From NCBI RefSeq assembly GCF_014217335.1, contig NZ_CP060092.1:4557501-4621500 (forward strand): a DNA stretch of 64,000 nt. The letters are read 5' to 3'. Positions within the stretch are counted from its first letter, which is position 1. Each line of letters begins with the position of its first letter. The translations under genes and the position numbers were made by a program. Below, in pieces: positions 1 to 64,000 of the stretch. The notes under the pieces were generated by a model that saw only the letters and a program-made list of their open reading frames with translations, was not told where the DNA came from and made no database searches. Origin of the DNA: Teredinibacter purpureus (GTDB taxonomy: Bacteria > Pseudomonadota > Gammaproteobacteria > Pseudomonadales > Cellvibrionaceae).

Positions 1-1249
1 CGGTGGAAGTAACAAACTGACTGCGACTATCTTTTTCAAAAATAACATTGCGGATTTCACTGTCCAATTCATCCAATGCCAGCGTAATTTCATTTTGGGC
101 AATTTTATTAGCGGCCACATAACCCTCTTTACGACCGGCCAGTAATAATCGGCGGATAATCATCGCCTCTTCCATCACTCGCGCTTCAGCGATTTCCTGT
201 GAAAATTTATTAATCAAAATCGATTGTTCTTGTGGTGGCAGATTGCGAATAGCTAAAACAACTTGCAAGGTGATCGCAATACCGGGGGCTTCAACCTCCT
301 CCAAGTTCTCACGAGTGGGTTGCGTTGCACCAGCGACTAAACTCACTAATAACGGGATAATATCTTCGGCGGTTTTTTCAATATGGGGCATTAAACCCTT
401 GCCAGGGCGAGTACCCCGACTACAGGTTTCACACAAACCCACTTCAATTTCACCCAGCACTTCATTGATCCATTCATCCACCTCATTTGGGCCAGTAAAA
501 TGCCGATACAACGGCGCACTGCTAGGCAAATCACTTTGTGTTTCAGGTGAGCGCTGCGACAATATATTCAAGCCTGCACTGGCCACATCGGACAGCACAT
601 GAATAGGTGGTTGGTTAGCGCCGCCCTGACGTATACCCCCTACCCATTCAATACCGTCTTCTGGCGCGTCTTCGGCATCCTCTACCGCTTCGTGTATATT
701 GGCACCACCCACACCCACTGACTGCTTCCATGAGTCACCCCAGCTCATCGTAATCCACTCATCATAGGGATTGACGTTTTGGCTAATTTCATACTGGATG
801 CGCTCGCAACTTTTGGTCGCTAACGAAAACGCTTCATTGGCACGTAACAGTGCATTTTGGAATAAGTCGTATAAACCCGGATTGGCTTTTTGCAGGATAT
901 AGCCCGGTAAGTTGGCAATGGCAGCAGCCGCTGCTAGTTCAATAGCATTCACCGCATTGTCCACACCGTTACGAATATTTTCCATGGAGCTTTCAATCGC
1001 CACCATCGGGTCGAAGCCACTGCAACTGAGGGCAGAAGCCTGTCCATTCAGAGAAAAATCAAGGGTAGTAATGTTGAGGCTGGGAGGAATAGCAATATCT
1101 CGGCCACCGCCTATTTTGTAATAAAACAGACTGTCATCATTAGGTGCTTCTACGGCCCGTACTGACGTACCGATGGCACAAAGACAAAGACCAATAGTGA
1201 TAAGATATGCACGGCAGCATTGAGTGGATACTCTGCTTATGCAGTTCAT
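1..1249 (-). CDS. ICE conjugation protein, PFL_4711/TIGR03755 type (C-terminus beyond window)
   Basis: The frame is open from an ATG at 1249 to the left edge, 416 codons without a stop. The start overlaps the stop of the upstream gene in an ATGA. The N-terminus has a hydrophobic export segment (about residues 14-31), and the mature part begins around APNDDSLFYYKIGGG. It contains a Ser-Cys-Ser stretch and an Ala-rich helix ending NLPGYILQKANPGLYDLFQ, features I recognise from the TIGR03755 family, a periplasmic or envelope component of the ICE transfer apparatus, possibly TraH-like. It is the last of three co-transcribed transfer genes here. The C-terminus is not in the window. Confidence 0.8.
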   Translation of the reverse strand, partial: MNCISRVSTQCCRAYLITIGLCLCAIGTSVRAVEAPNDDSLFYYKIGGGRDIAIPPSLNITTLDFSLNGQASALSCSGFDPMVAIESSMENIRNGVDNAVNAIELAAAAAIANLPGYILQKANPGLYDLFQNALLRANEAFSLATKSCERIQYEISQNVNPYDEWITMSWGDSWKQSVGVGGANIHEAVEDAEDAPEDGIEWVGGIRQGGANQPPIHVLSDVASAGLNILSQRSPETQSDLPSSAPLYRHFTGPNEVDEWINEVLGEIEVGLCETCSRGTRPGKGLMPHIEKTAEDIIPLLVSLVAGATQPTRENLEEVEAPGIAITLQVVLAIRNLPPQEQSILINKFSQEIAEARVMEEAMIIRRLLLAGRKEGYVAANKIAQNEITLALDELDSEIRNVIFEKDSRSQFVTST

Positions 1250-2277
1250 AAACACACCTCCACCGGCACCGTAAACAGATACGCGCCCTTGGCCTCACAG
1301 CACTCATAAGGCCGCCATAACGCAAAGGCATAGCGGTTGTCTTCCGATTGTCTACCCGTAGACCATGACTGTGAATACACATCGTTTTCACCAAAGGCAT
1401 AACATTGCGTATCAACTTTGGGAGCCAGCATTTGCCAAACGCCGGTATCAGGATCGTTCTCGACCAGCTCGCCGGGCAGCCAAGTGCGGTTGTAGTTATT
1501 GCCATTCAGTGGGTTATAAACATGCGGCTGTTGGGTTTGCGTCACGATATTGCCCACACGCTGCGCAACAACAGCGGCAGCTTTCACATCGTCCTTTTGG
1601 TTGATAAAACCTGTGCGAGGCCACACCGGCCCCCATTGCTGCTGAATACCGGAGCCAACAACACGGCGGCCTGGCAGCAAGTTAAGCAGGTACAGCATTT
1701 CGGGTAGTCCCAAACGCCATACCAGCGCATCAAAGCCCGATGATAAATAGGGCTCCATCGATTCCGATTCTGAAGGACAGTAATAACCACTGTCCGCTAT
1801 CGAATCCGTTAATGAACTAAACGGGTGACCAATTGCCGTGGCTTCTTTGAAGCGTAAACTGTGATCAGTATTGGGATTGCCGCCTTCAACTCGGTGTCCA
1901 CCGCCCACAAAGGCATCGTGAAAAAGCCCCACAAAACTATCAGCTCCCTGACTTTCCAATGAACCGTATATTGATTGCGCTTCCTCCCACGGATTATCAC
2001 CTGGCTCATCGTAAACACTGACAATAAGATCGGGGTTGTAATGACTCACCCGGATGCTGGTTTCAATGTCACACTCATAAATACTGCATCTCAGCCAAAC
2101 ACACACGCCGGTAATACAATAATTTAGGCATGTTTGATCCAATGTCATTGCGCCGGCAATGTTGCTTAGCGTTAATGTTGTTGGCTCTAATTCTACGGCT
2201 TGTAGCCTGTGACTCGACAACAAGAGAATTATCAATCCGGTGCTAAAGCCTTTCCACGCACACTTAGTCATCAGCAA
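1246..2277 (-). CDS. ICE conjugation protein, PFL_4710/TIGR03756 type (TraU-like)
   Basis: This 343-residue exported protein has a signal-like N-terminus (about residues 8-27). It has many cysteines, including CLNYCITGVCVWLRC near residue 50 and CCEAK near the C-terminus. The family resembles TraU of F-type systems, periplasmic proteins needed for DNA transfer and mating-pair formation. Length fits the family. It overlaps the following gene by 4 bp (ATGA) and the preceding gene by 14 bp, so the three genes are one translationally coupled unit. The assignment is from sequence pattern and gene order, without a search. Confidence 0.8.
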   Translation of the reverse strand: MLMTKCAWKGFSTGLIILLLSSHRLQAVELEPTTLTLSNIAGAMTLDQTCLNYCITGVCVWLRCSIYECDIETSIRVSHYNPDLIVSVYDEPGDNPWEEAQSIYGSLESQGADSFVGLFHDAFVGGGHRVEGGNPNTDHSLRFKEATAIGHPFSSLTDSIADSGYYCPSESESMEPYLSSGFDALVWRLGLPEMLYLLNLLPGRRVVGSGIQQQWGPVWPRTGFINQKDDVKAAAVVAQRVGNIVTQTQQPHVYNPLNGNNYNRTWLPGELVENDPDTGVWQMLAPKVDTQCYAFGENDVYSQSWSTGRQSEDNRYAFALWRPYECCEAKGAYLFTVPVEVCL

Positions 2278-2719
2278 CCACCTCCTGCGTTTCTTTCAGC
2301 CAGTGGCGATACTGTTTTGTTGCCGCGTGCAGATCCGTCACCCCATAAACAATCACTTGCTGATCAAAAATAACAGCAGGGTAACGATCCAGGCCGTATT
2401 GCATCGAGAGAATTAATGCCTGATAGGCCTCACGTAATTCTTGGTTTAATTGTGATTGCCCAACGCCCGCAATACGCTGCTTCATAAGAGCCAAGGCCTT
2501 ATCTTCATCAGCGGGTAAGTTTTTGCCTAAGCGCTGCTCAATACGATCAACAGCATCCAAATTAAACAGTTGATGAGGAACGGTGACACCCGAAAGGGGA
2601 AATTGGTCTGACGTAATGACAACAGTGGAATGAGGAACAGCAACCTCATCGGCATAAGAGACAAATCCTGTTATCGCACACGTTATTAGTAGCGCATAGC
2701 GCCCAGTCACTTGAAACAC
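2264..2719 (-). CDS. ICE conjugation protein, PFL_4709/TIGR03757 type
   Basis: This is a 151-residue protein with an N-terminal export signal (about residues 6-23) and a mature domain containing RIEQRLGKNLPADEDKA and a C-terminal YPAVIFDQQVIVYGVTD segment. That segment looks like the TrbC/thioredoxin-like fold of the TIGR03757 family, an envelope component of the ICE transfer system. It is first in the three-gene unit, so a promoter probably lies in the AT-rich 200 bp upstream (2720-2919). In relatives the VirB4-like ATPase and other core genes lie directly upstream; here the next gene is a divergent fic. Confidence 0.8.
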   Translation of the reverse strand: MFQVTGRYALLITCAITGFVSYADEVAVPHSTVVITSDQFPLSGVTVPHQLFNLDAVDRIEQRLGKNLPADEDKALALMKQRIAGVGQSQLNQELREAYQALILSMQYGLDRYPAVIFDQQVIVYGVTDLHAATKQYRHWLKETQEVVADD

Positions 2720-2919
2720 TGATATTTCTCCTGAAAATATTCAATGTCTCGATAATGGGCAATCTGAGGTTAAAAAATAACAATCAACGGTACGGGCAGA
2801 AAAGACCTATAAATATATCAATTTTCACGTATTCTATAATTTAAAACTGCTTTTCATAGACGATAATGGTTTTTCATGCCATGCTGTAAAAAATCACAAC
2901 TAAATCACAATTCGCAAAA

Positions 2920-4461
2920 ATGCCAATATATAATCAAAAATCACAAAGAATAAGGGTTTTTCATACTTTTCCCGCTCTGGGAAACAGTGAAAGCTATGCA
3001 GGGTATGCGGCGCTGATTGCGGGGCACGGGCTATCTGTACCCGCACCGGACTCCCTTTTCGCTATTGGCACCAAGCACAAAAAGATCAATAAAGGCCGCT
3101 GGCAACTTCTGACACCACGCCATAAGCCCGAAGACACGCTGCATGGCCATCTTACCTTTGCCCTCAAATATGAAGGCATTGATCTGGCCATTCTCAGCGC
3201 CCTATTTGATGATGTTGATCCTCAAGAAATAACTAATATTATTCGATCAGAACCTACCGGTTCCTATAGCCGACGCTTATGGTTCCTGTATGAGTGGCTG
3301 AGCAATACTACACTCGAATTAGAGGATGCCACTCAGGGAAACTTTGTTCCGCTAATCAACGACAAATTACAATATGCAGCAACTCCCCGTGATTCCAAAC
3401 GCCACCGGGTACGTAACAATTTGCCGGGGACCCGTGAATTTTGCCCGCTGATTCGACGAACGGAAAAACTTGATCAGTTTATAGCGATGAATCTTTCGCA
3501 TGCAGCAATCCATCATATCGGCAAAACGCATGCAGACTTATTGAGCCGTGCAGCCGCATTCCTGCTACTTAAAGATTCTAAGGCATCCTATACCATTGAA
3601 GGAGAAACCCCTCCGCATAATCGCATTGAACGCTGGGGGAAGATCATCGGGGAAGCCGGACAACGCTCATTAAGTGTGGATGAATTTGAATATCTGCAAT
3701 CCGTTGTCATTGCTGATAATCGCTTCATTATTCCTGGATGTCGCGTTGAAGGAGGGTTTGTTGGTGATCATGACCGCACCACTGGCATGCCAATGCCCGT
3801 CCATATCTCAGCCCGCGCGGAGGACGTAGAAAGTCTTCTGACAGGATTAATAGAAACAGTCCAGCTGTTAAGTGATAGCGATTATGACGCTGTACTTACG
3901 GCAAGCCTTGTTGCCTTTGGTTTTGTCTTTATTCATCCATTTGAAGACGGCAACGGGCGTATTCATCGCTATTTATTTCATCATATTTTGGCTGAAAAAC
4001 AGTTTGTCCCGAAGGGGCTTATCTTTCCCGTATCCGCTGTTATTCTAGATCGTATCGATGAATACAGACAAACATTGGAACATTATTCTAAGCCCAGACT
4101 TGAGTTAATCGAATGGAGACCAACTGATAAGGGAAATGTCGATGTCCTAAACGACACTATCAACCTATACCGTTTTTTTGATGCAACAAAACAGGCCGAA
4201 TTTTTCTTTGAATGCGTCGAAGAAACCGTCAACAAAACACTACCGGAAGAAGTTGACTACCTCGCCAAATACGACCTCCTGAACAACTTCATCAAGAACT
4301 ACATTGATATGCCCAATAAGCTAGTTGATTTACTTATCCGATTTCTAAACCAAAATAATGGCACGTTTTCAAAGCGTGCGCGCGAAAAAGAATTTTCAGC
4401 ACTAACCGATAAAGAAATACAGATTATCGAAAATAAATACGATGAAATATTTAACCCATAA
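2920..4461 (+). CDS. Fic-domain protein adenylyltransferase, self-inhibited class
   Basis: This is a 513-residue Fic/DOC protein. The full catalytic motif HPFEDGNGRIHR starts at His339. Ahead of it, residues 223-228 (SYTIEG) fit the [S/T]xxxE[G/N] inhibitory-helix motif, with Glu227 as the residue expected to block productive ATP binding. The protein should therefore be an auto-inhibited AMP-transferase. The last ~110 residues are helical and end with a possible winged-helix-like tail. The target is unknown. The gene stands alone, divergent from the transfer genes, and is cargo in character. Similar proteins sit in toxin-like and regulatory settings. The start is the first ATG; the ribosome site is weak. 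Confidence 0.88.
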   Translation: MPIYNQKSQRIRVFHTFPALGNSESYAGYAALIAGHGLSVPAPDSLFAIGTKHKKINKGRWQLLTPRHKPEDTLHGHLTFALKYEGIDLAILSALFDDVDPQEITNIIRSEPTGSYSRRLWFLYEWLSNTTLELEDATQGNFVPLINDKLQYAATPRDSKRHRVRNNLPGTREFCPLIRRTEKLDQFIAMNLSHAAIHHIGKTHADLLSRAAAFLLLKDSKASYTIEGETPPHNRIERWGKIIGEAGQRSLSVDEFEYLQSVVIADNRFIIPGCRVEGGFVGDHDRTTGMPMPVHISARAEDVESLLTGLIETVQLLSDSDYDAVLTASLVAFGFVFIHPFEDGNGRIHRYLFHHILAEKQFVPKGLIFPVSAVILDRIDEYRQTLEHYSKPRLELIEWRPTDKGNVDVLNDTINLYRFFDATKQAEFFFECVEETVNKTLPEEVDYLAKYDLLNNFIKNYIDMPNKLVDLLIRFLNQNNGTFSKRAREKEFSALTDKEIQIIENKYDEIFNP

Positions 4462-5390
4462 CAGGTCGAATCAAAAACAGTATCACCCCTTACAACATAG
4501 AAACTTTAGACGGGTTTTAAGCGTAAGGGAAGAAAGAAATGTTTGTATCTGAGAAGGTTAATGCTCGCCTACAGAGAATGAAACGAGGCACTCCGTTTTC
4601 AATAAATGGCTTTTACTCGCTAAGCAGCCGCACATCGGTACAAAAAGCGATAAGCCGCTTGACCAGATACACAGAAGCAAAACATTTGGCTGAATCATAA
4701 ACATTCATTGAAAAGCCACCGCTTTCTTCTAAATACAGGAATATTCGAGAACATACCCCTACTTTTATTCTATACCTCCCAAATTTTACCCCGACTTTTG
4801 TCATGGCTGCCTATTTTTGACATACAAAGGTAATTGGATGAACCATACCATTAGCCAATCACGTGTGGCCGAGCAATAAAGTGTCATACTGGTTATCGCC
4901 ATATCGCCAATTTCACTTAAATATTAAGTAATAAAGATGCATACTCAATTTATGCTCCGATCGCAGGGTGCCGGTCATTTTCTTGTTCTGGCTGCTTTCA
5001 CTCCATAAACGGACTAATAGACGACGTAAAAGGCTTGTTCGAAAAGCGTCGAAATGTGCCAATAAGAGACTAAAAAAGGTGTAAACGTCGGAAAAAGGCG
5101 AAACAAACGCCCTATTCGTGGATACTCTGCTTTATCCGAGAAGTACGGCAATGCCGCATAGCAGCTGAGGCGGCCGCGTTTTGTGAATGATCAGGTAAGT
5201 GCGACTTATGGATAAAGATGTGATGCGTGTGGCTTGGAGTAAACTCCAATTAAGGTGGGCCAGTGTGGCAAACCTTGAAGGAACGGCGCATATTTTAGAT
5301 TTGTAGCTGCTTAATATATAGAGCGTTTTTTGAAATAGTATTGCGAGTAAAACGGGCGTTGAGTGCTGGTACAAAAATAAAAAAGTATGA
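4462..5390. other. Gene-poor spacer between fic and the transglutaminase cluster
   Basis: I see no recognisable gene, RNA or inverted repeat in these 929 bases. Short open frames exist on both strands, but none has a protein-like composition or a good ribosome site. No hairpin with a T-run follows either flanking gene. The tract may be the scar of a rearrangement, because it lies where core secretion genes would be expected. Confidence 0.5.
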
Positions 5391-6194
5391 CTACCCGAAC
5401 AGGCTGGGTTCATTTATTTGCGTGACATTGACATATTGCCCTGTCGGGTATGACGATGGGCCAAATTGATTATAGATAGCAACATCGGCCGCATCACGAC
5501 CATAGCCGATGGCTACGTAAGCTCTTTGCTTAGTTGTTTGAGTAGCGTCGAAAGAATACCAGCGCCCACCCACATAGGCTTCAAACCAAGCGTGAAGATC
5601 CATGGGTTCAAGCCCGTTCAAATAACCGACAACCATGCGGGCAGGGATACTTAGGCTGCGGCATAACGCAATGCCCAAATGCGCTAAGTCACGGCACACG
5701 CCCCATTGACGGGCATTGACAGCAAGAGCTGATACTTGAACATCACTGTTACTTTGTTCAAAACTAATGTTGTTGCGTAGCCAGTTTTCAATGGCGGCTA
5801 CTTGGTCGTAGCCTAGACGATGACCTTCAGTAATGGCATGTGCCTGATAGCTGAATTGATCGGACTCACAATAACGGCTGGGTAATAAAAAATTTAAAAT
5901 GTTATCAGGCAGATTTTGTATGTCGACAAATTCAGCGCCGGGTGCTTCATCAATACTACCGGCAATCATGACTTCTGCCTGAGTAAATACTGAGAAGAGC
6001 CCAATGGGTGCTACTAGCCGTTGACAAAGGTTGCCATAGCCATCCGTAAATTCAATGACGGGCACGGTGGGCGATATTTTATACTGCTCACTGGCAATCC
6101 ATTGCTGTGCGCCACTGCGCGGGCGCAACATCAATATAAAGGTTGTTGGTATTTCAATGTCAAAATGTAATTCACAGCTGGTACGTAGCCACAT
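5391..6194 (-). CDS. Transglutaminase-like cysteine protein, short form
   Basis: This is a 267-residue protein of the bacterial transglutaminase/protease fold. The catalytic triad is visible: Cys167 in GVCRDLAH, His201 in DLHAWFEAYV and Asp216 in SFDATQ. An N-terminal beta-rich segment precedes the core. Such proteins cleave or re-form amide bonds and are often encoded with alpha-E and ATP-grasp proteins. No signal peptide is seen, so it is probably cytoplasmic. It is the last gene of the six-gene minus-strand cluster, 55 bp after the previous transglutaminase gene. It stops with TAG and no terminator hairpin follows. Confidence 0.85.
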   Translation of the reverse strand: MWLRTSCELHFDIEIPTTFILMLRPRSGAQQWIASEQYKISPTVPVIEFTDGYGNLCQRLVAPIGLFSVFTQAEVMIAGSIDEAPGAEFVDIQNLPDNILNFLLPSRYCESDQFSYQAHAITEGHRLGYDQVAAIENWLRNNISFEQSNSDVQVSALAVNARQWGVCRDLAHLGIALCRSLSIPARMVVGYLNGLEPMDLHAWFEAYVGGRWYSFDATQTTKQRAYVAIGYGRDAADVAIYNQFGPSSYPTGQYVNVTQINEPSLFG

Positions 6195-6249
6195 GTGAGA
6201 CTCCCTATAAAGCTAAATAAAAAATAGCTAGCGGATGTTGTAATGACAA

Positions 6250-7137
6250 TTAAATTTCAGGCAGGCGACTAACGTCAACCGAAACACTGAGTATTGGGCC
6301 TTTACCACCACCAAAAATAACGCCCTTGACTGGCGTAACATCGAAATAATCACGACCAAATGCCGTGACGATATGCTGGCTATGAGCAGCCGTATTATTG
6401 GTTGGATCAAATTCTGCCCAGCCTTCACTAGGTGAAAAATACGCCATCCAAGCGTGGGTAGCATCGGCTCCTACCAGTTTTTTCTCGCCGGGTTTGGGTA
6501 GCGTTTCAATATAACCTGAAACATATTTTGCTGGTATGCCCATGGCCCTTAAGCAGCCGATTTGCAGGTGAGCAAAATCCTGACAAACACCTCGCTTATG
6601 CTCCAATACATCCCCGAGTGGCGTTGCTATCGTGGTAAATTCGGGGTCGTAGGTAAAATCGTTGAATATGCGGGTGGTCAGTTCGCTGACACAGGCTTTC
6701 AGAGAACGTTTCAGATCAAATGATGGACGAGCATATTCCGCTAGGGCGGTACTCGCTTCTATCATTGGTGAATTGAGCAAAAACTCACGGGCGAGGATAG
6801 TATCATCGTTAAGGGTCATCCTTAGATAGTCTAATACTTCACCATAGGAAGCCCCTAAATCCAAATTCAATTTATGATCATTGTTTTGTATTTGAATATC
6901 ACTTTCTGCAGTAATTGTTAATTCAGTATGCGGCTCTTGTATTTCAAAATGGTAGGCTTGATTGCCAAAGTAATCGGTGCGTTTACGCTTAGTTGCCGGT
7001 TGTGGCGAGACAGAAATGCGACTATTAAGACACTGCTGCCTATCCGTATTTCTTGGGATAACATTAGCGAGGTTGTAGCAGCGTGTTACCCGTTGAGCAT
7101 ATTGATAATGGGTGATGTGTTTAATCCTGAAGCGCAT
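6250..7137 (-). CDS. Transglutaminase-like protein with N-terminal beta domain
   Basis: This 295-residue protein starts MRFRIKHITHYQY, the usual opening of the bacterial transglutaminase N-terminal beta domain. The core triad is Cys185 (GVCQDFAH), His228 (THAWMAYF) and Asp244 (EFDPTN). It ends with the family-typical GRDYFDVTPVKGVIFGGG segment. The start codon shares a base with the stop of the upstream ATP-grasp/alpha-E gene, so translation is coupled. A role in making or breaking amide bonds on the product of the ATP-grasp partner is inferred from family context (the amidoligase systems described by Iyer, Aravind and colleagues). Confidence 0.88.
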   Translation of the reverse strand: MRFRIKHITHYQYAQRVTRCYNLANVIPRNTDRQQCLNSRISVSPQPATKRKRTDYFGNQAYHFEIQEPHTELTITAESDIQIQNNDHKLNLDLGASYGEVLDYLRMTLNDDTILAREFLLNSPMIEASTALAEYARPSFDLKRSLKACVSELTTRIFNDFTYDPEFTTIATPLGDVLEHKRGVCQDFAHLQIGCLRAMGIPAKYVSGYIETLPKPGEKKLVGADATHAWMAYFSPSEGWAEFDPTNNTAAHSQHIVTAFGRDYFDVTPVKGVIFGGGKGPILSVSVDVSRLPEI

Positions 7138-9755
7138 TACTGCTCCCCCAAAAAACTAGTGACTAACTGCTGAGGATCAGTGCGGTGGTCGAAATGTTTG
7201 TCGCTGATTAAACGGTTGAAGTCTTTTAATAGTTTTTCTAATTGTAGTAGCAGGCTCTTTAATTCTTCGCGCTGGTCTGTTTTGGTTTCTAAGAGTTGCG
7301 TTAGTCTAGATAACTTAAGGCTAGTCATGGCTTCCAATAAGGCCCGTTCTTCTTCTTGAAGCTCACCTTGTTTGGCATCTGAATTGGGTAATTGCTGCAA
7401 GTGTTGTTGCAACTGCTCCAATTGAAAAATTAAGGAGCGTGGGTTATTGCTGTCGAGTAACACTAGCTCCAGCCCTAATTCTACACCTCTGCGTTCACGC
7501 CCGCGTTGACGGTAGGTCATGAGTACTTCCATAGACCTCAATAGTGCCGTTAATAAGGTGGACTTATCTGCGCCGGCAGTCACGGGTGTTATCAGGCAAC
7601 GGATGGTATTAATAGTTTGCAGCGCGCGCTCAATACGTTTGCCTAATTCCATAAACCGCCAGCCGACATTCCTGATCATGCTTTCTTGCATCAGCCCAGA
7701 TAAAGCAGCTAACGCAGTAACTAAGGGGTCGAGCGCTTCGTCGGGAGCAGACGTCAAGCCATCTGCTAAGTCGACATCCATTTGCTCAAGCGCATCGCGT
7801 AAATCATTGATAACACGGATGGTGTCACTGGATAACAACGCCTTCGATTCATCGGCACTAGAGAGCATGGAGTTGATGGTTGATTTAATGCTGCCAACGC
7901 GGCCGCTATCTTTAATGATTAGCAATAACTCTTCATCGGGGTTTGCCAGTAATGGCTCAGCGGCACCGAAAAAACCCGGCGTGGTAGCAGTAATTTGAGT
8001 GGCAGTTTCTAGTAAAATTCGTCGTGCAATTTTACCAACAGGGTCTTCGCCGTTAAGCTGAAGGAATACGGTGCGCAAATAACGCAGAGAAACTTCTGCG
8101 CGCTCAGCATAGCGTCCCATCCAGTATAGGTTTTCAACCACTCGGCTGGGTAGGCTAATTAGTGATGAATCAATATGGGTACGTGTTGATTTTTGTGTTA
8201 TTTCAACATCGGCGGTGCGTTCTGGTTCAGTGGCGGTGACCCAGGTATCTTTACTGGGGCTGCCGGACAGCATATTGATTACCGGGTCCTGACTATTAGC
8301 ACTAAATCGAGTTAGGCCACCGGGGAGTACGGTATAAGAACTGTCAGCGGCTACAGAAAACGTGCGTAAAATGGCTGGCCGCGGCTCAAGACGTTCTGAG
8401 TAAAATACGGGGATGGTGGTTTTTTCTAATCGTTCCTGTGCAACATATTGGTAGCGGTTGTTGTGTACGGTGGCCAGTAGCTGGTTAAGTTGTTCGGGAT
8501 TTAAATCGCCACCCCAAACACTCTTAATCCCAACCCCACGATACGCGGGTTTGATAATCAGCTGGCGAATATTGGCTGTTACAAAGTCTAAATCTTGATT
8601 ATCGCCACACCAGTATGTTTTTACTGATGCCAGCCGTGGTTCGCGCCCGAGCAGACACTTACCTATTTGCGGTAGGTATTTAAGCAGTATTGGGTTTTCC
8701 AGTACGCCGGAACCTAGCGGGTTGACCACGACTAAGCGACCGCTGCGCACAACATCTAGCAGGCCGGGCACGCCCAGCTGTGAATTACTGCGTAATTCAA
8801 CGGGGTCACAAAAGGCGTCGTCCACATAACGTAAAATAACGTCAACACGCTTGAGACCATCTAAAGACTTCATCCACAAAAAACCGTTGCGCACAATAAG
8901 GTCGCCGCTTTGGACCAAAGGAAAGCCCAAGTAATTTGCTAGATAAGCATGTTCAAAATACGTTTCATCACGGCTGCCTGGTGTTAATAGTGCAATCAGG
9001 GGTGCTTCATCGGAAGAGGATAGTGAGGACAGTTTAAGACGTAGGCGCTGGTAGAAACTGGCTAAGCGATGAACGTGACTATCACGATATAGGCTGGGAA
9101 AAACGCGAGACATAACTGTACGGTTTTCTAGTACGTAGCCGGCACCGCTGGGAACCTGTGTGCGGTCGGATAAGGCGCACATATTACCATCGCGCATGCG
9201 TAGCATATCTACGCTATGGGTAATGAGTTCGTGCTCTCCCGGTAGTTGGATATTCTGGCAAGCGCGAATAAATCCGCCGTGGCTGAATAGCGCTTCTGGT
9301 GGCAGCGCCCCGTGGCGCAACAAGGTACGTTCGCCATAGATATCACGTAGTATCAAGTTGAATAATTCTGAGCGCTCTAGCAGCCCAGCCTCAATCTGTC
9401 CCCAGTCTTCGCTGCCAATAATGTGGGGGACGGGATCAAGCTCCCAGCTGCTACTAGGGTTGCCGTCTTTGCTAAGGATATTATAGGTTGCGCCATCGTC
9501 CCGTAGGATACGGCGGGCTTTTAGTTGGCGTTCGCGTAATACACCAGGGCCTAGGTCGCGTAAGCTATTGAGCAGATATTGCCACTGCGGTTTAACCGTA
9601 CCATTGTCAGCCCATGCTTCGTCTGACTGTCCATGAGGACGAAAATACTCAAGAGCCTCGACTGATTTGTTCTGGCTTTGAGTTTGGCTTTGAGTCGGCA
9701 TTGGGCTCAATGGCGTTGGCATATCGGAGTTGGGCACGTAGCAACCTGTCAACAA
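7137..9755 (-). CDS. Circularly permuted ATP-grasp fused to alpha-E domain
   Basis: This is an 872-residue fusion. The first ~530 residues are a circularly permuted type-2 ATP-grasp (DUF404/DUF407) with DRTQVPSGAGYVLENR, LLTPGSRDETYFEHAYLA and a KPAYRGVG segment in the nucleotide region. From about residue 540 (SLPSRVVENLYWMGRYAERAE) an all-helical alpha-E domain (DUF403) follows. ATP-grasp ligases of this kind are predicted to form amide bonds through an acyl-phosphate. The annotated N-terminus is low-complexity (PTQSQTQSQ), and translation may begin at a Met 11 codons downstream. It is the fused paralogue of the separate ATP-grasp and alpha-E genes at 13.3-15.7 kb. Confidence 0.88.
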   Translation of the reverse strand: MLTGCYVPNSDMPTPLSPMPTQSQTQSQNKSVEALEYFRPHGQSDEAWADNGTVKPQWQYLLNSLRDLGPGVLRERQLKARRILRDDGATYNILSKDGNPSSSWELDPVPHIIGSEDWGQIEAGLLERSELFNLILRDIYGERTLLRHGALPPEALFSHGGFIRACQNIQLPGEHELITHSVDMLRMRDGNMCALSDRTQVPSGAGYVLENRTVMSRVFPSLYRDSHVHRLASFYQRLRLKLSSLSSSDEAPLIALLTPGSRDETYFEHAYLANYLGFPLVQSGDLIVRNGFLWMKSLDGLKRVDVILRYVDDAFCDPVELRSNSQLGVPGLLDVVRSGRLVVVNPLGSGVLENPILLKYLPQIGKCLLGREPRLASVKTYWCGDNQDLDFVTANIRQLIIKPAYRGVGIKSVWGGDLNPEQLNQLLATVHNNRYQYVAQERLEKTTIPVFYSERLEPRPAILRTFSVAADSSYTVLPGGLTRFSANSQDPVINMLSGSPSKDTWVTATEPERTADVEITQKSTRTHIDSSLISLPSRVVENLYWMGRYAERAEVSLRYLRTVFLQLNGEDPVGKIARRILLETATQITATTPGFFGAAEPLLANPDEELLLIIKDSGRVGSIKSTINSMLSSADESKALLSSDTIRVINDLRDALEQMDVDLADGLTSAPDEALDPLVTALAALSGLMQESMIRNVGWRFMELGKRIERALQTINTIRCLITPVTAGADKSTLLTALLRSMEVLMTYRQRGRERRGVELGLELVLLDSNNPRSLIFQLEQLQQHLQQLPNSDAKQGELQEEERALLEAMTSLKLSRLTQLLETKTDQREELKSLLLQLEKLLKDFNRLISDKHFDHRTDPQQLVTSFLGEQ

Positions 9756-9832
9756 GCGTAATAATTCTGAGACGTATTATATACGCATTCAGTGCTACAT
9801 GACTAAGCTTAAAGCTGCCTCAGTCCTTTATT

Positions 9833-12800
9833 TTATCTGCGAGCAGGGCTGCGCATATCGAGTATGTAGGGGTACTCTCCTGAGGGTTCCTCTGGCGGTA
9901 GTTCCATGGGTCTCGGTGGCTCTTGATTAGGGAAGAACTCGCGCATCGCATCTACTTCAGGGGTCGGTATAAAGGGCCCTTGAGAGTGGCTTAGGGTTTC
10001 AAAACGATTGATACGACGGGATTCCGCCTCATAAGAATTAATGGGGAACGTCTCATAGCTACGCCCGCCTGGGTGGGTTACATGGTAGCTACAGCCACCA
10101 ATGGAGCGGCCATTCCAGGTATCGATTAGGTCAAAATGCAGTGGTACATGCACGCCAATCATCGGATGTAACGCCGACGGTGGCTGCCAAGCACGATAAC
10201 GCACGCCACCGACATACTCAGCATGACAACCAGTATTGCGAAGCGGGACTCGGCGGCCATTACAGGCCAATACATAGCGGCCTTCCGTTAAGCCGGTTGC
10301 TCTGATTTGCAGGCGTTCAACCGAGGAGTCTACGTAACGAGAGGTGCCAAAGCTACTGCTTTCCTCGCCAAGTACATGCCAAGGCTCTACGGCCCAGCGT
10401 AATTCCAGCTCGATATCATCGAGTTGCACGCGCCCATAGTGTGGGAAGCGGAACTCTTCAAAGGGGGCGAGCCATTCAAGTTGGAAGTCGTAGCCGTGCG
10501 CCTGTAGGTCTTCAACCACGAATTTCATATCCTGCCAAAGGTAATGCGGCAACATAAAGCGGTCGTGTAGCTCAGTACCCCAGCGAATTAGCGGCTTTTT
10601 ATAGGGTTCATCCCAGAATCGCGCAACCAGACAGCGAATTAACAACGCTTGTACCAGAGCCATACGGCTGTGGGGGGGCATTTCAAAACCCCGGAATTCA
10701 AGGATACCCAGTCGACCACTGGCACTGTTGGGTGCATAAAGTTTGTCGATACAAAATTCCGAGCGGTGAGTATTACCAGTAATATCGATAAGTAAGTTAC
10801 GTAATAGACGGTCTACTAACCAAGGTTGTGGCACTTCACCCTCGGTCATTTGAGAAAACGCTACTTCCAGTTCGTAGAGCATTTCATCGCGGCCTTCATC
10901 AACGCGTGGAGCCTGGCTGGTAGGGCCGATAAACATACCTGAGAATAGGTAAGACAGGCTGGGATGGTGTTGCCAAAAGGTGATTAAGCTACGCAATAAA
11001 TCCGGCCGCCGTAATAAGGGGCTATCGGTTGGGGTGGCACCACCCAAGGTAATATGGTTGCCACCACCCGTGCCGGTATGACGGCCATCGAGCATAAACT
11101 TTTCGGTAGATAAGCGCGATAAGCGCGCTTCTTCGTAAAGTGATGTGGTGGTTGCGACCAGTTCTTCCCAGTTGTTTGACGGATGCACATTAACTTCGAT
11201 CACCCCGGGGTCTGGAGTGACCAGCAGTTTTTGCATGCGTGGGTCGCGCGGTGGTTCATAGCCTTCAATAATAACGGCTAGCTCTAAGGTGCTCGCAGTT
11301 TTTTCAATAGCGGCCACTAACTCAACATAATCTTCGAGATAATCCAATGGCGGCATAAATATATGCAGGCGACCTTCGCGGGCCTCAATACACATGGCTG
11401 TGCGCACCACTAATTCAGCATCTTCGGGATCAGGAAGTTCTGTTACTTGCGTCTCTTTAGCGTCAGCAAAGCCGATTTCTGAGCGTTTTGGTAAATTGTC
11501 TCGGGGTTCAAAAGGGTCGCGCTGGGGTTTGATTTTGTCTGCCTTACTCCCTATTTCGGGCAATTGGCCCAATGGTAACCGCAGCCCCATGGGAGAATCT
11601 CCTGGAGTCAGGGTAATGCGCTCGCGCTTCATTGGCCAGACACTGCTATTCCAGCTTTTTTGGTCCTCTTCTAGCGGCCAGCCGGTACTGCGGTTCAGTG
11701 GAATAACGATACCTGAGGGCACATCAAAACCGCGTTCAATTAAACGGGCAAGGCGACGCCGGTCCAGTGCGCTATCAAGTTTATGCGCCAGAATATCAAT
11801 ATTCTTGGGTAGGTTTTGCTCTTGCATTAAGTAATACAGGCCGTCTTCGTAGGCAGGCTGGCAGCAGGGCCTGGGAATGACTAGCAAGTCGCACAGGTGG
11901 CGACCAAAACGGGTTGCGTCTTTGATGGTGTAGTCGTAATTTTTGTCGATTCTAGCCAGTAATCTATCATCTTCCCACAGCGGTTCGTTATCTTTACGCC
12001 AGAACACACCTAGTGCCCAACGCGGCACTTCCTCACCAGGATACCATTTGCCTTGCCCGTAATGCAGCAAGCCTTTTGGTGCGTAGCGATCGCGCAGGCG
12101 TAGTAATAGCGTTTTGGCTAAGCTGAGTTTGTCTTCACCGAGTGCCCCGGTATTCCATTGCTCTGACTCCATATCATCAATGGAGACAAAGGTTGGTTCG
12201 CCGCCCATGGTTAGGCGCACATCATTTTGGTCGAATTTAGTGTCAACGAACCTACCGAGCGCCTGTATATGTTGCCACTGTTCTTCACTATAGGGTTTGG
12301 TGACGCGCGGGTCTTCGAGTACGCGCTCTACGGTATTACTGAAATCAAATTCCACTTCGCATTTGTCGGTGGCACCAACAATAGGTGCGGCTGATACTGG
12401 GCTTGGTGTGCAGGCTAAAGGGATATGGCCTTCACTGGCAAATAAACCGGAGGTAGGGTCTAAGCCCACCCAGCCAGCACCGGGGATAAAGACTTCACAC
12501 CATGCATGTAGGTCAGTGAAATCTTCAGCGGCACCAGAAGGTCCGTCTAAGGATTTTTCATCGGGTTTTAGTTGCACTAAGTAGCCCGAGGCAAATCGAG
12601 CGGCAAGCCCAAGGTGGCGTAATAACTGCACCAGTAGCCAGGCAGAGTCACGACAAGAGCCTTTTGCTTTTTGTAAGGTGGCATCAGGCGTTTGAATACC
12701 CGGCTCTAGCCGTACTAAGTATTCGATTTCTTTTTCTACGTACTGATTAATTTCTACTAAGAAATCATTAATCGTGCCTTTTTTGTTTTTTACGCCCATC

Positions 12801-13192
12801 AAAAACTTTTTAAACTTTGGCCCACATTTGAGTTTTTCTAAATAGGGACGCAGCTCTGCTTTAAGTTGCGTAGTATATTTAAAGGGGTAGTTTTCAGCGT
12901 ATTCTTCAACAAAAAAATCGAAGGGGTTAATCGTTGTCATATCGGCGATGACTTCAACGTCCACTTCAAATTCGGTACATTTCTCGGGAAATACTAGCCG
13001 CGCAAGATAGTTACCAAAAGCATCCTGCTGCCAATTAATAAAATGTTGCTCCGGCTTTATTTTCAGGCTGTAGCTGTGAATAGGTGTGCGCGAATGCGGC
13101 GCTGGACGCAACCTCACGGTGTGGGCTGATAAGCTTACTGGGCGATCAAATTTATACGAGGTCCGATGATTAATTGCGACACGGATAGTCAT
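9833..13192 (-). CDS. Transglutaminase-DUF2126 fusion protein
   Basis: This is a 1119-residue protein. The N-terminal third is a transglutaminase core with Cys180 (GSCRDSAW), His229 (DLHAWCEV) and Asp245 (GLDPTSG). The rest is DUF2126, recognisable from MGGEPTFVSIDDME, the GGGNHITLGG motif and a C-terminal SYHVTHPGGRSYE segment. DUF2126 has been proposed to be a glutamine-synthetase-like carboxylate-amine ligase; that comes from family literature and is not visible here. Length is normal for the family. It follows the alpha-E gene after 82 bp in the same operon-like cluster. No membrane segments are seen. Confidence 0.88.
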   Translation of the reverse strand: MTIRVAINHRTSYKFDRPVSLSAHTVRLRPAPHSRTPIHSYSLKIKPEQHFINWQQDAFGNYLARLVFPEKCTEFEVDVEVIADMTTINPFDFFVEEYAENYPFKYTTQLKAELRPYLEKLKCGPKFKKFLMGVKNKKGTINDFLVEINQYVEKEIEYLVRLEPGIQTPDATLQKAKGSCRDSAWLLVQLLRHLGLAARFASGYLVQLKPDEKSLDGPSGAAEDFTDLHAWCEVFIPGAGWVGLDPTSGLFASEGHIPLACTPSPVSAAPIVGATDKCEVEFDFSNTVERVLEDPRVTKPYSEEQWQHIQALGRFVDTKFDQNDVRLTMGGEPTFVSIDDMESEQWNTGALGEDKLSLAKTLLLRLRDRYAPKGLLHYGQGKWYPGEEVPRWALGVFWRKDNEPLWEDDRLLARIDKNYDYTIKDATRFGRHLCDLLVIPRPCCQPAYEDGLYYLMQEQNLPKNIDILAHKLDSALDRRRLARLIERGFDVPSGIVIPLNRSTGWPLEEDQKSWNSSVWPMKRERITLTPGDSPMGLRLPLGQLPEIGSKADKIKPQRDPFEPRDNLPKRSEIGFADAKETQVTELPDPEDAELVVRTAMCIEAREGRLHIFMPPLDYLEDYVELVAAIEKTASTLELAVIIEGYEPPRDPRMQKLLVTPDPGVIEVNVHPSNNWEELVATTTSLYEEARLSRLSTEKFMLDGRHTGTGGGNHITLGGATPTDSPLLRRPDLLRSLITFWQHHPSLSYLFSGMFIGPTSQAPRVDEGRDEMLYELEVAFSQMTEGEVPQPWLVDRLLRNLLIDITGNTHRSEFCIDKLYAPNSASGRLGILEFRGFEMPPHSRMALVQALLIRCLVARFWDEPYKKPLIRWGTELHDRFMLPHYLWQDMKFVVEDLQAHGYDFQLEWLAPFEEFRFPHYGRVQLDDIELELRWAVEPWHVLGEESSSFGTSRYVDSSVERLQIRATGLTEGRYVLACNGRRVPLRNTGCHAEYVGGVRYRAWQPPSALHPMIGVHVPLHFDLIDTWNGRSIGGCSYHVTHPGGRSYETFPINSYEAESRRINRFETLSHSQGPFIPTPEVDAMREFFPNQEPPRPMELPPEEPSGEYPYILDMRSPARR

Positions 13193-13274
13193 ATGCGCTT
13201 ACCGCCTTTGGCTTGAAAAACGTAAGTGATATGCTCATTCGCAATAGCGATAGTGCTGAGTTTACAGGTTGAAA

Positions 13275-14213
13275 TCATTCGGATTCCTTTAGAAACCAGG
13301 TGCTGCCAATTTCGGCACTGAGCTCTATTAGCCCTGCCTGAAATTGATCGATAAAAAGATGTAGCTCTTCTCGTGAGCTTGCCTGTGTGTCAAATCGCGA
13401 GAGCTTTCGGCGTGAACGGTCTAGTAGCTTGAGTGCGCTTTTGTGGTTATTTAAGGGCAGTAATTCTTCGCGCATACCGTTAAGACAAAACTTTACCGAG
13501 CGTGGTAATGAGGCCTCACGAAGAATAAAGTCCACCATAGAATTAGCTTCTACCTGCGGGCCAAATTGCTGGCGATAGGCGCCCATTGCTGACAGGGATT
13601 TTAGCAGGCTTGCCCAGATGAGTGGGTCCACTGTACTGTGGTGACGATCTTCCCCAAGTAAGGCTGCTGCGCCAACATCAATGATTCTTGTGGTCATGTC
13701 CGCGCGCTCAATCAGACAGCCTAGTTTGATAAAGCGATGGGCATGGTTGCGTGGTAATGTGGACATCATCATGCCATTGATGGTTTGGCAACGAGTGATA
13801 ACATTTTCTAAAAATTTGTAACGGTTGCGCCGCCCTACGGATTTCTCGGCGAATTCTTGCGTGTAGAGATACAGCTCATTGACGTATTCCCATGTTTCTT
13901 GAGGCAGTGCATCACGCGTTGTGCGCACATTCTCTCTGGCAGCGCGGATGGCGTTGTAAATGCCTCCGGCGTTATCTTTATCCGCAATGATAAATTTTAA
14001 AACGTTTTGTTCGTTATAAACCCGGTAACGTTCGTTATAAATCGGCTCAGCATCTTGTATTCTGATTAATGTATCCCAACCAGGTTCAGAGCCATCGGGT
14101 ATATCCAGAGTCATATGGGTGTAGGAATGAACCAGGCGTGCAGTGTCCTCCGCACGCTCAAGATAACGCGCCATCCAATATAGTCGTTCAGCAACTCGCG
14201 ATAGCATTGTCAT
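13275..14213 (-). CDS. Stand-alone alpha-E domain protein (DUF403)
   Basis: This is a 312-residue, almost wholly helical protein that begins MLSRVAERLYWMARYLERAEDTARL, the alpha-E signature with repeated Glu and Arg in helix 1. Alpha-E proteins are obligate genomic partners of circularly permuted ATP-grasp enzymes. Their own activity is unknown; they may present the substrate. The start overlaps the ATP-grasp stop by 4 bp (ATGA), so the two are translationally coupled. The same domain is fused to an ATP-grasp in the gene at 7137-9755. Confidence 0.88.
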   Translation of the reverse strand: MTMLSRVAERLYWMARYLERAEDTARLVHSYTHMTLDIPDGSEPGWDTLIRIQDAEPIYNERYRVYNEQNVLKFIIADKDNAGGIYNAIRAARENVRTTRDALPQETWEYVNELYLYTQEFAEKSVGRRNRYKFLENVITRCQTINGMMMSTLPRNHAHRFIKLGCLIERADMTTRIIDVGAAALLGEDRHHSTVDPLIWASLLKSLSAMGAYRQQFGPQVEANSMVDFILREASLPRSVKFCLNGMREELLPLNNHKSALKLLDRSRRKLSRFDTQASSREELHLFIDQFQAGLIELSAEIGSTWFLKESE

Positions 14214-15658
14214 TTTTTTGTCTCCACGATCCAGGTATCTTTACTGCCACCGCCTTGGGAGGAGTTGACGACTAGCGAGCCTTTGACCAAAGCTACACGG
14301 GTTAAACCGCCGGGTGTCACCCAAGTATCTTTACCTTGGAGGATAAAGGGGCGCAAATCCAAATGCCTGGGTTCCACTTTGTCTTCGATATAAGTGGGGG
14401 CAGTGGACAGCGCCAGTGTGGGTTGCCCAATATAATTACGCGGGTTTTCTTCAATCAACTTAGCGAACTCCGCTCTTTTTTTCTCGCTAGCATGGGGACC
14501 GACCATTAGCCCGTAGCCGCCGGATTCGTTAGCGGGTTTAACCACGAGTTTATCTAGGTTGGCAAGTACGTAGTCGCGATCATTTTTGTTCATGCATAGG
14601 TAGGTTTTAACGCTGGCAAGCAGTGGCTTTTCGTTGAGATAGTAGCGAATCATTTCCGGCACATAGGCATAGACAACTTTGTCATCAGCAACACCTGCGC
14701 CGGGCGCATTGGCAATGGCGACATTACCTGCTTTCCATGCGCGCATGATACCGGGAACACCTAAGGTGCTGTCTTTTCGAAAAACTTCCGGGTCGAGAAA
14801 GTCGTCATCAATACGTCGATAAACGACATCAACGCGGATCGGCCCATCAACAGTACGCATATAGACACAGTCGTCATCGCTGACAAATAGGTCGCCGCCC
14901 TCTACTAATTCTACGCCCATACCTTGAGCAAGGTAGGCGTGTTCAAAATAGGCGGAGTTAAAAATACCGGGGGTCAGCACCACAATACAAGGGCGAGTTA
15001 CGTCACGGGGTGATAACGAAGCGAGAGTACTGTGCAGGCGAGATGGATAATCATCTATCGGTAAAATACTGTAGTTTTCAAATAGCTCTGGTAGTACGCG
15101 CTTGGTTATTTCTCGGTTTTCCAGCATGTAGGAAACACCGGAAGGCACGCGTAGATTATCTTCTAGTACATAGAACTTTCCGTTCTTATCTCGCACCAAA
15201 TCAGAGCCACAGATATGAGCCCATGCCCCATGAATGGGCGACACTCCTGTGCACTGAGCTCTATAGTTGCCCGACTCGAGGACAATATCCGCAGGCACAA
15301 TACCATCGGCAAGGATTTTTTGCTCATTATAAATATCATCAATGAACCGATTAAGAGCACGGCTGCGTTGTATTAGGCCACGTTGCACTAGATCCCAATC
15401 CTTGGCTGGGATGACACGGGGAATAATATCGAAGGGCCAAGCTCGATCGATGTTTTGCCCCTCGCTATAGACGGTAAATGAAACCCCCATCTCCTTAATG
15501 GCCAGCTCGGCGGCGCCTCGGCGGGTATGCATTTCCTCTAGCGACAAACCCTGCAGCATATTGATTAGTTGTCGTGCTGCTACCCTAGGTTTGGCTGCAG
15601 GTGTAATTAGTTCGTCGAAAAAATCGCTTGTGGTGTAGGACTTCCAGCTTTTATTCAT
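14210..15658 (-). CDS. Circularly permuted type-2 ATP-grasp protein
   Basis: This is a 482-residue DUF404/DUF407 protein. Motifs include PFDIIPRVIPAKDWDLVQRG, VLEDNLRVPSGVSYMLENRE, TPGIFNSAYFEHAYLA and the Gly-rich KPANESGGYGLMVG expected to close over ATP. Predicted reaction: ATP-dependent amide-bond formation on a peptide or protein substrate that is still unknown. It is the first gene of the minus-strand cluster, so a promoter should lie in 15659-15800. The downstream alpha-E start overlaps its stop. Confidence 0.9.
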   Translation of the reverse strand: MNKSWKSYTTSDFFDELITPAAKPRVAARQLINMLQGLSLEEMHTRRGAAELAIKEMGVSFTVYSEGQNIDRAWPFDIIPRVIPAKDWDLVQRGLIQRSRALNRFIDDIYNEQKILADGIVPADIVLESGNYRAQCTGVSPIHGAWAHICGSDLVRDKNGKFYVLEDNLRVPSGVSYMLENREITKRVLPELFENYSILPIDDYPSRLHSTLASLSPRDVTRPCIVVLTPGIFNSAYFEHAYLAQGMGVELVEGGDLFVSDDDCVYMRTVDGPIRVDVVYRRIDDDFLDPEVFRKDSTLGVPGIMRAWKAGNVAIANAPGAGVADDKVVYAYVPEMIRYYLNEKPLLASVKTYLCMNKNDRDYVLANLDKLVVKPANESGGYGLMVGPHASEKKRAEFAKLIEENPRNYIGQPTLALSTAPTYIEDKVEPRHLDLRPFILQGKDTWVTPGGLTRVALVKGSLVVNSSQGGGSKDTWIVETKK

Positions 15659-15954
15659 TGAGTCGTTTTTCCAGATAGAATATTTTTTATATTAGCAAGC
15701 CTTATGCCAGCTACTGGACTTAGATGGAATAAATACGCTACATCGTAATCTACTATAAATATCTGCTTGCTGGGTAGTTATATAAATATAGAAATATTTA
15801 TATAACTAGTGCCCGTATATATGTGCGCTACGTAATAAGTTATGTAGGGAATTTTAAGGGCCGATTACAGTGTAAATCAGGGGCCGCTGGATATGTATGC
15901 TAATTTTATTATCAAGGTGATGAGTTAGGGTGGGATTACTTAGTACCGGGTTTT

Positions 15955-16430
15955 ATCGCAAGTGGAACTTATCGAACAGTTAATGCAGGTTAAAATTGAG
16001 CGCTGATCCAAATCGGCTGTATTAGTGTGACGGCACTCGTGTGCGCTGTCGCCTTTTTGAAACCGGCTTTTTTGGTCAGCTATGTTGAGATTACCCGGTT
16101 TACAATAGCCAGCACTGTAGTGACAACCCGCGGGTTGCTTGCCAGTAAAAATCGTAAAGTATAGGGAAAACTGAGCACCCATTGACGAATGGTGCAGCGG
16201 TTTCCGCCATGCGCCCTGCCCCGCAACTTGGACAAAAACCTCGGCGCTTGCAACTGTACACCACCAAATGCTCATGGTGGTAACCTTCACAACGGTCACG
16301 AAGAAAGCCGTACTCCAATCGCCCGCATTCAAGTACTCATCAAACTCTCGCGTAACATGGCGAGGCAAAAATCTTCCCGCTTCGCTCAAGTGCAACTGAA
16401 AATCGGGCCAATGGCACTCGATAAATTGTT
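15955..16430 (-). pseudogene. Decayed IS91-family transposase fragment
   Basis: Joined across frames, the minus strand reads HWPDFQLHLSEAGRFLPRHV, then CGRLEYGFLRDRCEG, YSCKRRGFCPSCGAGRMAET (the zinc-binding CxxC region), QWVLSFPYTLRFLLASNP, LTKKAGFKKATAHTSAVTLI and RFGSALNFNLH. These are consecutive blocks of the N-terminal half of IS91-type (HUH/Y2) transposases. At least three frameshifts and in-frame stops (TAG, TAA) break it, and the catalytic tyrosine half is absent. It lies between the ATP-grasp cluster and the frameshifted TIGR03747 gene, so it may mark an old insertion junction. No intact terminal sequences were found. Confidence 0.75.
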
Positions 16431-16911
16431 AGAGTAGTATTTGCTATGGCTTGTGGCGGACATAGGCAAACACCTTGCCGGCCAGACATCCTGTACCCAA
16501 AGCACTCGCTGAGCAACCTTTATTTTTCAGTGTATTTCCTAATGTGACCGTTATGGAGGAGGTAGTCTTGATGAGTATAAGGTCCGCTTAGGGTCAACTA
16601 CCGAAGTAAACCCCATTTTAAGCTATTAGGCAGCACACCCCCCGATAGCAGACTCTGGACAAGTAAGGCTGTCGATCACATGCTGAGTGAGCAACCCCTT
16701 AAGGCGGCCTCTTTATGACACCGGGGGTTATTGAGTTCTCTAATGTATTAAGTATGTAACTTTAGTACATGGTATGGATCTTTATTACTCGATGACATCG
16801 ACAACATTCACCAAAAAATTCCCATAGCAATCATCAGATACTCAATAAAATTGTCGATAAATTCTCTGAATCATTAAAAACTATTTGAGTAAAACATTAG
16901 ATTGTAAACGG
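16431..16911. other. Gene-free spacer right of the IS91 remnant
   Basis: These 480 bases contain no open frame with protein-like composition and no clear hairpin. They may hold the unrecognisable remainder of the IS91 element or its target, because the transposase similarity fades near 16430. The right part is AT-rich and abuts the end of the TIGR03747 reading frame. Confidence 0.4.
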
Positions 16912-17612
16912 CTAAAAATATTTCTTTAAACGCTCAAAACTAATACGAACCGCCAATCCCAACAGAATGGCAAACGGAAAAATAACAATGACCGGATTCA
17001 CGCTGTACGGCAAACTGATATAAACCACACAAGCAAGCACAAAGGCCGGTGTAATGGACTTTTTGGCAAGATTGAACACATTGCTGCTTTCCCGTCCTCC
17101 TCCCCAGCGCCGACGACGCCTGAAAATAAAAAAATAGGGAGCGAGAAAAATATCAACGCTAAACGAACCACAAAAGTTTGTGCCACGTAATTGGCAGCCT
17201 GCCAATAATCCTTATAGCGGTCAGACAATCCGTGAATCCACTTCTGAATAGCGTCCATGCTACCCATCGATACCTTGGATATGGGTGTTCCGGTACTTAG
17301 CGTAGTTAACCATGATTGTTGTGCTATCCAGTTTACCGCTGTCGCTGTCGCGCTAATGACTTGGCCTTTGATAACCAGTGATTCGTTCTTCAATGACTGA
17401 TTCAGATAGCGCTGATCCATAGCGAGTACGGTTTTAGCGTGATTCGAACCTTGTTCTGCCCAAAACCGGTTGATGCCAATCCACTCGATGATAATTGAAA
17501 GCAATAAACTAATGATCAACCATGCAGCTAATTGCACTGTAGCCGATAATAATTTGCCGATTAAGCCCGGTTCTTTTCTTCTGGGTACGGGGGTTTGTTG
17601 CTGTTTTGGCAT
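16912..17612 (-). pseudogene. ICE membrane protein, PFL_4697/TIGR03747 type, frameshifted
   Basis: The N-terminal frame (from 17612) gives a membrane protein with transmembrane stretches near residues 30-45 and 150-165, ending LPIFLFSGVVGAGEEDG. The natural C-terminus, RRWGGGRESSNVFNLAKKS to ISFERLKKYF at 16912, is in another frame. The frame change falls near 17095-17115. Family members have about ten residues between the hydrophobic segment and the RRWGGGRESS motif that are missing here, so a small out-of-frame deletion is likely. Taken alone, the first frame would end at 16998 with 204 residues and an unrelated tail. This inner-membrane protein normally follows TraD, as here. It is probably non-functional. 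Confidence 0.75.
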
Positions 17613-17654
17613 GGGCAGGCTTATCCCTTTCGATCATTAACTATCAGCCATTAA

Positions 17655-19724
17655 CTACCGGCGATGATAGCTCGGCCAATCCATCACCGAGCTGTAGTTC
17701 TGCCGCATTTGACACAACATGCTGCCCAAATCATCGGGCAGTTCCTGATCATCAACTTTGGAGGGCATGGGGATACGGATTTTCCACAGCTCGCTGCCTC
17801 TGAGTAATACAAAGGCCTGGCCTTTGGGCAGTGCAACAATATCAGCCGGTGAGATCATCGGCACTCGGCTGACGCTGATACGATCTTCATTGTTCGAGGT
17901 AAAACCAAAGCTACCATTGGCCTCGGTGCCATCAATCACACCGGACACTGCCATAATTTCACTGACACTGACTTCGGGTAATTGCTTGGTAAACATTTCA
18001 CAGGTCGAAATTTCTTTCACGCCCATAATAATCATGGTGCCGATATTGCCCGCGATCTGCCCCGCTTTCGCTTCACTGCCGAGTTCGGCAATGGGGTCAC
18101 TCCAGGTTTGGGTATAAAGATTCAGTTCATATCCCGCACCACCGCTTTTATTAATCAGGGTTTTAAATTGCGGCCCAATTAAATCGGAAAATTCATCCCC
18201 GTGAATCACCACAGTGGGGGCTTTTTGTTTTTTGGACGGCTGACCATTCGCCCCTTCTTTGCCAATCCCGTGTTTGTAAATATGGCCTGCTAGGCTGGTT
18301 AAATCACTGAACATGGAGGCACCCACCGCACTGGCCACTTCCGCATCGGTCAACGCATCCAGGCCGACATAAACCACGGCTTCTGTACGAATAGCCTCCG
18401 CCCATTCCAGTTGTGGTCGGGAATCTTCCGTATCATGAACATCAGGGGCTAAAATTGCGTTGATTTTACCGGTGGTGAGTTTTTCTAAAAACGGCTTGGC
18501 GGCAATGGTGATCTTCTGAAAATATTCACGGTCGTAGCGAAACACCGAGACAAGCCCTTCCAATATTTGATCTAACTCGCCCAGAGTTTTCAGGTATCTC
18601 ACCAAGGCAATGGCATCGGGGTCTTTGCCCTGTTCGGCGCGGGGCAGTGATTTAACATTCATGGCATCACGCACCGCCTCTAACTCACCCTCCCAGTCTT
18701 CACTGCCATGCTCGTTTAACCAGTGCCTTCCATACTGGATCAACAAGGGATCAATATCACTCAGATAGCGGCGAATTTTGGGGAAGTCAGGTTTAATGTC
18801 CAGTGCATCCAAGACGACAGAAATAATATTGACAAACAGCCAGATAAATTCCTTAAAAGCCGCTGCATCCCCCTCTGACGGTAATTGACTGGCAATACGG
18901 CTAGCGACCTCAGTAATACGGGAAAATGAACCAATAGCGTTGTAGCGGGCGCTTAGTTCTGGGTAGCCCAAGTGAAAGACAATCAGTTTGCGGCCTGCTC
19001 GTTGAGTTTCGATATAAATACGCTTTAAATAATCCGCATCGCCTTTAGGGTCGAGCACGATCACGCAGTTATTACCCCGTCGGATATCTTGGGTGGTTAG
19101 AATTTCCGCCAACCGTGTTTTACCGTGGCGGGTACGGGCAACCACCACCATATGCCCTACCCGATCACTCAGCGGCATTACCGCATTGGTTTCCGCCCCG
19201 ATCCCGACACCGTGTATCACGGCATCGCCCCCCACCGCCGGTGGTGGACGAACGGGATTCAGGGCGGAATCTGTCGCCGTCCATTGCATTAACTTTTTTA
19301 GACCCAGAGTATGCTCCCAATCCAATTCCTTACGGCGTATCCACTGCGACAAGGCACTCACTTGCAGGTAACGCTCAGCCCGTTTATCACGCGCTGCATA
19401 CAGCCGTTCCGTGTGGGTTTGATTCCATCGAAAACCACGACCTAAAAATAGTACCGATTGACTGATGGGTATTTTAGTCGCCGATAACACATAACGGGGC
19501 GTACGTTTAAGATGGCGCTGATAGCGTAATACTCGCCACGCCTGACAGCCTCGCCATAACCCCAAACCACTCAGACAAGCGGCGCTGAACAGCGCAACGG
19601 TGGGTGTCATCATCATGATGTGTGGTGCTTTCAATACCACTCCAGCAGAACACAGTGCCACCGCTGCCGAAGCCAGCTCGACCGGAGGCCGTAACAGCAC
19701 CTCAACTTCGTAGCGATCCGTCAT
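17655..19724 (-). CDS. traD: Conjugative coupling ATPase TraD, SXT/PFGI type
   Basis: This is a 689-residue type IV coupling protein of the TIGR03743 group. Two hydrophobic segments lie near the N-terminus (about residues 18-35 and 40-58). Walker A is ARTRHGKT with Lys202, and a Walker-B-like strand NNCVIVLDPKGD follows. It is expected to be an inner-membrane hexamer that hands relaxosome DNA to the secretion channel. I place the start at 19724, where ATGA overlaps the stop of the upstream gene; an ATG three codons earlier is possible. The gene looks intact, unlike the TIGR03747 gene 42 bp downstream. Confidence 0.9.
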   Translation of the reverse strand: MTDRYEVEVLLRPPVELASAAVALCSAGVVLKAPHIMMMTPTVALFSAACLSGLGLWRGCQAWRVLRYQRHLKRTPRYVLSATKIPISQSVLFLGRGFRWNQTHTERLYAARDKRAERYLQVSALSQWIRRKELDWEHTLGLKKLMQWTATDSALNPVRPPPAVGGDAVIHGVGIGAETNAVMPLSDRVGHMVVVARTRHGKTRLAEILTTQDIRRGNNCVIVLDPKGDADYLKRIYIETQRAGRKLIVFHLGYPELSARYNAIGSFSRITEVASRIASQLPSEGDAAAFKEFIWLFVNIISVVLDALDIKPDFPKIRRYLSDIDPLLIQYGRHWLNEHGSEDWEGELEAVRDAMNVKSLPRAEQGKDPDAIALVRYLKTLGELDQILEGLVSVFRYDREYFQKITIAAKPFLEKLTTGKINAILAPDVHDTEDSRPQLEWAEAIRTEAVVYVGLDALTDAEVASAVGASMFSDLTSLAGHIYKHGIGKEGANGQPSKKQKAPTVVIHGDEFSDLIGPQFKTLINKSGGAGYELNLYTQTWSDPIAELGSEAKAGQIAGNIGTMIIMGVKEISTCEMFTKQLPEVSVSEIMAVSGVIDGTEANGSFGFTSNNEDRISVSRVPMISPADIVALPKGQAFVLLRGSELWKIRIPMPSKVDDQELPDDLGSMLCQMRQNYSSVMDWPSYHRR

Positions 19725-20251
19725 TGCTCCCACCCCTGATTGGACAACAGTATGGGGTAATGTGTTAAGCCCAACCCAGCCGCAAAACCCTCTGCCGAGG
19801 CAGGCACTAAACGTAAGCCTTGAGCGAGAATAAGCATTGCTTCAATATCCTTTTTGTCCTTAGCCTGAATCAATAAACCAACCGCACCTAATTCCATCAA
19901 TTGCTCACGCCTTTCGATTAACCATTTTTTTGAGCGCGAATCAGAACCCACTAGAAAGAGTGGCTGTTGCAAATAACGTAATGCTTTGGGGCTGGCCGTT
20001 ACTACCCCCGGCGACAGGGAAGGTGTTGTGATTGGCAAAACATAGGCCGATAATTTTTGTTTGTTTAAGAGGACGGATTGGCGCGATTGTTTAGTGTTTT
20101 CCTGCTCAAACCGTTGGGGTAAATACCCGCTGATGGGTTGGGTATTACCCGAATCATAAATAACGGTTAAGGCTTCGCTGACAGGAATAATCGTCAGTAA
20201 CATGGCAATTATGAATAGTTGATTTAATAAACCCTGGCTTACGTTTTTCAT
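19721..20251 (-). CDS. ICE protein, PFL_4695/TIGR03765 type
   Basis: This is a 176-residue exported protein with a signal peptide (about residues 1-25, ending PVSEALT). The mature part contains TVIYDSGNTQPISGYL, SPKALRYLQQPLFLVGSDSRS and LGLTHYPILLSNQGWEQ at the end, which I recognise from the TIGR03765 family of ICE envelope proteins, function unknown. I place the start at 20251 (MKNVSQG), one base overlapping the lytic transglycosylase stop (TGATG); an in-frame ATG 18 bases upstream is less likely. Its stop overlaps traD. Confidence 0.8.
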   Translation of the reverse strand: MKNVSQGLLNQLFIIAMLLTIIPVSEALTVIYDSGNTQPISGYLPQRFEQENTKQSRQSVLLNKQKLSAYVLPITTPSLSPGVVTASPKALRYLQQPLFLVGSDSRSKKWLIERREQLMELGAVGLLIQAKDKKDIEAMLILAQGLRLVPASAEGFAAGLGLTHYPILLSNQGWEQ

Positions 20252-20787
20252 CAAAACGCCACCGTCCAATTTTTCCTGACTTTGGCGCGATAGTACTTGG
20301 CGCTTTCAAGGGATTGTGGGTCTTGCCCCGGATCATGATAACGCCCGACTGCTTGCCACCAGTCTTGTGTGTTTTCAAATTGCTCTCGTAAAATGGCAGC
20401 TCCCGCTTTTAGATTTTGCAACGGTATCAGGGCTTGTTCTGCATCCGTGAACCGCTGCTGCTGCCAACGCCAACTGATTTGCATTAGTCCAATGTCAATA
20501 GAGCGTTGTTGTTGAATGGCTTGATGGATATGCCGTAACGCTTCGCTTTTCGACTGACAATAAACGCTACGCCCTTCAATATTTAATGCCCAGGGCCAAG
20601 GCAATGCTGATGCGTCATAACGCCGCCCACTTTCAGTTAAGGCAACTGCATAAAGAATATCAACCGGCACCCGATAGGCTTTCGCCACAACATGGTAGGC
20701 AACAGGTAGTGATTCCAATGCCGCTGCGTTAACGGGTTGCATGACAACTAATCCGGCCAGGCATTGATAAAGACAGTAAGATTTCAT
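20251..20787 (-). CDS. Conjugation-associated lytic transglycosylase (SLT domain)
   Basis: This is a 178-residue exported enzyme with a hydrophobic N-terminus (LYQCLAGLVVMQPVNAAA). The SLT motifs are present: ILYAVALTESGRR with the likely catalytic Glu, and SIDIGLMQISWRW as the downstream substrate motif. It should cut peptidoglycan glycan strands to let the transfer apparatus cross the wall. It overlaps the upstream TIGR03759 gene by 4 bp and touches the next gene by 1 bp. Confidence 0.87.
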   Translation of the reverse strand: MKSYCLYQCLAGLVVMQPVNAAALESLPVAYHVVAKAYRVPVDILYAVALTESGRRYDASALPWPWALNIEGRSVYCQSKSEALRHIHQAIQQQRSIDIGLMQISWRWQQQRFTDAEQALIPLQNLKAGAAILREQFENTQDWWQAVGRYHDPGQDPQSLESAKYYRAKVRKNWTVAF

Positions 20788-21623
20788 AAACCTAAATCCT
20801 CCGTTTTTAGTTGAAAAAACTGCTGATTGCGCTTTAAAAAAACAGGAACCGTTGCATGATTGACGTTTGAGGAGCGGCTATTCAAACGATGGTATAAACC
20901 TTCATCACGGTTTAGCGTCAGTGTTTGTTTATTTAGCCATTCGGTTTGTATGCCCTGTTCTTTTGCCCACCCGCTTACCGTTGCATCATCCTTGGCATCG
21001 CGTACATAAATGTCGACACCGCTGTTTTTTAATCCTGACAATAGGCTCATCAACCGGCGAATGGTGGCAAAACACTCCTTGCAAGAATCAGCGACAAACA
21101 CCAGCAAACGATCACCCTCAACAAAGCGCCGTTGCGCTAAATTTTTAGCCTCCTTGAAAGCAGATTTTTGTTGTTGGTGTGCGTAGTAAGGAGCCAAAAG
21201 TCGTTGGTCCAATAGATCCGCATTGGGGTATAAACGATTAAAGGCCGCACGGTAGGCTGTTTGGAAACGCAGCACTCGCTCGGTGAGTTCAAATTCCTGC
21301 TGTGCGTAACGCTCGGCATAGCGTTGCGACTGTTGTTGGGTGTCAGCGAACATACCCAAGGCCATTAAAGGATCAATCGTAGGGTTCCACTTGCCCAATG
21401 GCCCACGGATTAAATCGAGGTATCGTTCGTACTCGCTAATATCCAATGACCACCGCGTCGCGTCGTGCTGAATAAGCTGTGTTTGCGATACTGGTGTTTC
21501 TCGAACAGGCGTTTGTGGGGATGATGCTTGGCCCTCAGCCGTTTCAGCCAGCCCTGTATTCGTTAGCACAACAGCCCCGATTAAGAGAACCATAACATTC
21601 ACACATCGATTGATACGGTTCAT
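20784..21623 (-). CDS. ICE protein, PFL_4693/TIGR03759 type
   Basis: This is a 279-residue exported protein (signal peptide about residues 1-26, MVLLIGAVVLTNTGLAE). A conserved DISEYERYLDLIRGPLGKW block and a late thioredoxin-like segment VFVADSCKEC with a CxxC pair are visible, consistent with the TIGR03759 family. A periplasmic redox or assembly role for the transfer apparatus is inferred from the CxxC. It is translationally coupled to both PilL upstream and the transglycosylase downstream through 4-bp overlaps. Confidence 0.82.
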   Translation of the reverse strand: MNRINRCVNVMVLLIGAVVLTNTGLAETAEGQASSPQTPVRETPVSQTQLIQHDATRWSLDISEYERYLDLIRGPLGKWNPTIDPLMALGMFADTQQQSQRYAERYAQQEFELTERVLRFQTAYRAAFNRLYPNADLLDQRLLAPYYAHQQQKSAFKEAKNLAQRRFVEGDRLLVFVADSCKECFATIRRLMSLLSGLKNSGVDIYVRDAKDDATVSGWAKEQGIQTEWLNKQTLTLNRDEGLYHRLNSRSSNVNHATVPVFLKRNQQFFQLKTEDLGL

Positions 21624-22372
21624 GGCGTTACCTTTGTCTCACGCCATAAGCGGTGTTGTTCGTCCACTATTCGATTGGCCGCACTGATGGACAAAATGGC
21701 AGGGTTTTTAGGTGTTAGATTCAACATCACACCTTTTTTTAGGGCATTCATGTTGTTGAGAAAAGCATTGGGATTGGCCTGAAATACTTGCACCATGCGC
21801 TGATCCAATGTCATCCCCTTCAAGCCAGCTACCGTGACAATGCTACTGAGACTTTCCCCTTTATTTACCGGCCCATAGTGGCTCACTGTTTCTTTTTTCT
21901 GCGTCCAATTTTTTACAGCTTTTTTAATCTCTGCCTCGCTAACAAACTGCTTGTAGTCTTTTTTCAAGGCATAGGAAACCGTTCGAGTGACCGGATTAAT
22001 CGTCACCTCAAAACTTTCGCCACCTAGCAGCTTAAGCGCATCAAGGAGTGTGATCGGATCAAGCGTTCGGTGAGGGTCAGGCAACGCCAACGACAATAAA
22101 AGCGCTTGCTCAGGCAGTGCCTCTTCCGTGTTGAGCAATCGTAAACCGTAGGGGTGGAGCAGATACGCCAGCGCCTCCCCTATGGTTTCTAGCTGTTTGG
22201 GGATATGAATTGAGATAATAGATTCAAGTAAATTGCGCTGTGCTGGCGTTGCGCCCACCTGCACCGACACATAGCGGCTCTCTGGTATCACCGAGCTGAT
22301 TTCCTCTGCCAATGAGAGTGATGAGACACCCAACACCATCAGCGTGGTTAGGGTTAAAGGTTTTCGTTTCAT
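21620..22372 (-). CDS. pilL: PilL N-terminal-type protein of the ICE (TIGR03748)
   Basis: This is a 250-residue exported protein. Residues 1-20 form a signal peptide (MKRKPLTLTTLMVLGVSSLS). The middle part, LETIGEALAYLLHPYGLRLL and TLLDALKLLGGESFEVTINP, is a secretin-N-like domain typical of PilL of PFGI-1 elements. A C-terminal FimV/LysM-like linker (LDQRMVQVFQANPNAF) follows. It likely acts in the envelope with the conjugative pilus. I start at 22372, because the seven residues before it would precede the signal peptide. It is the first gene of the central transfer operon. Confidence 0.82.
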   Translation of the reverse strand: MKRKPLTLTTLMVLGVSSLSLAEEISSVIPESRYVSVQVGATPAQRNLLESIISIHIPKQLETIGEALAYLLHPYGLRLLNTEEALPEQALLLSLALPDPHRTLDPITLLDALKLLGGESFEVTINPVTRTVSYALKKDYKQFVSEAEIKKAVKNWTQKKETVSHYGPVNKGESLSSIVTVAGLKGMTLDQRMVQVFQANPNAFLNNMNALKKGVMLNLTPKNPAILSISAANRIVDEQHRLWRETKVTP

Positions 22373-22479
22373 GCTGTTCGCCCACCGAATCAATAATCAG
22401 AATCGACAGGCTAACGGAACCGAATTGGTTTATGAGGTAACAATGGTTCGGACGACAAAGACCGTTAAGTGATAGTTTT

Positions 22480-22522
22480 TTTAAAAAAATAACACTGACC
22501 TAACCAGAGTTAGATCAGTGTT
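22480..22522 (-). terminator. Rho-independent terminator after the 113-residue gene
   Basis: On the minus strand, an AACACTGA...TCAGTGTT stem (8 bp, extended by CTAAC/GTTAG after one mismatch, loop CAGA-type) at 22491-22522 is followed by a run of seven T. It begins a few bases after the stop of the gene at 22528-22869, so that gene appears to be a separate transcription unit from pilL. Confidence 0.8.
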
Positions 22523-22527
22523 GTGGG

Positions 22528-22869
22528 TTACTGGGCAAAAGCCAGTTGATTTAAAGGTTGTAGTCGAATAGCCGATAGTGGCTCCCAGTGCTTAAGTACC
22601 ACGAGGGTTTCCCATCGTACACTTGTTACACCTATCATCGACGTGTCTGTCAACTGAGCTTGCAGCTTGAGTAATAATGCTCTGATGCTATAACTCTCCG
22701 AGATCGTGCCTTCGGCATGAACCCGGAGCGTTTGGCCTTCGAGCGAAATATCCATATAACCCGTATCAACAAACTCTGTTTCTTTTAGCATATTCAAAAC
22801 AGAACCTAGTACGATTTTATCGGCATCCGCTTTCAGCTTGACTGCACCGCGCATTTCCAAGAACTCCAT
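22528..22869 (-). CDS. Small ICE-linked protein of unknown function
   Basis: This 113-residue cytoplasmic protein is one I do not recognise. It has a mixed alpha/beta pattern with charged, repeated strands (DISLEGQTLRVHAEGTISES) and no membrane segment. The start at 22869 is chosen because AGGAGA lies 8 bases upstream; a more distal ATG would place that site inside the coding sequence. It has its own terminator and sits between pilL and the recombinase remnant. It could be a regulator or accessory factor of the element, but nothing in it shows this. Confidence 0.65.
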   Translation of the reverse strand: MEFLEMRGAVKLKADADKIVLGSVLNMLKETEFVDTGYMDISLEGQTLRVHAEGTISESYSIRALLLKLQAQLTDTSMIGVTSVRWETLVVLKHWEPLSAIRLQPLNQLAFAQ

Positions 22870-23000
22870 AGTCTTTCTCCTCATGATTAAAAAAGAGAAA
22901 GATGTCGCAGCGGGAAATCATTTCTCCCGTTGGGGTGGTAGCAACCAATAACACTCAGATGATGGTCTGGTGCGGTATAGGTCGTACCGTTCAAATGACA

Positions 23001-23044
23001 GGCTGTGACCTGTCGGGTGCTATTGAAACTGCAATAGCCACAGT
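23001..23044 (+). repeat. Copy 1 of a 44-46 bp hairpin repeat
   Basis: The sequence starts GGCTGTGACC and contains GCTATTG (23019-23025), a six-base loop, and CAATAGC (23032-23038), ending CACAGT. A second copy with the same hairpin lies at 24772-24817. The two flank the recombinase remnant and the palindrome-rich tract. Function is unknown. Confidence 0.75.
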
Positions 23045-23070
23045 GTATTTTTACACTCCGCGTGTGTTCA

Positions 23071-23938
23071 TTACCGCCCTAAATACACCACAGTAATTTG
23101 TTCGCGCTCGTGGCCCAGCTCCTGCGATATGGCAAAGCGAGCCGCCCTGTCATTAAGGCGCTCGTTTTCTTCCAGCTCTTTATGGCTTGGCCCACCGCAG
23201 GCCGGTGCAGGCCAGCCGGTCAATTCTCGATAGCGTTCCTGAGCATAACGATGACGCAAGCCGTGTAATTTGGACAAACCCGCAGCATCGGTTAATTTTT
23301 CGTACAGCCGAAGTTGTTGCACATACATCAAGTGCGAGGGAATCAACGAACCTTTGCCTGCAAGGAGGTGCGCACGTTTCACAAGTTCACGTTGCTCATC
23401 CGTTCTAATCGGAATATCGCGCGCTTTGCCCCCTTTACACCAGCTTGATTTAAGATGGATATAACTGCCTTTATCCGCGTAGTCCGGTCTGAATTTAATC
23501 GCCTCTTCACGGCGAAGGCCAAACGATTTTTGTAATTCAAGGCTGGTTTTAATATGTGGATCAGTGATTTTTTCTAACAGCTCACTATGAAGATCACGGG
23601 CTTTTGAGGTGTTGGTCACAAACACTCGTTCGGCAATACCGTAGTAAGCGTTATCTTTAGCAACCACATTTTGTTTACCGATTTTTTCAGCCCACCAGCG
23701 CAATATAGATAGCCTGTTTTTTTATCGTACCCGATGACAGCCCTTCTTCCAGATAGTGCGCGACCAGCGCATCAATATGCTTGGGTTTTAGTGATTTGGC
23801 TTCCATACGACGATAGCCCAACTTAAATAATTGGTTAGCCATCGCTTTTAATAATAGTTGGCGGTCAGCCTGGGTGTTGTGGCTTCCATCGGGATTGCGT
23901 GTACACAAATTTTTAAACTGATAGTTAAGATCCTTCAT
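23071..23938 (-). pseudogene. Tyrosine recombinase (Phage_int_SAM_2/Integrase_1 type), frameshifted
   Basis: The N-terminal frame, MKDLNYQFKNLCTRNPDGSH to LSSGTIKK, ends at 23687. The C-terminal frame continues from RWWAEKIGKQNV to the end and contains SLELQKSFGLRREEAIKFRP, LHGLRHRYAQERY and LGHEREQITVVYLGR, the usual Arg, His-x-x-Arg and final His/Tyr elements. Dropping one A from the seven-A run near 23717-23723 joins them as GTIKNRLSILRWWAEK. This is a recombinase found inside the body of such ICEs. It is either a pseudogene, a sequencing error in the homopolymer, or rescued by slippage. Confidence 0.8.
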
Positions 23939-24204
23939 TGCCGCGCCCTCTTATTGATAGGGCTTATTTCAGCAATGTGTCGGCCTTTCCGCTACGAAAA
24001 ATGGTACAAGCATGGAGGAACATTATCGGGGGATATTTATAATAAACGCAGCATATTTTTTTACTTTTCCTCATATGAAAATCAGATTAGCTGGAAATCT
24101 AACGGCCAATATTAAGTCAATAAATAAACGCTTAGTCACTCGGTAGAAACGATAATACAAAAGGAGATTTCAGCCAACTTTGTCCGGCGTCTTATTTATC
24201 ACCG

Positions 24205-24484
24205 ACCGGTCTACACAGTCACCGGTATTTGGTGCGTCTGGTTATACCAGACAGGCGACCGGTCAGACCGGTCGTATTTACCTATCCGCATACTCCGCAA
24301 CTTTATGTTTTTATAATGGTTTTATCGGAATAATGGAAATTCATTCCTCAAAAGCTGTTGGCCTCTGTTGTGGTGTCTCTCTCTGCATTAAGGTCAGGTT
24401 TCTTTAATGTTTCGGATGATTGAATGACCGTTTAGCACAGTCACTAGCTTTTTACTCACTGGTTTAACCGGTGGATTTACCGGT
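24205..24484. promoter_or_regulatory. Cluster of ACCGGT hexamers with two perfect palindromes
   Basis: ACCGGT occurs at 24205, 24221, 24258, 24267, 24467 and 24479. A perfect palindrome GTCTGGT-TAT-ACCAGAC lies at 24236-24252, and a perfect 19-bp palindrome CGACCGGTC-A-GACCGGTCG at 24256-24274. The tight grouping suggests binding sites for a dimeric protein such as a partition protein, a relaxase accessory factor or a repressor. No protein has been matched to the site. Confidence 0.6.
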
Positions 24485-24771
24485 CAGAATAGTCGCATGA
24501 GCTGAGAAACATAATGGTGTTGATACGTTTGGTTAGTGTTAATGACTGTCTATTGGCTTTAACCAATAGAGAGATAAGCGATAGTGCTGCTTATCGAACG
24601 TCACGGGACACCACCCCCATAAAACCTGAGTAACGGCACAACCATCAAAACCCACCGAAAGGTGTAATCCTGATTCGTTTTAACGCCTCAGACGTGTTGC
24701 TGCTATTTGATTGCCAAGCAACCCTCCTCTGTTAATGAATGAACCTTATACCACTGTATAAGTGCGTTTAT

Positions 24772-24817
24772 GGCTGTGAACCCGCCGGGGTGCTATTGAG
24801 TCTGCAATAGCTACAGT
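24772..24817 (+). repeat. Copy 2 of the 44-46 bp hairpin repeat
   Basis: It starts GGCTGTGAACC and carries the same GCTATTG (24792-24798)/CAATAGC (24805-24811) stem with a different six-base loop, and ends TACAGT. It is in the same orientation as copy 1 at 23001-23044, about 1.77 kb away. Confidence 0.75.
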
Positions 24818-24916
24818 AGGTAGGGCGAGTATTTCATCATTCGTGTGAATAATCTTGTGTAACGGGTACATCACTGCAGGAAAGTTTATGTAGGCCAGTG
24901 TCGGCAAGGTTCGCGC

Positions 24917-24952
24917 CCCCTCGTCACTACCCTAGGGTGTAGTGACGAGGGG
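24917..24952. repeat. Long perfect hairpin, 14-bp stem
   Basis: CCCCTCGTCACTAC (24917-24930) pairs perfectly with GTAGTGACGAGGGG (24939-24952) around an eight-base loop. The centre ACCCTAGGGT is itself a palindrome. There is no T-run on either side, so it is not a classical terminator. It lies between the palindrome tract and the cargo and could be a recombination, protein-binding or RNA-structure site. Confidence 0.7.
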
Positions 24953-25053
24953 CTCTCATACTCATCAGAATCTTTCTCTGTATCACTGTTATTTTGCTTA
25001 CCATCAGCAGTATTTAAAATCCATTTCCCAACAGACTTGCATTTTTTATCGTT

Positions 25054-25392
25054 CTATTCTTTATGTTTTATTCGTTCTTCTAATTTCCCCCGTTCCTGAA
25101 CCAGCCTACGATACGCCTCAATGAAACCGAGGTAGTCATCTTCAAAACACAAAGCATTTATGACACACTTGGTCATTAGATAGATGCCCTGTCCCCCACC
25201 ACCTGTTAGAAAAACTTCTTCGTTTGTTTCCAGATAAATCACCAAGGAGAGAAGCGCAGAGCAATTAGTGGTTGTATCTCCCCAGCTGGAGCCAATCAAT
25301 GGGCTTTGATTAGGTTGTGGGTTATCGAAAAAATGGGTATAGAATGCTGGGGCTGTATATGTAGTAACTAGCCTGTGACCATTTGACAACAC
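25054..25392 (-). CDS. Possible small hypothetical protein
   Basis: This is a 112-residue reading frame I do not recognise. It has a plausible composition, with NPQPNQSPLIGSSWGD, a Gly-rich FLTGGGGQG and a charged C-terminal helix RRLVQERGKLEERIKHKE. It is divergent from tamA, 76 bp away. No clear ribosome site is seen. It may be a real gene or a chance frame. Confidence 0.35.
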   Translation of the reverse strand: MLSNGHRLVTTYTAPAFYTHFFDNPQPNQSPLIGSSWGDTTTNCSALLSLVIYLETNEEVFLTGGGGQGIYLMTKCVINALCFEDDYLGFIEAYRRLVQERGKLEERIKHKE

Positions 25393-25468
25393 ATGAAGTC
25401 TATATGATGTTCAACGATTTACACCAGACAGGGGTAATTGAGCTCCGTCTCACGACCACCAACGACTT

Positions 25469-27229
25469 ATGAGCTACAAATTTCTGTGCTGTCTGGTAAC
25501 TGCCTGGTTTTTTCACTCTGCCAGCTACGCACTGGACCTCCCAACGCTGCCGTTTTTGGGTAACAAAACCGATGTCAACATCGAGTTAGCCGGCGATAAA
25601 ACACTGCTCACAGTGCTCAAGGAAGAGCTTGCCCGACAGCGGCAAAATAATCGCCAATTACAGCTGTATACGACACGGCGTAAAATCGCCCGTTACGAAA
25701 GCCAATTGTTAAATGAGCGTTTGCGTGCCCAGGGCTACTATGCCGCCGAGGTCAGAGTGGACCTGCGAGATGAGCGTATTGTCTACCAGGTCGATCCAGG
25801 CCCGATTTATCGTGTACGGAAACTGGTATTTCAAGCGCCTGACAGTGTCGGGGTACTGCACGATGTGGTTACGCTCAAACCCGGAGAACCATTGCGGGCT
25901 GAAGCGGTTCTGGCGGATAAAAAAGCGCTGACGACCTACGTCGCAGACAACTTTTGTCTGTATCGTATCGATGTTGATTATCGCGTAGTGATTGAACATC
26001 AAACCCAATTCGCCGATGTGACCTTTGTGGTCGAAGACAGTCCATCTGTGCGCTTTGGCGATATCACTATTACCGGGCTGGAGTCCATCGACGAGCAGTA
26101 TCTTCGCGCGCGCCTACCGATTAAAAAGGGTGAATGCTTTAAACTTGGGCGTATCGACACAACTCGCCTCACACTGATACAAACCAATTTATTAGTGAGC
26201 GTCAATGCACAAGTCATGCAGCCTGACAGCGATAGCGTACCAATAACGCTGCATGTGGCTGAACGCCACCACCGCAGAGTCAGCGCCGGTGTGGGGTTTG
26301 AATCCGATGAAGGTTTCGGTGTCTCAGCTGGATGGGAGCATCGTAATTTAATGGGACGCGCACAACGGCTGACCATTGATAGTCATATTGCGCAAAATGC
26401 CCAAGTGTTATCGGCTGGCCTGACGCTGCCTCATTATCGCCGCAATGATCAATCCGTTACCTTTTATACGGATTTGGAACGCGAAAATACCGACGCTTTC
26501 CAATCGGATACCGGCGCACTGGGCGCAGAAATTTCTCGTCAGTTAACGCGCAATCTGCGCGCTTCGGTTGGTGGAGAATTAGCTTTTTCCCAAGTCGAAG
26601 AAGACGGCCTGGATGATAGTTTCGCACTGCTGTCACTGCCTCTGAGTCTGAAATACGACCGGCGCAACGATCCGCTGGACCCTCGTCGGGGCTGGGTAGC
26701 GGCCGGTAGCATACGTCCCTATTGGGATGCCTATGACACAGGAACAAAATTTGTAAAATCGACAATCGCTGCGAGCGCCTATTTCTCTTTCGATGAGTTT
26801 TTCTGGCGCCCTACCCTGGCAATACGTGCTGCAATGGGTGCGATTAGCGGTATAACGCGGGACCAGGTGCCGGCTAACGTGCGATTTTACACGGGCGGTG
26901 GCGGCTCCGTGCGTGGCTATCCTTTCCAAACCTTGGGACCACTCACCGACAACGAACCGGATGGCGGTCTTTCATTTACGGAGTTATCGGTCGAGACCCG
27001 ACTGCGCTGGGGGGAGCACTGGGGCGGTGTCGTCTTTGTGGATGGTGGTTTTGCTTACGAAGAGAATGTGCCGCAATTCGGTCAGGACCTGCGCTGGGGT
27101 GCGGGTATAGGACTGCGCTATTACACCAGCTTTGCCCCCATCCGTTTCGATATTGCAGCCCCTCTGGGCAAGCGCGAAGGTATTGACGACAATTATCAGC
27201 TTTACATCAGTATCGGGCAGGCCTTCTGA
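25469..27229 (+). CDS. tamA: TamA-like outer-membrane assembly protein (Omp85 family)
   Basis: This is a 586-residue protein with a signal peptide (about residues 1-21, ending SASYA). About three POTRA-like domains occupy residues 25-255, and a C-terminal 16-strand barrel follows. The Omp85 lid motif VRGYPFQTLGP begins at residue 481, preceded by GGGGS. TamA works with TamB in phospholipid transport and in insertion of some outer-membrane proteins. The stop overlaps tamB by one base (TGATG), so the pair is coupled. Its location next to ICE sequence suggests a second, mobile copy, but the host genome is not visible. Confidence 0.9.
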   Translation: MSYKFLCCLVTAWFFHSASYALDLPTLPFLGNKTDVNIELAGDKTLLTVLKEELARQRQNNRQLQLYTTRRKIARYESQLLNERLRAQGYYAAEVRVDLRDERIVYQVDPGPIYRVRKLVFQAPDSVGVLHDVVTLKPGEPLRAEAVLADKKALTTYVADNFCLYRIDVDYRVVIEHQTQFADVTFVVEDSPSVRFGDITITGLESIDEQYLRARLPIKKGECFKLGRIDTTRLTLIQTNLLVSVNAQVMQPDSDSVPITLHVAERHHRRVSAGVGFESDEGFGVSAGWEHRNLMGRAQRLTIDSHIAQNAQVLSAGLTLPHYRRNDQSVTFYTDLERENTDAFQSDTGALGAEISRQLTRNLRASVGGELAFSQVEEDGLDDSFALLSLPLSLKYDRRNDPLDPRRGWVAAGSIRPYWDAYDTGTKFVKSTIAASAYFSFDEFFWRPTLAIRAAMGAISGITRDQVPANVRFYTGGGGSVRGYPFQTLGPLTDNEPDGGLSFTELSVETRLRWGEHWGGVVFVDGGFAYEENVPQFGQDLRWGAGIGLRYYTSFAPIRFDIAAPLGKREGIDDNYQLYISIGQAF

Positions 27230-30200
27230 TGATGCGCCGGTTGTTTAGCCGATTCAACATACGACAAACGCGGACGATAGCAAAGTGGTTCGCGCTCACA
27301 CTCGTTATCGCGTTCACCACAGTACTGCTGATGGGCGGTACAATGCTGGGCTCAGAGAGTGGACGGCTTTGGTTAACACATAGCGTCGTCAACACACTCA
27401 ATCAATCCACACTACTGCATATCCGCATTAACGATCTTTCAGCCCCCCAACTAGGTCAATGGGAAGCGAAACGCATTAGCATAAACCGAGGTCAACAGAC
27501 CTGGATAGTTGTCGATGAGTTAAGCCTCTACTGGCAACCCTTTGCGCTGTTTGATCGCAGCATTATCATCGATCAAATACAGGCAAGGGCTTTTTCGCTG
27601 CACAAATTACCGGCGAACCATGATGACATTATAGAAACAATAAAAAGCGGGGAAAAAGCCAGCAATGCCCTTTTGACTGTCGATAACGTCACATCAAAAA
27701 TACCGAATGTTCAGCTTAAGAAACTGGCGATACAGTCGTTACACCTTTATGGTTTTCGTCCCGCCGAAACTGAAAAAGATAGCCTGAGCTATGCGATTAA
27801 CGCTAACGCACATTGGCTAAAAAATTCGCCGTTACACATCGACATAGAAGCGCTGGGGCTTGATGCGATACCTGTAACAATGAATTTACAGGTTCAATCT
27901 AACGATTGGACTCATGCAACGCTAGCGGGATCGCTCAAGGAGGCGGCGGGCGGTTTTTTCGGAGCGCTTCTGCAATTACCGAAAGAACAGGCTATCGATG
28001 CCGGGTTTGATGTCACTGTAACCAAACTGGCAGACCGATACGGCATTGACATCAAACAGTTAAGTTTGCCCCTGGCGCAGAGAAATCTCATCGCGCAAGG
28101 GAGCATCACTGTCACTCCGAAAAAAAATACGGTGTCTATAGACCAGCTGACGCTCGCCATTGACGATACTCACCACATCATTAACGGTAGCTGGATCGAT
28201 CAACAGCTGGATTTTGAATTGAGTTTAAATAAGTTTCCCTTAGACATCGTCAAACTCTGGCAAGCCTCCATCGATAACGGTGAACTCACCGCTCAACTGA
28301 ACATTAACGGCAGCACTGTCCAGCCATACGCTAAGGGAAGCATTAGCGCGAACACGGTGTATAAAGATGTATCGATTGCTGTCGACTTTGTCGGTTCACT
28401 CAGTAAAAACCTAGTCAATATCGAAAACCTGAAAGCAACACTGAACCATTCAGAAATCCTGGCACGCGGTAAACTCGATATCGTGTCCGACACATCAAAC
28501 ATTGAAGTCTCCGCCAAAGCGCTAGATTTAACCCAGTTTGACCTATTGGGCATTCACCTCCCCCCTACCCTGAATGCAACAATCGTCTCTGCGCAAGCCA
28601 CATTACATGGCTCTGCGCGTAACCTTAGCGGTAATCTGACCTTCATTGCAAAAGGTGACTATGAGCAACAGCCATTTTCACTGGCAAGCCATTTGATGAA
28701 AGATGACAGCACAGTCTTTATTAACCGTGCTGAGTTAACAGTCGCTGACGCAAGCGCTTCACTAGAAGGCAAGCTACAAACCCAAACACTTGAGACTAAT
28801 CTCACTCTACAGGCCAAGTCTATGCCTCTGAGCTTGTTGCAATTGGCTGGGATTACGTTGCCGGACACATTAAACGCACAACTCAACACCCAGCTAAACC
28901 TTAGCGGCAATTTGCGCAATCCGAGGATAGCCGGCGACGCACAACTGCAAGGTGTTTATCAAGCGATTCCGTTTACTGTCAACGCAAGCGGCTATCACCA
29001 CAACAACGATTCTCAACTAAAGACAGCGAGCGTGTCGGCATTTGACGAACAGGTCTTCACAGCATCCGGCTACTATCGACGGGGGCAATTCGATATTCGT
29101 GCGCAGGCTAAACAGTTGCCCTCACAACTTTTCTCAGCCATTGGCTGGGCTGTTCAACCGGGACATTTCAATGCGGATATTCACGCCCAAGGTTCATTAA
29201 CTACCCCTACCCTAAACGGCAGCTTGAACTATGGATCTGTATTACATGGCTATGATGATGAAGGGGAAGAAAAGAATATCAACTTCGTATGGAATCTGGA
29301 CATCACTACAAACGCTGACGCTGACGCTGACGCTATCAATTTTGCATCAACCTTTACACGGGACAATCACCTCCCAGGAGAACTAGTCGTCAGGATTCCG
29401 ATACAACCCTATGTTCATCATGCGGCAAAACAACAGCGCTCTTCGGAATTCCGGGACCTTCCTCTGCAAGCGTCGCTAAAGGGACACTTTAATTTGCAAA
29501 CCATTTCTTTTTTACTGGACCCGGACCTTCACCGGCTGACAGGAAACTTCGACACCGACATAAAGTTAAGCGGTACCCTCGCAAAACCCAAACTCAAAGG
29601 CACTTTACAGGTTGATGGCGCACGCTACGAAAACCCGATGACCGGCACCCTTATCGAGCATATTGATTGCGTTGTTAGTGCTGAGCAAATCATGCTGAAT
29701 ATCGACGCCTGCCAAGCAACGGATGGTGGCGCTGATGACAAGAACGGACAATACACATTGGCAGGCACCGTACATCTACCTGTCGATGGATCTTCTGGAC
29801 GTGTTGCGCTAAAAGTAAAAACCCAAGGCGCTACTATTTTACGGCGACCTGATATTGACAGCGAGGCAACCGGCGAGATAACACTATCCGGCGATTTTAC
29901 CACACTGCTCGCCTCCGGCAATTTAGAAGTAGCGCCTTTTACTGCCGTTTTTGACGCCAATTCTTCCAGTGGCATACCCAGTATTACCGTTGAAGAAGTG
30001 CAATCTCAGCAGGAACATGAGGGCACAAATAAAAAGACAACACCGGTATTACCGACCGTACAATTTGATCTTGTCATAACGGCCAGCCATCAAGCGTATT
30101 TGCGCGGCCATGGGCTTGAAGCGGAACTACAAGGGCAAATCGACATACACGGTGATAGTAACAAACCGCTCTACGAGGGCGAATTTAAAACAGTGCGCGG

Positions 30201-30774
30201 CGTCTTTGAACTATTTAACAAAAAATTCAAGCTGGAACACGGGCAAGTTAATTTTGCCAATAATGCTATCGGTTTGGCGATAACCGGTGTTTATGAAAAA
30301 AACGGGCAACGCATCCAAGCTGACCTGGCGGGTACTAATGACAACATTACACTTCACTTCTCGGCGATTCCGCAAATACCCGAGGATGAAATACTGGCTT
30401 TTATTATTTTTGGTAAATCACTACAAAAAATCACCCCGTTTGAAGCGATACAACTGGCCTCAGCAGTACAGACATTACGCAGCGGTGGCAGCGGTTTTTT
30501 TGATCCTATCGGCAGTGCTCGCGAACTATTGGGTATTGATACCCTATCCATCGAATCCGCAGCCACTGAAGACGGACAAAGCGGCGTTAATGTCGGCATC
30601 GGTAAATATCTCAATGAAAAAGTCTATCTGGAGCTGGAGCGCACACCGAATCCATCACAACCCTGGAAAGGTAATCTCGAAATTGAACTGACACCCAGTA
30701 TCAATTTGGAAAGCTCGACCGGCGGTCAAACAGGTATTGAAGGCGCGAATCTCAAGTGGAAACGAGACTACTAA
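27229..30774 (+). CDS. tamB: TamB-like inner-membrane-anchored envelope bridge protein
   Basis: This is a 1181-residue AsmA/DUF490-type protein. An N-terminal transmembrane anchor lies at about residues 20-40. A very long beta-rich repetitive middle forms the hydrophobic groove, and the C-terminal TamB domain includes FELFNKKFKLEHGQVNF, DEILAFIIFGKSLQKITPFE and a final LKWKRDY. It spans the periplasm to TamA and carries lipids. A short in-frame hexamer repeat (GCTGAC, 29314-29331) encodes an Asn-Ala-Asp-Ala run. The protein is of normal length and intact. Confidence 0.9.
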   Translation: MMRRLFSRFNIRQTRTIAKWFALTLVIAFTTVLLMGGTMLGSESGRLWLTHSVVNTLNQSTLLHIRINDLSAPQLGQWEAKRISINRGQQTWIVVDELSLYWQPFALFDRSIIIDQIQARAFSLHKLPANHDDIIETIKSGEKASNALLTVDNVTSKIPNVQLKKLAIQSLHLYGFRPAETEKDSLSYAINANAHWLKNSPLHIDIEALGLDAIPVTMNLQVQSNDWTHATLAGSLKEAAGGFFGALLQLPKEQAIDAGFDVTVTKLADRYGIDIKQLSLPLAQRNLIAQGSITVTPKKNTVSIDQLTLAIDDTHHIINGSWIDQQLDFELSLNKFPLDIVKLWQASIDNGELTAQLNINGSTVQPYAKGSISANTVYKDVSIAVDFVGSLSKNLVNIENLKATLNHSEILARGKLDIVSDTSNIEVSAKALDLTQFDLLGIHLPPTLNATIVSAQATLHGSARNLSGNLTFIAKGDYEQQPFSLASHLMKDDSTVFINRAELTVADASASLEGKLQTQTLETNLTLQAKSMPLSLLQLAGITLPDTLNAQLNTQLNLSGNLRNPRIAGDAQLQGVYQAIPFTVNASGYHHNNDSQLKTASVSAFDEQVFTASGYYRRGQFDIRAQAKQLPSQLFSAIGWAVQPGHFNADIHAQGSLTTPTLNGSLNYGSVLHGYDDEGEEKNINFVWNLDITTNADADADAINFASTFTRDNHLPGELVVRIPIQPYVHHAAKQQRSSEFRDLPLQASLKGHFNLQTISFLLDPDLHRLTGNFDTDIKLSGTLAKPKLKGTLQVDGARYENPMTGTLIEHIDCVVSAEQIMLNIDACQATDGGADDKNGQYTLAGTVHLPVDGSSGRVALKVKTQGATILRRPDIDSEATGEITLSGDFTTLLASGNLEVAPFTAVFDANSSSGIPSITVEEVQSQQEHEGTNKKTTPVLPTVQFDLVITASHQAYLRGHGLEAELQGQIDIHGDSNKPLYEGEFKTVRGVFELFNKKFKLEHGQVNFANNAIGLAITGVYEKNGQRIQADLAGTNDNITLHFSAIPQIPEDEILAFIIFGKSLQKITPFEAIQLASAVQTLRSGGSGFFDPIGSARELLGIDTLSIESAATEDGQSGVNVGIGKYLNEKVYLELERTPNPSQPWKGNLEIELTPSINLESSTGGQTGIEGANLKWKRDY

Positions 30775-30867
30775 CTCTTTTTTTTCTTAGGTGACTTCGA
30801 TGCTTTAGAAGGATAGTGTAACCATGAATAGTCTAATCATAAAACGATCTATCCGATCAGTTGAGAA

Positions 30868-33162
30868 ATGGCGCGTACTATTATGGCTAAAATTATGGCT
30901 AAAAATATGATTAAAAATTCCATGCTAGAACTCAATCGTATTATTCATGGGGCTGCCCAGGCAGCTAGTACGCAAGAGCAGGTACAGCTGATTGTGGATG
31001 CCATCAGCGATGTGATTACCACTGACGTCTGTAGCCTGTACCGACAAACCAGCGATAAAGCGATGGCGCTTATCGCCAGCCATGGTTTGGCAAAAGGACA
31101 TCCTTTTATCATTCCGGCCAATCAGGGCCTGGTGGGGCGCGTGGCGCAATCGCGTCATAGTATCAACGTTATTCACCCGGAAGAACTCCCCGACTACTAC
31201 TATGTCGCGGGCTCTAACGAAGAACAGTTCCACAGCTTTTGCGGTGTACCGCTGGTGCACCGCGGTGATGTCATCGGTGTGCTGGTGGTACAGAGCCGCC
31301 GCGCCGAATCCCTGGCAACTGAGCAGGAGGCATTTTTGACAACACTGGCAATGCATTTGGCGCTGTTGCTGGCATCGTTACCCACGCATTTGTCCCAACA
31401 ACCGGGGCCGTTGCAGAATGATTACCGGCAAGGTATTAGTGGCGCACCGGGCATTGCGATCGGTAGAACAAGCGTTCGGCAAGCGGCAGGGCTTGCCATG
31501 GTGATGGAATCCAATGGCGAGAGTATCGACGATGAACTCGCCCATTGGTTACGCTTAAAAGCAATGGTTATTGACGAACTAAAGCGCGAACGGCGGGTCG
31601 TCGAACAAACCCTCGGTGATAATCTAGCGGCTGTTGTTGATGCCTACCAAATGTTGTTGGACGACCCCAGTTTTGGCACGCATATTACCGATGCCATTAA
31701 AACGGGGAAATCCTTGCCCTGGGCATTAAAACAAACGGTCAGTTATTTTTCTGAACTGTTTAAAGAAATGGACGATCCCTATCTTCGCGCCCGCCATGAA
31801 GATATCGAACAATTAGGCGACAAACTTTATCTGTCATGGTTAGGCAGTGATTCTACCGTTATTGGGATCGATGATGAGATCGATAATGAATCCGCCATTA
31901 TACTGGTAGGCCATCAATTAAGTGTTTCGGACATTGTCAGCCTGCCTGCTGAGCGTCTTGCAGGTATTGTCTGTTTTGCGGGTGCCGCCCTCTCCCACAT
32001 TTCAGTGTTCGCCAATGCCCTGGGTATTCCAGCCGTGATGGGCGTCGGAGAATTACCCCTTAATAGGGGCGAACAACTGATTCTCGACGGTGATAATGGT
32101 CTGGTCGTTATTGCCCCCAGCGATACCGTCACCGCCGAATACCAAAGTATTATTAAAAGCCAGCAAGCGTTTGCGCAAAGCCTGCAGGCGGACCATCACC
32201 TTCCTGCAATAACAACCGATGGTATAAGAGTAGCGCTATTGGCCAATTCAGGTCTACAGGCAGACCTGATGCCGGGCCTCAAGCAGGGTGCAGAAGGTAT
32301 TGGCCTCTACCGCACCGAAATCCCTTTTATGGTACGCCAGAGTCTGCCCTCTGAGACAGACCAGGTAGCGGTATATCGCGAGGTTATCAATGCTTATCAG
32401 GACAAACCCGTGTATATCCGCACTCTGGATATTGGTGCCGATAAACCTCTGCCGTATTTACCCCTTGTAGAGGAAGAGAATCCCGCTCTGGGCTGGCGCG
32501 GCATCCGCTTTACTCTCGACAACCTACAACTACTAATGACGCAGTTTCGAGCAATAATGAGGGCGGCAGCCGGACAGGATAACGTGCACCTGCTGCTACC
32601 CATGATTGGCTCGACCAGTGAGCTGGATAAGTGCATTGAATTACTGGATGAATCGCTTCAGCAATTGCTAGCCGAAGGCGAAACGGTGTGCCGCCCTCCT
32701 CTGGGTATCATGGTGGAGGTACCGAGCAGTATTTCCCTGCTGCCGTTCTGGCGTAAAAAGCTGGATTTTATTTCCATTGGCAGTAACGACTTGAGCCAAT
32801 ACCTGCTGGCACTCGATCGCAACAGCCCCTTGGTTGGCAAGCTCTATGACCCACTGCACCCCGCCGTGATCCACGAATTACTGCGTATAGTACGCAGCGC
32901 CAGGGATTGCGAACTACCCGTGAGCCTGTGCGGGGAAATGGCTTCAGACCCCGTGGCTGTGCTGCTGTTATTGGGTATGGGAATCAGACAGCTAAGTATG
33001 AGCTCATCCAAATTACCCTTAATCAAATGGCTGGTGCGAGCCATTTGCATTAGCGATGCCGAAGCGTTTTTGGCACAGGCACTGACCATGGACAGCGCTC
33101 AGGGTATTCGAGCAGCATCAGAAACGTTAATGAAAAAAATCGGGGCCAACCATGACCACTAA
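30868..33162 (+). CDS. ptsP: PtsP-type phosphoenolpyruvate phosphotransferase (GAF + Enzyme I)
   Basis: This is a 764-residue protein with an N-terminal GAF sensor domain (about residues 25-170) and a full Enzyme I module. The phosphorylated His is His377 in ALSHISVFANALGIPAV; the PEP-binding part has GIGLYRTEIPF and GSNDLSQYLLALDR. It starts the nitrogen-PTS phosphorelay from PEP. The N-terminus MARTIMAKIMAKNMIKNSM is encoded by a 12-bp tandem repeat (30880-30903) with several in-frame ATGs; translation may start at any of them. It overlaps the next gene by 11 bp. Confidence 0.87.
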   Translation: MARTIMAKIMAKNMIKNSMLELNRIIHGAAQAASTQEQVQLIVDAISDVITTDVCSLYRQTSDKAMALIASHGLAKGHPFIIPANQGLVGRVAQSRHSINVIHPEELPDYYYVAGSNEEQFHSFCGVPLVHRGDVIGVLVVQSRRAESLATEQEAFLTTLAMHLALLLASLPTHLSQQPGPLQNDYRQGISGAPGIAIGRTSVRQAAGLAMVMESNGESIDDELAHWLRLKAMVIDELKRERRVVEQTLGDNLAAVVDAYQMLLDDPSFGTHITDAIKTGKSLPWALKQTVSYFSELFKEMDDPYLRARHEDIEQLGDKLYLSWLGSDSTVIGIDDEIDNESAIILVGHQLSVSDIVSLPAERLAGIVCFAGAALSHISVFANALGIPAVMGVGELPLNRGEQLILDGDNGLVVIAPSDTVTAEYQSIIKSQQAFAQSLQADHHLPAITTDGIRVALLANSGLQADLMPGLKQGAEGIGLYRTEIPFMVRQSLPSETDQVAVYREVINAYQDKPVYIRTLDIGADKPLPYLPLVEEENPALGWRGIRFTLDNLQLLMTQFRAIMRAAAGQDNVHLLLPMIGSTSELDKCIELLDESLQQLLAEGETVCRPPLGIMVEVPSSISLLPFWRKKLDFISIGSNDLSQYLLALDRNSPLVGKLYDPLHPAVIHELLRIVRSARDCELPVSLCGEMASDPVAVLLLLGMGIRQLSMSSSKLPLIKWLVRAICISDAEAFLAQALTMDSAQGIRAASETLMKKIGANHDH

Positions 33163-34291
33163 TAATCCTATACCACCCGTGATACATGACATCGATACCC
33201 GACTGCATAAACTGGTTAGCCCTATCGATATTTTGACTGCGGTCAGCCCACTCAATTATCGCGAACAAAAACAGCTTTTTTTGCAGCAGCAATATTCCAA
33301 GGAACCCGAGTTTGTCTATCGCAGTCACGACATAGATAGCTTTACCCTAAAACGCAATCTGTTTAATCTGCCGCTGGAAAAAATCGTCGATGATGATCTG
33401 CGTCAGCTTTACCTGGATATTGTGGATTCCTATATCGACAAAGTTGACCAGTACAAATCCATTGGCAATGATGAATTTCTCTATGATTCACTGCGCTACT
33501 ACGGCGAACCGTCGGAGAAAGATATTCGTAATGCCAACTTCATCCTGCATCTACCTGAACAAGACGACAATGATGAGTCACTACTCAATGCCGAAGCGAT
33601 CAAATCGGTGCTCACCGAATTCGCCGACCACGAAGGCTATCAATATCAACTGCAAATTGATGACAACATGATCGCCAAAGCGCTGGTTTCAGGAACCACC
33701 GTAAAAATAAACAGCACCGCAGAAATCAGTAAGATAGAGACCATGGCACTGGCGCATCACGAATTAGGCGTACACCTGGTAACTACGCTCAATGCGCGCA
33801 GCCAGCCTTTGCGCATCTTATCCCTCGGCAGCCCGGTCAATACCATGACCCAGGAAGGGCTGGCTATTTTGAGTGAATACCTGGCGGGCTATATGACGGT
33901 TAAGCGTTTAAAAATTCTCGCGCTAAGAGTGCTGGCGGTAGAATCTTTAATCAAGGACAAGAGCTTTCGCAGCACATTTATGCGGCTAAAAGAGGGTTAT
34001 CAGCTAGACGATGACACGGCGTTTACCATTACCGCACGAGTTTATCGCGGCGGTGGCCTGACTAAAGACTACCTCTACCTGCAGGGCTTTCACCAGATGC
34101 TTAACGCTCACGAAACAGCAGCAGATTTCACCCACCTACTCACAGGAAAAATCTCGCTAGATCATTTGCCTATTATCACTCGCTTAATTAATAAAGGCAT
34201 TTTATTAGCGCCAGAAAGAATTACGCCTGCCTTTGTCCGACCGGTAAAGAGTAATGACATCGATAGTTTTATTGTCCATGCCATCAAATAG
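33152..34291 (+). CDS. HExxxH peptidase-like protein with QEGLA motif (DUF1704)
   Basis: This is a 379-residue protein of the family named 'flavohemoglobin expression-modulating QEGLA motif protein'. HELGVH at residues 203-208 is a HExxxH zinc motif, and QEGLA at 234-238 provides the expected third ligand Glu. The same fold occurs in eukaryotic tyrosine carboxypeptidases (MATCAP). The bacterial substrate is unknown; a carboxypeptidase acting on a modified protein tail is a fair guess given the nearby RimK ligase. It is translationally linked to ptsP by overlap. Confidence 0.82.
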   Translation: MTTNNPIPPVIHDIDTRLHKLVSPIDILTAVSPLNYREQKQLFLQQQYSKEPEFVYRSHDIDSFTLKRNLFNLPLEKIVDDDLRQLYLDIVDSYIDKVDQYKSIGNDEFLYDSLRYYGEPSEKDIRNANFILHLPEQDDNDESLLNAEAIKSVLTEFADHEGYQYQLQIDDNMIAKALVSGTTVKINSTAEISKIETMALAHHELGVHLVTTLNARSQPLRILSLGSPVNTMTQEGLAILSEYLAGYMTVKRLKILALRVLAVESLIKDKSFRSTFMRLKEGYQLDDDTAFTITARVYRGGGLTKDYLYLQGFHQMLNAHETAADFTHLLTGKISLDHLPIITRLINKGILLAPERITPAFVRPVKSNDIDSFIVHAIK

Positions 34292-34300
34292 TTTTCAACG

Positions 34301-35558
34301 GTGGATAAACCCACTCCTTCTCTAACAGATATTATCGGCTTTGTAGCCTTTCCAGGGTTTGGCACGCAAAGCAAACTGACCGATACAGAGATTGCCAGCC
34401 GCTACCCGGAATTAGGCCAATTGGCAAAGAGCCTGCGCCAGGCGGATGAGCAGGATGTGGAACTGTTATCCGCTGAGCTCTACTCTGATGCCCGAGAAAA
34501 ATATAAAGATGCGTTAGCTTCTGCTAAAAATGGCAGTGAGAAGGCACGAATTGAGGCCAAGCAAAGCCGGGAATTATTGAATAAAGCCAATAGCAGTACC
34601 ATAAGGGCGCGCGATGAAGGCCTTGGCCAAACGTTACGCTAAATTGGAAGTGGAAGCGCTAAAAAATTCTACCGTTAAAGGTGCCGAAGAACAAATTCGT
34701 AAAGCTGAATGCGCCAAAGCCGATGACTTTGCTCCGCTAACCTTAACCCAGTCAAAAAGTGAACTGAAGTTGGCAAAAAAAGTACTGGAGTCTGATGCGG
34801 ATGCTCGCGAAAAAGCAGCTGACCATGCCAATAAGGCCTACAAGCTCGCCAATCGGGCGATCTAGATCACTGAAATTATCAAAGAGTTCAAGCAAAGCGG
34901 TATGACCGATGAACAGGTAGTGATCTGGTATCAGACCCAATTAGCCAGCGTGGTGGCACCGGTGGTTTCGGACCCTGATTTTGGCCAAGAGAATAAATTA
35001 CTTATCAGCGATTTATCTTTGGATATTCAGGCGATAGTCAATAAAGCTCGGGAAGGCGAGCAATCCCTAGCTAAAATTAGCCAACAATATGCCACTGAAG
35101 TCGCAACTAATAAAACAGAACGTCAGCGCCAGGCAGAATTCGAAGCGCGTTTCCGCACGATTCAAACTATCTTTACCAGCAATGAAGCTGAGGTTTATCG
35201 GCAGGGCAACAACGTGCAGATTCGATCCTACGGATTTTACTTTCCCTCTGGAGGCAGTGAAATTCAGTCTGACAATTTTCCGTTGCTAAAGAAAATTATC
35301 AAGGCTACAGAGCAGTTTCCCAATTCAAAAATTCAGGTTTCAGGTCATACCGACAACCGCGGTTCGGATGAGCTGAACATGAGTTTGTCTTCTGAGCGCG
35401 CAGATAAAGTGGCGAAATTTTTGGTCGAGGTTGGTAATCTAACGGACTACAGGGTAAGTAGCATTGGATATGGCAAGACACGCCCGCTGGCATCCAATGA
35501 GACGGTGGAGGGCCGAACAGCCAACCGCCGGGTAGAGGTTCTTATTATCAACGATTAA
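34301..35558 (+). pseudogene. OmpA-family/DUF4398 envelope protein, broken
   Basis: The C-terminus (from 34902) is a good OmpA peptidoglycan-binding domain: FPSGGSEIQSDN, VSGHTDNRGSDELNMSLSSERA and YGKTRPLASNETVEGRTANRRVEV. Upstream is a DUF4398-like helical region split over two frames. Removing one G near 34619-34621 restores RARDEALAKRYAKLE. An in-frame TAG at 34863-34865 then separates the helical part from the OmpA domain. No signal peptide is left at the 5' end, which abuts the previous gene. A product from an internal ATG at 34902 would be a 218-residue cytoplasmic fragment. Confidence 0.8.
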
Positions 35559-35999
35559 AAAGCTAAGAGCCCGCATAGGGCTCTTTTTATTAGCAGGACT
35601 AGACAATAAAAGGGGATGTGGATGAGGTGGAACGTACAAATGGAAAGCAGGGATTTCACAACATCGTGGTCTCTGTATTACTCATCCCTTCGTAGGTTTA
35701 TCACAGATCGTTACTTCGGTGCTTTACAGGCAGCAACGATTAATACCGGCGATAGCTGAGGCAACATCGCATAAGCTCAGTGTCAATACTGCAATCATTG
35801 TTTTGCCTAAACTAACAGTATTAGAGATATTTTTCTCCTGTGCCTGAATGGCACCCACAGACTTCGCGGTATTGAAGCGATAGACTTCCTTACAATCACC
35901 AAAATCGCACACAGTTTCTATTTATTACACGTTGGAAAACACCTATGATTGCCGGCACGAAATCCTTAAACCACTATGGGCCACCAGAGGTTTGAAACT
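35559..35999. other. Spacer with terminator; no gene seen
   Basis: Apart from the terminator at its left end, these 441 bases hold no recognisable gene. The right end carries AGAGG (35986-35990) nine bases before the ATG at 36000. The spacer separates the broken OmpA gene from the retropepsin/RimK operon, so a promoter for the operon probably lies here. Confidence 0.5.
35565..35590 (+). terminator. Rho-independent terminator
   Basis: AAGAGCCC (35565-35572) and GGGCTCTT (35578-35585) form an 8-bp stem with a five-base loop, followed by TTTTTATT. It ends the tamA-to-OmpA transcription direction immediately after the OmpA stop. Confidence 0.88.
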
Positions 36000-36485
36000 A
36001 TGTCTATCGAAGTAAACCATACACCGCTGGCAGATTCCGAGCTGATTATGCTGGGTTGGCGCGAGTGGGTCAGCTTGCCTGAATTGGGTATTGGTCCCGT
36101 TAAAGCAAAAGTGGATACCGGAGCCCGAACCTCTGCCCTGCATGCCTATTTCGTGGAGCCCTATCAAAAGCAGGGCGAGCACCGGGTCAGGTTTGGTATT
36201 CATCCCCATCAGGACGACAATGATACCGAGGTTATCTGTGACACAGCCGTGCTGGAAGAGCGTACAGTAACCGATTCAGGTGGTCATGCAGAGCGCCGCT
36301 TTGTGATAGAAACAGCAGTTGTTATCGGTGAATTGAACCGTATGGTCGAAATAACGCTCACCAATCGCGACAGCATGAAATTTCGCATGTTGCTCGGGCG
36401 CACCGCGCTGAACGGCTGCTATTGTGTCTATCCGATGGCATCCTATCTTGCCGGAAACCCCCAATGTGACTTTATGCAAACTTAG
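36000..36485 (+). CDS. RimK-associated retropepsin-like protease
   Basis: This is a 161-residue protein of the family annotated 'ATP-dependent zinc protease' (PF05618). [16 protein letters not shown] holds the retropepsin-like Asp39-Thr-Gly-Ala, the likely catalytic centre. Its Pseudomonas relative RimB is reported to remove Glu residues that RimK adds to ribosomal protein S6. I start at ATG 36000, nine bases after AGAGG; an ATG at 35976 lacks such a site. It lies directly before rimK, which supports the paired role. Confidence 0.85.
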
Positions 36486-36573
36486 TCAGTCCAATACCCA
36501 TTAAAAGCGTCGCTCGGATGTCATGCTCGAGTAACATACTCAAAAATAACAGAACGACAGTAGAGGACAACCC

Positions 36574-37485
36574 ATGAAAATAGCCATTCTTTCAAGAAAC
36601 CCCAAATTATACTCTACCCGTAGACTCGTAGAGGCCGCTACTAAACGTGGCCACGAGGTTCGTGTGATTGATCACATCCGCTGCTTTATGGATATGGGGA
36701 CGGAGAACCCCTCGATCCATTTCAAAGAAGAGGAATTCAATCCCGGTGACTTTGATGCGGTTATCCCTCGCATCGGTGCATCGGTAACCTTCTACGGTAC
36801 CTCGGTAGTACGTCAGTTTGAAATGATGGGTACCTATTGTGTTAATGAGTCTGTCGCTATTTCCCGCTCGCGGGACAAGCTGCGTTCCATTCAGTTATTG
36901 TCACGCAAAGGCGTCGGCATTCCCGTTACCGCTTTCGCCAATTCGCCTGATGACGTGAAAGGCCTTATCAGAGAAGTTGGCGGCGCCCCGCTGGTGATTA
37001 AACTGCTTGAAGGCACACAGGGTATCGGCGTCGTGCTCGCTGAGACTAAAAAAGCGGCGGAAAGTGTTATCGAGGCCTTTATGGGTGTAAAAAGCAATAT
37101 CCTGATACAGGAGTTTATTAAGGAAGCCGGTGGCAGTGATATACGCTGCCTGGTTGTGGGAGGCAAGGTTATTGCTTCCATGCAAAGGACAGCGCCCGAA
37201 GGTGAGTTCCGTTCCAACCTGCACCGGGGTGGCTCTGCCCAGCTCGTTAAATTATCACCGGCAGAACGCGCCACAGCCGTTAAGGCGGCAAACATCATGG
37301 GACTCAACGTATGCGGTGTCGATTTACTGCGCTCTGAAAGAGGTCCATTGGTGATGGAAGTCAACTCTTCACCCGGATTAAGGGGTATTGAAGAGGCCAC
37401 TAAAAAAGACGTGGCCGGTATGATTATCGACTTTATCGAAAATAACGCTAAACCCAACAAAACACGCACGCGTGGCAAAGGATAA
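36574..37485 (+). CDS. rimK: Ribosomal protein S6 glutamyl ligase RimK
   Basis: This is a 303-residue ATP-grasp ligase. Typical blocks are [50 protein letters not shown] and [13 protein letters not shown], which together bind ATP, Mg and the Glu donor. RimK adds Glu residues to the C-terminus of S6 and can make poly-glutamate. It lies between a protease that may undo this and an M14 zinc hydrolase gene whose first codons overlap its end. A cytoplasmic protein-modification operon is inferred. S6 itself is not in the window. Confidence 0.93.
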
Positions 37486-38560
37486 TAGTTACGTGACAAT
37501 GACGATAAAAAATCAACCTATCACTATCAATGGCATAACAGTACAGCCTGGTGAACAACAGGTGATTGACCTGCCCGTGGCCAAACTGTACACCCATATC
37601 AGTCTAAATATACCCGTGCAAGTTATCTGCGGTAAAAGACCTGGCCCGCGACTGTTTATCAGCGCAGCCATTCACGGTGACGAACTCAATGGCGTTGAAA
37701 TTGTTCGCCGTTTATTCACCACAAGTGCGCTTAAGAGCCTGCGTGGAACGCTGGTGGTGATTCCTGTCGTCAATGTATTTGGCATTATCCAGCACTCCCG
37801 TTATCTGCCCGATAGACGTGATTTGAATCGCTCTTTTCCAGGTTCCAGCCGCGGCTCTCTTGCCGCCCGGCTTGCCCATATTTTTTTGCAGGAAATAGTC
37901 AGCCAATGCAATTATGGGATCGACCTACACACCGGCGCATTAAACCGCTCCAACCTGCCACAAATTCGGGCTAATCTGGATGACCCGGAAACAAAAATGC
38001 TCGCCGAAGCTTTTTCGGTACCGGTGTTACTGAACTCGAATCTGCGTGATGGCTCTTTGCGCCAGGCTGCCGATGAGCATGGCGTGAAAGTACTTTTGTA
38101 TGAAGCCGGTGAAGCGTTACGTTTCGACGAACTCTCCATTCGCGCAGGCGTGCGGGGTATCATATCGGTTATGCGCAAGCTGGCTATGTTGCCAGCGGCA
38201 AAAAAATCATCAAAACAGCAAGAGCCTTTTATTGCTCGATCCAGTAGTTGGGAGCGCGCACCGGAAAGCGGCCTGCTGCGCTCAATGGCATCGCTAGGAT
38301 CACGAGTCAATAAAGGTGATATTCTGGGCATAATATCTGACCCGTCGAATTTGTTCGATCCGGTGGAGCATGACGTTAAAGCAGGATATTCCGGCATCAT
38401 TATCGGTACAAGTAATATTCCTTTGGTCAATGAAGGGGATGCACTGTTTCATATCGCTCGCTTTGAAGATATCAAAGAAGCAGCAGCATCAGTCGACGCT
38501 TTTCAAAGTACGGCTGAGCGGTCTCCCAATCCAGGCTTTGACGACCAGGCACTCATTTAA
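37472..38560 (+). CDS. M14-family succinylglutamate desuccinylase/aspartoacylase-like hydrolase
   Basis: This is a 362-residue zinc hydrolase. [14 protein letters not shown] gives zinc ligands His68 and Glu71; a second His is in GIDLHTG, and [11 protein letters not shown] follows. The C-terminal part resembles a biotinyl/lipoyl-like beta domain. Family members cut acyl-amino acids or peptides. The overlap with rimK and the protease gene upstream suggest it acts on glutamylated products, which is an inference. The first in-frame ATG overlaps rimK by 14 bp; GTG or ATG about 20-27 bases later are alternatives. Confidence 0.85.
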
Positions 38561-38575
38561 TAGGAGCACACATGA

Positions 38576-39616
38576 ATGTCCTGGCTTAACACTCTGCCTC
38601 AGCAAGACCTGTGGATATGGCTGGGCATCGCTTTTTGTATATCCCAATCCGCTATGTTTTCCGGTTTAAATCTGGCCTTTTTTAGCCTGAATCGCCTGCA
38701 ACTGGAAGTTGCAGCGGGTGACAAAAACAAAGCTGCGTTAACCGTGCTCGCTATGCGTCAGGATTCCAACTTCTTACTAACAACCATTTTGTGGGGCAAT
38801 GTCGGGATCAATGTCCTATTAACGTTATTGTCAGATTCAGTGCTGGCCGGAGTCAGTGCTTTTGCATTTTCGACGGTATTTATCACCCTGTTTGGTGAAA
38901 TCACGCCACAAGCTTACTGCTCACGCCACGCGCTTAAAACAGCGTCTCTATTAGCGCCTTTATTACGGTTTTATCAACTACTGCTTTTTCCTGTCGCCAA
39001 ACCTTGTGCGCTGTTACTGGATGTATGGCTTGGCAAAGAAGGCATCACCTATATGCGCGAGCGTGACTTGCGACAAGTGATCAAAAAGCATATGGAGGCT
39101 GACGAGGCTGAAGTTGAGGCTGTCGAGGGAATTGGTGCGCTTAATTTCCTGCAAATCGACGATATTGCGGTGTGCAATGAAGGCGAGACTTTAGATCCAG
39201 AGAGTATTATCGAATTACCCACCCATTTGGACCTACCGATACTGCCAGACTTTAAACCTTCAGCAGATGATCCGTTTTTGCAACAAGTACAGTGTTCCGG
39301 CCATAAGTGGGTTGTACTCGTTAACCAACAGCAGCAACCACTGGTCGTGTTGGATGCTGATGGTTTTTTACGCGCCGCTCTGTTTAGACCATCCGCTGAC
39401 TTTCAACCTTATGATTATTGTCATCGGCCTATTGTCATTACTAACCCGCAATTACCTTTGGGGGATGTACTGGGTAAGCTAAAGAAGAGCCACGATACTC
39501 AGTGCGATAGCGTCATTGATCACGACATTATTTTGTTGTGGTCCGAGCAGCGCCGAGTCATTACCGGTGCTGACATCCTTGGACGACTATTAAAAGGCAT
39601 CCATGCGGGTACCTGA
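38576..39616 (+). CDS. DUF21-domain membrane protein (CorC/CNNM-like)
   Basis: This 346-residue protein begins with a DUF21 transmembrane domain (four hydrophobic segments between about residues 8 and 145, including the conserved FGEITPQAYCSRHA) and ends in a degenerate CBS-like region (about residues 195-335). CNNM/CorC relatives handle Mg or other divalent ions. Its shortness and weak CBS motifs set it apart from standard CorC. TAGGAG lies a few bases before the start. It is probably co-transcribed with the rimK group. Confidence 0.78.
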   Translation: MSWLNTLPQQDLWIWLGIAFCISQSAMFSGLNLAFFSLNRLQLEVAAGDKNKAALTVLAMRQDSNFLLTTILWGNVGINVLLTLLSDSVLAGVSAFAFSTVFITLFGEITPQAYCSRHALKTASLLAPLLRFYQLLLFPVAKPCALLLDVWLGKEGITYMRERDLRQVIKKHMEADEAEVEAVEGIGALNFLQIDDIAVCNEGETLDPESIIELPTHLDLPILPDFKPSADDPFLQQVQCSGHKWVVLVNQQQQPLVVLDADGFLRAALFRPSADFQPYDYCHRPIVITNPQLPLGDVLGKLKKSHDTQCDSVIDHDIILLWSEQRRVITGADILGRLLKGIHAGT

Positions 39617-39649
39617 ATCATTGGATAGATAATCTGGAGCAATAGTCTT

Positions 39650-40855
39650 ATGAACCATGTCATGCACTCCGTTGAATTTCAAATGAGCGTACTGCTGTTT
39701 ATGGCACTGAGCGGTTACCTGCTGGCCTCTATGCTCAAACAACCCTCAGTAGTAGGACAAATTTTGGCGGGCATCATCATCGGCCCCAGCGTCTTTGGCT
39801 TGATAACCTATACCGGTTTCGTCTCCAGTCTCGGTCATTTGGGCGCTGCAATTTTGCTGTTTACCATCGGTCTGGAATTCAAGGTTAAGGATCTGCTGCA
39901 ACTACGCTATGCTGTCATTGGCTTGTTTGGTGTAGTAGTGCCTTGGGCCTGCGGTTTTGGTTTAGCTTTGTTGTTTGATTTTGACCCTGGCCGAGCCACG
40001 TTAATTGGTGTGGCTTTGTCCGCAACCAGCATTGCGATTACCGCCGATACCCTACGCGAAATGGGCAAGCTCGATAGTGTGGCAGCCAAAGCCATTATCG
40101 GTGCCGCCGTTATTGACGATGTACTGGCGCTATTAGCACTCTCTATAAGCCTGCAGGTAGGCGGTGGCGAAGCGTCGCTGCCTGACATCGGTTTTATGCT
40201 ATTGAAAGCCGTGGTGTTTTTAGTGGCAGGTGTCATATTAAGCCAGCGCTATCTCCGCCACTGGATTACCAAACTCGACGGCACTGCTTTTGCTCAACGT
40301 TATACAGAAGCGGTTTTTGTCCTCGCCATGATGCTGGCCTTTGCCTATGCCATTGTCGCTGAACTGATGGGTTTGTCGGCTATTGTCGGTGCCTTTATTG
40401 CCGGTGTCAGTTTGGAAGGCGTACACCTCAAACACAGCCGTAATTTCCATGAAGGCGCGGATTACCTACGTATCGTCTTTGGTGCCATTTTTTTCGTTTC
40501 GCTGGGAATTTTAGTCGATGTATCGGCATTCACCACTGACATGTTTCTGTTTTTATTGGCGCTGACGGTTGCAGCGATTGCCAGCAAATTGATCGGTTGT
40601 GGTCTACCGGCACGCTTGTTGGGTATGAGCAATAAAGATTCTATCGCTATCGGTGTTGGTATGGTCCCACGTGGAGAAATCGCCATGGTGGTGGCTTTAT
40701 TAGCGCTCAATTCTGGCGCCATTGAACAGGCTGCTTATATCGCGATCGTGCTAATGAGTTTGTTAACGGCTGTATTTACGCCATTGGTATTACGCAACTG
40801 GGTTTATCGCCCATCCCCTCATCAAAACAAAGCGCATCAACACTCTGCTGATTAA
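39650..40855 (+). CDS. CPA2-family cation/proton antiporter
   Basis: This is a 401-residue integral membrane protein with about 12 helices. QPSVVGQILAGIIIGPSVFG and the paired acidic motif GAAVIDDVLALLALS are hallmarks of the CPA2 (KefB/GerN/RosB) family. There is no C-terminal RCK domain, so it is the transport core only. It exchanges Na or K for protons; the ion cannot be read from sequence. It is 33 bp after the DUF21 gene and fits the ion-homeostasis theme of the block. Confidence 0.87.
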   Translation: MNHVMHSVEFQMSVLLFMALSGYLLASMLKQPSVVGQILAGIIIGPSVFGLITYTGFVSSLGHLGAAILLFTIGLEFKVKDLLQLRYAVIGLFGVVVPWACGFGLALLFDFDPGRATLIGVALSATSIAITADTLREMGKLDSVAAKAIIGAAVIDDVLALLALSISLQVGGGEASLPDIGFMLLKAVVFLVAGVILSQRYLRHWITKLDGTAFAQRYTEAVFVLAMMLAFAYAIVAELMGLSAIVGAFIAGVSLEGVHLKHSRNFHEGADYLRIVFGAIFFVSLGILVDVSAFTTDMFLFLLALTVAAIASKLIGCGLPARLLGMSNKDSIAIGVGMVPRGEIAMVVALLALNSGAIEQAAYIAIVLMSLLTAVFTPLVLRNWVYRPSPHQNKAHQHSAD

Positions 40856-40879
40856 GTAAAAATCATCGAGGATGGTTAA

Positions 40880-42358
40880 GGCACTGACACTATCGAACAC
40901 CTGAAAAACTATCAGTTTATTGTTGAAATACTGGTTTACAGTATTGTTCTGGCTGCAGGTTTTTTTGCCGCAGTCATTGTCTGGATGTATATCAACGATA
41001 AATTACAAACCAAACAGGCCATCCGTCATAACTTTCCGGTTATCGGCCGCCTGCGTTATGTGTTTTAGCATTGGGGGATATTTTTCCGCCAGTATTTTTT
41101 TGCCAATGATCGTGAAGAAATGCCGTTCAACCGTGCCCAACGTAACTGGGTTTATCGTGCCGCAAAAAATCTCGATTCCACGACCGCCTTTGGCTCAAGT
41201 CGTAATCTGTCCATTCCGGGTACGGTGTTTTTTGCCAATGGGCTCTATCCCGTTCTGGAAAATGAAGCGATTGATACAACAGGGATTATTATTGGGCCCG
41301 ACACACCTACCCCCTATTATTGTGAAAAATTTTTCCATATTTCTGCCATGAGTTATGGTGCCATCTCAGTGCCCGCCGTTAGAGCATTATCGCGTGGGGC
41401 AAAGATGGCTGGCATTTGGCTTAACACGGGTGAAGGTGGACTATCATCGTATCATCTGGAAGGTGGTTGCGATTTAGTGTTTCAAATCGGCACCGGTAAA
41501 TTTGGTGTGCGTGATCATAACGGCGATTTTTCTGATTCAAAACTGAAAGAACTGGCAGACCATCCAACGATTAAAATGTTTGAAATCAAGCTCAGCCAAG
41601 GGGCAAAACCCGGCAAAGGCGGCATCTTACCCGCCATTAAAGTCACTGAAGAAATTGCCCGTATCAGAGGTATTGCGCCCGGAGAAGCCGCCATCAGTCC
41701 CAATCGTTTTCCCGAAATCGAGGGGCCTGATGATTTATTAACTATGATCGACCATGTACGAACAATTACCGGAAAGCCGACGGGCATTAAGTTATGCATA
41801 GGCAATCCTGTTGACATGGAGTTATTGTGCGAGGCGATTATCAAAAGAGGCCAGGCAAGTGCACCGGATTTTATAACTATAGATAGTGGTGATGGCGGCA
41901 CCGGAGCAGCACCGATGAGCTTGATCGATAATGTGGGTATGTTGGTTTACGAAAGTTTGCCGCAAGTCGTCGACATCCTTATTCGGCAAGGTTTACGTGA
42001 ACGCATCAAAGTCATTGCCAGCGGCAAGTTAATTAATCCTAGTGATGTCGCCTGGGCACTGTGTGCCGGAGCTGATTTTGTTAATAATGCGCGCGGCTTT
42101 ATGTTTTCTCTGGGCTGTATTCAGGCGATGCAGTGCAATAAAAACACCTGCCCTACCGGCGTAACGACACACAATAAACGGCTTCAGGCAGGTTTAGACC
42201 CACTCGACAAGGCTCACCGTGTTAATCATTACGCCAACAACATGATAAAAGAAGTGACAACTATCGCTCATTCCTGCGGCGTTAAAGACCCACGACAACT
42301 AACGCGACAACACATACGTACTATTGCAGACAATGGGAAATCAATGGCTTTTGATTAA
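40880..42358 (+). pseudogene. FMN-binding glutamate-synthase-like protein, 5' part broken
   Basis: The frame from 40880 encodes the normal N-terminal membrane segment (FIVEILVYSIVLAAGFFAAVI) and AIRHNFPVIGRLRYVF, then meets TAG at 41066-41068 where relatives have Glu. No ATG, GTG or TTG precedes the segment in frame. The rest, MPFNRAQRNWVYRAAK onward, is an intact FMN-binding glutamate synthase domain with GDGGTGAAP and CPTGVTTHN. An internal ATG at 41120 would give a 412-residue soluble form lacking the anchor. Either the gene is dead or it is expressed as this shorter form. It lies directly before aconitase. Confidence 0.82.
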
Positions 42359-42411
42359 AAACATAGACCCTGTAATGCTTACAGCAATCCATACCCCCGA
42401 GGCAATTCACG

Positions 42412-45084
42412 ATGACTCGTTCAAAAAACTCTTTTAATACCCTCAACACATTGCAGGTTAACAACACTACATTCAGTTACTACGCAATCAATGGTGGTGA
42501 GTTAGCAACCCTGTCAGCCATTAACCGGCTACCGGTTTGCACAAAAATCTTATTGGAAAACCTGCTTCGCCATGAAGATGGACAAACTTGCAGCCGGGAA
42601 GATATACAAGCGCTGGCAGCCAGCGCCGGTCGCGGCAGCGATCAGGAAATAGCCTATCACCCAGCGCGCGTTTTGATGCAAGATTTTACCGGGGTGCCAG
42701 CCGTTGTCGATCTGGCCGCTATGCGCCATGCGCTGCTTGAGCAAGGGATAGACCCACAGAAAATCAATCCACTATCAAAGGTAGATTTGGTCATCGACCA
42801 TTCGGTGAATATCGACAAATTTGCCACCGCAGATGCTTTTGGCGAAAACGTTGACATCGAAATGCAGCGTAACAGTGAGCGTTACCAATTTTTGAAATGG
42901 GGACAAGGTGCGTTTAATAACTTCAGTGTGGTACCGCCAGGCACAGGAATTTGCCATCAGGTTAACCTGGAGTATCTGGCCAAAACGGTGTGGACTGAAC
43001 AGGACGGCGACCAACTCATGGCCTACCCTGACACGCTGGTAGGTACCGATAGCCATACCACCATGATCAATGGGCTGGGTGTATTGGGCTGGGGGGTCGG
43101 TGGTATTGAGGCTGAAGCTGCCATGCTAGGACAGCCAATCCCCATGTTAATACCAGATGTCATTGGCTTTGAGCTGACCGGGCAACTAGCCGAGGGCATT
43201 ACTGCCACCGATCTGGTACTGAGAATAGTGCAACTGCTGCGCGAACACGGGGTGGTGGGTAAGTTTGTTGAATTTTACGGCGCGGGGCTTGATCATTTGC
43301 CACTGGCCGAACGCGCGACCATTGCCAATATGGCGCCGGAATATGGCGCCACCTGCGGCTTGTTCCCCGTGGATAAGCAAACCCTGCATTATCTGCACTT
43401 AAGTGGCCGCGACGAGGACAGTATTGCGCTGGTCGAAGCCTATTGCAAAGCACAGGGCTTATGGCGCGATGAAGATAGCCCAACACTGAATTTTGCTGAC
43501 ACGCTACACTTGGATATGGCAACCGTCGAGGCGAACTTGGCCGGGCCGAAACGCCCTCAGGATCGTGTCACTGTGTCAGCACTGCACTCGGCGATGGATG
43601 GCTATATTGAACTGGAAGGCAAACTCGGCCAGCTCGACCAGGGTTTCCCGCTAGCGGACAGTGATCTGGAAATGCATCATGGTGATGTTGCCATTGCCGC
43701 GATCACCTCTTGCACCAATACCTCTAATCCCGCCGTCATGCTTGGCGCCGGGTTGTTGGCCAAAAAAGCGCTCGCCAAAGGTTTGCAGAGAAAACCCTGG
43801 GTTAAATCATCCTTAGCCCCCGGCTCAAAAGTCGTTACCGACTACCTGCTAAAAGCCGGTGTACAAGCATCGTTGGATGCGCTGGGATTTAACCTGGTGG
43901 GTTATGGCTGCACCACCTGCATCGGTAATTCAGGGCCATTATCCAAAGCGGTAGAGGATACGATACAGGCTAACGATCTGATCGTTTCATCCGTATTGTC
44001 GGGCAACCGAAATTTTGAAGGCCGGATTCACCCACTGGTCAAAGCAAACTGGCTAGCCTCACCGCCACTGGTTGTCGCCTATGCTTTGGCGGGCACCACC
44101 CGCATTGACTTAAGCCGCCAGCCGATCGGTAATGACAGGGACGGTCAACCGGTTTATCTTCGCGATATTTGGCCCAGTAATGCAGAGATAGCCGAGCTAA
44201 TGCAATCCATCACCAGCGACATGTTTAAAAAACAGTACAGTGCGGTTTTTCAGGGTGACGCCGCCTGGCGAGCTATCGATAGTGGTAATGACGCGGCCTA
44301 TACCTTTATGCCTAACTCCACTTATATCCGCCTGCCCCCCTTCTTTGAAGAACAATATCAAGGCAACCAAAGCAACATCCTAGGCGCACCCATGCTAGCG
44401 ATGCTGGGCGACTCTATTACCACCGACCACATATCCCCCGCCGGAGCCATCCCGGCGGACAGCCCGGCTGCTCAGTATTTGATGGAGAACGGCGTGGCTA
44501 AACCTGACTTTAATTCCTACGGTTCCCGGCGTGGTAATCACGAAGTCATGATGCGTGGCACTTTTGGCAACATTCGTATTCGCAATGAAATGACCCCGAA
44601 ACTGGAAGGCGGTTATACACGACTTTCCGGCAGTACCGATGCTCTGCCAATTTACGATGCAGCCATGCACTACCTATCCAAGGCAACGGCAACCGTCATC
44701 GTTGCCGGTAAGGAATACGGCACCGGTTCCAGCCGCGACTGGGCGGCTAAAGGTACATTACTGCTCGGAGTAAAGGCTGTTATTGTAGAAAGTTTTGAGC
44801 GTATTCACCGCTCTAATCTTGTCGGAATGGGTGTATTACCCTTGCAGTTTTTACCGGGTGACAATCGAAAAACGCTGGCACTCACCGGCGATGAACATAT
44901 CGACATTCTCGGTCTGGATCAAGCACTGCAACCCAAGCAGCATCTGACTGCCTTGATTCATTATCCGTCCGGTGAACAGCGTCAAATCACGCTGCAATCG
45001 CGCATCGATACCGCTGTGGAAATAGAATACTACCGCGCGGGTGGAGTCCTCAGGTATGTCCTCAACCGAATTGTTAACAATTAA
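42412..45084 (+). CDS. acnA: Aconitate hydratase A
   Basis: This is an 890-residue AcnA/IRP-type aconitase. The iron-sulfur ligands are in TSCTNTSNP and the later YGCTTCIGNSGP; the swivel domain has GDSITTDHISPAGAI, SYGSRRGNHEVMMRGTF and EYGTGSSRDWAAKGT. It converts citrate to isocitrate in the TCA cycle. Full length, no lesions seen. Fumarase follows 14 bp downstream, so the two are one unit. Presence beside ICE sequence suggests a duplicate copy, unverified. Confidence 0.95.
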   Translation: MTRSKNSFNTLNTLQVNNTTFSYYAINGGELATLSAINRLPVCTKILLENLLRHEDGQTCSREDIQALAASAGRGSDQEIAYHPARVLMQDFTGVPAVVDLAAMRHALLEQGIDPQKINPLSKVDLVIDHSVNIDKFATADAFGENVDIEMQRNSERYQFLKWGQGAFNNFSVVPPGTGICHQVNLEYLAKTVWTEQDGDQLMAYPDTLVGTDSHTTMINGLGVLGWGVGGIEAEAAMLGQPIPMLIPDVIGFELTGQLAEGITATDLVLRIVQLLREHGVVGKFVEFYGAGLDHLPLAERATIANMAPEYGATCGLFPVDKQTLHYLHLSGRDEDSIALVEAYCKAQGLWRDEDSPTLNFADTLHLDMATVEANLAGPKRPQDRVTVSALHSAMDGYIELEGKLGQLDQGFPLADSDLEMHHGDVAIAAITSCTNTSNPAVMLGAGLLAKKALAKGLQRKPWVKSSLAPGSKVVTDYLLKAGVQASLDALGFNLVGYGCTTCIGNSGPLSKAVEDTIQANDLIVSSVLSGNRNFEGRIHPLVKANWLASPPLVVAYALAGTTRIDLSRQPIGNDRDGQPVYLRDIWPSNAEIAELMQSITSDMFKKQYSAVFQGDAAWRAIDSGNDAAYTFMPNSTYIRLPPFFEEQYQGNQSNILGAPMLAMLGDSITTDHISPAGAIPADSPAAQYLMENGVAKPDFNSYGSRRGNHEVMMRGTFGNIRIRNEMTPKLEGGYTRLSGSTDALPIYDAAMHYLSKATATVIVAGKEYGTGSSRDWAAKGTLLLGVKAVIVESFERIHRSNLVGMGVLPLQFLPGDNRKTLALTGDEHIDILGLDQALQPKQHLTALIHYPSGEQRQITLQSRIDTAVEIEYYRAGGVLRYVLNRIVNN

Positions 45085-45098
45085 CAGGAGCGAGTGTC

Positions 45099-46466
45099 AT
45101 GGCCCAAAACACCCGGATTGAAAAAGACAGTTTGGGCGAAATCCCTGTTCCTGAACAGGCACTGTACGGTGCACAAACCCAACGAGCCATTAACAATTTC
45201 ACCCTTAGTGGCATTCCCATGCCAAGGGATTTTATTCGCAGTCTGGGGTTGATCAAAGCAGCGGCGGCCAAAACCAATAATGAACTGGGCGAACTCGATA
45301 CTGATATAGCCGAGGCCATCAGTGCTGCCGCGCTTGATATTACCGAGGGTAAGTATGCGGATCAATTCCCAGTGGACGTATTTCAAACCGGCTCCGGCAC
45401 CAGCAGCAATATGAACATCAATGAAGTCATTGCTACATTGGCCAGCAAGGTACTAAAGCGCCAGGTACACCCCAACGACCACGTCAATTGCAGCCAAAGC
45501 AGTAACGACGTCATCCCCACCGCCATCCATATCAGCGCCAGCCTGGCTCTGCATCAGCAATTAATACCCGCGCTGCATCAGCTAACTAACGCCATTGCCA
45601 AACGTGAAAGTGAGCTGACAGGGCAGGTCAAAACGGGGCGCACTCATTTAATGGATGCTATGCCTTTGACCTTCACTCAGGAGTTATCAGCCTGGCGCGC
45701 ACAACTGCAACTTGCAGAGCAACGCCTTAATGATACTCAGCAACGTCTTCGTCAACTGGCACAGGGCGGCACCGCTGTGGGTACCGGGATCAATGCACCT
45801 AAGAGTTTCTCTGAGGTATTTATAAAACATTTATCTGTACTCACCTCACTTCAATTTGAACCTGCCAATAATTTATTTGCCGCGATAAGTAGTCAGGACA
45901 CAGCGGTAGAATTGTCCGGTCAGCTCAAAACCCTAGCGGTAACCTTGATGAAAATCGCTAACGATTTACGTTGGATGAATAGCGGCCCCTTGGCGGGTTT
46001 AGGTGAAATCAGTCTTAAGGCCCTACAACCCGGCAGCAGTATTATGCCGGGAAAAGTTAATCCAGTGATACCCGAAGCTGTTGCGATGGCGGCAGCACAA
46101 GTCATTGGCAATGACACAACGGTAACGATCGCCGGTCAATCGGGAAATTTTCAGCTCAATGTGATGTTACCGGTGATTGTCTTTAATCTGCTGCAAAGTA
46201 TTCAGCTACTGGCAAACAGTTGTAGCTGCCTGGCAACAACAGCGATTGCAGACTTCGTGGTCAACGAAACAGCCACTGAAAAACATCTGGCACGCAACCC
46301 TGTGCTCATTACCGCACTAAATCGGGAAATAGGTTACAGTCAGGCCTCCGAAATTGCCAAGCGCGCTTATCACGACAATCGCTCCATATTAGAGGTCGCT
46401 ATAGAAATGACCGACATTGATGAAGATCGGCTCCAGCAATTACTCGATCCGAAAAACCTAGTATAA
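45099..46466 (+). CDS. fumC: Class II fumarate hydratase
   Basis: This is a 455-residue FumC-type enzyme, oxygen-stable and iron-free. Motifs are GSGTSSNMNINEVIA, SSNDVIPTAIH, GRTHLMDAMP and the signature PGSSIMPGKVNPVIPEA. It hydrates fumarate to malate as a homotetramer. It is coupled to acnA by a 14-bp gap. The preference for a ROS-tolerant fumarase suits a stress-cargo block, though that is inference. Confidence 0.95.
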   Translation: MAQNTRIEKDSLGEIPVPEQALYGAQTQRAINNFTLSGIPMPRDFIRSLGLIKAAAAKTNNELGELDTDIAEAISAAALDITEGKYADQFPVDVFQTGSGTSSNMNINEVIATLASKVLKRQVHPNDHVNCSQSSNDVIPTAIHISASLALHQQLIPALHQLTNAIAKRESELTGQVKTGRTHLMDAMPLTFTQELSAWRAQLQLAEQRLNDTQQRLRQLAQGGTAVGTGINAPKSFSEVFIKHLSVLTSLQFEPANNLFAAISSQDTAVELSGQLKTLAVTLMKIANDLRWMNSGPLAGLGEISLKALQPGSSIMPGKVNPVIPEAVAMAAAQVIGNDTTVTIAGQSGNFQLNVMLPVIVFNLLQSIQLLANSCSCLATTAIADFVVNETATEKHLARNPVLITALNREIGYSQASEIAKRAYHDNRSILEVAIEMTDIDEDRLQQLLDPKNLV

Positions 46467-46536
46467 AATCCGTGTAATAAGACTGTATTCAACCAAGTTT
46501 GCCCTCGGTGATTCGTACACAATAAGGAAAAAGACA

Positions 46537-47505
46537 ATGCCTGACTCTGCACTTATTTTTGCAAAAGAACTAGATGGCAATGGTGGTGCTATCGAGCACA
46601 CAGATCTCGAGAAAATCAGCCAATCTAATCACCCCTTGTGGTTTCATTTTGACGCCAATCATCCAGATTCCGAAAGCACTGTCCACCACACATTTCCAGA
46701 TATTGACGAATACAGCGTGCGTGCCATTTTCGATCAAGACGCCAGGCCCCGTATGCTCGAGCTAGAAAATGGAGTGCTTATTATTTTGCGTGGTATCAAC
46801 CACAATGAAGGTGGCCAAGCGGAGGATATGGTCGCCGTTCGGCTATGGATTACTGAGACTCGAATCATCAGCCTGCGCTATCGAAAATCCAAAGCCGTAA
46901 TGGAAGTAGCTGATAGCTTCAATCAAAAACATGGGCCGAAAACCATCGGCGACACTTTCGCCGCTATCAGCTCAAGATTATTTAATTATATAGAAAACGG
47001 AATTGACAAGCTGGATGAAAAAATTGGTCTGCTGGAATCGCGGATACTGGACAAACCTGATCGTCAACTGCGCCACGACATTTCCGAGATTAGAAAATCA
47101 GCGATATTGTTACGTCGTTATATCGCACCACAAAAAGAGGCCATTAACCAACTACGCTATGCCGAAGTTGTCTGGCTAACCGGCAAGAACCTACGTCGCC
47201 TTCAGGAAGCTCAGGATATTCTAATGCGAGGCATCGAAGAACTGGATGCTATTAGGGAACGCTCACAAGTGGTCAAAGATGAGCTGGTAAACGCATTGTC
47301 TGACCAACTCAATCGCAACTTATATGTGCTATCGGTGATTACCGCTGTTTTTTTACCGCTGGGGTTTTTAACCGGTTTATTCGGCATTAATATCGGTGGT
47401 ATGCCCGGCGTAGATAACAACATAGCTTTTTCATATTTTGTGGCTAGTTTAGTGACGGTCGTTATTATTCAAGTAATTTTATTTAAATTTTTTAAGTGGT
47501 TTTAA
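46537..47505 (+). CDS. zntB: ZntB-type zinc transporter (CorA superfamily)
   Basis: This is a 322-residue CorA-superfamily protein. A soluble N-terminal domain (about residues 1-240) and a long stalk helix are followed by two C-terminal transmembrane helices with FGINIGGMPG between them. The GIN-type loop replaces GMN of CorA as in ZntB. It forms pentameric zinc channels or transporters. It is the first of several ion-transport genes that follow fumC. Confidence 0.88.
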   Translation: MPDSALIFAKELDGNGGAIEHTDLEKISQSNHPLWFHFDANHPDSESTVHHTFPDIDEYSVRAIFDQDARPRMLELENGVLIILRGINHNEGGQAEDMVAVRLWITETRIISLRYRKSKAVMEVADSFNQKHGPKTIGDTFAAISSRLFNYIENGIDKLDEKIGLLESRILDKPDRQLRHDISEIRKSAILLRRYIAPQKEAINQLRYAEVVWLTGKNLRRLQEAQDILMRGIEELDAIRERSQVVKDELVNALSDQLNRNLYVLSVITAVFLPLGFLTGLFGINIGGMPGVDNNIAFSYFVASLVTVVIIQVILFKFFKWF

Positions 47506-47547
47506 ACACCCCGATCAGAAAACAGTTATGAATAAAAAAGGATACCT

Positions 47548-48423
47548 ATGTCAGATGTTAAAGCACTCATTCTAGATATACTAAATACGACTCTATTTAC
47601 ATTGAGCGATACCTCCGTAACGGTTAGCAAATTATTGCTTCTTCCGCTCTTACTCTTATTGGGTTTTCTCACACTAAGATGGTTATCTCGTAAAATAGTC
47701 AAGCAATTGGAAGCCAGACATGTCAATGCCGATGTTATTCATTTGGTGAGAAGAATTCTCTTTGTTTTGACACTCATCATTCTGGTTATCACCACACTCG
47801 ATATTTTCAATATACCCTTAACGGCATTTGCGTTTATATCAGGCGCGGTGGCTATTGGCGTAGGTTTTGGCGCGCAAAATATCATTAATAATTTTATTAG
47901 TGGTTGGATACTAATGTGGGAGCGGCCAATTAAGATAGGTGATTTCTTGGAGATTGGTGATACCGCCAAAGGTACAGTAGAGTCAATCAACACCCGCTCT
48001 ACACGCATTCGCCGAGTCGATGGCGTTCATCTTTTAGTCCCCAACAGTCATCTATTGGAAAATGCCGTCGTCAACTGGACATTAATTGATCGACTATCTC
48101 GCACCTCAGTTAAAGTGGGTGTTGCCTATGGCTCACCGGTAAAAAAGGTCGCTGAATTAATCAGGCAGGCGATAGATGAAAATACTCAAATTCTACGCGA
48201 ACCAGAACCGCTAGTTATCTTTGATGACTTTGGCGACAACGCATTGATGTTTGATAGCTCATTCTGGATGAATGCTAGCAGTGAAAGAGATTTACGGGTT
48301 ATTCGTAGTGATATTCGATTTCGCATTGAAGAGCTTTTTCGTGAGCATGATATTGTTATTGCTTTTCCACAGAGGGATATCCATCTCGACGGAACAGTGA
48401 ACATTAAGTCGTGCACTGAATAG
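47548..48423 (+). CDS. MscS-family mechanosensitive channel
   Basis: This is a 291-residue protein with three or four transmembrane helices in the first ~110 residues. The pore helix and beta domain read GAVAIGVGFGAQNIINNFISG, then RPIKIGDFLEIGD and VLVPNSH-like LLVPNSHLLENAVVNW. A C-terminal alpha/beta domain follows. It opens on membrane tension to release solutes at osmotic downshock. It lies 42 bp after zntB and converges on the potassium-channel gene. Confidence 0.88.
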   Translation: MSDVKALILDILNTTLFTLSDTSVTVSKLLLLPLLLLLGFLTLRWLSRKIVKQLEARHVNADVIHLVRRILFVLTLIILVITTLDIFNIPLTAFAFISGAVAIGVGFGAQNIINNFISGWILMWERPIKIGDFLEIGDTAKGTVESINTRSTRIRRVDGVHLLVPNSHLLENAVVNWTLIDRLSRTSVKVGVAYGSPVKKVAELIRQAIDENTQILREPEPLVIFDDFGDNALMFDSSFWMNASSERDLRVIRSDIRFRIEELFREHDIVIAFPQRDIHLDGTVNIKSCTE

Positions 48424-48701
48424 CCCATTAATGGGTATTGAACGTTAACGCCGCGATGAGGAGCACTTCATCCAGATAATAACCCTGCTTACTCATACGC
48501 GTCCAACAATTCCGTTCCCCTAAAGTTGCACCTCTTTATAAAACAGGTAGTGTTTCTGTGCATCGTCACTGCGGGTAAAAACATTGCTTGAGGCTAAAAC
48601 TCTATACCCTCGGATATCAAACTGATCATTGGATAGAGTGTGGAATTCAAAGATTTGAGCAATTTATTGCGGAATAAACTAACTACGAAGGTGCTGCAGG
48701 C

Positions 48702-50432
48702 CTATTCGGATTCAGAATTAAAGCGTCTGAGGAACTCAGCTTCACCTGCCGGGGTGCCAATTAACACAACCTCCCCGCCTTCTGGTAAAATAGAATCCGG
48801 TCCCGGATTAGTCATAGTCTTATCATCCAGATCGATACCAATCACACTGCAGTGGGTCATTTGTCGAAAGTTCGATTCAGCCAATGTTTTTCCTGCCAGC
48901 GTTTTCGGTACCTGAACTTTAAACACATCTAAGCCTTCAGCAATCATCAGCAAGTCACTGCGTTGCAGAAAATTAAAGAGTGCGTTTGCACCCATCGATG
49001 CATAGGACAGCGCAATATCACATCCCGCACGATGCAGTGCCGCCAGATTGCGCTCGAAAGTGGCTCGGCTAATAATCTGTATGTCGGGTCGCAGTAGTCG
49101 ACAGAAAATGGTTAGGTAGATATTGGTTTCATCATCCCTGGGGGTAATGATGACGGTTTGTGCGTTTTTTATGCCCGCTTTTTCCAGTACCATCTTATCA
49201 GCGCCCGAACCAATAATAGTCTTGTCGCTGTCCATAACACGTTCTTCAATCAATTCAACGATGCGATAGTCCATACCACGTCGTTGCAGTGCTGCTGCGG
49301 TTGATCTGCCCACACGGCCTCCGCCGATAATGATGACAGGGTTTGGTTCAGTCGCTGCTTGCTCCGCTTGAAAACTGGCATTGAACTCCTTGAACTGATC
49401 CGCAGAGCCCGCTATAACCAGTAAGGTATCTTCTTCGATGATACTTTCAGGTTGCGCAATTTCAAATGTTCCTCGCGCCCAGTAGCCAATAATGCTGATG
49501 CTGGTTATCGTTTGGGCTTCCAGATACCCCTTTCCAACAAGGGTCGTACGCGTTGAATCAACCTCCGCAATCAGCAGGTCATCAATCCTGCCGATGATAT
49601 GTGGAAACTTCGAACTACCCGCAATTCTGCGGCTCAGTGCCTCTGCCATTAGCTTTGTAAGTTCAAGCACCTGGCTGCACCCTGCCAGTTTCAGTACCTC
49701 TACAGCCGCCTCTTCTCTTGCGGTCGCTATCACCGGTGTTGAATCCGTCACCCCGCGTATCGTAAAAACGACAGAAGTATTCACGATATCGTCGCGTGTT
49801 GTTGCTACCATCGCCGCTTCTTCAACACGGGCCTGAACCCATGTGTCAGGGTCATTTAACTCACCGAACATCGCATTGATGCCATCGTCAATCAGATTAA
49901 TCACCTGGTCGAGTTCTTGAAGGACAACAATATAGGAGTAATTGAAATGCTCTAGTTTATCTATTAGCGCACGTGCTACCGGGCTGTAGAACGTTAGAAT
50001 CACATGATCGCTCATCTGTGCTGAAACACTTCGATGAATCTGATTGGCTGCGCGGGCTTTCATCCAAGGCTCATAAAACATTTCGATAAAAGTAAAAGGC
50101 AAAATAATCAGCAGAAAGATCATGCCTGATAGCAGTACGATGATAGAAAACACTCGACCAATGTCACTCACAAAACTGATGTCACCGTAGCCTAGCGTAG
50201 ACATCGTTGACAGCGTCCAGTAAAGACCGGAGATCATTGAATGCTGCTGCCCCTCATAGGCCATCAGCAACTGGAAAATAACAGCGTATCCAGAGATTAA
50301 GCCCGTCAGAATTAATATAAAACGCAAAAATTGTTTCACATCACGCCGCCTGATCAGCTTCTTCAAACGAGATGACAGCAACTCACATTTGACACTAATC
50401 CAAGTGTTTACTGAATGTTTATTTTCTGACAT
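48702..50432 (-). CDS. Two-RCK potassium channel
   Basis: This is a 576-residue protein. The N-terminal pore module has two transmembrane helices and a selectivity filter TLGYGD at residues 79-84. Two RCK (TrkA-N/TrkA-C) units follow; the second has a clear dinucleotide motif VIIIGGGRVGRSTAA, while the first lacks a Gly-rich loop (ILTFYSPVARAL). It resembles bacterial Kch/MthK-type channels gated by nucleotides or ions. It is divergent from nothing nearby and converges with the MscS gene; about 280 bp between them hold no gene. Confidence 0.88.
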   Translation of the reverse strand: MSENKHSVNTWISVKCELLSSRLKKLIRRRDVKQFLRFILILTGLISGYAVIFQLLMAYEGQQHSMISGLYWTLSTMSTLGYGDISFVSDIGRVFSIIVLLSGMIFLLIILPFTFIEMFYEPWMKARAANQIHRSVSAQMSDHVILTFYSPVARALIDKLEHFNYSYIVVLQELDQVINLIDDGINAMFGELNDPDTWVQARVEEAAMVATTRDDIVNTSVVFTIRGVTDSTPVIATAREEAAVEVLKLAGCSQVLELTKLMAEALSRRIAGSSKFPHIIGRIDDLLIAEVDSTRTTLVGKGYLEAQTITSISIIGYWARGTFEIAQPESIIEEDTLLVIAGSADQFKEFNASFQAEQAATEPNPVIIIGGGRVGRSTAAALQRRGMDYRIVELIEERVMDSDKTIIGSGADKMVLEKAGIKNAQTVIITPRDDETNIYLTIFCRLLRPDIQIISRATFERNLAALHRAGCDIALSYASMGANALFNFLQRSDLLMIAEGLDVFKVQVPKTLAGKTLAESNFRQMTHCSVIGIDLDDKTMTNPGPDSILPEGGEVVLIGTPAGEAEFLRRFNSESE

Positions 50433-50682
50433 TACATTTCCACACGGAGGAGAATAGCTTAATTATCAGCACTACTGACATCCATTTTTACCGTTTGACT
50501 TTTTAATCGGGTAGGACACCAGGCATTATTCTCATCGACGTTTTCCTGGCAACGAAAATGCATTGCCTAAAAAACTACGTCTTGGTAAAAAATCAGTAAT
50601 ACTAATAAATAGGGTGTTTGAACTAATGATTCATACATGATAGCTGACTACTTAAAGTAAATTTCTGATACTTTTTTGATGT

Positions 50683-51273
50683 CTATTTTTGCTGCCTGAG
50701 TTTGATTTCTATAGTCGAAGCAACGGATATTACACCCTCTGTATTGTAAGCGAGAACAATAGCACGGCCGATAAATCCTGGTGGAAGACGACCCCCTGAT
50801 AATGATACTTTGCCATTACGGGATTGCACTTTGATAACACTTCTGGCCAACACTGGATCATTAGCATAGCCTTGTACTATTTTTACGCGAATACTCTCAT
50901 CACTTATAGCGGCTTCGACAGCCTTACTCGCTTTTTTCTTCGTCCGTATAACACGACCATTGCGGGTCATTTCGTCTTCGACAAAAATAGGCGATAAATC
51001 TAGCATTAACGCAGTCGCAGCGGATAGATTAACACTATCATTAGCGTCTTTTTTGTGTGCCGGCTCTACTGCAGTTGCATCACCACTATTCTCATAGCCG
51101 CTATACAAATTATATTTTATGGCGATAAATACGGTTAATCCAATACCAACAACAGCGCCCAATAAAAAAGTGTAAGCCAAGGATTTAAATGATGTCCGAT
51201 TATTCTCCATGGATATAATCTCCTCACTTTGGTTCATTGACTGACCAATCGTGTTTGTCTGTTTAGCACTCAA
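50683..51273 (-). CDS. BON-like membrane protein coupled to an ECF sigma factor
   Basis: This is a 196-residue protein with a ~30-residue cytoplasmic N-terminus and one transmembrane helix (about residues 33-52, YTFLLGAVVGIGLTVFIAI). The periplasmic part ends in a BON-like domain (residues ~115-193, IKVQSRNGKVSLSGG and ending with a STIEIKL strand). Its start overlaps the sigma-factor stop by 4 bp. The topology and coupling suggest an anti-sigma factor or envelope sensor, but I do not recognise a known anti-sigma domain. Its role is an inference from position. Confidence 0.7.
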   Translation of the reverse strand: MSAKQTNTIGQSMNQSEEIISMENNRTSFKSLAYTFLLGAVVGIGLTVFIAIKYNLYSGYENSGDATAVEPAHKKDANDSVNLSAATALMLDLSPIFVEDEMTRNGRVIRTKKKASKAVEAAISDESIRVKIVQGYANDPVLARSVIKVQSRNGKVSLSGGRLPPGFIGRAIVLAYNTEGVISVASTIEIKLRQQK

Positions 51274-51854
51274 AGTTGTTCTTTCAATTTTTCCAATGCG
51301 CGATAAAAACGCATTTTAGTAGCGCTAAGCCCCAACTCCATCAGGGTGGCGATCTCTGCCAAAGATAGCTCGCTAACAAAACGTAAACTGAGAATATGTT
51401 GTTCTTCCTCACTTAAACAATCAACCATAACATCGAAGCTATCCCTCCATAATGACTCCGGTGACTCATCCTGTTGATCGTTATGGTTATCATCGCTCTG
51501 CTCTGTAAACGCAGAATAGAACGCCCGATCCCGCTTCAGTTTTTGATGGCGACTAAAGCAGGTATTATGAATAATTTTTGTCAGCCAGGTTTTAAACGCT
51601 GAGCGCTCTTGAAAACGCGGCAAGCCATTGAACACTTTAAGCAAGATAACTTGACTGGCTTCTTCAGCTTCACCGCTATCACGCAATATGCCAAAGCAGG
51701 TGCGGTAGATGAGAGGGTAATAGCGTTTGATCAACAGTTCATAGGACCGAGTCACATAAGGCAACTCTTTAATAGCCTGCGCGACCAACTCGGTATCGCC
51801 ACAGTCAGCCGAAGGCGTGTTACTCGTCACCATGGGTTCCTGAGCCAACAGCAT
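51270..51854 (-). CDS. ECF-type RNA polymerase sigma factor
   Basis: This is a 194-residue sigma-70-like protein with region 2 (YYPLIYRTCFGILRDSGEAEE, then ASQVILLKVFNGLPRF) and region 4 (LSLRFVSELSLAEIATLMEL, ending in ATKMRFYRALEKLKEQL). There is no region 3, as in ECF factors. It should direct transcription of a small regulon, perhaps the neighbouring channel and stress genes. Its overlap with the BON membrane protein gene suggests they act together. A possible shorter start is at the Met of MVTSNTPSAD. Confidence 0.88.
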   Translation of the reverse strand: MLLAQEPMVTSNTPSADCGDTELVAQAIKELPYVTRSYELLIKRYYPLIYRTCFGILRDSGEAEEASQVILLKVFNGLPRFQERSAFKTWLTKIIHNTCFSRHQKLKRDRAFYSAFTEQSDDNHNDQQDESPESLWRDSFDVMVDCLSEEEQHILSLRFVSELSLAEIATLMELGLSATKMRFYRALEKLKEQL

Positions 51855-51899
51855 AATATCGCATCCTTAAATGGCCGCGATGAATAAATGAATAGGCGT

Positions 51900-52730
51900 T
51901 CAGCGCTTCACGCTGACTTTGGCATTGATAATGATCGTATTAGCGACCGAGACCAGGTCGCCGTCTTGTTGTTTGATCTGGGTTTTAACCGTACCAATAC
52001 TTTCCAACGTACCGCGAATATCGTCCAGTTGTATTTGATCCCCGGCGCGGTATAAGTCACGCGCATACACGCCAGCGAGAATATTGGCAGAAAGATCGCG
52101 ACTACCCAAGCCAAGAGACAATGCAGCGGCAATGCCAATAGCGGCAATAAAAATCGAAATAACTGTATCCAATAAGCCTGTATCAATCTCCAACCGGCCA
52201 ATCGACAGCGACACAATCACCACAAATAATAAACCATAAACCGCTGATGCCAGAGGTTTCGCATACTCTACACCGATGCCTTCGGCACCGGTACGAATCA
52301 AATCGCGAACAAAGTGTGCCACGAACAAACCTATAATAAGAATAAGGGCTGCCGCGATGACCTTGGGCAAGTACATGACAAATTCATCAATGGTTTCCGA
52401 TACTCTGGGCAAACCCAAGGCCTCAGTAGCCGTCACCAGGAATGTCAGCATAATGATCCAGAACGCGATTTTGCCGATGATTTCAGCAGCATCGAGCGTG
52501 ATATTGGCACGCGCCATCGTCGCCGCTACACCCACCTTCTTGCTGAGTTCATTAAACCCTGCTTTATTGAGTCCTTTGGCTAACACAAATCCAACAAATC
52601 TAGCGACAAAGTAACCTATTACGAGTAATAAAATAGCCCCCAGCAAATTAGGTAAAAAACCGGCAAGCTTACCCCAAAGAGTAGTCATTACAGTGAGAAT
52701 CGTTTCGCTCCAGACATTGACTTTTTCCAT
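51900..52730 (-). CDS. Mechanosensitive-channel-like protein with TM-helix repeats
   Basis: This is a 276-residue membrane protein with four or five hydrophobic helices. Two conserved TM-helix repeats (LLGAILLLVIGYFVARFVG and YLPKVIAAALILIIGLFVA) precede an MscS-like pore and beta stretch (LSLGLGSRDLSANILAGVYA, RAGDQIQLDDIRGTLESIG). It lacks the large C-terminal domain of MscS. It is predicted to release osmolytes or conduct ions. It is upstream of the sigma-factor gene on the same strand with a 45-bp gap. Confidence 0.82.
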   Translation of the reverse strand: MEKVNVWSETILTVMTTLWGKLAGFLPNLLGAILLLVIGYFVARFVGFVLAKGLNKAGFNELSKKVGVAATMARANITLDAAEIIGKIAFWIIMLTFLVTATEALGLPRVSETIDEFVMYLPKVIAAALILIIGLFVAHFVRDLIRTGAEGIGVEYAKPLASAVYGLLFVVIVSLSIGRLEIDTGLLDTVISIFIAAIGIAAALSLGLGSRDLSANILAGVYARDLYRAGDQIQLDDIRGTLESIGTVKTQIKQQDGDLVSVANTIIINAKVSVKR

Positions 52731-52777
52731 GATGTACTCCTCAAAATATTGTAAGATTATTTAGGCAAAAAAGGTTT

Positions 52778-53050
52778 TTAATCGCTATTAGCTCTAAATT
52801 TTTTAGTGTTTTCAGTCGATGTGAAACGTCTTCCTTTTCTTGCCGCTGAGGCGGCTACTATCGGCGCGCAAAAAGCCAATAAGAAGGCAAAGAAAGACGA
52901 AATAGCGAGCGTTAATAAATCACGGGCGCCGGTCTGTACACTGGCTTGCCGAACAGTTATTTCGAGGAGTCCTTCCAGGGCTGGTGGTTCTGGAATTTCA
53001 ATTCCCAATCTATCGCGCAACTGCTTTTCTTCGTCTGAAAGGTCGTTCAT
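52778..53050 (-). CDS. Small single-pass membrane protein, unknown
   Basis: This 90-residue protein is one I do not recognise. A charged N-terminal half (NDLSDEEKQLRDRLGIEIPE) precedes one transmembrane segment (about residues 47-69, TLAISSFFAFLLAFCAPIVA) and a basic tail RKGRRF. It sits 47 bp upstream of the mechanosensitive-channel gene and could be an accessory subunit, which is only a positional guess. Confidence 0.6.
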   Translation of the reverse strand: MNDLSDEEKQLRDRLGIEIPEPPALEGLLEITVRQASVQTGARDLLTLAISSFFAFLLAFCAPIVAASAARKGRRFTSTENTKKFRANSD

Positions 53051-53137
53051 AGCGTATCCTCTGTTTCGATCATAGACTCAGCGATAAGCAGCAAAGTCAC
53101 AATTTTATTCACCACTCTACTCCAATGCATTTTGCCG

Positions 53138-53632
53138 CTATTCACTGCCCTCAACAGACTGGGCCAATCGTGGTAAAAGCAATGGTCCGGCATGGTGGAA
53201 AAGCAACGGCGTATTTTCACCCTGGAGTTTCACGCTACCACTGATTTCATAAGACGATGATGTTGTACGGCTTAAGGCAGTAAGAATATCAGACAGATGT
53301 TGATCATACGCCAGGGATACCGGAACTCGAACTGAGCGTTCGCTGTTCGCAGAAAAGTGTTCTTGCTGCTGAATACGACCGTATTTGATGTGAGTTTGAT
53401 TCAAAGTAAGGCCGTAGAGAATCGTTTCAACAACCATATCGACTGAATTAGGATTGCGAACCTCTAAGTCTATAACGATATGCACCACATCCAGATTGAA
53501 GGAAACCAGTGCTATATCTCGCAACTGAATCATCGGCGGTTTTAGCTGTGTGGTTTCAGCAACCAACGGCGCTTGCCACAGTAGCGAGAGAAGTACCGAT
53601 ATAATAACGAACAATCTGCAGCGCAGTTTCAT
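53138..53632 (-). CDS. LEA-2/WHy-like exported protein
   Basis: This is a 164-residue protein with a signal peptide (MKLRCRLFVIISVLLSLLWQ, cleaved near LVAET). The mature domain (VVHIVIDLEVRNPNSVDMVV, LYGLTLNQTHIKYGRI, RSVRVPVSLAYDQHLSDI) matches the water-stress and hypersensitive-response (WHy/LEA-2) beta fold. Bacterial homologues are linked to desiccation and osmotic tolerance. I start at 53632 because the open frame upstream has no export signal; the longer 209-residue reading is less likely. Confidence 0.78.
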   Translation of the reverse strand: MKLRCRLFVIISVLLSLLWQAPLVAETTQLKPPMIQLRDIALVSFNLDVVHIVIDLEVRNPNSVDMVVETILYGLTLNQTHIKYGRIQQQEHFSANSERSVRVPVSLAYDQHLSDILTALSRTTSSSYEISGSVKLQGENTPLLFHHAGPLLLPRLAQSVEGSE

Positions 53633-53858
53633 TGATGCACTGCCTGTTATTACTGCTATTTTCTTAGCACTTGGTTTTTTTACTGCCCTGTAGGATATCA
53701 ACACCGGCGAGATGCCCCGCGTAGATAACGGTATGGCGTACTCAGTCTTGTTAATAGGCCTTCTCATTGCCGTTTTGTCCAGAGCTTTCTATTTAGATTG
53801 TTTACGTCGTTTTCAAATCAATTCTTATTTTGGCCTTGTAAACTTCCCACGCTGCCGA

Positions 53859-54707
53859 TTATGTTTTGATGAGCAGCATGTCACAAGGTGGCGACTCTAA
53901 CAACGCGCTGGTTGTACTGCCGACCCAAAAATGTCCCAAGCGCGTCCTCGCCACCAAGCCGATAACGAGCAAATCACTGTGGTTCGCTTTTATATATTCC
54001 GGGAGTACATTTTCAGGATTACCCTGTAGTAGCGTGGTTTGCGATGCTTTCACCGCCGATTCTTTGGCAAAATCATCCAGTCCTTCACGGTGTATTCCCA
54101 AAATAGCCGTTTTATGCTCCAAAAAAACTCCCGGTACAAAACAACAATGAATCAATTGCCAATTGGCATCCAGTCTACCGCCCCACTTTTTAGCCCATTT
54201 AACAATCGATGTATCCAGTGTTTTCGGACGTGCGTTTTCATGCAGCGGATCAACCGCAGCCACCACTTTGAAGGGGGTATGCCATGACGTTGTTGTCAGC
54301 AGCAATACCGAACAAGGAAGCTGGCCAAGCTGCTGGAAAATCGAATGCCTTTTACCCGGTGGTTGATTGTCGATAATCAGCAGATTCTTTTCTTGAGCGT
54401 TCAGGCATTTATCTAGCGAGATCAAATAGTCCGCATCGATAACATCAACTACTCTGTGCTTGATATTATTATCGCCCAATGAACGCTGCACATAGCTGGT
54501 TAATTGGTTTTGTTGAGTTCTACTGTGCTCTAATAGCTGGGTGTTTTGCGGCCACTCTGGCAGATACCAGCGTTCAAAACTGCGTATTCGTTTATCCACG
54601 ATAATATCTATCGATACAGCAAAAATAGTCGCTATCTCGATAACCTTTTGTAGTGTTATATCAGAGACGGTAAAACGCGCATCAATAAACCAAATAACTT
54701 TATTCAT
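53859..54707 (-). CDS. Tandem universal stress protein
   Basis: This is a 282-residue protein with two UspA-like halves. The second ends with the nucleotide-binding pattern HSDLLVIGLVARTRLGHFWVGSTTSALL. The first half is degenerate. UspE-type tandem proteins respond to starvation, oxidants and osmotic stress. It lies between the LEA-2-like gene and the MgtE gene on the same strand. Confidence 0.85.
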   Translation of the reverse strand: MNKVIWFIDARFTVSDITLQKVIEIATIFAVSIDIIVDKRIRSFERWYLPEWPQNTQLLEHSRTQQNQLTSYVQRSLGDNNIKHRVVDVIDADYLISLDKCLNAQEKNLLIIDNQPPGKRHSIFQQLGQLPCSVLLLTTTSWHTPFKVVAAVDPLHENARPKTLDTSIVKWAKKWGGRLDANWQLIHCCFVPGVFLEHKTAILGIHREGLDDFAKESAVKASQTTLLQGNPENVLPEYIKANHSDLLVIGLVARTRLGHFWVGSTTSALLESPPCDMLLIKT

Positions 54708-54767
54708 AGGTTTTTCTCCCCGCTACACTATCCACACTTTTTGATAAAGTGCTACCGGCGCTCCGGC

Positions 54768-56111
54768 TCATACCAGCATGCTGGACAGTGCTGTAGCGAT
54801 ACCCAAAAAAGACATAAATCCGGCGATATCCGTCACCGTTGTCAGAATGATTGAGGACGACTGCGCTGGGTCTTGCCCCAGTTTTTTGAGGCAAATAGGT
54901 ACCAATGCACCAGCCATTCCGGCAATCGTCATAGAGATCACCATGGATACGGCTATCACTAACGCAAGACCTAGACTCTTACTCCAAAAATAAACGCCCA
55001 CAGCGCATGTCAGCGCAATCGCGATACCATTGATCAAGCCGGCACTGGCTTCTTTAAACAGCACATTAAACCAATGGCGAGTAGTAATCTCACGCAGAGT
55101 CAATCCCCGCATAGTAACAGCGAGCGCCTGCGCGCCGGTGTTACCCGACTGCCCAGCAACGACCGGCATCAATACGGCAAGTGCAGTAAACTGTGCGATC
55201 GTGCCTTCAAACAAGCCCACAACGGAGGCCGCCAAAAAACCCGTTAATAAGTTTATTTGCAGCCAGGGTTGGCGCTTGCGCACGGCGAACAAGCTGCTCG
55301 ATAAGGCCCGTTCGTCGGCGCTGGCACCCACCATAGTTTGCAGATCAGCCGCAATATTCTCTTTTAATACTTCAATCGCGTTAGCGCCGCGGATAATACC
55401 GAGTAAACGGTGGTGGATGTCGACAACCGGCAGGATGTCGATGGCGTTTTTCTGTAGTTTTTCAGCGACCTCCTCTTTGGGATCTAGCGCAGTCACGAAT
55501 ACGGTAATCGAACGACTCAGCTCTGCCAACGTTTCTGTTGGCTGCGCTGCTACCAAGTCGATCAGGTCAACCTGCCCGTGCAAGCGCCTGTCGTTATCCA
55601 ACGTATACAGTCGACGGCGCATAATGGCGGGGTGCTGTGTCAGCTGCACCATGGCTTCTTCTACGGTAATCGTCATGCTAAACGTCAGCACGCCAGTATC
55701 CATCATATGGCCGGCGCAGTTGGATGGATAATCCAGTAACTCGCGCAGTTCATGAGCCTGTGATTCAGCCATTAAGCCCAGATAGCGCTCGCGCTGGCTC
55801 TCATCAAAGCGACTGATCAAGCTCGCACAAGGGCCTGCATCCAGGGCCCTTAGCAACTCAAGAGCGACTGGGTCCGGTGTCAGTGGCAAGATATGACTTG
55901 CTGCCGGTGGTGTGATGTCTGCCCAGACACGCTGGCGCAGCGCTGAAGGTTGTGACGCGAGAATGTGCGCTGCGTCCTCCGGTGTTAAGGATTCCAGTTT
56001 GCGTGCGGCATCGCGTGGGTAACCGCGAAAAAATGCCTGTGTCAGTGCCTCTGCGGACGTTGACACAGCAGCCTCTGCTTGCTCGGGTAATACCGCTGTA
56101 TCGACTGTCAT
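54768..56111 (-). CDS. mgtE: MgtE-family magnesium transporter
   Basis: This is a 447-residue protein. An N-terminal MgtE_N superhelix (about residues 20-130) is followed by a CBS pair (about 140-260) and a C-terminal five-helix MgtE pore, with VVAGQSGNTGAQALAVTMRG and TDIAGFMSFLGIA. The gene overlaps the upstream soluble homologue by 4 bp (ATGA). It conducts Mg and closes when cytosolic Mg is high. Confidence 0.9.
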   Translation of the reverse strand: MTVDTAVLPEQAEAAVSTSAEALTQAFFRGYPRDAARKLESLTPEDAAHILASQPSALRQRVWADITPPAASHILPLTPDPVALELLRALDAGPCASLISRFDESQRERYLGLMAESQAHELRELLDYPSNCAGHMMDTGVLTFSMTITVEEAMVQLTQHPAIMRRRLYTLDNDRRLHGQVDLIDLVAAQPTETLAELSRSITVFVTALDPKEEVAEKLQKNAIDILPVVDIHHRLLGIIRGANAIEVLKENIAADLQTMVGASADERALSSSLFAVRKRQPWLQINLLTGFLAASVVGLFEGTIAQFTALAVLMPVVAGQSGNTGAQALAVTMRGLTLREITTRHWFNVLFKEASAGLINGIAIALTCAVGVYFWSKSLGLALVIAVSMVISMTIAGMAGALVPICLKKLGQDPAQSSSIILTTVTDIAGFMSFLGIATALSSMLV

Positions 56112-56956
56112 GAGGATTCACCCATTAATGAGCCAGACTGCGGCTTATTCAGCAGTCCCAGTAATGCAATCAAAGTGCCCTTATAAGCCTCACCCATTTC
56201 GCCCAATAAATCATCTTGAGATACCGCGCGGGATGTTTCACCGAACTGCTCCAGGCTGCGCCGTAAATCGGCATGGCGTAATAAACCCACTAACTGTTTG
56301 TCACGGTTAAGTACCGGTAAGGTGTCATAGCACTGCCAGCCCTCATGACGGGCAGCCGCCGCCAAACTGGTTCTACTCGACAAGACTGGAGGCCCATCCT
56401 TACTCAGTTGAGAAACCGGAGACTCTCCCTTTGCACGTAACAAATCCCTTAGATAGACCTGGCCTATCGGGTGATTTTCATTATCGACAAGCAGCAGCGC
56501 ATCGCCCAGTAGTGAACTGTCCTCGACCGTGAAACGCTGTAGTGCTTCAGCCACCCGACAATTAGGCGGTAACATGATGATATCCGCATGCATCCAGGCA
56601 CCTACCGAATCATCAGAATAACTCAGCAATAGGCGGCACAGTATCGCGTTTTTTTCGGGCAGAGCCTTAAGCAAATCGTTGCGCACGGGTTTGCTTATGT
56701 ATCTCAATATAGCCGCAGTTCGGTTGGCATTAATAACGCAGAGCAGTGCCGCCGCCATATCTAACGGCCAGTGAGTACACAGTCTGGCAACATAGGACGG
56801 CAACATAGTGGCGATCAGTTGGCGACCCTGAGTTAATGGCAACGCCAAAATAAATTCGGCCGCATTGCTCTGTGGTTGCAACTCCAGTTGACGTGCGGCG
56901 TCATCGGGGTGCTGTTGAATAAACGTTAACACAACATCCAGTTCACGAGGGCTCAT
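56108..56956 (-). CDS. Soluble MgtE-N plus CBS protein without pore
   Basis: This is a 282-residue protein that has the MgtE_N helical domain (about residues 5-120) and a CBS pair (about 125-245, LLVDNENHPIGQVYLRDLLR and PVLNRDKQLVGLLRHADLRR), but no transmembrane helices. It resembles the cytoplasmic half of the MgtE encoded just downstream, and both ends of the gene overlap neighbours by 4 bp. It may act as a regulatory subunit or hetero-partner of that transporter; this is inference. The last ~30 residues are a short tail. Confidence 0.8.
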   Translation of the reverse strand: MSPRELDVVLTFIQQHPDDAARQLELQPQSNAAEFILALPLTQGRQLIATMLPSYVARLCTHWPLDMAAALLCVINANRTAAILRYISKPVRNDLLKALPEKNAILCRLLLSYSDDSVGAWMHADIIMLPPNCRVAEALQRFTVEDSSLLGDALLLVDNENHPIGQVYLRDLLRAKGESPVSQLSKDGPPVLSSRTSLAAAARHEGWQCYDTLPVLNRDKQLVGLLRHADLRRSLEQFGETSRAVSQDDLLGEMGEAYKGTLIALLGLLNKPQSGSLMGESS

Positions 56957-57843
56957 GCTGACCCTCCTTCTTTTTTGAATAGACCGCCCATAAAGGAACT
57001 GCCTTCTTCGGGGGTGTCAGCAATAATCTCAGTGATCTGCTCATGACATAGTTTGGCAGGTACTACTGCCCTACCCTTTTTTGTATCCAGGATCATCAGG
57101 GTGGGCGTAATCTCTAATAAATAACCCTCACTATCGCCAAACTTAACCAACTGCCCCAGCTGATAGTGCTTACGCGCTGTCTGTACGCCAATCACATTGG
57201 CAACAAAGTGCCTCGCACCCAGTGCAAAAGCCAGCGCCGCACCACCCAATAATACGCCAGCAACAACAATCAAGGTGGTGGTGAGAAAAGCAACATTAAT
57301 ACCCAGCTGCTCGACACCAATGGCCATCGCCGTCAACACAACCGTTACCTGAGCGATTCGAGCCAGTAAATCAGCCTGAGCGATGCCAGTAGATTCAGCG
57401 GTGCTGGCTACTGCTGAGCGCGCAACCCCACTTAAGGCAAAGCCGGCCAGAATAATCAACAAACCTGTCAGCACATTGGGCAGATAAGTCAATAGCGCAG
57501 TGGTCACACCAGAGAACACTTTCCAACCCAGCAGGTTGGCGCTGGCGGCGACAAAAAACAGCAACACGCTCCAGAATACAATATCGCTACCCAGTCGTGC
57601 ATAGGACCGAACCGATGACGTTTGCGAGCCGCGTTTTTGCGCGGTGCGCAGCAACAACAACTCAAACCCTCGAATCAGCTTGCGCGCTAATAGGCGCAGC
57701 AGCCAAGCGATAATCCAGCCGGCCAGTAGCAACGCCAACGCGCCCAGCAATTGCGGTATATGATCAATCATTTGCCGGGTGAATTCCTGGTAGGTTTCGG
57801 CCAGCGCCCCCTGCCAATCGAAAGCCTGTTTAGTCTCTGCCAT
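56953..57843 (-). CDS. MscS-like channel with TM-helix repeats
   Basis: This is a 296-residue membrane protein related to the gene at 51900-52730. Hydrophobic helices include IPQLLGALALLLAGWIIAWL and YLPNVLTGLLIILAGFALSG. The pore and beta part reads ALAFALGARHFVANVIGVQT and YQLGQLVKFGDSEGYLLEIT. It is the first gene of a three-gene minus-strand unit with the MgtE pair, linked by 4-bp overlaps, so ion flux and Mg control appear co-regulated. A divergent promoter region (57844-58097) separates it from the DUF432 gene. Confidence 0.83.
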   Translation of the reverse strand: MAETKQAFDWQGALAETYQEFTRQMIDHIPQLLGALALLLAGWIIAWLLRLLARKLIRGFELLLLRTAQKRGSQTSSVRSYARLGSDIVFWSVLLFFVAASANLLGWKVFSGVTTALLTYLPNVLTGLLIILAGFALSGVARSAVASTAESTGIAQADLLARIAQVTVVLTAMAIGVEQLGINVAFLTTTLIVVAGVLLGGAALAFALGARHFVANVIGVQTARKHYQLGQLVKFGDSEGYLLEITPTLMILDTKKGRAVVPAKLCHEQITEIIADTPEEGSSFMGGLFKKEGGSA

Positions 57844-58097
57844 GGCAGACTCCTTATTTTTTACATTAACGTTTAGCCGCTATTGCTGTGTTTGACTGAT
57901 AGGCTGTCATCAAAGTCACATTAGCTGTATTTTTTGTATTCTAATAGAGCTATGCAAAAACAAAGCACCTTTATTGATAGCCTTTATTTGATGTGACTTT
58001 TTGTCGTTTAATACAGTCTATAGCACGCTGGCATCTCCGGGTGGTTTAATGAGCTGTCACGTATGCCCGCAGATAATTATCAATAGAGATCAGACAC

Positions 58098-58889
58098 ATG
58101 CCAGACAGCGAACCTTGGTGGGGAGATTTTCCGCTTACAGAACAACAATCATTGTGCTGGTCCATCGGCGAGCGGCAACTCATCATTCAACGCCAGGCTA
58201 GCGAGTGGAGTACCTGGAATATTGAAACCGAGACAGAAAACCAGGAACGACTGGTACGGACAGACCATGCCAACCAGGAACTACCCGATCAGGTATTGCT
58301 GGGGCGGCATTTACAAGCGACTACGGCGGCCAGCCTTCGTGTGATACCTGCCCTGGCCGATCGTTCCATCGTTACTCGCCCCAATGTGCCCTTGCGTTTG
58401 CTGGGTGGAGAGAAAACACGAATTTATGTCAGCACGCCACTCTGGTTTAAAGCACTGACACTACCCGGTGATTTGTGTTTGTTGGACGTTCCTTTTTGGC
58501 GCCCTTCTGATTCTTGGTTCGGCCCCTCAACTCGGGAGGGAGAAATGTGTTATGCCAAGTATACCGAGGCTCGCCTGCAGGTAGCGCTACTTGAACAGCG
58601 CCCGCATCGCGCTATTACGCCCGTTTTTATCCACAATAAACAACGGGAGGCGCTGCTGATTGATCGCCTGAACGTACCCGTGCCCTTGCTCAGCCTCTAT
58701 CAGGATACCCATCAAGGGCTATGGACCAATACTATCAGCGTGACCCGTGAGGCGGACGATGACCTGATAGAACTGCTGCTGGAAAAACAAGCGCCGGCAG
58801 AAGCTCAGGATGCCAGCCTAGTCGCAGCACCTCGAATCGCCAGCGGCAGACATACGCTGATTCGTAGTTTGGGTAGTTTATTCGCCTAG
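58098..58889 (+). CDS. DUF432 protein
   Basis: This is a 263-residue soluble protein with aromatic- and Arg-rich beta segments (PWWGDFPLTEQQSLCWSIGE, RPNVPLRLLGGEKTRIYVST, CLLDVPFWRPSDSWFGPSTR). I recognise DUF432, whose genes recur directly before MscS-type channels. Function is unknown; a modulator of the channel is an inference from repeated pairing. It is 31 bp upstream of the MscS gene on the same strand. Confidence 0.75.
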   Translation: MPDSEPWWGDFPLTEQQSLCWSIGERQLIIQRQASEWSTWNIETETENQERLVRTDHANQELPDQVLLGRHLQATTAASLRVIPALADRSIVTRPNVPLRLLGGEKTRIYVSTPLWFKALTLPGDLCLLDVPFWRPSDSWFGPSTREGEMCYAKYTEARLQVALLEQRPHRAITPVFIHNKQREALLIDRLNVPVPLLSLYQDTHQGLWTNTISVTREADDDLIELLLEKQAPAEAQDASLVAAPRIASGRHTLIRSLGSLFA

Positions 58890-58920
58890 TTTTACCCATA
58901 CATAATTACAGGAGACTATT

Positions 58921-59808
58921 GTGGAAGATATTAAACGCATTATTGAATTCTTGGAGGCGACTCATTTGCCGTCTATCGCCCACGCAATACTATTATTGCT
59001 ATTTGGTTATATTGCCGGACGCCTCGCCAGTACCACCTTGGTGAAACTCTTTCACAAAGGCATGAGTCCGCATGGGCAACAAATTCTAAAAAGGTCTGTA
59101 TTTTACGGAATTTTTGGGTTGCTGGTGATATCTGCACTCAAACAATTGGGATTTGACCTAAGCATATTACTGGGTGCCGCAGGTATTTTCACCGTAGCCA
59201 TTGGTTTTGCCTCACAAACTTCTGCCTCCAATTTAATCAGCGGACTCTTTTTGATGATTGAGCGGCCCTTTTCCATTACCGATATCATTCGCGTGGGTGA
59301 CACTACCGGCGAAGTGATTTCCATTGATCTATTGTCTGTCAAGCTGCGCACGTTCGACAATTTATTTGTACGGATACCCAACGAGACCATGATCAAAACC
59401 GAAGTCACCACATTAACCAAATTCCCTATACGTCGTGCCGATCTTAAAATTGGCGTTGCCTATAAAGAAGACATAGACCGGGTAAAGACGCTGTTGACAG
59501 ACATGGCCAGTAAAAACCCTTTATGCCTCGAAGAACCCGCGCCGCTATTCATATTTAGCGGCTTTGGTAATTCATCCATCGATATCCAGTTTTCAGTGTG
59601 GGCGCAGCGAGAAAACTTTTTGCAACTGAAGAACAGTCTCTATGAGGACATTAAAAAAACCTTTGACCGGGAAGGCATTGAAATTCCTTTTCCTCACGTC
59701 AGTCTTTATACTGGCTCTGCGACGCAGCCACTACCGATTACCCTGACCAATAACGATCCAGGCAATAACAACCCGGAAGATAAACTATCAACAGAGGAGT
59801 TAACATGA
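58921..59808 (+). CDS. MscS-family mechanosensitive channel paired with DUF432
   Basis: This is a 295-residue channel with three transmembrane helices. The pore helix and beta domain read LLGAAGIFTVAIGFASQTSA, SNLISGLFLMIERPFSITDI and LFVRIPNETMIKTEV. The C-terminal domain ends IEIPFPHVSLYTG, as in MscS. The start is GTG at 58921, after an AGGAGA-like site. It overlaps the next gene by 4 bp. This is the fourth MscS-like gene of the block and the closest to canonical MscS with the one at 47548. Confidence 0.88.
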   Translation: MEDIKRIIEFLEATHLPSIAHAILLLLFGYIAGRLASTTLVKLFHKGMSPHGQQILKRSVFYGIFGLLVISALKQLGFDLSILLGAAGIFTVAIGFASQTSASNLISGLFLMIERPFSITDIIRVGDTTGEVISIDLLSVKLRTFDNLFVRIPNETMIKTEVTTLTKFPIRRADLKIGVAYKEDIDRVKTLLTDMASKNPLCLEEPAPLFIFSGFGNSSIDIQFSVWAQRENFLQLKNSLYEDIKKTFDREGIEIPFPHVSLYTGSATQPLPITLTNNDPGNNNPEDKLSTEELT

Positions 59809-60194
59809 ACATACAACAATTTTTACTGCGTACCGGCATTGCCATACTACTGGGTACTCCTCACTATTTATCCGCTAGTGAGGAACTCAAGACTGACTGG
59901 CTCAAAGCGACAACTGGCAGCAGCGGCGAAACATTAGGCTCAGAAGTTATCAACGTAAAACAAGAGGGCGATATCACCACCGTGGAGGTGGATATCGATG
60001 TTGATAATTTGGAAGATTACGAAACAGTGGTGGTCATTGGCAAAAAATCCAATAAGCCAGTCGAACTAACAAAAGAACCTGAGCTGCTAAGCAATGACGA
60101 CGAAGTCTACGGTATTCGTTTTCAAATAAAGCGGCTACCCGGATTTGAATTCCGTCTACGCATGGCGGATGACAGTGAGCAGATACTTAAATAA
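59805..60194 (+). CDS. Small exported protein after MscS, unknown
   Basis: This is a 129-residue protein with a signal peptide (about residues 1-24, ending HYLSAS) and a short acidic beta domain (TTVEVDIDVDNLEDYETVVV, then FQIKRLPGFEFRLRM). I do not recognise it. Translation is coupled to the MscS gene by ATGA. It is the last intact gene before the IS3 element. Confidence 0.65.
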   Translation: MNIQQFLLRTGIAILLGTPHYLSASEELKTDWLKATTGSSGETLGSEVINVKQEGDITTVEVDIDVDNLEDYETVVVIGKKSNKPVELTKEPELLSNDDEVYGIRFQIKRLPGFEFRLRMADDSEQILK

Positions 60195-60242
60195 CGCGAT
60201 TAATATTGTCGGGAACACCATCAACATTGTCGGGCTTGTGAG

Positions 60243-61416
<1,174 letters not shown>

Positions 61417-61462
61417 GATGCGACCTTCGTTAAGGGCGATTATAATATCACCTCTAAATAGG

Positions 61463-61487
61463 TGGCCAGATTCAGTGTGCCACTACA
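61463..61487 (-). repeat. IS3 right terminal inverted repeat
   Basis: On the minus strand it reads TGTAGTGGCACACTG and ends CTGGCCA, matching the left repeat at 18 of 25 positions. The ParB remnant begins at the next base. Confidence 0.85.
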
Positions 61488-62410
61488 AAGCCGACTGGCC
61501 GGAAGATTTGGACACACAATATGATGCTTTAGTTGAAAAGCAGGAGGCACTGGAACGAGAGCGAGACAATCAATATCTTACCTTCTCCGACGAGCAAAAA
61601 GCTTACAGCGGCTGTATCGTGGGCTTTGATCGAGACGGTAAATTAACCCTGACCCAAGGGGTGGCGCGCAAGAAGGACATTCCACAACCTAACAGCAAAA
61701 ATAATGATGGCGAGGGGCATCCTAGCGATGGACAAGAACTTGCTCAAGAGACACAAGACACAACGATTTCTCAAGCACTTCGCACGGATTTAGGCCGTTA
61801 TCGACAGCAAGCAGTGAAGGCCGCATTGCTGGCTGACGCTACAGCAGCTACGGATATTCTTTACTACAGCTTATGCCAACAGATTCTCTCAGGGGCATAC
61901 CGGCGGTTGGACGATCTAATGGATGCGTCCTTTAATCGGGCCTGCTCAGAAAGCAGCAGGGAGGAAACCGACAGCCCTACCGCCTCGAATGCCTTGCAAG
62001 CCGCTGAATCGAAACTGGATACCCAGTGGGTGGCCATTGAGGATGACGGTGAGCGTTTCACGGCCTTTCGTGCCCTTCCCCAAAAAATGAAAGACAAGCT
62101 GGTGACGTACTGTGTTGCTCAATCATTACAAATTGGGGTTCGAGGTGCTAACACGACCCAAGATGCGTTGGTGGATATGTTATCGGTTGATTTTGCCGAC
62201 TACTGGCGACCCACCAAGGACAACTACCTGTCTCGCTTGAGCAAACCCCTGCTACTAGCGACATTTACACCGCTGCGCCACAAAGACTGGGCAGCAATGT
62301 ACGGTGATATGAAAAAATCAGCGGTGGTCGAAAGTATGCATGAATGGTTTAGCAGTACGCCTGACAGCGACAATGGCAGTGCCGTGACATGGATGCCGCC
62401 GGAGTTCTAA
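61488..62410 (+). pseudogene. ParB-type partition protein, 5' end removed by IS3
   Basis: The preserved part reads ADWPEDLDTQYDALVEKQEA, YLTFSDEQKAYSGCIVGFDR and TLTQGVARKKD, then a helical region TISQALRTDLGRYRQQAVKA, the C-terminal half of ICE/plasmid ParB-like proteins. The ParB nuclease and helix-turn-helix parts are missing. The open frame extends back to an ATG at 61415 inside the insertion sequence, so a 331-residue chimera starting with IS-derived residues could be made. It is on the plus strand, opposite to the ICE transfer genes. Confidence 0.8.
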
Positions 62411-62571
62411 ATCGTAATATCGATTGATTTGATTGCCGCCTACTCCCCTCACCGAGGTTCAACAATTTTGGCTTGGGGAGTAAAGCGTCCCCACTGCATG
62501 AACCCTTTTTAGCCATACAATCCAAATAAGAATTTAGAATCATGGTCATATCCAAGATCAGGATCAATGTT

Positions 62572-62787
62572 ATGAGAACAGACATATCAACCCACGAGCT
62601 TTGCGACCGCTACCGTTGTTCATCACGAACAATTTTCAGACGCATGAAACACGAGATCAACCCTTTCCCCCCTGCCTGCATGAAACATTCTGGATCTTGT
62701 AACCTTTGGGATGCACAGGAAGTAACGGACTGGGAAGAACGGGAAATTGAAAAAACAACAACACACTCTCAGCCAAAAACAGTTTGA
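62572..62787 (+). CDS. AlpA-like small DNA-binding regulator
   Basis: This is a 71-residue protein with a MerR/AlpA-like helix-turn-helix (STHELCDRYRCSSRTIFRRM) and a CNLWDAQEVTDWEER tail typical of prophage and island AlpA regulators. I start at the ATG at 62572, after AGGATC; a longer start 30 bases upstream has a weak site. AlpA proteins activate excision genes. It converges on the integrase gene 81 bp away, a common pairing in genomic islands. Confidence 0.75.
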   Translation: MRTDISTHELCDRYRCSSRTIFRRMKHEINPFPPACMKHSGSCNLWDAQEVTDWEEREIEKTTTHSQPKTV

Positions 62788-62868
62788 CTAGAAATTTACT
62801 ACTACCGACTACCAGCTTGAAACATACTGGGGTTTACAGCTTTAGGAAAATAAAAAGACGGTAATCCG

Positions 62869-64000
62869 TTAAAGCTCTACTAACCCTTTCAGCCTCATCC
62901 ACCATGCCTTATAAGCCTGCTCCTGTTCTGGCAGGTACTCATAATGATCATATACCCTCCAAGAACCAGGTAATTTATGCCCGAGCATAATTTCAGCGAT
63001 ATGCGGCTCTGTCAGGGATGAAAAATTGGTGCGAGCCGTTTTTCGTAAGTCATGAACAGACCAATGCGGTATATCATAAGCCTTGTTCTTACGCAGCCAT
63101 TGCATGATGTTATACGGAAGCTGCACTGGCGCACCAACACCCATAGGTTCATTCGTGCCATTATTGTTGAACAGGTAATCCCCTTTACCGCTCAGCGCTA
63201 TAGCTTCCTCAATGAGTTCCTTCACCTCTGGAATGATTGGACGTGATAAGGGCTTGCCGGAAGCTTTTCCGAGCTTGTGGTTTTCTGGTGGCACCATCCA
63301 GATCATATTTTTAAAATCAAAATGATCTTTACGGCTTAATCTTAACTCTCCGTTCCGGCAGCCAAATACTAAACAGAGCTTTAAATACAGCTTGTTTTTA
63401 GTAGACATACGGGACTCATTAATTGCCAACCAGACATATTTAATTTCATCATCAGATAACGACCTGTCCCCTACACCTTTTTTAAGCTGCAAATCCTCCC
63501 TAGCATTGATACCTGTTAAGACACTCTCAGGAATAAGTTTACGCCTCACCGCCCATTTAAGCATTTGCTTACCGTTGGTTAAGATACGGTCAGCAATGGA
63601 AGGGCGCTTTTCAGCATGCTCTTCCAAGATCGCAAGCCACTGGTGAAGGGTTATTTTCTCGACAGGTAAATCACCAATAACAGGCAGAACATATAATTCA
63701 AAACTGCGTTTTATCTCGTGATGCATTTTCTTATTCTTCTCACAGTAGCTTTCATACCACTGTCGAAAAATAGATTCTAATGAGCCCGCATTGATGATCG
63801 CCTGCTTTTCGAGCTTCCTAACGATTTTTGGATTATGCCCTTGCTCAAGCTCCTTTCGCAGCCGGTCATTTTCATTCCTCGCCTCTTTGAGAGATATTTT
63901 AGGATAGGAACCAAGATCAAGGCGGCAATGTTTATTGTCATAGCGATAGCGCATTTGAAAGGTTATCTTGCCGAGAGGAGACACCCGAATACCCATATTA
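62869..64000 (-). CDS. P4-type tyrosine integrase, N-terminus beyond window
   Basis: 377 residues are visible. MGIRVSPLGKITFQMRYRYD is the usual sequence about 25-35 residues into P4 integrases, and the codon before it is not a stop, so the true start lies beyond the right edge. The arm-binding domain ends LGSYPKISLKEARNE. The catalytic domain has CLVFGCRNGELRLSRKDHFD (Arg), HDLRKTARTNF (His-x-x-Arg) and MLGHKLPGSWRVYDHYEY (His and Tyr). It should integrate an island, often at a tRNA gene; none is in the window. Confidence 0.9.
   Translation of the reverse strand, partial: NMGIRVSPLGKITFQMRYRYDNKHCRLDLGSYPKISLKEARNENDRLRKELEQGHNPKIVRKLEKQAIINAGSLESIFRQWYESYCEKNKKMHHEIKRSFELYVLPVIGDLPVEKITLHQWLAILEEHAEKRPSIADRILTNGKQMLKWAVRRKLIPESVLTGINAREDLQLKKGVGDRSLSDDEIKYVWLAINESRMSTKNKLYLKLCLVFGCRNGELRLSRKDHFDFKNMIWMVPPENHKLGKASGKPLSRPIIPEVKELIEEAIALSGKGDYLFNNNGTNEPMGVGAPVQLPYNIMQWLRKNKAYDIPHWSVHDLRKTARTNFSSLTEPHIAEIMLGHKLPGSWRVYDHYEYLPEQEQAYKAWWMRLKGLVEL

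Follow-up and report, generated by a model that had tools for sequence, protein, structure and literature searches.

What would a cluster of ligase and transglutaminase genes do amid the remains of an integrative and conjugative element (ICE)? The window analyzed here, meaning the whole stretch of 64,000 nt, contains such a cluster of six genes (Table 1), for which an earlier note had suggested mobile or defensive use. The account considered here to be probable, if narrowly so, is that they encode a cytosolic set of amide-making and amide-breaking enzymes, expressed as one sigma54/NtrC operon upon nitrogen limitation, acquired horizontally and now residing in a conjugation-dead ICE remnant. 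Computed here were the genes, their active-site triads and predicted folds, a promoter-like site, the failure to find an Anbu gene, the island junctions, and the horizontal origin.

Table 1. Features of the window, in window coordinates
Feature	Position	Strand	Basis or remark
ICE genes TIGR03756 and TIGR03757	1246-2719	-	NCBIfam, above cut-off
TG1, transglutaminase, 267 aa	5391-6194	-	Pfam E 4.6e-22
TG2, transglutaminase, 295 aa	6250-7137	-	Pfam E 1.2e-17
GEfus, ATP-grasp/alpha-E fusion, 872 aa	7137-9755	-	Pfam E 6e-137 and 5.6e-66
TG3, transglutaminase + DUF2126, 1119 aa	9833-13192	-	DUF2126 1315 bits; transglutaminase core E 2.8e-18
Alpha-E protein, 312 aa	13275-14213	-	Pfam E 5.9e-82
GRASP, circularly permuted ATP-grasp ligase, 482 aa	14210-15658	-	Pfam CP_ATPgrasp_2 E 2.8e-166
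Sigma54 (-24/-12) promoter-like site	15695-15709	-	ends 36 bases before GRASP start; one mismatch to consensus
Broken IS91-type transposase piece, between cluster and TIGR03747	16103-16336	-	PF14319 E 3.4e-10
ICE genes TIGR03747 (below cut-off), TraD TIGR03754, TIGR03765, lytic-transglycosylase-like, TIGR03759, PilL	16998-22393	-	NCBIfam
Tyrosine integrase at prfC junction of island	62869-63996	-	Pfam integrase domains

The Gene Cluster and Its Predicted Chemistry

The ATP-grasp/alpha-E/transglutaminase cluster described earlier at 5391-15658 is there in full, with all of its ORFs and stated domains recovered in the ORF list and by Pfam. It comprises two circularly permuted ATP-grasp ligases (3n6x is a solved relative of GRASP, E 7e-160), two alpha-E domains, and three transglutaminase folds of the Cys-His-Asp type. 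Matches to the ligase, alpha-E, DUF2126, and transglutaminase-core domains are all well above the Pfam cut-offs, with the N-terminal transglutaminase domain of TG1 slightly under. The three triads previously noted are complete (C167/H201/D216 in TG1, C185/H228/D244 in TG2, and C180/H229/D245 in TG3), so that all three enzymes look active at the level of sequence, and the TG3 triad is invariant in 28/28 aligned rows. This genome has no further match to PF14403 beyond the cluster.

All six frames are intact, and because they run in a single direction with at most 82 bases between neighbors, they look like one operon. The two toolkits described earlier as lying side by side are thus both present as sets of domains, but probably not as separate units. 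None of the six proteins shows an obvious long run of strong hydrophobicity (the largest 19-residue mean is 1.66, in TG1), so they are probably cytosolic.

The kinship proposed earlier with peptide-modification and ligation clusters holds at the level of Pfam families. This is a known kind of gene set: ATP-grasp, alpha-E, a transglutaminase triad, and DUF2126 as a GS/GCS-like COOH-NH2 ligase are the domains of an amidoligase cluster, and ATP-dependent amide formation is predicted from these families. A glutamine-synthetase-like fold is predicted for DUF2126, a point absent from the first reading; confidence in the model is moderate (mean pLDDT 66.5), and by Foldseek alone glutamine synthetases rank weakly against it (E 0.07 and worse). 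With such a fold, DUF2126 would bring the number of predicted ligases to three, beside the three Cys-His-Asp enzymes and the two alpha-E domains. Identity of DUF2126 to glutamine synthetase, gamma-glutamylmethylamide synthetase, and YbdK is about 5-14%; unlike these it is fused to a transglutaminase, and its ligase activity is putative. The fold points to chemistry worth testing.

The pairing of ligase and transglutaminase may have a model in glutathionylspermidine synthetase/amidase, where a ligase is paired with a papain-like amidase. In that enzyme and in trypanothione synthetase-amidase, however, the amidase is fused to the ligase and belongs to another family, CHAP, and there is no alpha-E or DUF2126.

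Sigma54-Like Sites and Nitrogen

The site upstream of GRASP was scored against the sigma54 consensus. A plain pattern count gives 5 one-mismatch matches in the window, no more than chance would supply (6.67 expected). Requiring GG and GC leaves three, one of them the site before GRASP; when the 280 upstream bases were shuffled base by base 5000 times, 0.06% of the shuffles gave a site of this kind. Among related clusters, sigma54-like sites precede 37/43 Pseudomonas TG3 heads and 14/50 non-Pseudomonas group or gene heads (the other 36 have none), compared to 26/1126 control ORFs. In this count the heads had not passed the filter used for the controls of the next count, those with fewer than 350 upstream bases were dropped, and one gammaproteobacterial locus (L032) was counted as Pseudomonas. 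When operon-head filters were applied, sites were found at 8/25 GRASP and 28/43 TG3 heads, against 15/420 controls. Locus L120, a duplicate of L007, was left out of both counts. None of the six copies from the host's own genus has such a site with up to one mismatch (0/6), which speaks against conserved control within the genus.

NtrC is encoded in this genome, and a nitrogen link for relatives of the cluster is already in print; what is new is its extension to this cluster by way of the promoter sites. The target data for NtrC/sigma54 in B. cenocepacia include a four-gene relative consisting of ATP-grasp (DUF404/407), alpha-E (DUF403), transglutaminase, and large transglutaminase genes (PMC5491218). 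For P. putida, the expression results concerned give PP_2685 and PP_2688 as higher on nitrate than on ammonium (PMC8050072) and PP2685-2687 as raised under nitrogen limitation (PMC3325844), and induction of Anbu in nitrogen-limited P. putida is cited in a passage that has it unchanged in other conditions (PMC5666114). The P. putida genes in question are Anbu-type, whereas Anbu was not found in the genome studied here. An analysis of marine metagenomes lists associations between domains of the cluster and urea-metabolism domains (PMC3597751), and a table of Bradyrhizobium RpoN sites has one before an ATP-grasp gene, with the subfamily not stated in that table (PMC13207237). On the Acidithiobacillus caldus megaplasmid NZ_CP005987.1 (L135), a relative of the cluster and an Anbu-like gene lie near amt, P-II, glnA, ntrC, glnL, and an amidase gene, but such proximity to nitrogen genes is not general among the related stretches.

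We infer NtrC control in this strain, transcription as an operon, the reaction partners, and the physiological purpose; that the purpose lies in nitrogen use is drawn from the regulation. In the proposed scheme, the six genes would be transcribed together from the putative sigma54 promoter under NtrC when nitrogen is limiting. A glutamyl or peptidyl carboxylate would be activated as an acyl phosphate and coupled to an amine by the ATP-grasp pair and by DUF2126 with its glutamine-synthetase-like fold. The resulting amides would be substrates for transfer or hydrolysis by the three enzymes of transglutaminase fold, and alpha-E, fused to one ligase, may hold a partner or substrate. The likeliest use would be to capture scarce nitrogen in amide form, to conjugate it, or to recycle it. 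The sigma54 sites and the printed NtrC data together point to a condition under which to seek the product.

Relatives and Horizontal Origin

DUF2126 was found in 24/57 other relatives, including 6/7 of the genus. Stretches of 16-20 kb were compared from 18 of those 24 genomes; GRASP, alpha-E, and TG3 occur together in 17/18, 11 of these 17 also have GEfus and TG2, and TG1 is present as well in one of the 11, L120, which duplicates L007. Gene order was determined by tblastn, because ORF calling loses genes under long opposite-strand ORFs. In relatives, GRASP-alpha-E-TG3-GEfus-TG2 is a frequent arrangement. All six genes in the order of the window were found in L003, L004, L007, and the betaproteobacterial L047 (Massilia), all from the best 80 of 326 confirmed loci. 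L190, from the TG1 survey described next, has them in a different order. TG1 is often apart from the cluster elsewhere: it has a match in 41/293 genomes of the order, and in 19 of these 41 whose neighborhoods were examined, other cluster genes (ligase, alpha-E, TG2) adjoin it once (L190; by ORF calling, which missed TG1 itself in L187) and a second, TG3-like transglutaminase six times. In four Zhongshania loci (L008, L009, L010, L011), TG3 is the only one of the six genes within the stretch examined.

Two trees, one of 38 TG3 rows and one of 27 GEfus rows, both join the window copy to L007 as its sister (100/99 in each), within a seven-row clade of Halieaceae/Porticoccus-type copies (100/100 in each). 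The genus copies form a separate clade (95/94 for six rows in the TG3 tree, 100/99 for three rows in the GEfus tree). The grouping of the window copy with these lineages and apart from its genus indicates horizontal acquisition.

The ICE proteins of the window had no match in the 16-20 kb stretches from the 18 DUF2126 relatives or in the best 80 of 326 loci. TraD (TIGR03754) above cut-off occurs in 6/58 genomes, and only in this one is it on the same contig as DUF2126; the assemblies are drafts, so linkage over longer distances may exist in others. The relatives thus lie outside any such ICE context, which is largely the finding that the earlier note named as refuting its reading, and mobile use is weakened. 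Plasmid copies do exist: TG3 has a match in 249/72,556 records, with at least 80% of it covered in 25, of which 23 are listed at more than 400 kb. The IncFII plasmid NZ_CP116251.1 of Enterobacter roggenkampii (L134) has a five-gene relative among insertion sequences at 17603-26794. The suggested mobile use is accordingly left with its island location, horizontal acquisition, and this plasmid relative in its favor, and with relatives outside such ICEs and a broken conjugation module against it. Transfer of the gene set is real, yet the conjugation module of the element here is broken.

Anbu and Protein Tagging

ATP-grasp/alpha-E/transglutaminase clusters, some with DUF2126 and including a four-gene Anbu operon, were reportedly described as amidoligase clusters by Iyer et al. 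in 2009, who are said to have proposed that the ligases build a peptide tag and attach it to proteins and that the transglutaminases process or remove it. Here the families are the same, but TG1 is attached as a sixth gene, the location is an ICE remnant, and the Anbu peptidase gene of the narrow-sense operon was not found. The absence noted earlier for the window extends to the whole genome: a PF00227 profile search found no Anbu gene, the sole match being a 179-aa HslV-like ORF adjoining an HslU-like one.

Peptide or protein tagging as in that proposal is a doubtful reading of the present cluster. Its domains are identical in kind to those of the proposed tagging clusters, and 11/100 related stretches and the A. 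caldus record have an Anbu-like gene close to the cluster, but none was found in this genome. The tagging proposal is cited in PMC5666114 and PMC6376114; the discussion of these genes in the latter calls the role of this gene kind unconfirmed, and the Yersinia results given there have the operon proteins without specific interaction and Anbu without peptidase activity. The island shows that the gene set can be transferred whole and retained in a genome where no Anbu gene was found.

A bolder version of the nitrogen account, which seems unlikely, makes the cluster a nitrogen-limitation module that is complete in itself, can be transferred, and brings its own sigma54 promoter. Its three different ligases and three transglutaminase-fold enzymes would together produce and recycle a glutamyl- or peptidyl-amide not described before. 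Were this so, the gain from the island would be a new nitrogen-storage or nitrogen-salvage compound for the host.

The Island and the ICE Remnant

An island of about 66 kb is inserted in the 5' end of prfC, with prfC to its left and rimI to its right. The native prfC 5' end is beside the integrase, a second 5' end is on the prfC body, and the core shared by the two junctions (C1:4555515-4555537 and 4621777-4621799) recurs about 66.3 kb apart. This is the site known for SXT-type elements; the integrase here is assigned by its Pfam domains.

The placement within an ICE claimed earlier is borne out by ICE-type genes on both flanks, but the element is a remnant with a broken conjugation module. 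It shares TIGR037xx genes and TraD with PFGI-1/clc-type ICEs. Between TIGR03747 and TIGR03757 lie the six genes, a Fic gene, and the broken IS91-type transposase. In each of four related ICEs (L193-L196), the same interval spans roughly 8-12 kb of consecutive genes, among which a single ORF of 899-1052 aa is taken by size and place to be the VirB4 ATPase; two further stretches from one genome (L197, L198) had no TIGR03757 match in range. The cluster therefore occupies the position where related ICEs hold their secretion core. Whole-genome searches at E 0.001 found no match to TIGR03744 (VirB4), TIGR03752, or the relaxase TIGR03760, in contrast to functional elements of the PFGI-1/clc type, so this one probably cannot transfer by its own machinery.

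With the surrounding ICE broken and the neighboring transposase wrecked, the cluster might be decaying cargo without function in this host, but six intact frames, three intact triads, and a retained promoter-like site make this quite improbable.

In one related ICE (L194), a T5orf172/DUF4041 protein is encoded at 11332-12954, between the VirB4-sized ORF and TIGR03757. The Fic gene of the window is on that side too, a likely cargo spot. The Fic-domain protein itself (513 aa, 2920-4461, + strand) is beside TIGR03757 and matches the PADLOC candidate PDC-S24 (E 8e-196). At 4540-4700 (+ strand), what looks by eye like the start of a protein of abortive-infection antitoxin type is seen, which then breaks off.

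The defensive use suggested earlier fares poorly: that the six genes guard the cell or island from phages or loss is very improbable since, for all their location among ICE genes and beside a candidate defense gene, 0/6 of their proteins match PADLOC models, only the neighboring Fic protein doing so, their relatives lie outside such elements, and the promoter class suggests nitrogen. The nitrogen role is better supported.

Elsewhere in the island there is a second ORF resembling a tyrosine recombinase (23071-23703, - strand; Integrase_1, E 1.1e-10), and near the integrase end a transposase with an rve domain (60251-61120, - strand; E 9e-29). The remaining cargo, at 25469-59808, encodes Omp85, TamB, GAF/PEP-utilizer, MATCAP peptidase, OmpA, RimK, and AstE/AspA-like proteins, a Na/H exchanger, a glutamate-synthase domain, aconitase, a fumarase-like lyase, CorA, MscS, TrkA, MgtE, and a Usp protein, and looks like a set for ions, glutamate, and osmotic stress.
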